Source: Mesoaciditoga lauensis cd-1655R = DSM 25116 (GTDB lineage: Bacteria; Thermotogota; Thermotogae; Mesoaciditogales; Mesoaciditogaceae). Taken from it: a stretch of 34,738 nucleotides of DNA. The notes beneath the pieces are model-generated. The model was not told where the DNA came from. It worked only from the letters and a program-made list of their open reading frames with translations, and searched no databases. The translations under genes and the position numbers were made by a program. Of the stretch, positions 1-34,738 are shown piece after piece (positions within the stretch are counted from its first letter, which is position 1; every line of letters begins with the position of its first letter). The stretch is from contig NZ_JQJI01000024.1 of the NCBI RefSeq assembly GCF_000745455.1, forward strand, positions 1 to 34,738, given 5' to 3'.

Positions 1-52
1 CTGGCAATTGCCAGCCTTTTGAATTCTGTAAGTCTTTCTTTATCTTTCTCTA

Positions 53-376
53 TTAGGCGCTTTTCTTGGACCTTTCGAAAAGAGCAACTATCAAAACTAT
101 GATACCTACAACCAGGTCGTTGGTCATGTTAGCGGTGTAGTTGCTGACAATTTGTGGAATGAATGCCGCAATGATCATCCAAACTCCACCGATGAGCCCT
201 ATCGTCCAACCCTGCCAAGCAGAACCAGATGGGATCATCATGAAACCAACAATTGCAAGTATGATACCAACGATAAGGTCGTTGACGAGGTTACCAGTTC
301 CAAGCATACCAGGTATGAATGCTGCTATAACGAACCAGATACCCAAAATCAAAGATGTCCAACCTTTCCAAGACAT
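53..376 (-). CDS. SPW-repeat integral membrane protein
   Basis: A 107-residue, very hydrophobic protein made of two tandem copies of one unit. Residues about 2-45 (SWKGWTSLILGIWFVIAAF...) and about 52-100 (AWQGWTIGLIGGVWMIIAAF...) align, each giving two membrane helices with paired Trp residues. This is the SPW family pattern; its biochemical role is unknown. The longest frame begins at a GTG at 385, but that codon lies inside the Shine-Dalgarno AGGAGG (385-390). The ATG at 374-376, 8 nt downstream of the SD, is therefore the start. It stands alone, separated from the carboxypeptidase operon by a repeat element and a strong hairpin, so it probably has its own promoter. I could not identify that promoter. 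Confidence 0.8.
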   Translation of the reverse strand: MSWKGWTSLILGIWFVIAAFIPGMLGTGNLVNDLIVGIILAIVGFMMIPSGSAWQGWTIGLIGGVWMIIAAFIPQIVSNYTANMTNDLVVGIIVLIVALFERSKKSA

Positions 377-493
377 TTGAAACACCTCCTAATTAAGAAT
401 TAAAAATACCCATAAATCATCTCTCGACATACATAAGCTAAGTTCGTGCCAAAGTGGTTAAAAATTGAAGAAGACCGAAAACAAAGGATTTTT

Positions 494-558
494 GAAAGAG
501 TGAAAAATCCAGGCAACAAAAAAGTGCGAACAAAATGTTCGCACTTTTTCACTCTTTC
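494..558. terminator. Composite hairpin, probable bidirectional terminator
   Basis: A perfect 14-bp stem (519-532 with 536-549, arm AAAAAGTGCGAACA) closes on an AAA loop and is bounded by A/T runs on both sides. An outer perfect 14-bp stem (494-507 with 545-558, arm GAAAGAGTGAAAAA) encloses it. Both stems use the T-run at 545-549, so they compete for it. It is correctly placed to end minus-strand transcripts from the gltX/carboxypeptidase operon before the SPW gene. Confidence 0.75.
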
Positions 559-617
559 GACTTTATTTCCTGAATTGTGGGTGCGTATTTTTTCTTCGCA
601 TATTTTATTTTCAATAT

Positions 618-878
618 CTCATGTTGTGCGTGAACATTACGAAAAGTATTACAAGAGACATTACAAAAATTCTCTATGAGAGCATGTGAGCAACATTTGA
701 ATAGAATGCTTTTTGATTTAGAACCCGCTTTCCAAACGGTCAAAGCATTTTTTCGAAGTACTTGTCAGAACGAATTCGCTCTTTTTTCCATCTGGAGATT
801 CAAATGTTCTGACAAGTACTTCGAGAGTGAGATTTGATTTCTTTTTGAAATACTTTGTAACATTGACGCACAATGTGA
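618..878 (-). mobile_element. Family A palindromic element, internally deleted copy (A1)
   Basis: Both ends carry the family A terminal inverted repeat (CTCATGTTGTGCG at 618-630; reverse complement of TCACATTGTGCG at 867-878). The element is in reverse orientation relative to the copies at 5931 and 22889. It is 261 bp against 355-361 bp for those. The missing part is the two-hairpin core plus one arm of its supporting stem; the CCATCTGGAGATTC arm and the GTTCTGACAAGTACTTCG arms remain. Flanks CAATAT and GAATAC are an imperfect possible target duplication. It lies 13 bp downstream of the carboxypeptidase stop codon. Confidence 0.8.
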
Positions 879-891
879 ATACCTTACGTTT

Positions 892-2385
892 TCAAAATTC
901 ATAGATTTGCGAAAACTTCTTCGTTACGTAATCCATGAAGTACTTGTGAGTAAGTGACTCACCCGTTACTTTAACCACCAGATCTTTTGGATCGTAAAGG
1001 GCCCCGTATTTATGTATCTTTTCCCTTTGCCATTCCCTAAATGTTTTCAAGTCTCCATTTTCAATACGTTGCGCTAGATCGGGAATTTCCTTTTGAGCAG
1101 TTGCAAAGAATTGGGCTGCGTAAAGGTTTCCCAGCATGTACGATGGGAAGTATCCCATTTGTCCACCTGCCCAATGAACATCCTGGAGGACCCCTTCAGC
1201 ATCGTTGGAAGGTCTTATACCAAAATACTCTTCCATTTTTTGATTCCATACGTCGGGTAAATCTTCCACCTTGATACGCTCATTTATCAGCGCTTCTTCT
1301 ATTTCAAACCTCAAAATTATGTGAAGGTTGTAGGTTACTTCGTCCGCCTCTATTCTTATCAACGAAGGCTTTACCACATTTATTGCACGATAGAAATCTT
1401 CCATAGAGATCTTTGAATATTTTGGGAATATTTCCACGAATTTTGGATAGAAGAACTTCCAAAATTCCTTAGATCTTCCAATGAGATTTTCCCACGTTCT
1501 GGATTGTGACTCATGAATTCCCATAGATGCTCCGGTACCAACGGGTGTTGCATAATACTCTTCACTTATTCCTTGTTCGTAAAGAGCATGGCCACCTTCG
1601 TGCATTGTGCCAAATAAAGAAGGCCTTAAATCGTTTGGGTCATACTTCGTCGTGATACGGACGTCTCCCAATCCTATTCCTATGGTGAAAGGATGCTCGG
1701 TTTCATCTAGTCGGCCACCTTCAAAGTCGTATCCCATTATCTTTAACGCTTCTACTGAGAGTTTTTCTTGAAGAGATTTTTCAAACGTTCCTCTAAGGAT
1801 TGACTCATTGGGGCCTTTTGCATTCGCGATTTTCTTTATAAAAGGTACCAATTCCTTTTTTAATCCTTCTATCACGCCTTTTATGTCTTTTGTCGTTGTC
1901 GACGGTTCAAAGCCTTCTATTAAAGCGTCGTACCTGTTTTCTTCATATCCATACATTTCTGCGAATTCTCTCAGATAGCCAACTATCTCACTCAAAACAG
2001 GTTTGAATTTCGGAAAGTTATTTTCCGCTTTTGCTTCTTGCCATATGCTTTCGCCTTTAGAACATGCGATGGAAAATTTCTCGAATTTTTCTGGGGGTAT
2101 GGCTTTTTGCCTTCTGTACTCTTTTGTCATAAGATCAACGTTTCTTCTGTCAAATTCGTTGAGTGAATCATAAACTTTTGGTCTGTTAAAATATTCCACA
2201 AATTCTGCCACTTTAGGAGCGGTTGACATTTCAAATATCATTCTTGCAATCTTTCCAACCACTTCTGCCCGTGCTGGGGCCCCTTTCGGCGGAATCTTGG
2301 TTCTCATATCCCATTCGATCAATGAAATGGCGTTATGGAGTTTCGTGATCTCTTTCATGTAGTTGTACATTTCTTTTACTTCCAT
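892..2385 (-). CDS. Thermostable carboxypeptidase Taq family (M32 metallopeptidase)
   Basis: A 497-residue protein, the usual length for family M32 Zn/Co-dependent carboxypeptidases, which remove C-terminal residues from peptides in the cytoplasm. The sequence shows the HPF motif (231-233), DVRITT (241-246), the zinc site HEGGH (262-266) and the family signature HESQSRTWEN (291-300), whose Glu292 is the expected third metal ligand. No signal peptide is visible. The ATG start is preceded by a G-rich SD (AAGGGGGT). The gene begins 4 nt after the amidohydrolase stop codon, so it is the last gene of the LOG-gltX-amidohydrolase-M32 operon. A family A repeat element sits immediately downstream. Confidence 0.95.
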   Translation of the reverse strand: MEVKEMYNYMKEITKLHNAISLIEWDMRTKIPPKGAPARAEVVGKIARMIFEMSTAPKVAEFVEYFNRPKVYDSLNEFDRRNVDLMTKEYRRQKAIPPEKFEKFSIACSKGESIWQEAKAENNFPKFKPVLSEIVGYLREFAEMYGYEENRYDALIEGFEPSTTTKDIKGVIEGLKKELVPFIKKIANAKGPNESILRGTFEKSLQEKLSVEALKIMGYDFEGGRLDETEHPFTIGIGLGDVRITTKYDPNDLRPSLFGTMHEGGHALYEQGISEEYYATPVGTGASMGIHESQSRTWENLIGRSKEFWKFFYPKFVEIFPKYSKISMEDFYRAINVVKPSLIRIEADEVTYNLHIILRFEIEEALINERIKVEDLPDVWNQKMEEYFGIRPSNDAEGVLQDVHWAGGQMGYFPSYMLGNLYAAQFFATAQKEIPDLAQRIENGDLKTFREWQREKIHKYGALYDPKDLVVKVTGESLTHKYFMDYVTKKFSQIYEF

Positions 2386-2389
2386 GCTA

Positions 2390-3736
2390 TTACCCCCTTA
2401 ACAATCTATTGGAAATTTCGTTTTGGCGTTCTATGAGTTTTTCAATATCTTCCACAAGAAGTTTTCCATCTTCAACTATTATTTTACCATTTATCATGTT
2501 GAAATCTACCTTTTTGGCATCACACATTAAAATAGCTCCTACCGGATCATCAAGGCCGCCAGCGAATTCCAATTTGTTCATGTCAAACATTATCAAGTCC
2601 GCCGCTTTTCCAACCTCTATGCTTCCTATGTAATCGTCCATTCGCAGCACCTTTGCCCCACCAAGGGTAGCGAATTCCAAAGCTTCTCGAGGTGTTAAAG
2701 CATCGGCACCGTATTTAACCCTCTGAAGCAACATGGCGTTCCTTGCTTCCAGTATCATGTTTCCAGTGTCGTTCGAAGCGCTTCCGTCTACTCCCAAAGA
2801 GATTCTCATGCCTTTCATTTTCGTTATAGGAGCTATTCCTGAACCTAACCTCATGTTGGATGAAGGACAGTGTGCAACTCCTACATCGTGTTTTTTGAGT
2901 TTTTCTATTTCTTCGTCTTTAAGTTGAACCAAATGGGCAAACCATACCCTTGGATTCAGCCACCCAAGTTTATCCATATAATCAACGGGCCTTAACCCAA
3001 ATTTTTCAACACAGAATTCATCTTCATCTTTGGTTTCAGAGAGATGCGTGTGAAGGAGTACATCCTTTTCTTCAGCCATTTCACGTGTTTCTATCATCAA
3101 TTTTTCGGTGACAGAAAAAGGTGAACATGGTGCCAAAGCAACACGTGTCATAGCATATTTGGATCGATCGTGGTATTTGGAAATAACACGCTCGTATTCG
3201 GAAAGGATCTCGTCTTCCGTTTGGACAACGGAATCTGGTGGAAGCCCTCCATCTTTTTTCGACATTGACATGGCGCCACGTGTGGGATGAAACCTTAGTC
3301 CAACATGCGATACCCCTTTTATCTCTTCGTCAAAGATGGAATTTTTTCCTTCGGGATAAAGGTAAAGCATATCGCTTGTCGTGGTGACGCCGCTTAATGC
3401 CATTTCCGCCGCTGCCACTGCAGCGCTTACATAAGAAGCCTCTTCATCCAAATTCTTCCATATTTCATAAAGGTTTACAAGCCAATCGAACAACTTCGAA
3501 TTTTGAACTTTTCTAACATTCCTTGTGAGGGATTGATAAAGATGGTGATGGGTGTTAACAAATCCCGGAAGCATTATCATATTTGAACAGTCCACTGTTC
3601 GATCAAATTCTCCCTCTGGTGCTTCTTTTCCAACGTAGGTTATTACATTTTCTTCAACCGCTACGAAAGCGTTCGTTATTTCCTTTTGGGGTCCAAATGT
3701 AGCCAGATGAGATATGTTTTTAAAGAGATACTTCAC
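2390..3736 (-). CDS. Amidohydrolase, probable 8-oxoguanine deaminase
   Basis: Amidohydrolase-superfamily enzyme of about 448 residues. It has LPGFVNTHHHLYQSLTR, with the metal-binding HxH at residues 63 and 65, then RFHPTRGAMSMSKKDGGLPPDSVVQ, LLHTHLSE, FAHLV and GVDGSASND (catalytic Asp). The PTRG...DGGLPPDSVVQ stretch is typical of bacterial 8-oxoguanine deaminases within the AtzB/TrzN-like subgroup. Conversion of 8-oxoguanine to urate is therefore the best guess, with another guanine or s-triazine-like substrate possible. An ATG at 3745 directly abuts the SD (AAGGGAG) and overlaps the end of gltX. A GTG at 3736, 9 nt from the SD, is preferred. It is co-transcribed with gltX and the M32 peptidase. 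Confidence 0.8.
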   Translation of the reverse strand: MKYLFKNISHLATFGPQKEITNAFVAVEENVITYVGKEAPEGEFDRTVDCSNMIMLPGFVNTHHHLYQSLTRNVRKVQNSKLFDWLVNLYEIWKNLDEEASYVSAAVAAAEMALSGVTTTSDMLYLYPEGKNSIFDEEIKGVSHVGLRFHPTRGAMSMSKKDGGLPPDSVVQTEDEILSEYERVISKYHDRSKYAMTRVALAPCSPFSVTEKLMIETREMAEEKDVLLHTHLSETKDEDEFCVEKFGLRPVDYMDKLGWLNPRVWFAHLVQLKDEEIEKLKKHDVGVAHCPSSNMRLGSGIAPITKMKGMRISLGVDGSASNDTGNMILEARNAMLLQRVKYGADALTPREALEFATLGGAKVLRMDDYIGSIEVGKAADLIMFDMNKLEFAGGLDDPVGAILMCDAKKVDFNMINGKIIVEDGKLLVEDIEKLIERQNEISNRLLRG

Positions 3737-3737
3737 T

Positions 3738-5153
3738 TTATTCATCTCCCTTTTTGTTGAGAATTTCTAAAGCTTTTGATAGTCTTTGCGTTGTTCTTTC
3801 TTTTCCCAGGACATATACACTTTCAAAAAGCCCTGGTGTTACTGTTTTCCCAAGCAAAGCGGCTCTAAGCGCTTGAAAAAACTTCTTTTTTGAGATTTCT
3901 TCTTTCGAAGCCATACTTCTTATGGCTTCTTCTATTTTTTCAACATTCCATTCAGATAGTTTTTTCAATTCCGTCAATGCTAATTCCAGATAGGAAGGTA
4001 CGTATTCAGGTTCAAGAGCCTGTTTTGCTTTTTCTTCAAAGTTGGGTTTTTCAAGGAAGAAAGGTTCGGCAAATTCGGATAAGGCTTTCAATGTATTCAC
4101 CTTTTGCCTACATATCTCAAGTACCTTTTTTGCGTAACCCTCATCGCTAATCCATCCTGCATCTTCTTTTCTATAAAGTTCTAACCACTCTTTGAATTCT
4201 TTTAGCACGTCTTCTATTGCCATTTTTCTCATATGTTGGCCGTTTACCCATTCCAATTTAGCCGGATCGAAAACCGCTGGTTTGTTGGAAAGCTTTTCCA
4301 GTTCGAAATCTTCAACTTTCTCAAATGGATCGAAAATTTCGTCTTCTGTTCCCCAGCCCAGCAACGCAAGGTAATTCATAAAAGCTTTGCTCATTATCCC
4401 TCGTTCTCTAAAATAATCTACCGATGTTCCGCCGTGCCTTTTGCTCAAAGGAGTCCTATCAGGTCCGAGAATCAAGGGAATGTGCATGAACTGCGGTAAT
4501 TCCCATCCCAGGGATTTATATATCATTATCTGCTTTGGAGTGTTTGTAAGGTGATCTTCTCCCCTAACAACGTGGGTAATTTGCATAAGGTGATCATCGA
4601 TCACAACGGCAAAATTGTACGTGGGATAGCCGTTTGATTTCACTATGACCATATCGTCAAATGTGGAATTATCAAATTCCATCTCGCCTTTTGCAAGATC
4701 CTTAAAGGTTGTTTTTCCCTTTTCCACGATGAAATTCACGGTTACGCTATGACCTTTCTCTTTGTAGGAATTTGCTTCCTCCGAAGAAAAGCTCTTTCTT
4801 ACGATCTTTTTTGCATCTTCTTTGTCGTAAATGGCAAAATAAGCCCTCTGCAGACTTATCAGTTTTTCCGCATATTTTTGGTAAACGCCTTTCTTTACCC
4901 TTTCACTTTGGCGGTAGGGTCCGTATTCACCATCAACATCGGGGCCTTCGTCCCAATCCAAACCACACCATTTCAAATCATCTATTATGGTTTTTTCAGA
5001 TTCTTGCGTTGATCGTTCTGTATCGGTATCTTCTATTCTCAAGATGAATTTTCCGTTGTTCTTTCTTGCAAAAAGCCAATCGAATAAGGCCGTTCTTGCC
5101 CCTCCTACATGAAGATATCCGGTTGGACTGGGAGCAAATCTTACCCTTATCAT
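3738..5153 (-). CDS. gltX: Glutamate--tRNA ligase
   Basis: Class Ic aminoacyl-tRNA synthetase of 471 residues that charges tRNA-Glu (and tRNA-Gln in organisms using the amidotransferase route). The N-terminus RFAPSPTGYLHVGGARTALF contains the HIGH-type motif (residues 15-18). LRIEDTD follows, then YNFAVVIDDHLMQITHVVRGEDHLTNTP, and TPLSKRHGG is the KMSKS equivalent. The C-terminal part is the helical anticodon-binding domain. The ATG overlaps the stop codon of the upstream LOG-like gene (ATGA), implying translational coupling. Many Thermotogota carry two GltX paralogues; this one alone does not show whether it discriminates tRNA-Glu from tRNA-Gln. Confidence 0.97.
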   Translation of the reverse strand: MIRVRFAPSPTGYLHVGGARTALFDWLFARKNNGKFILRIEDTDTERSTQESEKTIIDDLKWCGLDWDEGPDVDGEYGPYRQSERVKKGVYQKYAEKLISLQRAYFAIYDKEDAKKIVRKSFSSEEANSYKEKGHSVTVNFIVEKGKTTFKDLAKGEMEFDNSTFDDMVIVKSNGYPTYNFAVVIDDHLMQITHVVRGEDHLTNTPKQIMIYKSLGWELPQFMHIPLILGPDRTPLSKRHGGTSVDYFRERGIMSKAFMNYLALLGWGTEDEIFDPFEKVEDFELEKLSNKPAVFDPAKLEWVNGQHMRKMAIEDVLKEFKEWLELYRKEDAGWISDEGYAKKVLEICRQKVNTLKALSEFAEPFFLEKPNFEEKAKQALEPEYVPSYLELALTELKKLSEWNVEKIEEAIRSMASKEEISKKKFFQALRAALLGKTVTPGLFESVYVLGKERTTQRLSKALEILNKKGDE

Positions 5154-5671
5154 ATTTTATCCTCCATCTTTTCTATTTCTTCCATAAACTCTTCCACACT
5201 CCATACACTTTTCAATTCAACGCTTTTTCTTTCATCAAGATACTTCCCTTCCAGGAGAACTTTGGTTATTCTATCTGTCCATCCACCTGTTCCTCTTAAA
5301 AGAAAGATCGGAATGGAATGACCGTATGCCGCAAACAACTCAAGGGCCGTTCCAGCCTTGCCGCCGATGCTTATCACAACATCGACGTTGTACATCATCA
5401 ATATGGAACGCATGGCGAAATCCATGTCCGTCTTCACACCAAAAGTCAAATGGTCATTTCCATTTTCTAAACCAGGTAAAATGCCAATAACAAGCCCACC
5501 AGCTTCTTTGGCGGATTTGGAAACGAGTTCCATGATTCCATCTCTTCCACCGCTTACAAGGGTGTGGCCTCTTTTTGCTATTTCTTTTCCTAATTCTTCA
5601 CATATGTTTTCCAAAGGTTTTACCGGCTCTTTATTTATGCTTCCGGAATAACCTATTACTCCTATTTTCAA
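5150..5671 (-). CDS. LOG-like Rossmann protein (TIGR00725/SLOG family)
   Basis: A 173-residue single-domain protein with KIGVIGYSGSI at the N-terminus, VSGGRDGIMELVSKSA in the middle and VISIGGKAGTALELFAAY near residue 105. These are the nucleotide-binding signatures of the SLOG/LOG superfamily (TIGR00725 branch), related to lysine-decarboxylase-like phosphoribohydrolases and to MoCo carrier proteins. The exact ligand is unknown. The longest frame begins at 5695, but GGAGGTGG lies inside it. A TTG at 5671, 8 nt after GGAGG, starts the protein exactly at the first beta strand and is chosen here. It is the first gene of the operon with gltX and is divergent from tRNA-Ser. Confidence 0.75.
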   Translation of the reverse strand: MKIGVIGYSGSINKEPVKPLENICEELGKEIAKRGHTLVSGGRDGIMELVSKSAKEAGGLVIGILPGLENGNDHLTFGVKTDMDFAMRSILMMYNVDVVISIGGKAGTALELFAAYGHSIPIFLLRGTGGWTDRITKVLLEGKYLDERKSVELKSVWSVEEFMEEIEKMEDKI

Positions 5672-5745
5672 CGCTTCCACCTCCATTTGATTCATTAAGA
5701 TTTTACCATACCAGCTTTTCTGGAATTACATATCTTGAGAAAGGG

Positions 5746-5775
5746 TTGACGCAAAAGGGCGTTTTCATGTATAAT
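5746..5775 (+). promoter_or_regulatory. Promoter of tRNA-Ser
   Basis: TTGACG (5746-5751) and a perfect TATAAT (5770-5775) are separated by 18 bp. The predicted transcript start lies about 20 bp upstream of the tRNA 5' end. Confidence 0.85.
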
Positions 5776-5801
5776 CACAACGCAAAATAAATACATACCG
5801 T

Positions 5802-5891
5802 GGAGAGATGGCCGAGTGGTCGAAGGCGTACGCCTGGAGAGCGTATGAGCGGGAAACCGCTTCGTGGGTTCAAATCCCACTCTCTCCGCCA
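5802..5891 (+). tRNA. tRNA-Ser (anticodon GGA)
   Basis: The acceptor arm GGAGAGA pairs with TCTCTCC (5881-5887). A discriminator G and an encoded CCA (5889-5891) follow. The D-arm is GCCGAGTGGTCGAAGGC, and the anticodon stem TACGC/GCGTA encloses the loop CTGGAGA, giving anticodon GGA. The long variable arm (GAGCGGGAAACCGCTTC) is diagnostic of type II tRNAs such as serine. The T-arm is GTGGGTTCAAATCCCAC. Confidence 0.97.
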
Positions 5892-5895
5892 GTTT

Positions 5896-5920
5896 GAGGG
5901 CTTTAATAGCCCTCTTATTT
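5896..5920 (+). terminator. Terminator of tRNA-Ser
   Basis: A perfect 7-bp stem GAGGGCT/AGCCCTC with a TTAAT loop (5896-5914) is followed by TTATTTAT, 5 nt after the CCA end. Confidence 0.8.
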
Positions 5921-5930
5921 ATATTGAATT

Positions 5931-6285
5931 GTTCACATTGTGCGTCGATGTTACAAAGCATTTCAAAGAGAAATTAAATCTCACCCTCGAAGTACTTGTC
6001 AGAACATATGAGCTCCCATCTGGAGATTCAAAATATGAGGTTGAGAGGCACAGGACGTGCCGAGAAAGCGAAGCACTCACGGACGAGTGTCTGAGCGTGC
6101 CTTATATTTTGAATCAGAAGATGGAGAGAAGAGCGAATCCGTTCTGACAGGACTTCGAAAAAATGCCTTGGTTGCTTGTAAAGCGGGTTCTAAATCAAAA
6201 AGCATCCTATTCAAATGCTGCTCACATGCTCTCATAGATTAATGCTTCTTGAGATACCTTTTGTAATGTTCGCGCACAACATGAG
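5931..6285 (+). mobile_element. Family A palindromic element, full copy (A2)
   Basis: A 355-bp MITE-like element with no credible protein. Its ends are inverted repeats (TTCACATTGTGCG... and ...CGCACAACATGAG). It is flanked by TGAATT on both sides (5925-5930 and 6286-6291), a perfect 6-bp target duplication. Inside are nested palindromes: GAAGTACTTGTCAGAAC with GTTCTGACAGGACTTC, then GATTCAAAATATGAGG with CCTTATATTTTGAATC. At the centre are two small hairpins, 6047-6061 (GGCACAGGACGTGCC) and 6074-6089. The right end lies 35 bp before the ksgA start. Confidence 0.88.
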
Positions 6286-6298
6286 TGAATTATATATT
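6269..6298 (+). promoter_or_regulatory. Possible hybrid promoter for ksgA formed with the A2 end
   Basis: TTCGCG (6269-6274) lies inside the right terminal repeat of element A2. It is 18 bp from TATATT (6293-6298) in the flanking DNA. The -35 match is weak. The arrangement recurs at the other intact copy (A3). Confidence 0.35.
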
Positions 6299-6320
6299 GT
6301 AACGAGTATGAGGTGAGTGA

Positions 6321-7070
6321 ATGCCAAAAAAGAGATTTTCCCAGAATTTTCTGACAAATGCCTCGATAGCCGAAAGGATCGTGGAAGAAGCGGGTGTCAA
6401 AGCGGGAGAAACAGTTCTTGAGATTGGCGCTGGAAAGGGAATTCTTACACACATACTTTTAAATAAAGGGGCAAATGTTGTTGCTTTTGAAATAGATAGG
6501 GATCTCTTTCAGTATCTAGAGGAAAAATTCAAAGGAATGAACGTTCAATTCATCTTTCAAGATTTTTTGAGTTACGAAGGCGAATTGCATTTTGATAGAT
6601 GTGTTTCGAATATCCCTTATCATATAACAACTCCCATAATAAAAAAGCTCTTTTCTATAGGTGCTGAATCTGCAACTTTAATGGTTCAAAAAGAATACGC
6701 CCAAAGAATTCTGGCCCTTCCAAAGAAGAAAGCTTACGGTTCTTTAACCCTATTCGTCCAGATGAGATACGATGTAAAAAAGCTTTTTGATGTGGAAAAG
6801 GGGTCATTTTTCCCGGTCCCATCTGTTGACTCAACGGTTATAAGGCTTGAAAGAACAGAAAAATGGACATCCCAGATAAAAGATATGAAGAAATTCGAAG
6901 CGATGGTAAAGGATGCCTTTTCCCATAAACGTAAGATGATAAAAAACAACTTACATGCTTATGAAATAAGCGAGGAAGAGATGTTGAAAATAGGGATATC
7001 TGGTAAAATGAGAGCGGAGGAATTATCTTTAGAAGACTTTATGAATCTTGCAAAGTTAGTTCTTTCTTGA
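6321..7070 (+). CDS. ksgA: 16S rRNA dimethyladenosine transferase
   Basis: SAM-dependent enzyme of 249 residues, slightly short for the family, that dimethylates the two adjacent adenines near the 3' end of 16S rRNA during 30S maturation. Visible motifs are FSQNFLTNASIAERIV at the N-terminus, the SAM-binding loop LEIGAGKGILT (33-43), FEID (56-59), the catalytic NIPYH (97-101) in place of the common NLPYN/Y, and a C-terminal helical domain with FSHKRKMIKNNL. The SD GAGGTGAG precedes the ATG. It is monocistronic: a repeat element lies upstream and a repeat array downstream. Confidence 0.95.
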   Translation: MPKKRFSQNFLTNASIAERIVEEAGVKAGETVLEIGAGKGILTHILLNKGANVVAFEIDRDLFQYLEEKFKGMNVQFIFQDFLSYEGELHFDRCVSNIPYHITTPIIKKLFSIGAESATLMVQKEYAQRILALPKKKAYGSLTLFVQMRYDVKKLFDVEKGSFFPVPSVDSTVIRLERTEKWTSQIKDMKKFEAMVKDAFSHKRKMIKNNLHAYEISEEEMLKIGISGKMRAEELSLEDFMNLAKLVLS

Positions 7071-7149
7071 TGGGAAGAAGTGAATAGCCTCCTAACTTGC
7101 ATGAAAGTAGCGATTTTTAATCAGGAGGAAAAGGCGATCATTGAAAATA

Positions 7150-7332
7150 TTTATCGAAACACATGCCAGCACGGATTCACTCTTTTATCCATCTTGCGAC
7201 TCAAAAAACGAGGCACGCTCAGACACTCATCCATGAGTGCTTCGCTTTCTCAACACATCCATGTGTTTCCCAACCTCGTTTTATGAGTCTCCAGATGGCG
7301 AGTTCATAAGTGCCGGCAAGTGTTTCGATAAA
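7150..7332 (+). repeat. Family B nested palindrome, copy B1
   Basis: A 183-bp element whose ends are inverted repeats (TTTATCGAAACACATGCCAGCAC against the reverse complement of its right end, differing at 2 positions). A middle stem joins GACTCAAAAAACGAGG (about 7198-7213) and CCTCGTTTTATGAGTC with one mismatch. The core holds hairpin 1 CACTCATCCATGAGTG (7224-7239), the constant linker CTTCGCTTTCTC, and hairpin 2 AACACATCCATGTGTT (7252-7267). Frames reading through it are repeat-derived, not genes. Confidence 0.85.
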
Positions 7333-7353
7333 GGAGAAGGGGAAGAAGAAAAA

Positions 7354-7409
7354 ACTCTGTTATTTCGCATCTTGGGTGGCGTCTTCATATGTTTTGGCAG
7401 AAACTTCAA
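7354..7409 (+). repeat. Family C right arm following B1
   Basis: ACTCTGTTATTTCGCATCTT through GCAGAAACTTCAAA. This segment recurs after B2 (7648-7704), as the right arm of the palindrome at 34185-34357, and at the end of the chimera at 34392-34570. Confidence 0.75.
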
Positions 7410-7441
7410 AAAATGGGAGAGAAAGACGAAGAAAAACGTAA

Positions 7442-7626
7442 TTAATCAAAACACGCGCCAGCACGGATTCACTCTTTTATCCATCTTACGACTCAAAAAA
7501 CGAGGCACGCTCAGACACTCGTCCGTGAGTGCTTCGCTTTCTCAACACATCCGTGTGTTTTCCAACCTCGTTTTTTATGAGTCTCCAGATGGAAAGTTCA
7601 TAAGTGCCGGAAAGTGTTTCAATAAA
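7442..7626 (+). repeat. Family B nested palindrome, copy B2
   Basis: A 185-bp tandem neighbour of B1 with a period of 292 bp. Hairpin 1 is CACTCGTCCGTGAGTG (7516-7531), with two A-T pairs of B1 replaced by G-T wobbles. Hairpin 2 is AACACATCCGTGTGTT (7544-7559). Ends TTAATCAAAACACGCGCC and GTGTTTCAATAAA are inverted repeats. Confidence 0.83.
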
Positions 7627-7647
7627 GGGAAGAGGGAAGAAGAAAAA

Positions 7648-7704
7648 ACTCTGTTATTTCGCATCTTGTACGGCGTCTTCATACGTTTTGACAGAAACTT
7701 TAAA
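7648..7704 (+). repeat. Family C right arm following B2
   Basis: A second copy of the 7354-7409 segment (ACTCTGTTATTTCGCATCTT ... GACAGAAACTTTAAA). Together with B2 it forms the second repeat unit of this array. Confidence 0.72.
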
Positions 7705-7954
7705 TGGGTGGCAAGAGTAAAAACGGAAAAATTCAAGCATTGCAGTTCTGATTTTTCACTGCCGACGAGGAAATTCAAACATCCAATTTGAGGACTTAAA
7801 GAAATTTCTATTTGCTCTTGGTTGTTCTTAACTATTTACTTTTTACGACTCACTGTTTACTGTTCATTATTTACTAATAAGCGTTAGCAAATGTTTCGAA
7901 GTTGGCATCAAAAAGCGTTCATTAAACTTGATCGCGTCAAGAGTAATGAAAATT
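7705..7954. other. Intergenic DNA with no recognised feature
   Basis: About 250 bp between the repeat array and the presumed che promoter. It is AT-rich and has no frame with a ribosome binding site or recognisable protein. It contains short repeats of the theme TATTTACTTTTTAC / CTGTTTACTGTTC near 7835-7875. Confidence 0.5.
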
Positions 7955-7982
7955 TTTACAAAGAATTTCAAAATGATATAAT
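7955..7982 (+). promoter_or_regulatory. Probable promoter of the che-fli operon
   Basis: TTTACA (7955-7960) and a perfect TATAAT (7977-7982) are spaced by 16 bp, 147 bp upstream of cheA. A second TATAAT at 8064-8069 has no clear -35 partner. I found no good flagellar (sigma-28) promoter. Confidence 0.5.
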
Positions 7983-8128
7983 AAACTCGAAATTTAAACC
8001 TTCTTCGCCACGATAACTTCTGTGCATAACCATACGAAATAAATGGGCGTCTTTTCATAGTTATATAATACGGCGAATGGTTTGTGTTTTTTTGGTTTTA
8101 AAAGTAAAAGGGAGGAGTGCGATTCTCC

Positions 8129-10183
8129 ATGGACATGAGTCAATATTTGAGCGTTTTCGTTGATGAGGCGAAAGAAAATCTTCAGGGTTTAAATGACGCC
8201 ATTTTGAAGCTGGAATCTGATCCGAATTCGCAAGATGCTGTAAACGAGATCTTTCGCCTGATGCATACTTTGAAAGGTTCGTCGGCGACGATGGGTTTTT
8301 CGAAGATGTCAAAAATTTGTCACGCCCTTGAAAGTCACTTGGATAAGGTTAGAAGCGGAAAGAGGAAAGTCACAGAAAATCTTGTGGACTTGCTTTTTTC
8401 TGGTATCGATATGCTTAATGAGGCAATAGAAAACATAGAAAATGGTGGTGACGATTCGGATTTAGACGTAGATGAAATCATTCAAGCCCTTTCTGGAAAA
8501 AGCGAGAACACTCCAACTGCCGATGATAAGAAAGAAACAGAAGAAGGAAGTAAGGCTTCCAATTTTGGAGAAGAAAAAGCTGAAGAGGAAGAAAAATTCA
8601 GTGATGATGAGTTGAAAGCGGTCCGCGATGTTGCCGAGAAGGCATTGGAGGAAAATCTTAACGTTTACAAGATAACCGTTGAGCTTTCAAAAGATTCCGT
8701 CATGAAATCGGCAAGAATGTACATTGTTTTTCATAGAATAGAAGAGAATGGCGGACAGATAATTCATTCTGAGCCACCAGCGGAAGAAATAGAAAAAGAA
8801 AATTTCGATACAACCGTTGAATTAATAGTCATAACGGCAATGGGAGTAAAAGAATTGCAAGATCTCGTTTCAAACGTTTCGGAAGTTGAAAAGGTTATTA
8901 TTCAACCTTTTGATATAGAAAAAGGAAAAGAAGAGGAAAAAGAAGAAAAGGAAACGTCTAAAAAAATCCCTGAACAACAGGCAAAGAAAGTTGAAAAAGT
9001 AACAGCCAGCGCTAAAAGGCGAGCTAAACTAACTCAGAGTGTAAGAGTGGATGTGGAAAAATTAGATACTCTGATGAATTTGATGGCCGAGCTGGTTATA
9101 AGTAGGAGTCGAATAGAAGAGACTCTCAAAAAGTACAAGATAAAAGAAGTGGATGAGAGCCTTTCCCAACTTGGAAGAATTACCCTGGATCTTCAAAGCA
9201 TTGTCATGAAGATAAGAATGATACCAGTTTCATTTGTTTTCGATAGATTCCCAAGGATGGTAAGAGATCTTTCAAAGAAATTAAACAAAAAGATAAACTT
9301 TGTTGTTCAAGGAGAAGATACAGAACTCGATAGAACAGTGGCTGATGAGATAGGAGAGCCTCTTGTTCATATAATAAGAAATGCCATAGATCACGGTATC
9401 GAAACAGAAGAAGAAAGAATAGGTGCAGGCAAGCCTCCGACGGGTACAGTGGTACTTTCTGCAAGACAAGAAGGAGACAGCGTTATCATAGAAGTTGATG
9501 ATGATGGACGAGGCTTTAGCAAAGAAAAGATCATAAAAAAAGCATTGGAAAAAGGACTTATTCAAGAGTATGAAGTTGCAAGTTTAAGTCCCGAAGAGAT
9601 ATTCAATTTAACATTTGAGCCGGGTTTCTCGACGACCGATAATCCTACAGAAGTATCGGGACGAGGTGTGGGAATGGACGTTGTCAAGAAAACCATAGAA
9701 TCGTTAAACGGAAATGTTTATCTTGAAAGTACAGAGGGAAAGGGAACAAGAGTGGTTATCAAATTACCGCTTACCCTTTCGATTATCCAAGCACTTCTCA
9801 CAGAAGTGGGAGAAAACGTGTATGCCATTCCCATTTCAGCAATCGATAGCACTATAACTATCAATCAGAAAGACATAAAAGATGTGGAAGGGCGTAAAAC
9901 GGTTCTTATACGCGGAGAAATAGTGCCTGTAGTGGATCTTAGAGAGCTATTCAGCTCTGAAAACATGGAAGAAAAAGCCGATTTGGTGGTCACGAGATAT
10001 AAAGAAAAGAAGTATGGGTTCATAGTCAATAGGCTGTTAGGACAGCAAGACATAGTTATAAAAGCGTTAGGAAAACTCTTCAAAGAGGTGAAGGAGTTCA
10101 GTGGTGGGGCAATACTGGGCAACGGTTCAATAGCCCTCATCATCGATGTTCCCTCACTTATTCAGAAAGCACTATCGAGGTGA
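8129..10183 (+). CDS. cheA: Chemotaxis histidine kinase CheA
   Basis: Cytoplasmic kinase of 684 residues that receives receptor signals and phosphorylates CheY. P1 (Hpt) contains [14 protein letters not shown] with phospho-acceptor His46. A charged linker and the P2 CheY-docking domain follow. P3 is the dimerisation helix region ([21 protein letters not shown]). P4 has the N box [21 protein letters not shown] and [12 protein letters not shown]5 is a C-terminal CheW-like domain (YAIPISAI...). A GTG at 8117 immediately follows the SD GGAGGA (8111-8116), so it cannot use it. The ATG at 8129 is preferred, giving MDMSQYL as in relatives. It is the first gene of cheA-cheW-cheY-fliO-fliP. Confidence 0.97.
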
Positions 10184-10188
10184 TGATG

Positions 10189-10635
10189 ATGAACGTAAAA
10201 GATATGACCGCACCGTTTGAAATCTTAGGTTTTAAATTTGGAGATCATGAATATGCCATAGAGATCGGAATCGTGGAGATGATAGTGGAAGAGAACCAAA
10301 TTACGCCTGTTCCGAATTCGAAGCCTTTTATAAAAGGTGTAATGAACCTTCGTGGTAGGATCGTACCAGTCATAGATCTCAGAAAAGTTCTAAACATGGA
10401 AGATTACGATGATAAAAAAGATGCCAACATCATCGTCACGAAGATAGATGATAGCGAGATAGGATTTTTAGTTGATGGGGTTACGGAAGTTTTGTGGGTT
10501 AACCCAGACGAGATCGATTCCGGGATAAAGGTGGAAGAATCGAAATATTTTAAAGGTGTCGTAAAAAAAGGAGAAAGGCTTCTTGTTCTTATAGACGTCT
10601 CTGAGTTTATAAACGATGAGGTAAATGAAATTTAA
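10189..10635 (+). CDS. cheW: Chemotaxis coupling protein CheW
   Basis: Adaptor of 148 residues linking chemoreceptors to CheA. It is a single CheW beta-barrel domain with FGDHEYAIEIGIVEMIVEE, ITPVPNSKPFIKGVMNLRGRIVPVIDLRK (the family signature around residues 40-65) and GFLVDGVTEVLWV. The longest frame has a run of starts (GTG ATG ATG ATG) on top of the cheA stop. SD GAGG (10177-10180) favours the ATG at 10189, with 10186 as an alternative. The SD sits inside the end of cheA, so the genes are tightly coupled. Confidence 0.95.
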   Translation: MNVKDMTAPFEILGFKFGDHEYAIEIGIVEMIVEENQITPVPNSKPFIKGVMNLRGRIVPVIDLRKVLNMEDYDDKKDANIIVTKIDDSEIGFLVDGVTEVLWVNPDEIDSGIKVEESKYFKGVVKKGERLLVLIDVSEFINDEVNEI

Positions 10636-10647
10636 GGAGGAATAAGA

Positions 10648-11010
10648 ATGGCTAAAAAAGTACTTGTAGTGGATGATGCGGCATTTATGAGAATGCTACT
10701 TAAAGATATCATAACAAAAGCGGGGTATGAAGTTGTTGGAGAAGCGTCCAACGGGGCAGAAGCCGTTGAGAAATATAAAGAATTAAAGCCAGATATAGTG
10801 ACAATGGATATAACAATGCCGGAAATGAACGGCATAGAAGCTACAAAAGAGATCATGAAGATAGATCCAAACGCTAATATCATCATGTGTAGCGCTATGG
10901 GCCAGCAGATGATGGTTGTTGAAGCCATTCAAGCAGGGGCAAAAGATTTCATAGTGAAACCTTTCCAGCAGGGAAGAGTTGTCGAAGCGCTCTCAAAGAT
11001 AAGTAAGTGA
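10648..11010 (+). CDS. cheY: Chemotaxis response regulator CheY
   Basis: A 120-residue single receiver domain that, when phosphorylated by CheA, binds the flagellar switch. The acidic pocket is Asp9/Asp10, the phosphorylation site Asp54 (VTMDITMPEMNG), with Ser82 (CSAMGQQ) and Lys104 (FIVKPF) also in place. The sequence is strikingly close to Thermotoga CheY. It is preceded by the strong SD AAGGAGGA. It lies between cheW and fliO in the same operon. Confidence 0.97.
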   Translation: MAKKVLVVDDAAFMRMLLKDIITKAGYEVVGEASNGAEAVEKYKELKPDIVTMDITMPEMNGIEATKEIMKIDPNANIIMCSAMGQQMMVVEAIQAGAKDFIVKPFQQGRVVEALSKISK

Positions 11011-11020
11011 GGTGTTAACT

Positions 11021-11410
11021 GTGGCTTCCGCCACACCAACCTCCAGTTTTGGTTCGGCAAGCTTAACGTTTTTAATTTCAACGATAATAATAATAGCCGT
11101 CCTTCTATTTGTATTGTACGTAGTTAGAAAATTTGGAGTTAAGCATCTAAAATCGAAATACATGAAGGTTTTAGATGTTCTTCCTTTGGGAAAAAGCACC
11201 GTGATTTATCTGGTTGAATTGAAAAACAGGTATTTCTTTGTGGCGTGTACTCCATCTAACACGCAGGTTTTGATGGAATTAAAAGATGAGGACGATATAA
11301 AAGATATAGAAATTGGAGAAAGCGATGAAGGGTTTTCCAGGGTTCTGTTTTCGAAGTTAGGAAAGCGATTCTTGAAAGATCAAATAGATAGGATAGATGA
11401 ATTGAAGTGA
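11021..11410 (+). CDS. fliO: Flagellar biosynthetic protein FliO/FliZ
   Basis: A 129-residue protein with a Ser/Thr-rich N-terminus, one membrane helix (about residues 13-34, LTFLISTIIIIAVLLFVLYVV) and a cytoplasmic domain containing KVLDVLPLGKSTVIYLVELKNRYFFVACT. That domain is the FliO signature. FliO assists assembly of the FliP ring of the flagellar export gate. A GTG at 11012 lies in the SD region (GTGAGGTG). The GTG at 11021, 8 nt after AGG, is taken as the start. Its stop overlaps the fliP start. Confidence 0.85.
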   Translation: MASATPTSSFGSASLTFLISTIIIIAVLLFVLYVVRKFGVKHLKSKYMKVLDVLPLGKSTVIYLVELKNRYFFVACTPSNTQVLMELKDEDDIKDIEIGESDEGFSRVLFSKLGKRFLKDQIDRIDELK

Positions 11411-12168
11411 AAGGGAAAATAGCGCTCTTGTCCCTTCTTTTTATAGGGATACCAACAACTTTAAGCATGGCAGCTGGAACTCCTCCTCTTCCTAACGTTA
11501 GTATAAGTTTAGGAGGAACTCCGACGAACACTCAATTGACCACCACCCTCACCATTTTAATCGTTATAACCGTTTTATCCCTGGCACCCGCTATTCTTGT
11601 CTTGATGACTTCTTTTACAAGGATAGTGGTGGTCTTTGCCCTTCTTAGAAGTGCCATGGGTACTCAACAATCTCCCCCTAATCAAATTTTGATAGGATTA
11701 GCGTTGTTTATGACGTTTTTCATAATGCAACCCACTTTCACAAGTGCGTATAACAATGCTGTAAAGCCGTATATGAGCGGAAAGATAGGGTATCAACAAG
11801 CGATAAAAGATGGCATTCAACCTTTTAGAGAATTCATGTACGCTGAAATAATAAGGCACAAGAACGGAGATGCTATCAAGATATTTACCCAATACAGAAA
11901 AATGGAAACTCCTAAAAAGCTTTCGGATATTCCCACTTCCGTTTTGATACCGGCTTTTGTGATAAGTGAGTTAAAAATCGCTTTTAAAATAGGTGTGCTC
12001 CTCTATATTCCTTTTATATTGATCGATATGGTAACGGCTTCAATTTTGCTTGCCATGGGAATGATCATGATCCCGCCAGTCATGGTTTCACTGCCTTTCA
12101 AATTACTCTTGTTCGTGCTGGTAAATGGATGGGATCTTGTAGTTACAGGACTTTTAAACAGTTTTTGA
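11407..12168 (+). CDS. fliP: Flagellar type III export gate protein FliP
   Basis: A 253-residue polytopic membrane protein of the flagellar export gate. It has the cleavable signal peptide unusual for this class (KIALLSLLFIGIPTTLSMAAG), then LAPAILVLMTSFTRIVVVFALLRSAMGTQQSPPNQILIGLALFMTFF and the C-terminal IPAFVISELKIAFKIGVLLYIPFILIDMVTASILLAMGMIMIPP, both family signatures. The GTG start overlaps the fliO stop by 4 nt (GTGA) without a strong SD, so translation is probably coupled. It is the last recognised gene of the che-fli operon here. No clear terminator follows. Confidence 0.96.
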   Translation: MKGKIALLSLLFIGIPTTLSMAAGTPPLPNVSISLGGTPTNTQLTTTLTILIVITVLSLAPAILVLMTSFTRIVVVFALLRSAMGTQQSPPNQILIGLALFMTFFIMQPTFTSAYNNAVKPYMSGKIGYQQAIKDGIQPFREFMYAEIIRHKNGDAIKIFTQYRKMETPKKLSDIPTSVLIPAFVISELKIAFKIGVLLYIPFILIDMVTASILLAMGMIMIPPVMVSLPFKLLLFVLVNGWDLVVTGLLNSF

Positions 12169-12216
12169 TGTTATAATTCATACATACATTATTCTTGATG
12201 TAAATGGAAGCAACGA

Positions 12217-12247
12217 GTGGAAAAAACTTTGTTATTTCCTATCTTTT
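12217..12247 (+). repeat. Degenerate relic of the family C arm
   Basis: GGAAAAAACTTTGTTATTTC and the next few bases (CTATCTT) match AAAAAACTCTGTTATTTCGCATCTT of the repeat arrays at about 7350 and 34300 with a few changes. No partner arm is visible, so it is probably an old remnant. Confidence 0.45.
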
Positions 12248-12314
12248 ATGAAGTTTTTATCCTTATAAAGGGTTTCAAAAGAACATAAAAGCAAAAAGAA
12301 AGCATGTTAGAAAC

Positions 12315-13838
12315 ATGTCATTTATTCATTTATTCGAACAAGAGGTGGTAATCATCGTTACGAGCAGAACATCTTTGAAAAGGATCGTTATAAGCAATTC
12401 GGAATTCGAGGGTTTAAGACTGGCAATGTTGGAAGATGACCAACTTTTTGAAGTTTACTTGGAAGAAGCAGATGAAGAATCTCTCACGGGAAGCATATAT
12501 CTTGGAAGGGTGGAAAATATCGTTCCGAACCTTCAAGCCGCTTTTGTCAACATAGGCGAGGGAAGAAATGCTTTTTTGAGAGAGCGAGATTTGTACGCGC
12601 CAAAACCCAGAAATGGAAGTGCTTTGAAAGTTGAAATGTTGAAGCCAAAACAAAAGATAATGGTTCAAGTCAAAAAAGACGCGATGGGTTTAAAAGGCCC
12701 GCAGGTAACTTCTTACATCAGTTTAGCTGGAAGGTATCTTGTGTTGATGCCTCAAATATCCAACATAGGGGTTTCAAAAAAGATCGAAGATCCTAAAGAA
12801 AGAAAAAGGCTTCACAACATAGCTCGAGAAATTTCAAAAGGCCAGGGTGTTATCGTTAGAACTGTAGCAGAGGGTGTGGAAAAAGAAAAGCTTGAAGAAG
12901 AAATCGAAAGTTTGAGGGAGAAATGGCTAAACATTCAAAAACGTTTTAAACACGCTAGAAAACCTCAGGTTTTGTACGAGGATCCAGGCGTGCTTGAGTA
13001 CATTTTAAGGGAAAGATTAGACGACACTGTTGACGAAATCATAACCGATGATGAGAAAACATTTGAGACGATCAAAAAGGTAGTCGAATCGTATAAACCA
13101 AAACACAAACCCATAATTCGTCTGATAAATGGTGATGCTTTCAGGAAAATGGGTGTTGAAAAGCAAATAATGGATTCTCTTTCAAGGGTGGTGAAACTTC
13201 CAAGCGGTGGAGTTCTTTATTTCGATCCGACAGAGGCTTTATTGGTAATAGACGTTAACAGTGGCTCAAACACATCAGGCATAGATTCTGAAGACCTGAT
13301 ATTGAAAACGAACATAGAAAGCGCTAGAGAAATACCTCGTCAATTGAGATTGAGAAATGAAAGTGGAATCATAATAGTGGACTTCATAGACATGGCCCAC
13401 GAATCGGAAAGACAGCTGGTTATGCATGTATTGGAGGAAGAACTGAAAAAAGATAAGGTAAAAACCTCCATAGTTGAATTTTCAAAGTTGGGACTTTTGG
13501 AGATGACGAGAAAAAGGACCTCTCCACCTTTGAGGAAGTTCTATGAGACAAAATGTCCCGTATGTGGTGGGAAAGGTTCCATTTTGTCTCCAATTCACCA
13601 GGCAAGAAATTTGATACACGAATTGGAAGGATTGAAAGGGCAAGAGCTCATAAATGCGGTTGAAATTAGCGCACATGAAGGACTGAAAGCTTTTGTAGAC
13701 GAAAAAAAAGTACAAAAGATCTCCAAAGATCTTAAGATAGCGATAAGTATCTCATATGACAATCCTTACCCCTTTGCTTACACGATGCGCTACAAACATA
13801 TGAAGAAAAAAGGTAATTCAAGGAAAAAAAAGAGATAA
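12315..13838 (+). CDS. rng: Ribonuclease E/G family endoribonuclease
   Basis: Single-strand-specific endoribonuclease of about 507 residues (RNase G-like length, without the long RNase E degradosome tail), acting in rRNA maturation and mRNA decay. The S1 domain is TGSIYLGRVENIVPNLQAAFVNIG. Catalytic Asp313 (LLVIDVNSGSN) and Asp356 (IIVDFIDM) are 43 residues apart, as in RNase E. The zinc-link Cys pair is C414-P-V-C417. The start is uncertain. ATG 12315 has no SD, while the best SD (AGAGGTGG, about 12341-12348) is followed only by ATC/GTT/ACG codons, and the conserved region begins at about residue 22 (LKRIVISNSEFEG). The next gene follows immediately. Confidence 0.92.
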   Translation: MSFIHLFEQEVVIIVTSRTSLKRIVISNSEFEGLRLAMLEDDQLFEVYLEEADEESLTGSIYLGRVENIVPNLQAAFVNIGEGRNAFLRERDLYAPKPRNGSALKVEMLKPKQKIMVQVKKDAMGLKGPQVTSYISLAGRYLVLMPQISNIGVSKKIEDPKERKRLHNIAREISKGQGVIVRTVAEGVEKEKLEEEIESLREKWLNIQKRFKHARKPQVLYEDPGVLEYILRERLDDTVDEIITDDEKTFETIKKVVESYKPKHKPIIRLINGDAFRKMGVEKQIMDSLSRVVKLPSGGVLYFDPTEALLVIDVNSGSNTSGIDSEDLILKTNIESAREIPRQLRLRNESGIIIVDFIDMAHESERQLVMHVLEEELKKDKVKTSIVEFSKLGLLEMTRKRTSPPLRKFYETKCPVCGGKGSILSPIHQARNLIHELEGLKGQELINAVEISAHEGLKAFVDEKKVQKISKDLKIAISISYDNPYPFAYTMRYKHMKKKGNSRKKKR

Positions 13839-13851
13839 GATGGAGGTAAAA

Positions 13852-15927
13852 ATGGAAAAGATAAATTTTCTTTTTGGAATTCACAATCATCAGCCAGTTG
13901 GGAATTTTGATTTCGTGCTTGAAGATGCTTTTGAAAAGTCCTACAAGCCGTTTATAGATGTGTTGGAGAAACATCCTGGAATTAAAATGGCCGTACATTT
14001 TACCGGATGGCTACTCGAAAAAATAGAAAAAGATCATCCGGATTACATATCCAAGATACGTGGGCTTGTCCAAAAAGGTCAACTTGAAATATTCACAGGT
14101 GGCTTTTACGAGCCTATAATACCGGTTATACCAGAAGATGACAGGATAGGGCAGATAACGAAGCTCTCCTCTTACGTTGAGAATTTGTTTGGCAAAAGGC
14201 CACGTGGCATGTGGCTGGCAGAGCGCGTTTGGGAACCGCAGATTGCAAAGTCTTTGGCACTGGCCGGTGTGGAATATGTTGTGGTGGATGATAATCATTT
14301 CAAAAATGCCGGGTACTACGATGATGAACTTACCGGCTATTTCATAACCGAAGAAGAAGGCTATACGCTTAAAGTCTTTCCTATATCAAAGAAATTGAGG
14401 TACCTCATTCCATTTGAGGAAGTTGGAGAAACCCTGGATTTTCTCAAAACGATGGCAACTGCTGATGGGAATAATTCTTTGGTCATGTTTGATGATGGTG
14501 AAAAATTCGGTGTGTGGCCTGGAACATACGATAGGGTTTACAAAGAAGGATGGTTGGATGAATTTTTCACAGAAATAGAAAAGAATTCTGAATGGTTGAA
14601 CGTTTCAACCTTTTCCGAATACGTCGATGCTGTCGCACCAAAAGCGAGAATATACCTTCCGATTTCTTCGTACAGCGAGATGATGGAGTGGGCTCTTCCC
14701 ACTAGGGCAAAGGCGGAGTTTGAATCGCTTGTTTCTTCACTCAAAGAAGAAAAGAAATATGAATCCATGGAGATGTTTTTGAAAGGCGGGATGTGGAGGA
14801 CGTTTTTGGCAAAGTACGCCGAATCCAATTTAATGCACAAGAAGTTTCTTCACATTCATGAAAGGATGAAAGAAGTCCAAGATGTGCCTTCCGAAGTGTT
14901 AGACGAATATTGGAAGGGTCAATGTAATGATGTTTATTGGCACGGAGTCTTTGGGGGATTGTATCTTCCACATCTTAGAGCTGCCGTTTACAAGCACCTT
15001 ATAAAAGCCGAAAAAGCGCTTGATGAGATGAAAAACGAAGAAGCGAAGATTTTTGACTATGATAAAGACGGATTCGACGAGGTGATAATCAAGAATGACA
15101 ATATCGGCATGGTAGTCGATCCCGATTACGGTGCAAGAGTGTTGGAAATAGATCTTAAAAAGGCAGAATTCAACCTTGTAAATTCGTTGACAAGAAGATA
15201 CGAAGTATATCATGAGTGGATTTCCAAAGCCATAACACAAGAAGAATTGGAGAAATCTGGAGAGTCTAAAACGATCCATGATGTGATTTTGACCAGAGAA
15301 GAAGGGCTTGAGAAATATTTGAGCATAGATTGGTATGAAAGATTCTCTTACATCGATCACTTCTTTGGAGAAAAAATTAATTTGGAAGGCTATTCCGTTT
15401 CCAAATACCCAGAGCAAGGAGATTTTGTCAACCAGCCTTACAACATAATCGACAAAAACACCTTTTTAAGGCATGGACACGTTTGGATTGGAGCAAAATG
15501 GACGCCTGTAACTGTTGAAAAGCGCTTTTCACTTAATGGAGGCTCCTTAGAAGTTACGTACAAGATAACAAACGATTCTGAAGAGGAAGTAACGCTTCAT
15601 TTTGGAAGTGAAATGACTTACAACCTTATGGCTCCTGAAGATGATGATAGATACTTCGAATGGGATGGGCAAAGACATAACGCTTCTTACAAGGGAGAAT
15701 TTACATCAGACAAGGTGGAAATTTGTGCCGATTATGAGGAAGTGCACGCAAAACTCACTTTAAGTGAAATGGCAAATTTCTTCATCTATCCAATTTACAC
15801 CGTTTCATACTCTGAGGGAGGATTTGAGAAGGTTTATCAGGGAACATCTTTGACTCCGACTTGGAAATTCAACCTATCTCCTCATCAAAGTAAAGAATTA
15901 AAGGTTATTTTGAGCATAAAGGAGTGA
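13852..15927 (+). CDS. GH57 4-alpha-glucanotransferase/alpha-amylase
   Basis: Cytoplasmic glycoside hydrolase family 57 enzyme of 691 residues, acting on alpha-1,4-glucans. The conserved regions are HNHQP (11-15), GGFYEPI (83-89), WLAERVW (121-127) with the nucleophile Glu124, and MFDDGEKFG (212-220) with the acid/base Asp214. The numbering is almost identical to Thermococcus litoralis 4-alpha-glucanotransferase (Glu123, Asp214). The C-terminal half fits the DUF1925/DUF1926 beta-sandwich of that type, so glucanotransferase is preferred over plain amylase. The SD TGGAGGT (13841-13847) lies inside the longest frame and fixes the ATG at 13852. It lies between RNase E/G and the secreted gluzincin with almost no spacing. 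Confidence 0.92.
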   Translation: MEKINFLFGIHNHQPVGNFDFVLEDAFEKSYKPFIDVLEKHPGIKMAVHFTGWLLEKIEKDHPDYISKIRGLVQKGQLEIFTGGFYEPIIPVIPEDDRIGQITKLSSYVENLFGKRPRGMWLAERVWEPQIAKSLALAGVEYVVVDDNHFKNAGYYDDELTGYFITEEEGYTLKVFPISKKLRYLIPFEEVGETLDFLKTMATADGNNSLVMFDDGEKFGVWPGTYDRVYKEGWLDEFFTEIEKNSEWLNVSTFSEYVDAVAPKARIYLPISSYSEMMEWALPTRAKAEFESLVSSLKEEKKYESMEMFLKGGMWRTFLAKYAESNLMHKKFLHIHERMKEVQDVPSEVLDEYWKGQCNDVYWHGVFGGLYLPHLRAAVYKHLIKAEKALDEMKNEEAKIFDYDKDGFDEVIIKNDNIGMVVDPDYGARVLEIDLKKAEFNLVNSLTRRYEVYHEWISKAITQEELEKSGESKTIHDVILTREEGLEKYLSIDWYERFSYIDHFFGEKINLEGYSVSKYPEQGDFVNQPYNIIDKNTFLRHGHVWIGAKWTPVTVEKRFSLNGGSLEVTYKITNDSEEEVTLHFGSEMTYNLMAPEDDDRYFEWDGQRHNASYKGEFTSDKVEICADYEEVHAKLTLSEMANFFIYPIYTVSYSEGGFEKVYQGTSLTPTWKFNLSPHQSKELKVILSIKE

Positions 15928-15932
15928 AAAAA

Positions 15933-18584
15933 ATGGATTTAAAGTTGAAACGATCGTTTGTAATGCTTCTTCTTTTAGCCACGGCTGCAGTGATGTCTTA
16001 CGCCGCAATTAATCCGTTCGTTCCGGTTTTCTCGAATCCGGATGTAACATACAAGGTCGTTTCAACAAAATACATGGATGTTGTCTACCAACCATCGAGC
16101 GAATGGGCCGTTTATAAGTTTTTGGAAAATGGTGATGCTCTCTACGAAAAGATAACGGATTTTTACAACGTTCAACCTTTTTCCAAATTGACAGTCGTCT
16201 TTGAAAACGATACAAACATCGTGAACTCGTTGGCAGATCCGGTTGATAACGTCATATATATCTTTTTGAATTCATCTCAAAGAGGATTTTTCTCATCGGA
16301 TATTGAATCTTGGGTGGATTTCGTATTCAGCCACGAGTTAACACACATACTGCTAACGCAGATGGGCGGAACACCCCAGCTGAGAATCTACGGCAACCCC
16401 CTCTCAACCATTTACAACTCGATTTTCATACCAGCTTACGTGCAAGAAGGATTGGCTGAGTATTCCGAAACCCACTTTAATGGAAACAAAGGACGTCTTA
16501 ACGATCCGCTTTTCGAAATGTATTTAAAAGGGTTGGTTTTGGCAAAAAGATTAAACGGTCTGGGTGGAGCGGCAACTTATAGCGCTGATGGATGGTATCC
16601 AATGGGTGCTCCATACCTTGTGGGAGGAAGTTTTATAAGATATGTTTCTTTCAAGTATGGAGAGAAAGCGTTGAAAAAGGCAATAGAGACACTTACAAGT
16701 GATCACGTTTTGGGTGTGGCACACGCATTTGAAAAGGCTACAAACACACCCTTTAAGAAGCTTATTGGAGATTGGCTGTCATCCGTTAAAAAAGACGTCG
16801 ATTCGCAGCTTTCAAAAGTGGGCACAAGGATAGAAGGAGTTCAACTGACAAACCATGGAAGGTGGACGGCTTTTGTAAGCGCTCCTTCGAATGATAGCGT
16901 CTTCTTTTATTCCGAAGATCAAAATGATATACCGAAAATAAAAGAATACGTTGCATCGAGTGCCGTAAAACGCGATGTTTATCCTCTGGGAGGATTTCTG
17001 TATCAGGGTGGATACATCAGATCCATGTCTATTTCTCCTGATGGCAACAAATTGGCATTTGTCAAATGGATTCCACAAGACGGAGGCTTTGTAAATCGCA
17101 GCGTTTGTTTTGTGCTTGATTTGAAAAACCGAAGCCTTTCACAACTTCCAATTAAAAATCCCATGGATATTTCATGGCTTTCAAAAGACAAAATCGTTTA
17201 TTCCAAGGAAGATGGTGGCCTCTATTCCATAAAGGAATACGATTTCACAGATGGAACGTTCAAAACCATCACCCATTATTCACCTATGGTGATAACGTCC
17301 TTGTCGACGTACAAGAACAGCGTGTATTTCTCAGCGAGCGTGGATGGTAACGAAGATATATACGAAGTTTCTGAAAACGGAACGGAAACTGTTAAGAAGA
17401 TTATAAGTGGTGATTTCCTGAAAGTAGATCCCTTTGTCACGAAAGATGGAAGGTACATTCTTTTTTCTGCGGCTAAGCCAGACAAAGACGGCATCTTCAA
17501 CGTGTACGCTTTTGACACCTTTGAAAAGAGGTTTTACCAGATTACAAACGTTGAACTGGGAGCTTTCTCACCCCATGTAGTCGGCGACAAACTTTTCTAC
17601 ACAAATTACACAAAAAATGGCTACAATCTCTTTGCATTGGATAGATGGATGTCTACTTCCAAAGAGGTTGATGGCTTTAAATGGGATAACAAAGTTTACA
17701 AGGATGAGCTGAACCTGACTGAGGTATATTTAAGCGTCGAGAAGAAATCAAAGCCTTATTCGCCGCCACTCCAGACGATAGCTTCTGGAATGTTGCCACT
17801 TGTTTCTCTTTCGAGTTTAAGCGCTTCAAACACCGTTTCAGCCACGTACACGCTTGTTGGATTTGATATGTTAAGAAGCAAATTCGGATGGAATAACTTC
17901 TATGCCTTAGGTAGTGTATCAACCGATAGTACAGAGGATAGCTTAGCATTTGGTATGATCAATTATGGAAAATACAATCTAAGTGCGAGTGCTTTCTTAA
18001 ATTTGAAAGAACAGGTATTCGATGCCTCTTTATCTTATCCCATAACACTTATGATGTGGGGAAATGATTTCCTTTTCTATCCATCTATTGAATACCTTTT
18101 AAAACACGAGCAAGACATAACAGATAAATTCAGTTTTTATGGAGAGATGATCTTTGGTCCTTCTTTCGTTCCCAGCAACGTTCTGGGTGTGCATTCGCTA
18201 CATATGAATTGGAATGTGGCTTTTTCTCCTTTAAATCCATCAACACCAACTTACAACGTTGAAGTTGACACATCCTTCCCCATGTTCTACGGCGTTTCAA
18301 GATTGGGAGCGACCTTCGAGAATTCGTCCATAAAGATTTTCCAAAAATTCGCCTTTCCAAATTTAAGCGTTAATTGGTATGATATAACAGGTGTGTTTGG
18401 GTTGAAAACGATCGATTTTTTGCAATTCTCAGATTACATGTTTGAAAATAACAATTTCGATGTGGGACTTCAAACTGACGTGAATTTTGATTCGTTCTTT
18501 TACAGTGAATTTAAACTTAGCATAAAAGTCGCTTATGATCATCTAAAAAATGGCTTTAAGTACCATATCGGGTTGAATTTTTAA
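15933..18584 (+). CDS. Secreted gluzincin with beta-propeller and barrel-like C-terminus
   Basis: An 883-residue exported protein. A signal peptide (about 1-25, ending MSYA) is followed by a peptidase MA-like domain with HELTH (134-138) and EGLAEY (Glu176), the gluzincin zinc ligands. The middle part (about 290-590) has repeated TolB/PD40-type propeller blades (ISPDGNKLAFV, DGRYILFSAA, GDKLFYTNY). The last 270 residues alternate polar and hydrophobic residues with many aromatics and end in HIGLNF. A C-terminal Phe on an amphipathic strand is the classic outer-membrane beta-barrel signal. I infer a toga-associated surface protease or sensor; substrates are unknown. The ATG at 15933 is chosen because AAGGAG (15918-15923) abuts the upstream GTG at 15924. 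Confidence 0.75.
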   Translation: MDLKLKRSFVMLLLLATAAVMSYAAINPFVPVFSNPDVTYKVVSTKYMDVVYQPSSEWAVYKFLENGDALYEKITDFYNVQPFSKLTVVFENDTNIVNSLADPVDNVIYIFLNSSQRGFFSSDIESWVDFVFSHELTHILLTQMGGTPQLRIYGNPLSTIYNSIFIPAYVQEGLAEYSETHFNGNKGRLNDPLFEMYLKGLVLAKRLNGLGGAATYSADGWYPMGAPYLVGGSFIRYVSFKYGEKALKKAIETLTSDHVLGVAHAFEKATNTPFKKLIGDWLSSVKKDVDSQLSKVGTRIEGVQLTNHGRWTAFVSAPSNDSVFFYSEDQNDIPKIKEYVASSAVKRDVYPLGGFLYQGGYIRSMSISPDGNKLAFVKWIPQDGGFVNRSVCFVLDLKNRSLSQLPIKNPMDISWLSKDKIVYSKEDGGLYSIKEYDFTDGTFKTITHYSPMVITSLSTYKNSVYFSASVDGNEDIYEVSENGTETVKKIISGDFLKVDPFVTKDGRYILFSAAKPDKDGIFNVYAFDTFEKRFYQITNVELGAFSPHVVGDKLFYTNYTKNGYNLFALDRWMSTSKEVDGFKWDNKVYKDELNLTEVYLSVEKKSKPYSPPLQTIASGMLPLVSLSSLSASNTVSATYTLVGFDMLRSKFGWNNFYALGSVSTDSTEDSLAFGMINYGKYNLSASAFLNLKEQVFDASLSYPITLMMWGNDFLFYPSIEYLLKHEQDITDKFSFYGEMIFGPSFVPSNVLGVHSLHMNWNVAFSPLNPSTPTYNVEVDTSFPMFYGVSRLGATFENSSIKIFQKFAFPNLSVNWYDITGVFGLKTIDFLQFSDYMFENNNFDVGLQTDVNFDSFFYSEFKLSIKVAYDHLKNGFKYHIGLNF

Positions 18585-18601
18585 TATGTATGTGGTAAAA
18601 T
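18573..18601 (+). promoter_or_regulatory. Promoter of rpsT
   Basis: TTGAAT (18573-18578), a 17-bp spacer and TAAAAT (18596-18601). The -35 element overlaps the last codons of the preceding gene. This lets the ribosomal protein be expressed independently. Confidence 0.65.
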
Positions 18602-18631
18602 ATCACGCGTGAAGTGAAAGGAGGTTGGCAG

Positions 18632-18901
18632 ATGGCGAATTCAAGATCTGCTAAGAAACGGGTAAGGGCTTCTGAAAGAAAAAGAATTATGAATCAGATT
18701 GCCAAGAGCAAGTTCAAAACAGCCGTGAAAAAAGCCTTGAGTGCTGCTGAAAATGGAGAAGAAGACCTTCAAGCAAAACTAAGTGAAGCTTTTTCGAAAA
18801 TAGATAAAGCGGCCAAGAGCGGCGCTATTCATAAAAACCAAGCGGCACGCAGAAAATCCAGACTTATAAAGAAGATAAGGCTTTTACAACAAACCAAATA
18901 A
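18632..18901 (+). CDS. rpsT: 30S ribosomal protein S20
   Basis: An 89-residue, highly basic helical protein that binds 16S rRNA. MANSRSAKKRVRASERKRIMNQ at the N-terminus, FSKIDKAAKSGAIHKNQAARRKSRL in the second half and the overall length are diagnostic. The SD AAAGGAGG (about 18618-18625) precedes the ATG at 18632. An in-frame ATG at 18614 would lie upstream of the SD and is rejected. It has its own promoter and a strong terminator, so it is monocistronic. Confidence 0.97.
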   Translation: MANSRSAKKRVRASERKRIMNQIAKSKFKTAVKKALSAAENGEEDLQAKLSEAFSKIDKAAKSGAIHKNQAARRKSRLIKKIRLLQQTK

Positions 18902-18924
18902 TCATCCATGCTTTTCGAATGAAG

Positions 18925-18957
18925 ATCTCCGTTAATAATAACGGGGATTTTTATTTT
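18925..18957 (+). terminator. Terminator of rpsT
   Basis: A 10-bp stem ATCTCCGTTA/TAACGGGGAT (one G-T pair) with loop ATAA, followed by a T-rich run (TTTTATTTTT). Confidence 0.9.
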
Positions 18958-18986
18958 TGAACTTATGGAAGGGAAAGTTAGTCAAA
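18958..18986 (+). promoter_or_regulatory. ECF-type (RpoE-like) promoter of the sigma operon
   Basis: TGAACTT (18958-18964), a 17-bp spacer and TCAAA (18982-18986) resemble the GGAACTT/TCAAA promoter of E. coli sigma-E. Transcription would start near 18992-18995. That is upstream of the TTG start at 19011 and downstream of the competing ATG at 18990. I infer autoregulation by the sigma factor it precedes. Confidence 0.5.
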
Positions 18987-19010
18987 TAAATGGCGATAGG
19001 TGGTAATCAC

Positions 19011-19571
19011 TTGAACGACTTAAAGTTCATTAGAGATTTGAAAAGAGGAGAACCTGAGGCCTACAAAAAATTGTACGATGAACATGTTAGTAAAATAGGA
19101 AGAATAGCCAAATCCTATCTTGGTGTCGATGATGTGGAAGATGTGATTCAGGAGGTTTTTATAAAAGTTTATAAGAATATAAAGAAGTTTCGGGGAGATT
19201 CGGCACTTTCAACATGGATATATCGTATAACGGTTAACGTATGCAAAGACATGTTGGCTAAGAAACATAGAAAAAAGGAAATACTAACTAGCTTTGGCCT
19301 CGAAGAAGATGATGAAAAAACTTTTCCCGAACCTGTTGAGGAGACAAGACCTTCTGATGAATTCCTAAAAGAGGTATCTTCCGAGGAGATTCGTAGAGCG
19401 ATAGATTCATTGTCTCAAGAAGATAGGTTGTTAATAACTTTGAGAGAAATAGAGGGAATGAGTTACGCAGAGATAGCTGACGTTGTAGAAAAGCCTATTG
19501 GAACCGTAAAGAGCAAACTGCATTACGCTCGAGAAAGACTCAAGGATATACTTGAGGAGAAAGAAAAGTGA
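19011..19571 (+). CDS. ECF-family RNA polymerase sigma factor
   Basis: A 186-residue sigma-70-family factor with only regions 2 and 4. Region 2 includes LYDEHVSKIGRIAKSYLGVDDVEDVIQEVFIKVYKNIKKFRGDSALSTWIYRITVNVCKD. Region 4 has SLSQEDRLLITLREIEGMSYAEIADVVEKPIGTVKSKLHYARERLKD, a helix-turn-helix that reads the -35 element. The first ATG (18990) lacks an SD and would fall before the predicted transcript start. TTG 19011 has AGGTGG (18998-19003) 7 nt upstream. The anti-sigma gene follows after 18 nt, the usual sigma/anti-sigma pair of an envelope stress response. Confidence 0.9.
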   Translation: MNDLKFIRDLKRGEPEAYKKLYDEHVSKIGRIAKSYLGVDDVEDVIQEVFIKVYKNIKKFRGDSALSTWIYRITVNVCKDMLAKKHRKKEILTSFGLEEDDEKTFPEPVEETRPSDEFLKEVSSEEIRRAIDSLSQEDRLLITLREIEGMSYAEIADVVEKPIGTVKSKLHYARERLKDILEEKEK

Positions 19572-19589
19572 AGTTGGGGAGAGTGAGAA

Positions 19590-20069
19590 ATGAATTGTAA
19601 TGAGTATAGAGAAAAATTCATTAACGAAGAGCTAACCCCTGAAGAAAAAAAGAAATTTATGGAGCACTTAAAAGAATGCGAAGGATGTAGGGTCTTCGTC
19701 GAAAAATACAAAAAAACGCAAAGCTTCATGAGAATACGAACAGACTACATTCCTTCTGAAGAATTAAGGGAAAAAATCGTGTCTAATGTGCGGTTAAAGA
19801 AGACTGTCAAAAGGTTGTACGCCGTTGTTCTTCCTACGGCAGCAATGGTAGTAGTGGGCATTTTCCTTTTGGGAAAACCATTTATCAACGGTCAGAATTT
19901 GTATCAACGTGTGGCCTTAAAAGGAATTGAAATGTTAAGGACAACAAGTTCAGCCACCACAAGTTCAGCTACTCCTTCCAACGCAGAAGTTGGCGAAGAT
20001 TACTCTTATCTAGTTCATATAAAAAACGTGAGTGATCAATTTATAAAAAACGTGAGTGATAAATTTTGA
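19590..20069 (+). CDS. Zinc-finger anti-sigma factor
   Basis: A 159-residue single-pass membrane protein. The cytoplasmic N-terminus has the zinc-binding anti-sigma (ZAS) pattern Cys3 and His26-x3-Cys30-x2-Cys33. One membrane helix follows at about 78-95 (AVVLPTAAMVVVGIFLLG), then a Ser/Thr/Ala-rich external segment. It should hold the sigma factor encoded just upstream inactive until an envelope signal. Two local duplications are visible: TTSSATTSSAT (TSSAT twice) and, at the very C-terminus, IKNVSDQFIKNVSDKF. The latter comes from a tandem repeat of AAAAAACGTGAGTGAT. Its stop overlaps the next gene's TTG. Confidence 0.87.
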   Translation: MNCNEYREKFINEELTPEEKKKFMEHLKECEGCRVFVEKYKKTQSFMRIRTDYIPSEELREKIVSNVRLKKTVKRLYAVVLPTAAMVVVGIFLLGKPFINGQNLYQRVALKGIEMLRTTSSATTSSATPSNAEVGEDYSYLVHIKNVSDQFIKNVSDKF

Positions 20070-20956
20070 GCAAGATAGCTTTGATGATAATTCTGGCGTC
20101 TTTAATGGTGAGCGTAAGCGTTTTCGCGTTCGCGGATTTAGGGGTGGTTTCAGCTTACGCGTCGCAGGTTATAGAAGGGCATAGAGTGGTGGTCGAGGAA
20201 ACGGGAAAGACCACGAAAGTTAGATATGAAACAATTTTAAGAGATGGTCATGATGAGATAGTGAAAGTCGTCGCTCCAGATTTTTTTGAATGGGCTTATT
20301 TAAATGGAAAAACGTACGTTGTTTTTGGGAGGGAAATGAAAAGATCTCCGGCTCCGATAATCGATGCGGAGATGCTTTTTTTTAAGTGCCTTTCTTCCAC
20401 TCCCACGATTTTGTCAACCGCTGATATAGATTACAATGGGAAAAAAGCTTACAGAATAGAGGCAAGGGATGAGAGCGCAACTTATGTTGGGGTATTCCTT
20501 CTCCCGTCGCTTTTGCTTGTCAAATTGAATGTCCAGCATAAAAGCAAAAAGATAACACTGACATACGATGCCATTAAAAAAGTGCCTTCTCTTTACTTTC
20601 AAAAAGTTATAAGCAGCTTTAAAATGATAAACACACCACCAAGCACGATGGAAGTTGAAGTGTGGAAAATGGTGTACCATCTTGACAATGTTAGCGTGAC
20701 TTCCATAAAAGTGAACAACATTTCCATAGTTCTGGTTCATGGAATGGCGAAAAATGTGGGAGAAATGGTAGTGTACTTGTTTCCAAAAAGTGATAAGATC
20801 TCAACTACAAATTTGATTTCACAGTTTAAATCAAAAGGGCTTTCTTCCATAAGTGCAGAACAAAATGGGATAAGCATGGTATTTGTTTCGGCTACAAAAG
20901 ATCATGCCAGCTTCAAAAAGTGGGTAGAAAATGTACTGAATCACACTTCATTTTGA
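20066..20956 (+). CDS. Exported RseB/LolA-like sigma-regulatory protein
   Basis: A 296-residue exported protein. The signal peptide is about 1-23 (KIALMIILASLMVSVSVFAFA). The mature part resembles the two-domain RseB/MucB architecture: an N-terminal LolA-like beta-sheet half (VRYETILRDGHDEIVKVVAPDFFEWAYLNGKTYVVFG) and a smaller C-terminal domain (about 200-296). No catalytic motif is seen. It follows the sigma and anti-sigma genes, with its TTG overlapping the anti-sigma stop (TTGA). I infer that it binds the periplasmic part of the anti-sigma or senses lipid/envelope intermediates. Similarity is at architecture level only. Confidence 0.65.
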   Translation: MSKIALMIILASLMVSVSVFAFADLGVVSAYASQVIEGHRVVVEETGKTTKVRYETILRDGHDEIVKVVAPDFFEWAYLNGKTYVVFGREMKRSPAPIIDAEMLFFKCLSSTPTILSTADIDYNGKKAYRIEARDESATYVGVFLLPSLLLVKLNVQHKSKKITLTYDAIKKVPSLYFQKVISSFKMINTPPSTMEVEVWKMVYHLDNVSVTSIKVNNISIVLVHGMAKNVGEMVVYLFPKSDKISTTNLISQFKSKGLSSISAEQNGISMVFVSATKDHASFKKWVENVLNHTSF

Positions 20957-20969
20957 ATTTAAAAAATGA

Positions 20970-21044
20970 GTCATTATGTGTGTCAATGTTACAAAGCATT
21001 TCAAAAAGGGGCTAAATCTTCACTTTAAAGTACTTGTCAGAACG
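20970..21044 (+). repeat. Family A element, truncated left end (A4)
   Basis: GTCATTATGTGTGTCAATGTT ACAAAGCATTTC continuing to AAGTACTTGTCAGAACG. This matches the first 75 bp or so of the family A copies at 5931 and 22889. The rest, including core and right end, is absent. It ends 3 bp before the pelF stop codon, between the convergent RseB-like gene and pelF. Confidence 0.78.
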
Positions 21045-21046
21045 CT

Positions 21047-22444
21047 TCAATTTCTAATTTCTAATACTTCCTCATACATCTTTTTATATGAGTTTATCAT
21101 CTCTTCAAGAGTGTACTTCTTTCTTACGATCCTCTTCCCATTGGCAGAGAAAAATGAGGCTAATTCTTTTTCTTTATGGATTTTTAAAATTGCTTGAGCC
21201 AATCTGGTGTAGTCTTTAGGCGGTACCACAAAGCCGCTTTGGCCTTCCTCATCTTCAACGAGCTCTTTGCACGCTCCCACATCGGTTGCAACTACCGGAA
21301 TGCCAGCTGCCATTGCCTCTAAAATAACAAGAGGTTGTCCTTCGGAAATGCTACTCAAAAGCAAAACATCCATGATCGGATAATAGTCCAGAACGTTGGC
21401 CTTCCCCACAAATTCGACCACATCTTGAAGATTTAAACTTTCAACCAATTCCAGGCAAAACTCGTAATACTCTGGTTCTTCATCAGAAGGACCTATTATG
21501 AGGAATTTTACATCTTTTAATTCTACCGATACCAATTTCACCGCTTTCAAAGCCGTTTTTAAGTCTTTTATAGGGGTTATCCGTCCCACAAAACCAATGA
21601 TGAATCCTTCGTGTTTTTCCTTTTTAACGTCAAATTTCTCCACATTTATACCGTTTGGTATTACCCCCATTTTTTTCTTGCTGGCTCCAAGTTCTAATTG
21701 AAAAATCTGATTTTTTTTGAAAAGGGTTGTGAGAAAATCGGTTTCTCTGTAAGAAACAGCACTTATAAGTTTGAAGAGTTCTATCCAGGGTGCCTTGTAA
21801 ATTTCCGGTATGAACCTTGAAGTTATGATCTCTCTTTCTCTTTCGCGATGATATATGCCATGCTCTGTGATAATCACTTTGGAGTTATACCTGTACTTCC
21901 CACTGATGGCTTTTAAAGAAGCGTATCCTGTGGTGATCGAATGATATATATCACATTTTGGGGGAGGTGCCACGGAGAATGAATTCACTATTGGCAGAAA
22001 CAATCCTTTAACGGTCCAAAAATATCTCGTAAATCCTTCATCCGGCAAGTAACGATGGTAAACATCTATCATTGCATCCCAGAATTCCTTTGTTTCCATT
22101 ACTTTTAGAAAATCATTTTCAACCATTAGATGAAGAATCTCTATGGCGTTGTCTATTCTAGTTGCCCAGTTTATATCTATAAGATTTCTTATCTTTGAAG
22201 AGAGAAGGTTGGCATCTTTTACCTTAGAGTTTTTTTGCGGGAAATAGGAAAAGAGAGATTGAGACCATATTTCCGAAACATTTGGTGGGATTTCGTAAGC
22301 AAACTTTTTATCTTCTTCACGTGGGCCAAGGTATATGATCTTAAACTCTATCTCAGGTAAATTTTCCATCAAGGTTTGTAGCCACGAAGAAACCCCTCCC
22401 ATCACGTAAGGATAGGTTCCTTCCACTATAACTCCAACTTTCAT
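21047..22444 (-). CDS. pelF: Pel polysaccharide glycosyltransferase PelF
   Basis: Cytoplasmic GT4-type glycosyltransferase of 465 residues. In Pel systems PelF polymerises UDP-activated N-acetylhexosamine into the Pel chain, handed to PelG. Visible features are EGTYPYVMGGVSSWLQ (GGVSSW, typical of PelF/DUF3492), ITEHGIYHRERE near residue 200, VGRITPIKDLKTALKAV, and the GT4 E-x7-E motif in SEGQPLVILEAMAAGIPVVATDVGACKELVE. The ATG overlaps the stop of the upstream small membrane-protein gene. It is transcribed divergently from the rest of the pel genes, which is unusual since known pel loci are generally co-directional. Its 3' end abuts a truncated repeat element. Confidence 0.92.
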   Translation of the reverse strand: MKVGVIVEGTYPYVMGGVSSWLQTLMENLPEIEFKIIYLGPREEDKKFAYEIPPNVSEIWSQSLFSYFPQKNSKVKDANLLSSKIRNLIDINWATRIDNAIEILHLMVENDFLKVMETKEFWDAMIDVYHRYLPDEGFTRYFWTVKGLFLPIVNSFSVAPPPKCDIYHSITTGYASLKAISGKYRYNSKVIITEHGIYHREREREIITSRFIPEIYKAPWIELFKLISAVSYRETDFLTTLFKKNQIFQLELGASKKKMGVIPNGINVEKFDVKKEKHEGFIIGFVGRITPIKDLKTALKAVKLVSVELKDVKFLIIGPSDEEPEYYEFCLELVESLNLQDVVEFVGKANVLDYYPIMDVLLLSSISEGQPLVILEAMAAGIPVVATDVGACKELVEDEEGQSGFVVPPKDYTRLAQAILKIHKEKELASFFSANGKRIVRKKYTLEEMINSYKKMYEEVLEIRN

Positions 22445-22839
22445 TTCTTTTCACCACTTAGCACATTCATAATTTCAAAAGCAAGTTTTTTCTCTTTGGG
22501 AGTTCCATTTAAAAGAAGAAATTTTGGGTCGTTGGCTAGCAAGTATTTGGAAATGGCTTCATTGTTCACACCGGCTTTGTACAGTTCTTCGGCTCTATAA
22601 ATCACCAAGCTTTGCGTGTTTAAAATCACGTTGAAATATTCCAAAGATTTCTTCATATCCCCGAAATTCATAGAGGCATCCAAGTTTTCTATTGCGTACA
22701 CAAAGTCGATCGGTTTATCACCGCTTAATTTCATATTTCTCTTTCCATTGAGCAAAAGAACAAACACAATGGCCAGGGATGAAAACACCACGAATAGAAT
22801 AATTTTGCGCTTACTCACATTTTTCACCTCTTCGCTCAT
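22441..22839 (-). CDS. Small membrane-anchored protein upstream of pelF
   Basis: A 132-residue protein I do not recognise. A basic N-terminus (SKRKI) is followed by one membrane helix (about 13-31, ILFVVFSSLAIVFVLLLNG). The soluble domain has short helices (YAIENLDASMNFGDMKKSLEYF; LYKAGVNNEAISKYLLAND), suggestive of a TPR-like fold. No lipobox or catalytic motif is present. Its stop overlaps the pelF start (ATGA), so it is probably made together with PelF and may anchor or scaffold it at the membrane; that is inference. The ATG at 22839 follows AGGAG by 10 nt. A GTG seven codons later, 6 nt after GAGGTG, is a real alternative. Confidence 0.7.
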   Translation of the reverse strand: MSEEVKNVSKRKIILFVVFSSLAIVFVLLLNGKRNMKLSGDKPIDFVYAIENLDASMNFGDMKKSLEYFNVILNTQSLVIYRAEELYKAGVNNEAISKYLLANDPKFLLLNGTPKEKKLAFEIMNVLSGEKK

Positions 22840-22888
22840 ATTTTACCATCTCCTGAGAATCCCGCAAGCTCACATTGCAGATTAACAT

Positions 22889-23249
22889 CTCACATTGTGC
22901 GTCAATATTACAAATCATTTCAAAAAAGGATTAAACTTCACCCTCGAAGTACTTGTCAGAACATATGAGCTTCCATCTGGAGGTTCAAAATATGAGGTTG
23001 AAAGGCACAGGATGTGCCGAGAAAGCGAAGCACTCATGGATGAGTGTCTGAGCGTGCCTCATATTTTGAATTGTAAGACGGACAAAAGAGCGAATCCGTT
23101 CTGACAGTACTTCGAAAAAACGCCTTGGCCGCTTGAAAAGCGGATCCTAAATCAAAAACGTTGTACTCAAATGTTGCTCACATGTTTTCATAAAAAATTT
23201 TTGTAATGTCCCTTGTAATATCTTTCGTAATGTTCACGCACAGCATGAG
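22889..23249 (+). mobile_element. Family A palindromic element, full copy (A3)
   Basis: A 361-bp element with terminal inverted repeats CTCACATTGTGCG and CGCACAGCATGAG. It is flanked by a perfect 6-bp duplication TAACAT (22883-22888 and 23250-23255). The inner stem TTCAAAATATGAGG pairs perfectly with CCTCATATTTTGAA. Core hairpins are GGCACAGGATGTGCC (23004-23018) and CACTCATGGATGAGTG (23031-23046). It fills the gap between the divergent pelF and pelA-like operons. Confidence 0.88.
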
Positions 23250-23263
23250 TAACATGATAAAAT
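23233..23263 (+). promoter_or_regulatory. Possible hybrid promoter of the pel operon formed with the A3 end
   Basis: TTCACG (23233-23238) inside the right terminal repeat of A3 and TAAAAT (23258-23263) in flanking DNA are 19 bp apart. The start codon is at 23271, so the transcript would have almost no leader. Weak but recurrent (compare A2/ksgA). Confidence 0.35.
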
Positions 23264-23270
23264 AGAATCG

Positions 23271-24167
23271 ATGAGGTATTACAAATACGTTCTCACGGTT
23301 TTACTGACCATTTCAATTTTAGTATTAAACGGGTGCACAAATGCCAATGGAGTCAAAAACTCTAAGACATGGCTATGCCAATTTCAGAATTTTTCTCCTT
23401 CCTTAATCTCAAAAACACATTTTGACGTTGTTGTGATAGATTACTCTTACGATGGAAGCGACGCAGAAGCGTTAAAACAAGAGGAAATTGAAAAGATGAA
23501 AAGCACAGGTAAGACCGTTCTCGCTTATATGAACGTTGGATACGCCGAAGAATGGAGATTCTACTGGGACAAGATAAAGGACGCTACTTTTGTTGGAAAT
23601 AACGATACGAGGTGGCCTGGTGAACACCTGATCTTGGATTTTGATACTCCAAAATGGGAAAGTGTAATTCAGCAATATGTGAACAAGATAAAAAAAGAAG
23701 GATTCGATGGAATTTACTTGGATGGTGTAAACGCTTATGAATCATTTCAAGATGAGAAAAAGTATGCTGATGAAATGATAGCACTCTTAAAATATGTAAG
23801 AAAATGGCTGGGAAATGAAGGGAAAATTTCTATACTAAACGCCTACGGCCTTTACAAATTTGATCCATCAATTGCGAATTTAGTGAATTACCTGAGTGTA
23901 GAAAGCCTTTTTTATTTGAGAACACGAAAACGAAAAGAACCTTACTACTCCAATATTTTAAACGAAGTAAAGCTATTTCTCGAAAAAGGTGTGAAGGTGC
24001 TTTCTGTTGATTATGTTGATGACGGAAGTGGATATAAAGGTGAGAACGTCGAAAGAATCAGAGACTACGTGAAGCTTGCTAGGGAGAATGGACTCATTCC
24101 ATATGCCGCCAGAAGCAATATGAAATTGAACAATTTGAATGTCATTCCAGGCATTCAAGGAGAGTGA
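23271..24167 (+). CDS. GH114 polygalactosaminidase-like lipoprotein (PelA hydrolase half)
   Basis: A 298-residue predicted lipoprotein. The signal peptide ends in the lipobox LNGC, with acylated Cys22. The mature part is a TIM-barrel GH114 domain (endo-alpha-1,4-polygalactosaminidase, related to the Thermotoga TM1410 family). It has VVVIDYSYDG, VLAYMNVGYAEEWRFYWD, LILDFDTPKW and GFDGIYLDGVNAY, the region holding the family's catalytic acids. In Pel-producing bacteria this activity is the N-terminal domain of PelA, which cuts the galactosamine-rich polymer. Here it is a separate protein, followed by the deacetylase half. Almost no 5' leader is available, since element A3 ends 21 bp upstream. 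Confidence 0.88.
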   Translation: MRYYKYVLTVLLTISILVLNGCTNANGVKNSKTWLCQFQNFSPSLISKTHFDVVVIDYSYDGSDAEALKQEEIEKMKSTGKTVLAYMNVGYAEEWRFYWDKIKDATFVGNNDTRWPGEHLILDFDTPKWESVIQQYVNKIKKEGFDGIYLDGVNAYESFQDEKKYADEMIALLKYVRKWLGNEGKISILNAYGLYKFDPSIANLVNYLSVESLFYLRTRKRKEPYYSNILNEVKLFLEKGVKVLSVDYVDDGSGYKGENVERIRDYVKLARENGLIPYAARSNMKLNNLNVIPGIQGE

Positions 24168-24172
24168 TTTAC

Positions 24173-26365
24173 GTGAAGGTAAAAGTAAGTGTTTTCGTTT
24201 TAGCGGTACTTTTTGTCAGTGTGTTCTTTTCCAACACGCTTTTACTGTATAAAGGATCAGAACAAGGATATGGAAATTCTATACTGAAGAGGTACGTTGT
24301 GCCTGTTTTGCAAGAAAACAACGAGAACTACAAGCTTGTAGATGTAGAAGCCACACAAGTGTCTTTTAAAGGTATTGATTTTGTCATAAGCTGCTATTAT
24401 TCTTCAAAGATGAAAGATGCAGATAAATATCTCAAAAAGCTCTCTTTTTTTCTCATGAATGGTGGTAAATTATTCATAATAAACAACATAGGAGCATCGA
24501 TGAATGAAAATGGGGAGTTGGTTTCGACTTCTGAGCTGAACGCGGTTTACAATTTTCTGGGCATTTCTTACAAGGGCGGATGGAAAAGCGCAAACATCCA
24601 AAATGTGGATTTTGATCGTGAGTACATTCATCATCTTCCCATTTATGGCAAACGTGGGGTAGAATTTTACACCGTTTTTTCAAAAATGGTTGATGTCATC
24701 GAAAGTGTAAAAATAGATGGAAAAACATACCCGCTTATCATGTTGGGACCACGTGGGGGTGTTTCACTTTTTAATTTCGCATTTGATTCAAGCGGAAAGG
24801 CAGTTCTGGATTTTTCCAAACTCATTTCCGCTTTTTTAATTGGAAATTTGAGTATGCAAAACAGGGTACTTCTCATTGGAAAAGATGAGAACGTCGAAAA
24901 AGCACTGAGTTATGCATTGATACCTTACGATATCTCAAGCAAAGTGAACGATAACGTTCAAAGATATATGGCTATTGTGGAAATAAACGGTCATATCCCT
25001 ATTCAAAACGCTTTGCTTATGAAATACGTATCCGCTGGTGGCGTTTTGATGGTCGCTAGCGATGGAAATGAAACATCAAACGTAAAATCGGCAAAGATAA
25101 ACACAAGCGTTTTCCCACTACCTCCCAATTTTGAACTGCCTTTGTATTCATCTTTGAAAATCATGAAACCTTATCCAAATTCCACAGTTTTGGTCAGCTC
25201 TTCCCAAGACGGGATTCCTCTTGTTTGGAGTTTGAGAGTAGGAAAGGGAAAGATCATATTTTATCCAAAAGGAATGTTGCAAAAATCGTTAAGAGGTGTC
25301 TTTCTTCAGACACTCGTATCGAATGTAGAAAACTCAATTCAATCCATAGTGAATTCGTACACGGTTTTCATAGACGATTTTCCACTTCCATCGTATGGAA
25401 TAAAGAGAGATATGATAACGAAAGAATTCGGTGATGTCACGGATGGAGAATTTTATTACGATATTTGGTGGAAAGACGTGGAAAAAATAGGAAAAGAGAT
25501 GAATTTGAAATACACCACGGCATTTGTTACAAGTTACAACGCGAAAAATAGTTGGCCGTATGACTTTTCCAGCTTACTCTTAACACCTTATCCACTTCTC
25601 GAAATGAAGAGCATAGAAAAAGACGGATATGAGATGGGATTACATGGGTACAATCACCGTTCACCAATAGCACAAAATTGGAATCTTACCAATTTAGAAA
25701 ATTCTTACAAAGCCCTGAAGGCCTTTGTGAAAATAGCATTGGGAGAAAATTACAGGCCAGTGAGTTTTGTGGCACCAAACAATTTGATAGACGATGAAGG
25801 ATTGAAGGCGTTGAAAGATGTTTTCCCTTCCCTGGAACTTGTTGGCACTTCATACGATGCCACTGGAACGTTCAGTGAATATAAAATAGTAAACGGTGTC
25901 GTTGTACTTCCGCGAACGACCGCTGGATATTACCCTGTGAACAAGTTGTTGAAAGATTCGATTTCATCTGTCATGAATTTTGGAACTTACCAATATTTCT
26001 TTCATCCAGATGACCTGTTTTCTTCAGATAGAAATCCATCTCATGAGAGCTGGGATGAAATGAAAGAAAGTATGAAAGAGTTTTTAAGTGATATGCAAAA
26101 TTATTATCCTTGGCTTGAAAATCACTACGCCTATGAAGCGGCAAAGATATTCAAAATTTATCTAACGCAAACGCCATCTTACAAAAGAGACAAAAACGAG
26201 GTAGAAGTTTCCTTGCCATATAACGCTGATATTCCACGATATTTCATGTTTAGATCGTCGGGAAAATTGAATATAGAAGGTGGGAAAATACTTTACAGAT
26301 ATCAGAAATCGAATTTGTATATAATAGAGATGACTTCACGTGTTATGATAATAAAAGTAATTTGA
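24173..26365 (+). CDS. DUF2194 polysaccharide deacetylase (PelA deacetylase half)
   Basis: A 730-residue exported protein with an N-terminal signal or anchor (about 5-25). Residues 30-390 form an alpha/beta region resembling a Rossmann/glutamine-amidotransferase-like fold. The C-terminal half is a NodB-like deacetylase: Asp401-Asp402 in FIDDFPLP, HGYNH (His491 and His495) giving the metal triad D/H-x3-H, then FVAPNN and FFHPDD. This fits DUF2194, associated with Pel clusters, and should N-deacetylate the nascent polymer outside the cytoplasm. The start is GTG 24173, about 10 nt after AAGGAG. The GTG at 24164 sits too close to the SD. The SD lies within the GH114 gene, so the two are coupled. 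Confidence 0.82.
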   Translation: MKVKVSVFVLAVLFVSVFFSNTLLLYKGSEQGYGNSILKRYVVPVLQENNENYKLVDVEATQVSFKGIDFVISCYYSSKMKDADKYLKKLSFFLMNGGKLFIINNIGASMNENGELVSTSELNAVYNFLGISYKGGWKSANIQNVDFDREYIHHLPIYGKRGVEFYTVFSKMVDVIESVKIDGKTYPLIMLGPRGGVSLFNFAFDSSGKAVLDFSKLISAFLIGNLSMQNRVLLIGKDENVEKALSYALIPYDISSKVNDNVQRYMAIVEINGHIPIQNALLMKYVSAGGVLMVASDGNETSNVKSAKINTSVFPLPPNFELPLYSSLKIMKPYPNSTVLVSSSQDGIPLVWSLRVGKGKIIFYPKGMLQKSLRGVFLQTLVSNVENSIQSIVNSYTVFIDDFPLPSYGIKRDMITKEFGDVTDGEFYYDIWWKDVEKIGKEMNLKYTTAFVTSYNAKNSWPYDFSSLLLTPYPLLEMKSIEKDGYEMGLHGYNHRSPIAQNWNLTNLENSYKALKAFVKIALGENYRPVSFVAPNNLIDDEGLKALKDVFPSLELVGTSYDATGTFSEYKIVNGVVVLPRTTAGYYPVNKLLKDSISSVMNFGTYQYFFHPDDLFSSDRNPSHESWDEMKESMKEFLSDMQNYYPWLENHYAYEAAKIFKIYLTQTPSYKRDKNEVEVSLPYNADIPRYFMFRSSGKLNIEGGKILYRYQKSNLYIIEMTSRVMIIKVI

Positions 26366-26381
26366 AAAAGGTTGATGAAAA

Positions 26382-27764
26382 TTGGCAGGGATAGGATTTA
26401 AACTACAAAGGATGTTGGCAAAAAACACACTTACTACCACTGCGATGGCTTTGCTTTATTCGGCGTTGATTTCAGCAGGGCCATGGCTTATCATGTCTTT
26501 GAACGTTTTCTTCATTCAATATTTTTCAAAGGAAATAAACATCGAATTCTTTAAAATCTCTCTGGCCTATGCCTTCATATTTTCGACCGTTATAGACGGT
26601 TTCTTCAGTTTTGTTATAAACAGAAGAATATCAGACCTAGCATACGCCAATAATACCCATCAGATATACAGAGAGTATTCTGCCAATGTATTTTTGATTT
26701 TTTCCATAGCCGTCGCTGTTGCGTTTTTCTTCTATTTTTTCCATAGGGGATATACCGTTTGGCAAATAATTCTTCCTTCTTACCTATTTGTAACCCTCTC
26801 CGTACTTTGGATCCAAGTCATATACGCTTCCATGATAGAGAAATTCTCCTATCTCATCTTTTCTTTCGTTATTGGGAATGCTTTTTCTCTTTTGTCTATA
26901 GCATTTATCCATGTAAATGAAGCTTGGACTTACTTGCTGTACGATATAGGAATTGGTTTCATAGTTTACGCTTTGCATTTCATCATATTCAAGAACCTTA
27001 AATCTGAGGGGTTCTCGTTTTCCGTATTTTCGCAAATGAAAAAGTATTGGGAGAACATGCTTGTAGGGCTTTTTTACTATTCTTCAATTTGGATTGATGA
27101 TTTTGTGGCATGGTTCTTCTTGGGAAAGAATTTTTACAACGGTTACAGACTTGCGCCTTCATACGATATTCCGATGTTCCTTTCTTATCTTTTCATAATT
27201 CCAACGATGATCCTTTTTGTCATAAACATAGAAGTTGGATTTTACGAACAGTACAAATCTTTCTACAACTTATTGGAACATAATGGAACGCTTGAAGAGA
27301 TCAAAAAGAAGAAAAAACTCATGGATATGTATCTCGGGCATGCCATTTTGATGGTTTTTGCCGTTCAAATAGTCTCTTCTTTTGTGGGATTGATAATAAG
27401 CATGCCAATGGTGGTATATTTGAACCTTCCCCCCGAATCGTTAGGCATATTGCGTTTGGGAATTTTGGGAGCCACTTTTAACGCGTTTTTCTTGTTTTTC
27501 TTGTTGATAACATTCTATTTTGATTTTAGAAAAGTGGCATATCGTGCAACCGCGATTACTCTCTCAATAAATTTCGGTCTTTCGATTTTAACCACAAAAA
27601 CGTACCCAGCACTTGGATTCACCGTATCCTTTTTAATCGGGACAAGTTATCTGATGGTTGAATTTTTTAAAAGATATGATTCGCTCATTTACGTTGAATA
27701 CACAAGACAAAAAAGCACGTTGAAAATCGGAAAGGTGAAGGTATGGAAAAATGAAAAAGCGTAG
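26382..27764 (+). CDS. pelG: Pel exporter/flippase PelG
   Basis: A 460-residue polytopic membrane protein with about 12 predicted helices, of the PST/MATE-like exporter superfamily. The N-terminus AGIGFKLQRMLAKNTLTT and the following LISAGPWLIMSLNVF are characteristic of PelG, which moves the PelF-made polymer across the inner membrane. It starts with TTG (26382) about 10 nt after AAAAGG. An ATG 7 nt upstream is out of frame, and the MAGIGF start matches other PelG proteins. It lies 16 nt after the deacetylase gene and overlaps the start of the PelD-like gene. Confidence 0.93.
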   Translation: MAGIGFKLQRMLAKNTLTTTAMALLYSALISAGPWLIMSLNVFFIQYFSKEINIEFFKISLAYAFIFSTVIDGFFSFVINRRISDLAYANNTHQIYREYSANVFLIFSIAVAVAFFFYFFHRGYTVWQIILPSYLFVTLSVLWIQVIYASMIEKFSYLIFSFVIGNAFSLLSIAFIHVNEAWTYLLYDIGIGFIVYALHFIIFKNLKSEGFSFSVFSQMKKYWENMLVGLFYYSSIWIDDFVAWFFLGKNFYNGYRLAPSYDIPMFLSYLFIIPTMILFVINIEVGFYEQYKSFYNLLEHNGTLEEIKKKKKLMDMYLGHAILMVFAVQIVSSFVGLIISMPMVVYLNLPPESLGILRLGILGATFNAFFLFFLLITFYFDFRKVAYRATAITLSINFGLSILTTKTYPALGFTVSFLIGTSYLMVEFFKRYDSLIYVEYTRQKSTLKIGKVKVWKNEKA

Positions 27765-28953
27765 GTATCTAACAATTTCTTTGGAAACGGCTTCGTTAAC
27801 TGCTTTTATATTGTTGATAGACGTTATAGGAAAGCATGAAGGATTCTTCAATTACTCTTTCAACCCTTACTGGATAACTGTTTTTTTGGCCAGCGTATGG
27901 TGGGGCTTGGATGCATTTCTGATAAGCTCGACAGAATTTATGGTAGCGCTGATGTTTTCATTTTACTTTCAAAAGATGCCGCTTGATCCCTTCACCTTCT
28001 CATCCGCTTTGACGATAGGAGCCGTCTTTGGGGCGTTGTTCGGAATGGTGGGAGAAACTCATAAGCGTAAGATATTGAGACTGACCTACGAAATAGAAGA
28101 GAAAGATGGAAAAATATCAGAGCAAGAAAATACCATAAATGAAATGCAACGAACGCTTGAAATGCTAAAAGAAAATTTATTCTTGGAAGGAAATGGTCTT
28201 TCTCTCATTTTTCAGCGCCTGCGTGAATTGGAGGTTTCAGACGCAGAAGAGATGCTTTCAAGATTTGTTGAAGTGCTTTCAGATATCTTTGAGGTGAAAT
28301 CGTTATCCATTTACAAAGAGAAAAAGGGATTTTTGAGGTTTGTCGTGGGAAAGGGAAAAAGGCACTTACCCAACTCTCTAAAACCAGAGGATTCTTTGGT
28401 GATAAAGGAAGCGTATAAAAAGGGAATAGGACTCATATACGACGTACTTCTCTCTGAGGAAATCAAAGAGTATGAACCTTGGGTGGCTGTTTTGATAGGC
28501 GAACCGGGAAATAATGAAGGCATCATCGTAATAGAAGACGTGGACAAACTTTCACGCCCCTTTGCGGATTATATGTACGCGATAGCGCAGTGGTTTCATG
28601 CCAATTTTGAGAATGCAAAATTGATAACTTCGCAATCTGCCTTTAAGCATAAGCTAACCGATGGCACGTGGGACGAATTTTATTACAAAAAAATGAAAAA
28701 CATTTACGAAGAAAGAATGAAAAAATTTGGGATTCCATATGCTGAGCTATGCTTGGAAGTAAACGAAAAAATCATCATAGGTTTAATACAAGAATTCAGA
28801 AGCGATGATTTTTCTACCATTGTGAAAAGAGAGGATGGTAAGGTTACACTGAAAGTGCTGCTTTCGGTGTGTGATGATAAAAATAAGGAGTTGATTTCCA
28901 ATAGGCTCAAAAACAAGTATGAAGATAATATATCACCTCTTGATGATTGTTAA
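27751..28953 (+). CDS. pelD: PelD-like c-di-GMP receptor
   Basis: A 400-residue membrane protein with the PelD order. Four N-terminal helices (about 8-105) are followed by a coiled coil (KRKILRLTYEIEEKDGKISEQENTINEMQRTLEML, about 110-145), a GAF domain (about 160-285) and a C-terminal degenerate GGDEF domain (about 310-385). The GGDEF catalytic motif is replaced by KREDGKVTL, so no cyclase activity is expected. The upstream inhibitory-site motif RxxD is intact as Arg350-Ser-Asp-Asp353, in the spacing used by PelD to bind c-di-GMP. It should switch Pel synthesis on when c-di-GMP rises. It overlaps both the pelG and pelE-like genes. Confidence 0.82.
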   Translation: MKKRRYLTISLETASLTAFILLIDVIGKHEGFFNYSFNPYWITVFLASVWWGLDAFLISSTEFMVALMFSFYFQKMPLDPFTFSSALTIGAVFGALFGMVGETHKRKILRLTYEIEEKDGKISEQENTINEMQRTLEMLKENLFLEGNGLSLIFQRLRELEVSDAEEMLSRFVEVLSDIFEVKSLSIYKEKKGFLRFVVGKGKRHLPNSLKPEDSLVIKEAYKKGIGLIYDVLLSEEIKEYEPWVAVLIGEPGNNEGIIVIEDVDKLSRPFADYMYAIAQWFHANFENAKLITSQSAFKHKLTDGTWDEFYYKKMKNIYEERMKKFGIPYAELCLEVNEKIIIGLIQEFRSDDFSTIVKREDGKVTLKVLLSVCDDKNKELISNRLKNKYEDNISPLDDC

Positions 28954-29773
28954 CGGCGTATTTGGCGTCGTAAACGTTTATCTAGCAGTAGATGATAAAA
29001 TCAAAGCTTTGAATTTCGCGATCTTCGCGGCCAATCTGATCGTGCTTTATGCAATTCGTCGTGATATATCATCCGTTGTTGTGGCGGTTTTAACATATCC
29101 ACTGGGTCTGTTCACCCCTATTTGGATAAATCGCGAACCCTTTTTCAAATCTTTCTGGAAGGAAGAAAAAGGTTACGGAAAGTTCAGGAGCTCCAAATAT
29201 TTAAATAGCATGCCATTAAAGGTAATTTCCAAACTTGGAAGCGTTGCCCAAAAGAAAGCCGCAATATTGGAAATAAAAGAACTTGTAAAAAAAGGCATTG
29301 AAGTAAAGGACAACATGAAAATGCTCACGCAGTTTCTTTCAAGTGAAAATCAAGACGTAGCGCTTTACGCCTCTGAAGCGATAAACGAAATAGAAGGTTA
29401 TTATGTGGAAGAAATCGCAAAGTTAGAACATGACTCAAAACCAGAAGCCGTTGTAAAATTCTGTTATATGGTATTGAACGTGATAAAAACAGATTTGATA
29501 GTTGGACGTTTGAAGGATTATTATGAAAACGTTGTTGTGGAAAAAGCCGAATTGATAAAAGAGTCCCATCCTGTTGATTATCATATCATCATGTATGAGG
29601 CAACTTCAAACATTAAATATCTTGAAGAAGGATTTGAAGAAACTTCTTCTGACAAGCTTCTCTCACTTCTTTTTGTCCAAACTGTAAAGGAAAGAAAATA
29701 TACCATGGCTCACGAAATTGCGAGCCAATTCCCCGAAATAGTGGAAAAGATAACGAATGTGAACTTGTTTTAA
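28919..29773 (+). CDS. pelE: PelE-like membrane/helical-repeat protein
   Basis: A 284-residue protein. Two or three N-terminal membrane helices (about 3-22, 29-46, 50-68) precede a cytoplasmic all-helical region (about 100-284) with HEAT/TPR-like repeats (LTQFLSSENQDVALYASEAINEIE; EAVVKFCYMVLNVIK). This matches PelE, which in Pel systems complexes with PelD and PelF at the inner membrane. It overlaps the 3' end of the PelD gene by 35 nt. Sequence similarity is too weak for certainty; architecture and position (after pelD, last in the operon) support the call. Confidence 0.68.
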   Translation: MKIIYHLLMIVNGVFGVVNVYLAVDDKIKALNFAIFAANLIVLYAIRRDISSVVVAVLTYPLGLFTPIWINREPFFKSFWKEEKGYGKFRSSKYLNSMPLKVISKLGSVAQKKAAILEIKELVKKGIEVKDNMKMLTQFLSSENQDVALYASEAINEIEGYYVEEIAKLEHDSKPEAVVKFCYMVLNVIKTDLIVGRLKDYYENVVVEKAELIKESHPVDYHIIMYEATSNIKYLEEGFEETSSDKLLSLLFVQTVKERKYTMAHEIASQFPEIVEKITNVNLF

Positions 29774-29799
29774 AACCCCCGAATTTCTTCGGGAGTTTT
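29772..29799. terminator. Bidirectional terminator between pelE and lpd
   Basis: AAAACCCCCGAA (29772-29783) and TTCGGGAGTTTT (29788-29799) form a 12-bp stem with one mismatch, which is a G-T pair in minus-strand RNA. The loop is TTTC, and T tracts occur in both directions. It overlaps the pelE stop codon and lies 5 bp past the lpd stop. Confidence 0.85.
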
Positions 29800-29803
29800 A
29801 AAA

Positions 29804-31162
29804 TTACTTGTCTATTGGCATTCCCAACGCATCTTCTGCGCTCTGCATCACTATTTCGGATATCGTTGGATGAGGATGGATGTGTTCAACAAGCTTTTCG
29901 AGTGTAAATCCGTTTTGGACTGCTAAAACACCTTCCATAAGTATTTCCGTTGTCATCGGGCCAACTGCCGTAAAACCAAGTATCACTCCGTTTTTATCGC
30001 TGAGTATCTTGGCAAATCCTTCATTTGATTCCAAAGTTCGAGCCCTTCCCAGAGCACTCATCGGAAAGACACCCTTTTTGTACTCTATTCCTTTCTTTTT
30101 CAGTTCATCTTCTCCTTTACCCACCATTGCGATCTCCGGCTTCGAGAACACAACGCTTGGCACGGCCCTGTAATCTATCTCCACTTTTTTCCCGTTCATG
30201 TTGCTTACCGCCACAATACCCTCACGTGATGCCACATGTGCCAACATGTATTTTCCATTTATATCTCCTGCGGCGTATATATTTTCTATGTTTGTTCTCA
30301 TACTAAGATCCGTTATAACATTTCCTCTCTTATCCAATTCTATTCCAAGCGATTTCACATCGTCAAAAACGTTTGATTTTCTTCCAACGCTTAAAAGTAT
30401 CTTGTCAAATTCGTCTTCAAACTTTTCTTCTCCCTCAAAGGTGACAAGATATTTGTCATGCTTTTTCTCAACGGAGAGAGTCTTGGTTTTGACATGAAGC
30501 TGTATTCCACGTTTTTTCAAGGAGTTGGAAACGACTTCCACCACATCTTCATCCATTGCCGGAAGAATGTGATCCATTATCTCCACGATGGTAACTTGGC
30601 AATTGAAAGAGGAAAAGAAAGTTGCCATTTCCACTCCTATAACGCCACCACCAACTATTAACAACTTTCGAGGGATTTCATTTATCGAAAAAATTTCATC
30701 GCTTGTTAGAACTCCATCAACATCAAATGGAGGGAATTTTATAGGATGTGAGCCTTGAGAGAGGAGCAGATATTTTGATTCTACCTCTTTATCTCCTATT
30801 TTTACCCTATTTGTGCTTTTAACTTCTGCATGTCCGTTAAAGAAATCAACGGAATTCTTTTTAAGAAGAAACTCGATTCCCTTTCTGTTTCTCAATACAA
30901 TCCTATTCGTGCGCGAAGCCACTTTTTTAATATCTATTCCTGGATTTTCAACGCTTATTCCAAACTTTTGGGATCTTTTGATTTCATCAAAGAGTTCAGA
31001 GGATGCGAGCCATGCCTTTGTGGGAATACAACCAACATTTGTACATGTACCACCCAAAAATCTATCTTCAGCTATGCCAACCTTCATTCCTAATTGGGAA
31101 GCCCTAATAGCAGCCACGTACCCGGCTGGCCCTCCCCCTACAACGAAAAGATCGTATGTCAT
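29804..31162 (-). CDS. lpdA: Dihydrolipoyl dehydrogenase-type oxidoreductase
   Basis: FAD-dependent pyridine-nucleotide disulfide oxidoreductase of 452 residues that interconverts lipoyl dithiol/disulfide with NAD(H). It has the FAD-binding VVGGGPAGYVAAIRA, the redox-active GGTCTNVGCIPTK (Cys40, Cys45), the NAD-binding VGGGVIGVEMATFFSSF, the second FAD motif NIYAAGDINGKYMLAHVA and C-terminal HIHPHPTISE with the catalytic base His. The SD GGAGGC precedes the ATG. It is the last gene of the sulfur-relay operon, and its partner is presumably the lipoyl-carrier protein just upstream. No pyruvate dehydrogenase or glycine-cleavage genes are nearby. Confidence 0.95.
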   Translation of the reverse strand: MTYDLFVVGGGPAGYVAAIRASQLGMKVGIAEDRFLGGTCTNVGCIPTKAWLASSELFDEIKRSQKFGISVENPGIDIKKVASRTNRIVLRNRKGIEFLLKKNSVDFFNGHAEVKSTNRVKIGDKEVESKYLLLSQGSHPIKFPPFDVDGVLTSDEIFSINEIPRKLLIVGGGVIGVEMATFFSSFNCQVTIVEIMDHILPAMDEDVVEVVSNSLKKRGIQLHVKTKTLSVEKKHDKYLVTFEGEEKFEDEFDKILLSVGRKSNVFDDVKSLGIELDKRGNVITDLSMRTNIENIYAAGDINGKYMLAHVASREGIVAVSNMNGKKVEIDYRAVPSVVFSKPEIAMVGKGEDELKKKGIEYKKGVFPMSALGRARTLESNEGFAKILSDKNGVILGFTAVGPMTTEILMEGVLAVQNGFTLEKLVEHIHPHPTISEIVMQSAEDALGMPIDK

Positions 31163-31201
31163 GAATCTAGCGCCTCCTTTTTATGATAAATCACGTCATA
31201 T

Positions 31202-31207
31202 ATTATA
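31202..31207 (-). promoter_or_regulatory. Possible internal -10 box upstream of lpd
   Basis: A perfect minus-strand TATAAT in the 96-bp gap between the lipoyl-carrier gene and lpd. No convincing -35 is seen (TTGGTG is 20 bp away). If real, it would uncouple lpd from the operon. Confidence 0.3.
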
Positions 31208-31258
31208 CACGGCAGTGGCTTTCTTTTCACCAATTTCGATGGATGCCTTCTTAAGGCT

Positions 31259-31600
31259 TTATTCCTCATCCTTTAACTCTTCTATCTCCCTTGAATTGCT
31301 TAATTCGATCTTGCACAGCCAACCTTTTCCCTCTGGATCGGTGTTGAGAATTTCCGGATTGTTTTCCACTTCTTCATTTACAGCTATAACCTTCCCACTT
31401 AGTGGTGAGGGGATATCGTTTTCGGTTTTTATGGCTTCTATTGAGAAAAGTGTATCACCTTTTTTTATTTCTTTTCCAGGTGATGGAAGATCTACATGAA
31501 CTATATCGCCTAATTCATCGAGCTTTTGCTTTGTTATTCCAACAATTCCCACGTTGCCTTCTATCAAAATGTATTCGTTTGTGTCAGTGTACTTTTTCAT
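31259..31600 (-). CDS. GcvH-like lipoyl carrier protein
   Basis: A 113-residue lipoyl-domain protein of the GcvH superfamily. The lipoylation site is Lys58 in FSIEAIKTENDIPSPLSG. NVGIVGITKQKLDELGDIVHVDLP and the C-terminal NNPEILNTDPEGKGWLCKIEL are GcvH hallmarks. The N-terminus is about 10 residues shorter than typical GcvH. In some sulfur oxidisers, GcvH-like lipoate-binding proteins (LbpA) are encoded with TusA and DsrE homologues and serve sulfur metabolism instead of glycine cleavage. The position here, between the DsrEFH-like genes and Lpd with no gcvT or gcvP, suggests such a role. The SD GGAG is 7 nt from the ATG. Confidence 0.85.
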   Translation of the reverse strand: MKKYTDTNEYILIEGNVGIVGITKQKLDELGDIVHVDLPSPGKEIKKGDTLFSIEAIKTENDIPSPLSGKVIAVNEEVENNPEILNTDPEGKGWLCKIELSNSREIEELKDEE

Positions 31601-31616
31601 CTTTCTCTCCTTCTTT

Positions 31617-31889
31617 CTATCCTATGAACTTCTCTTCTTTTTCTATTATGTCCATAAAAGAAGAGTAATCTATGAGCTTTACATGTGAGTCTTTTTCCGA
31701 GTAGCCCCTTGCTAAAAAATCTTCTTTAATGGCATAAATTTTCCCCTTAACCTTTTTTTCAATATCTTCTTTGAGAGCCCAAAAAACACCGTTTTGTATC
31801 AACACCACACTATCTTCTTCCTTAGTCGTGTTTATTTTTATCCTCTCAGCTGGATTATCAAATCCGTACTTTATCAAAACAAGCGCCAT
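31617..31889 (-). CDS. DsrH/TusB-family sulfur-relay protein
   Basis: A 90-residue single-domain protein. VVLIQNGVFWALKED, GKIYAIKEDFLARGY and VKLIDYSSFMDIIEK match the conserved blocks of DsrH/TusB, the smallest subunit of the DsrEFH/TusBCD heterohexamer. It contains no cysteine at all, so it cannot itself carry a persulfide. The longest frame starts at a GTG (31898) that directly follows the SD (GAGAGG). The ATG at 31889, 9 nt downstream, gives the usual N-terminal strand MALVLIKYG. It lies between the DsrF-like gene and the lipoyl carrier in the same operon. Confidence 0.78.
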   Translation of the reverse strand: MALVLIKYGFDNPAERIKINTTKEEDSVVLIQNGVFWALKEDIEKKVKGKIYAIKEDFLARGYSEKDSHVKLIDYSSFMDIIEKEEKFIG

Positions 31890-31902
31890 TTTTATCACCC
31901 TC

Positions 31903-32259
31903 TCACATGTATATCACGTAATCAAACGAATGGAAAAAATCGCTTAAATCCCTTTCGTCTATGATCTTTGCTCCGAAATTTTCATCTATATTCTTAACTT
32001 TGTACTTTTCAATATGCTCTTTTACCCCGTAAACTGGAGTTTCATACCTTTTTATGAATCTATGAACTATCTTAATTGGAAGCAAATTCAAACTTTCCGG
32101 CTTTGTGTCGGCAGACAAAGAAGCTGATGCGCTTTCCATAAGCAAGACAGCTGGTTCTATGTCTTCGCCGTACATTCCAAAAGCCGTTCTAAACGCTTCA
32201 TTCGTCCATATGGATCCCACCGGCGCTTGGTAGACAACAAAAAGCACTTTCTTTTCCAC
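31903..32259 (-). CDS. DsrF/TusC-family sulfur-relay protein
   Basis: A 118-residue protein with KKVLFVVYQAPVGSIWTNEAFRTAFGMYG at the N-terminus, AVLLMESASASLSADTKP in the middle (compare the VFF..DGV...LPGQ.P block of TusC) and the C-terminal SFDYVIYM resembling NYDVIL of the family. It lacks cysteine, as expected for a structural subunit. An ATG at 32268 directly abuts the SD (AAGGAG), so the GTG at 32259, 9 nt downstream, is preferred. It follows the DsrE-like gene by 15 nt. Confidence 0.74.
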   Translation of the reverse strand: MEKKVLFVVYQAPVGSIWTNEAFRTAFGMYGEDIEPAVLLMESASASLSADTKPESLNLLPIKIVHRFIKRYETPVYGVKEHIEKYKVKNIDENFGAKIIDERDLSDFFHSFDYVIYM

Positions 32260-32274
32260 ATCTCTCATCTCCTT

Positions 32275-32631
32275 TTAAGCCATAAGGCTTATGAACCTAT
32301 CCGATTCGTATATCAATTCGGCAAGCTCCGGAACACCGCTAGGTACAGCACCTTCTATGATCATGTCTTTGGTTACCCCTCTGTAATCCATACATATTCC
32401 GCATATATCAACTTTTAGCCCTTTTTCAGCTATCATTTTTTCTAAAGTCTTTGGAATATTTCTGTCTTGCCTTACGGGCTTAACCAATTTGTTCGAAGCC
32501 AACGCCGAATCGCAAAAGAGAAATATTTTTACTTCATGCCCTCTTTTCAAAGCCTCATCGGCTATTTTAATTGCCGTATCTAAATCTTCGTAAGTGTAAG
32601 GGGGATTCATAACTTGAATTGTGATTTTCAT
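32275..32631 (-). CDS. DsrE/TusD-family persulfide carrier
   Basis: A 118-residue DsrE-like protein: MKITIQVMNPPYTYEDLDTAIKIADEALKRGHEVKIFLFCDSAL followed by VDICGICMDYRGV. Cys77 and Cys80 sit where DsrE/TusD (catalytic Cys78) binds the transferred sulfur. With the DsrF- and DsrH-like proteins it should form a heterohexamer that receives persulfide sulfur from TusA. The longest frame begins inside the transporter gene. The SD GGGAGG followed by ATG at 32631 (8 nt) sets the start, 2 nt after the transporter stop codon. Confidence 0.83.
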   Translation of the reverse strand: MKITIQVMNPPYTYEDLDTAIKIADEALKRGHEVKIFLFCDSALASNKLVKPVRQDRNIPKTLEKMIAEKGLKVDICGICMDYRGVTKDMIIEGAVPSGVPELAELIYESDRFISLMA

Positions 32632-32633
32632 AT

Positions 32634-33641
32634 TCATGACCTCCCGTAAATAATCCATGTCATAAACCAGTTACCAAGGATGAAACATATGCCGGCCACA
32701 ATTGAGCCAATCCCAAGTTGTGGTATGCCCGTGAAGTAATTACCGATGTTACACCCAAAAGCGAGGGAAGCACCTAATCCCAAAAATGCACCACCTATGG
32801 CCGTTTGAAGATAGACAATGCCCCTTTTGGGGACTCTGAATTTGAATTCTTTTGAAATAACAGCTGAAATGAACGCTGCGATGATTATTCCTAAAACCTC
32901 TGCACCTTCCCAATTTATCAAGTGCCCTTGCGTGTAAGCCTGAGTTATACTTATCCAACCACCAGTTATTCCAAGACCGTAATGCCTACCCGTAATGTAA
33001 CTTGACCAGAATGCGAAAGCCGCTATTGGAACAAGCCATAGTCCTATTGCCTTCCATCCCATTTTTGCGTCCGGCCGTTTTGATGTTTTAGTTCCGAAAA
33101 CATACCATAAGAGTAGCCCTGAGAATATCAACGCAATAATCCAATGGTTCACATGGAAAAGAGTCGCCAAGGTGGGGCCGACTTCTTTGTTGTAGAGATT
33201 TGCAGATGTTGTGGGCGTTATCTTGACAGTGAAGGGAGAGAACCATTTTAAAAACCAGTTCAATCCTCCGTGTTTTACCGCTGTTGCCGTGAGAGCGTAT
33301 GTAAGAGCCGCTACCCAGGATGTCGTGTTTCCTTCTCCAACTCTGTATGTTGTTCCACTGGCACAACCTCCGGCTAAAACCATCCCCATTCCGAAAATCA
33401 ATCCTCCAATTATCTGCCCCAGCAAATTAAGTGGTTTCGGGTTCATTCTTATCCATCCAAATTGGGCCATCAAGGGGAAAACGATCAATTCTATTGCCAT
33501 AGCAAGGGTTATCGCTTTGAACAGAAAATTATCTTTCATCAAATAGAGATCTCGAAATGCCGAGTTAAAACATACCCTACCGCGTTGCAATACCCAACCA
33601 AAAGCTAAACCGGTTATCAACCCAAGAATTATCGCTTCCAT
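32634..33641 (-). CDS. YeeE/YedE-family thiosulfate/sulfur-compound transporter (TsuA-like)
   Basis: Inner-membrane protein of 335 residues with about nine or more helices and twofold internal symmetry. Three conserved cysteines sit in family motifs: Cys24 (RGRVCFNSAFRD), Cys93 (GGCASGTTYRVGEG) and Cys297 (FGCNIGNYF). They correspond well to the three cysteines lining the thiosulfate path in TsuA of Spirochaeta thermophila (22, 91, 293). It is encoded directly after a TusA-like protein, as TsuA is with TsuB, which supports thiosulfate import. A strong SD (GAGGAGG) precedes the ATG. Confidence 0.9.
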   Translation of the reverse strand: MEAIILGLITGLAFGWVLQRGRVCFNSAFRDLYLMKDNFLFKAITLAMAIELIVFPLMAQFGWIRMNPKPLNLLGQIIGGLIFGMGMVLAGGCASGTTYRVGEGNTTSWVAALTYALTATAVKHGGLNWFLKWFSPFTVKITPTTSANLYNKEVGPTLATLFHVNHWIIALIFSGLLLWYVFGTKTSKRPDAKMGWKAIGLWLVPIAAFAFWSSYITGRHYGLGITGGWISITQAYTQGHLINWEGAEVLGIIIAAFISAVISKEFKFRVPKRGIVYLQTAIGGAFLGLGASLAFGCNIGNYFTGIPQLGIGSIVAGICFILGNWFMTWIIYGRS

Positions 33642-33663
33642 TTTTATCCTCCTCTACTTTTTC

Positions 33664-33915
33664 TTACTTTTTGCCTCCGACTTCTATGAGGATCCTCCAT
33701 TCGCTTGGGCCTGTTTCTTCTATGGATAAAACTTTGTGCCCTGCTTTTTCGGAATTGGCCGGAATTCTTTCTTTGGATAGAGGGTAATCAATGAGAACTT
33801 CCAATATTTCTCCGGGTTTCATTTTCTTTAAAGCTCTTTTCGCTTCCACATCAGGTACAGGACACACTTCACCTCTTACATCAACTGTCTTTGTTACTTT
33901 GTAATCATTTTCCAC
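33664..33915 (-). CDS. TusA/TsuB-family sulfur carrier
   Basis: An 83-residue TusA-fold protein with the signature DVRGEVCPVPDVEAKRALKKMKPGEILEVLIDYPLS. Cys18 of the CPxP motif would hold the persulfide or take sulfur from thiosulfate delivered by the adjacent TsuA-like transporter. The longest frame's GTG at 33924 is inside the SD AGGAGG. The next GTG (33915), 8 nt downstream, is the start. It is the first gene of the operon TusA-TsuA-DsrE-DsrF-DsrH-GcvH-like-Lpd. Confidence 0.9.
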   Translation of the reverse strand: MENDYKVTKTVDVRGEVCPVPDVEAKRALKKMKPGEILEVLIDYPLSKERIPANSEKAGHKVLSIEETGPSEWRILIEVGGKK

Positions 33916-34048
33916 TTTCGACACCTCCTGAATTTTGGTAATTTTGAGATAAAGTTTTTTATATCACGATATTTCAACTTCTATTTGATATTTTTTTCAC
34001 AATACTCTTTAAAAAACAAGAGTGCTTTTTTAGCATCCGCTCAAAATT

Positions 34049-34077
34049 ATAATATCCTTTTTTTAAAAAAGAGTTAA
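34049..34077 (-). promoter_or_regulatory. Candidate promoter of the sulfur-relay operon
   Basis: Minus-strand TTAACT (34072-34077), a 17-bp spacer and TATTAT (34049-34054). An overlapping TATAAT lies at 34046-34051 with a 20-bp spacer. The region 33916-34125 is otherwise AT-rich and without genes, leaving a leader of about 130 nt in which I see no recognisable riboswitch. Confidence 0.4.
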
Positions 34078-34125
34078 CGTACCAATAAATATATGTGAAA
34101 TATTTCTCTATTATAGATGTGCATA

Positions 34126-34184
34126 GAAAAATAACGATTTTTAATCAAAAATCGGGATGAAAAGGCGAGCATTAAAAAGGTTTA
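34126..34184 (+). repeat. Left flank shared by the two repeat arrays
   Basis: ACGATTTTTAATCA ... GAAAAGGCGAGCATTAAAAAGG parallels 7112-7150 (GCGATTTTTAATCA ... GAAAAGGCGATCATTGAAAA). The two arrays therefore share sequence outside the palindromes as well. Confidence 0.65.
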
Positions 34185-34357
34185 TTTGAAGTTTTGTCAA
34201 AACCGATTCAGACGTATATCCATACAAGATGCTCATAACAGAGCCCGCTGCATACAAACATCCTGTTAGATTCGCTTTCTCGGCACGTCCTGTGCCTCCA
34301 ACTCTGTTATTTCACATCTTGTATGGCGTCTTCATATGTTTTGACAGAAACTTCAAA
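34185..34357 (+). repeat. Family C nested palindrome, full copy (C1)
   Basis: Long imperfect arms (TTTGAAGTTTTGTCAAAAC... ATACAAGATGCTCATAACAGAG and CTCTGTTATTTCACATCTTG ... GACAGAAACTTCAAA) enclose the same type of core. Hairpin 1 is replaced by a different short one, AACATCCTGTT (34257-34267). The constant linker TTCGCTTTCTC follows, then hairpin 2 GGCACGTCCTGTGCC (34282-34296). No credible gene is present. Confidence 0.78.
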
Positions 34358-34391
34358 AAAAGAGGGGAGAGAAAGGAAGAGAGAAGCATAA

Positions 34392-34570
34392 TTAATCCGA
34401 AACACCAGCCAGCACGGATTCACTCTTTTATCCATCTTATGACTCAAAAAACGAGGCCCGCTCAGACACTCGTCCGTGAGTGCTTCGCTTTCTCGGCACG
34501 TTCTGTGCCTCCAACTCTGTTATTTCGCATCTTGTATGGCGTCTTCATATGTTTTGACGAAAACTTCAAA
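34392..34570 (+). repeat. Chimeric repeat: family B left arm, family C right arm
   Basis: The left half (TTAATCCGAAACACCAGCCAGCACGG ... GACTCAAAAAACGAGG, written here in parts) is family B. After hairpin 1 CACTCGTCCGTGAGTG (34467-34482) and hairpin 2 GGCACGTTCTGTGCC (34495-34509), the right half switches to CTCTGTTATTTCGCATCTTG of family C. The outer arms therefore cannot pair. The unit is 211 bp long, 81 bp shorter than the 292-bp unit at 7165. Confidence 0.78.
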
Positions 34571-34602
34571 AAGGGAGAAGAGAAAGGCGAAGAAAAGCAT
34601 GA

Positions 34603-34738
34603 TTAATTCGAAACACCAGCCAGCACGAATTCACTCTTTTACCCATCTTACGACTCAAAAAACGAGGCACGCTCAGACACTCATCCATGAGTGCTTCGCT
34701 TTCTCAACACGTCCGTGTGTTTCCCAACCTCGTTTTTA
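34603..34738 (+). repeat. Family B nested palindrome, cut by window end (B3)
   Basis: Left arm TTAATTCGAAACACCAGCC, hairpin 1 CACTCATCCATGAGTG (34678-34693), hairpin 2 AACACGTCCGTGTGTT (34706-34721) and the first bases of the right arm (CCTCGTTTTTA). The array continues beyond the window. Confidence 0.8.

Follow-up and report, generated by a model that had tools for sequence, protein, structure and literature searches.

Thiosulfate import by TsuA is established, and the S. thermophila YeeD uses its single cysteine to decompose thiosulfate, with H2S released in the presence of a thiol reductant, while the cellular acceptor of the TsuB sulfur was explicitly left open (PMC11073785). In Thermotoga maritima, yeeE forms one unit with dsrE/tusA (TM0979-TM0983 region) and is 42.6-fold upregulated on thiosulfate, cell extracts show cytoplasmic NADH-dependent thiosulfate reduction, and NSR, which is induced together with yeeE and is the proposed reductase, is active on S0, polysulfide and thiosulfate (PMC9431562). 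Three-subunit E-F-H sets are known from DsrEFH of types I and II (PMC13293266) and from TusBCD. LbpA, a lipoyl protein with the GcvH fold, acts in sHdr sulfur oxidation with TusA, DsrE-type proteins and, in archaea, Lpd (PMC6067878), and the dsrE3A-dsrE2B-tusA-hdr-lpd region of M. cuprina has a similar parts list (PMC4175335). Dihydrolipoate accepts sulfane sulfur from rhodanese, according to work cited in PMC6067878. The Thermotogota as a whole phylum are said to reduce sulfur compounds, and S0, thiosulfate and cystine are listed as acceptors for Mesoaciditoga lauensis (PMC7795431).

Here, we analyzed a 34,738-nucleotide stretch of DNA from M. lauensis (Thermotogota), referred to as the window. 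Mesoaciditoga is a thermophilic and acidophilic bacterium. The window carries, on the minus strand and in this order, genes for TusA/TsuB, TsuA, DsrE, DsrF, DsrH, a GcvH-like protein and Lpd. All seven genes, their order and their strand had been predicted from the sequence, and Pfam, NCBIfam and structure/profile matches confirmed them. The numbering given for the DsrE cysteines and the lipoyl lysine was also correct, and the TusA start of the original prediction agrees better with the AGGAGGT site than does the mechanical start at 33924.

Table 1. Features of the sulfur-transfer locus, in window coordinates.
Feature	Position	Strand	Evidence
TusA/TsuB-type sulfur carrier, CPVP cysteine	33664..33915	-	Pfam TusA 83 bits; AGGAGGT upstream of start
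TsuA (YeeE), predicted thiosulfate transporter	32634..33641	-	NF052577 (NCBIfam TsuA) 525 bits, cut-off 400
DsrE-type sulfurtransferase, CGIC (Cys77/Cys80)	32275..32631	-	Pfam DsrE
DsrF/TusC-type subunit	31903..32268	-	Profile match to A. vinosum DsrF, E 8.6e-6
DsrH/TusB-type subunit, without cysteine	31617..31889	-	Pfam DsrH; T. maritima TM0979 (1RHX), E 2e-33
GcvH-like lipoyl carrier, lipoyl site Lys58 (EAIK)	31259..31600	-	Pfam GCV_H 115 bits
Probable lpd promoter (TATAAT)	31202..31230	-	10/12 consensus match; such matches no commoner than in shuffles
Dihydrolipoamide dehydrogenase (Lpd)	29804..31162	-	TIGR01350 512 bits, cut-off 409

The features of TsuAB uptake are present, with a TsuA above its family cut-off that aligns along its length to the S. 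thermophila TsuA (6LEO; E 7e-106, 357 bits) and an adjoining TusA-family partner with the CPxP cysteine. This TusA, a close homologue of the S. thermophila YeeD, matches TsuB of that organism with E 5e-24 (87 bits) and has the motif GEVCPVPD, and CPxP is found in 41/41 cassette TusAs. Its nearest solved relative is TM0983 (E 5e-33); TM0979 likewise matches the window DsrH, and the T. maritima unit shares the same five-gene core in the same phylum. A transporter and partner carrier are common to this locus and the TsuA-TsuB system of S. thermophila and E. coli, but the window also encodes DsrEFH and a lipoyl/Lpd pair alongside. DsrE, DsrF and DsrH homologues lie side by side. The DsrE profile matches A. 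vinosum DsrE (2HY5_A, E 2.9e-13) and aligns the first cysteine of CGIC with the active-site Cys78; the same chain is the best PDB match of the DsrE model (pLDDT 93, TM 0.91), in which CGIC is placed at a strand end and helix start. At 56 bits, DsrE falls below the NCBIfam TusD/DsrE equivalog cut-off of 89.25, which suggests a divergent subfamily rather than TusD itself. DsrF gave no Pfam match, and the best PDB match of its AlphaFold model is the A. vinosum DsrF chain (2HY5_B, TM 0.81). In contrast to DsrEFH of both types and TusBCD, the window DsrE has a second invariant cysteine (CxxC in 60/60 complete homologues, with CGIC invariant), DsrH is cysteine-free, and the cassette contains neither DsrC nor DsrAB. 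Cys80 is without a counterpart in transfer-only DsrE/TusD.

These features suggest how the TsuB-TsuA-DsrEFH cassette may have gained a reducing arm. Sulfane sulfur would pass from TusA to Cys77 of DsrE, and Cys80 would expel it as sulfide, forming a disulfide; this disulfide, or the persulfide directly, would be reduced by the dihydrolipoyl arm of the GcvH-like protein, which Lpd would recharge with NADH. The net reaction would be S2O3(2-) + NADH + H+ > HS- + HSO3- + NAD+, serving as a cytoplasmic electron sink or a sulfide supply in fermentation. We give even chances to the electron path from NADH through Lpd, the lipoyl carrier and DsrE CGIC to sulfide, as a branch of TsuAB/DsrEFH sulfur transfer that runs in the reductive direction. 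More tentatively, and at somewhat less than an even prospect, some Thermotogota may possess a soluble, metal-free thiosulfate reductase in which TsuAB-DsrEFH feeds a sulfide-expelling CxxC DsrE that a GcvH-derived lipoyl carrier and Lpd recycle with NADH, a reductive counterpart of lipoate-dependent sHdr oxidation that was assembled independently several times. Gene content, conservation, the insertion beside a native lpd and the repeated independent Lpd/GcvH-like association are shown by our analysis, and the sulfur-transfer steps are inferred. If the reading is true, lipoic acid gains a second role in sulfur energy metabolism, in the reducing direction, and the cassette offers testable candidates, including for the acceptor of the TsuB sulfur. 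The original prediction was of a route for which no described system is known. The core parts are known from TsuAB, DsrEFH and the T. maritima unit, and the TusA-TsuA-DsrEFH core is not unique; what stands out is the joining of Lpd and a lipoyl carrier to the cassette, and a full-text search of open-licence papers found no paper tying Thermotogota DsrE cassettes to GcvH/Lpd.

The core cassette is found in 41/103 Thermotogae genomes and is conserved as a unit, which shows that the arrangement is not due to chance, and it is probably horizontally mobile. Since only these genomes carry it in a phylum said to reduce sulfur compounds, the cassette is not required for such reduction. Thiosulfate reduction also occurs in many Thermotogae that lack the cassette. 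We surveyed the neighborhoods in 38 cassette genomes of seven families for gene clusters recurring in at least three families. The only recurrent neighbors were the core genes (with an ArsR-TusA protein), Lpd, which is joined to the cassette in 6/7 families, an extra GcvH-like protein in 4/7, and a MATE-like transporter (3 genomes). If families are treated as independent, the probability of such recurrence by chance is roughly estimated at 1e-12 for Lpd and 1e-7 for GcvH. The operon Lpds require at least five forced location changes on the tree, and the operon GcvHs occur in differing orders (GcvH-Lpd or Lpd-GcvH), always in cassettes that also have Lpd. A single ancestral GcvH recruitment was considered, and one clade of operon GcvHs was rejected (p-AU 0.026; long branches are present). 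Taken together, these results show that Lpd and GcvH-like genes of polyphyletic origins were recruited to the cassette repeatedly and independently. The recurrence of these genes beside DsrEFH in several lineages speaks for their being functionally linked in anaerobes that ferment and reduce thiosulfate, and the same pairing made several times independently in related bacteria suggests that NADH electrons may reach sulfur via lipoic acid.

No Lpd was seen in 16/41 cassettes and no GcvH in about 30/41; the Thermotoga-type cassettes have neither gene, and there NSR is the proposed reductase. The cassette might only import thiosulfate and deliver sulfane sulfur, with terminal reduction left to an NSR-type NAD(P)H flavoprotein encoded elsewhere and with Lpd and the GcvH-like protein only keeping TusA/DsrE or other thiols reduced. 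The range of substrates of the T. maritima NSR and its induction with yeeE agree with this, as does a flavoprotein in the Mesoaciditoga genome itself (C18:26736-27992) that falls into the same score class, although it is called NSR-type on that basis and not by direct comparison. We consider this alternative rather unlikely, because it leaves unexplained the repeated recruitment of Lpd and a lipoyl carrier to the exact place.

Returning to the lipoyl arm, the GcvH-like gene lies apart from gcvT/gcvP, and it is not the sole GcvH of the genome, since a gcvT-gcvH-gcvPA-type operon is found on contig C64. It shares with the glycine-cleavage H-protein the fold family, the lipoyl lysine and the Lpd partner, but 7/38 positions that are near-invariant in Thermotogae GcvH are changed, and it scores below the TIGR00527 gcvH equivalog cut-off (109.5 vs 115.85 bits) and above the broader NF002270 cut-off. 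Hosts with an operon GcvH also encode the P-protein of the glycine-cleavage system together with another gcvH, which makes the operon copy dispensable for glycine cleavage. In the free tree, the GcvH-like protein is near the Lpd-linked copies of Petrotogaceae on a long branch. Its origin as a recent copy of the genome's own gcvH was also considered; the free tree places it elsewhere, yet a grouping with the gcvH of its family was not rejected (p 0.144).

The Lpd has the redox-active CTNVGC (GGTCTNVGCIPTK) and the catalytic His/Glu motif HPHPTISE, and it is the only match in the genome at E<1e-40. Relatives without the cassette have the same lpd flanks, which shows that the locus is native and that the six-gene cassette was placed directly upstream of the housekeeping lpd. 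A 96-bp gap containing a TATAAT element lies between the two, similar elements are found upstream of lpd in cassette-less relatives, and lpd probably retains its own promoter. The original prediction of one operon through Lpd is thus upheld for the six-gene cassette, while lpd, given the gap, the TATAAT element and its native place, may belong to the operon only in part. Its interpretation likewise stands as to the extra lipoyl protein, the lack of Hdr and the recurrent Lpd/GcvH link, and fails as to Lpd being a dedicated operon enzyme, since this is the sole lpd of the genome in its ancestral place.

As the genome has no lpd other than this housekeeping copy, a chance insertion in the Mesoaciditoga lineage could explain why the cassette lies next to it, and the GcvH-like protein could be a duplicate H-protein that drifts or backs up glycine cleavage. 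The ancestral place of lpd and its probable promoter would fit such an accident, as would the raised dN/dS of the GcvH-like gene (0.29 vs 0.03 for gcvH), for which purifying selection between two Mesoaciditoga genomes was not significant (p 0.15). The operon GcvHs of Petrotogaceae deviate little from the canonical form, and in one of them 0/38 positions are changed. However, the same pairing is found in several families with differing orders and origins, the changed positions of the operon GcvHs cluster near the HEW motif and the lipoyl lysine, which is itself always retained, and the copies of family f11, which directly abut or overlap dsrH, persist in spite of 13-18 lost positions. We therefore regard an accident of position as improbable. 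The fast evolution of the GcvH-like gene, the near-canonical Petrotogaceae copies and the NSR homologue elsewhere in the genome still count against the lipoyl arm.

A thiol-peroxidase or detoxification role (AhpD-like) for the lipoyl carrier and Lpd, co-regulated with sulfur stress, is suggested by presumed Thermotoga genomes in which an NSR-type gene, an AhpD/CMD-like CxxC protein and Lpd lie in a row; it appears very unlikely, because an AhpD/CMD gene is not among the recurrent neighbors of the DsrEFH cassettes in the 38 genomes of seven families. The oxidative direction, which had also been considered possible and in which persulfide electrons would reach NAD+ via dihydrolipoyl and Lpd as proposed for LbpA, hardly deserves credence, for although Lpd, TusA, DsrE-type proteins and a lipoyl carrier are also clustered in sulfur-oxidizing archaea (PMC4175335, PMC6067878), no supporting gene was found and the hosts are fermenting anaerobes with sulfur compounds listed as electron acceptors.

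A heterodisulfide-reductase partner was sought and none was found, with HdrB/CCG proteins (PF02754) in 0/103 Thermotogae genomes, in agreement with the predicted lack of such genes, and the GcvH-like protein is without the hdr-like (CCG) genes that are co-encoded with LbpA. The locus further differs from LbpA/sHdr in its DsrE subfamily (an E-F-H trio with CGIC) and in its reducing, fermenting host, and the electron direction is probably opposite. Lipoylation genes, which had been named as a point to check, are present. With a separate glycine-cleavage operon that has its own gcvH, no HdrB/CCG and lipoylation genes, the genome does not contradict the original prediction. LipS2 is encoded; LipA was searched for as well and gave weak matches only, to MiaB/RimO-family proteins. 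The second TusA of other cassettes was considered as YedF, which was ruled out because in this protein TusA is fused to an ArsR-type HTH. In one genome (G076), an ArsR-TusA gene lies directly before Lpd-GcvH, without DsrEFH.

The original prediction placed seven genes, from TusA/TsuB to Lpd, in one minus-strand operon, and all seven were found on that strand from 33915 to 29804. Family searches backed the identities of TusA, TsuA (above the curated cut-off), DsrE, DsrH, GCV_H and Lpd. DsrF had no Pfam match in the family search; a profile built from 22 homologues matched A. vinosum DsrF (E 8.6e-6), and the AlphaFold model of the window's DsrF (pLDDT 88) had this A. vinosum DsrF chain as best PDB match (TM 0.81). 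The DsrE model (pLDDT 93) best matched A. vinosum DsrE (TM 0.91). The gene set was thus borne out. Gene spacing is that of a tight transcription unit through the GcvH-like gene, followed by a 96-bp gap and lpd.

The inclusion of lpd in the operon may hold only in part: lpd adjoins the cassette on the same strand, but it lies beyond this gap, at its native locus, and is the only lpd of the genome (E<1e-40). In G003, a cassette-less genome of the same family, lpd is flanked on one side by a large gene (88% identical to that of Mesoaciditoga) and a minus-strand gene (71%), and on the other by a homologue of window gene 20066-20953. In Mesoaciditoga, this gene pair is separated from lpd by the six cassette genes, and on its other side lpd borders a Pel-like cluster; the upstream flank was taken from the sister genome (L097), as the window stops at 34738. 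Because lpd is single and its flanks are shared with G003, the cassette was inserted beside a housekeeping gene. Between the GcvH-like gene and lpd is a TATAAT element like those 5' of lpd in cassette-less relatives; such matches are not rarer in shuffled sequence, and the element is only suggestive of an lpd promoter. The Pel-like exopolysaccharide cluster is also inserted next to lpd relative to G003. Dispersed and tandem repeats, also present on other contigs of the genus, include one in which the window ends.

We found DsrE of the window's type in 41 of 103 Thermotogae genomes, with TusA, TsuA, DsrF and DsrH adjoining it at nearly every locus whose contig extends far enough. At 23 of the 39 loci examined, Lpd follows within 1.5 kb downstream; the count becomes 25/41 when the window and G064, whose positions came from separate searches, are added. 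A GcvH-like gene is present in nine of the 39 and in the window; an eleventh case (G032) stands next to the same regulator, where its contig begins. Every cassette that has GcvH also has Lpd. The cassette's surroundings in 38 genomes of seven families comprise 205 gene clusters. Those recurring in at least three families are limited to the core genes (ArsR-TusA protein included), Lpd in six families, GcvH in four, and one MATE-like transporter, seen in three genomes. Lpd is also terminal in Dictyoglomus-type cassettes, and not in two Anaerolineae cassettes. A MAG labelled Thermoplasmata has a DsrEFH-GcvH-Lpd cassette resembling those of Thermotogaceae, on a contig of 4.6 kb, probably through misbinning.

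In the Lpd tree, the cassette label requires eight changes, of which well-supported branches force at least five. The Mesoaciditoga copy groups with its own family, and in G026 (an f10 genome) the operon Lpd is nearly identical to the second lpd product of that genome. A single clade of operon GcvHs was rejected (p-AU 0.026), four changes being needed; caution is due in view of long branches. The order is GcvH-Lpd in Mesoaciditoga and some Thermotogaceae, and Lpd-GcvH in genomes of families f7 and f10. No other evidence speaks as strongly for a functional link as this recurrence. At two further loci (L123, L133), Lpd-GcvH pairs adjoin ArsR-TusA without DsrEFH; in L123, the pair is preceded by a DsrH remnant, and this locus is a decayed cassette.

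At 33 of 39 loci, the cassette contains or adjoins a gene for a TusA domain that retains the CPxP cysteine and is fused to an ArsR-type helix-turn-helix. The window's genome has no such gene. The fusion protein is a candidate self-sensing sulfane-sulfur repressor, of which no description was found in the literature searched.

Positions of features in the window and in other genomes
Feature	Position	Content
GcvH-like gene	31262-31600	
Pel-like cluster	21047-29773	DUF3492/PelF-type glycosyltransferase, GH114, DUF2194, PelG and two unassigned genes
Repeats	618-879, 5932-6286, 7149-7704, 20977-21054, 22890-23250, 34271-34738	about 80-360 bp, 79-95% identical
ArsR-TusA fusion	L054:6874-7461, L060:7808-8374, L061:7702-8271 and 30 further loci	
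Lpd-GcvH pair, L123	G075:C19:1-6000	
Lpd-GcvH pair, L133	G076:C5	
Thermoplasmata-labelled MAG, L118	JAGHAD010000059.1	
NSR row, L157	G097:C1:306000-309500	

The lipoyl lysine is kept in all operon GcvHs. In the Mesoaciditoga copies, 7 of 38 near-invariant H-protein positions are altered, most of them near this lysine and the HEW motif, against a mean of 0.4 and a maximum of 2 in canonical H-proteins. Synonymous divergence of the gene between two Mesoaciditoga is 0.09, below its neighbours' 0.17-0.43; the closest genome compared, a Mesoaciditoga MAG, has cassette proteins 94-99% identical. A. vinosum DsrE and E. coli TusD have the first cysteine only, whereas window-type DsrE has a CxxC, invariant in 60/60 complete homologues (CGIC in 58). 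Judging from this motif, the second cysteine would resolve a persulfide into sulfide and a disulfide, which would require a dithiol reductant, a role we assign to the lipoyl arm of the GcvH-like protein.

The genome encodes one lipoyl ligase/transferase-type protein and LipS2, and no HdrB/CCG protein was found in it, which makes lipoylation plausible and sHdr-type oxidation, in which LbpA lipoyl proteins function (PMC6067878), implausible. The genome checks that had been proposed returned lipoate-assembly-type genes and a gcvT-gcvH-gcvPA-type operon apart from the cassette (contig C64), and no HdrB/CCG gene. There is one TusA gene.

T. maritima reduces thiosulfate with NADH in the cytoplasm; on thiosulfate, expression of its yeeE, which shares a unit with dsrE/tusA, goes up 42.6-fold, and a candidate reductase is NSR (PMC9431562). 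A relative of the window's TusA forms H2S from thiosulfate when thiol is present, its cellular sulfur acceptor being stated as unknown (PMC11073785); in rhodanese assays, reduced lipoate accepted sulfane sulfur (cited in PMC6067878). Listed acceptors are S0, thiosulfate and cystine for Mesoaciditoga, and thiosulfate and cystine also for Athalassotoga of the same family (PMC7795431). The cassette is missing from 8 of 10 genomes of this family. On both counts, thiosulfate reduction in the group probably does not depend on it.

Sulfane reduction from NADH through the lipoyl protein to DsrE is the best single explanation, to which we give about an even chance. It is strengthened by the independent recruitments and the DsrE CxxC, and weakened because lpd is a shared housekeeping gene, an NSR homologue is encoded and many cassettes lack GcvH. 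The system is a newly combined variant of known parts. In L157 and six further presumed Thermotoga genomes, an NSR-type flavoprotein, an AhpD/CMD-like CxxC protein and Lpd stand in a row, with a near-constant NSR-Lpd gap (468-484 bp); this row would tie Lpd to sulfur reduction a second time.
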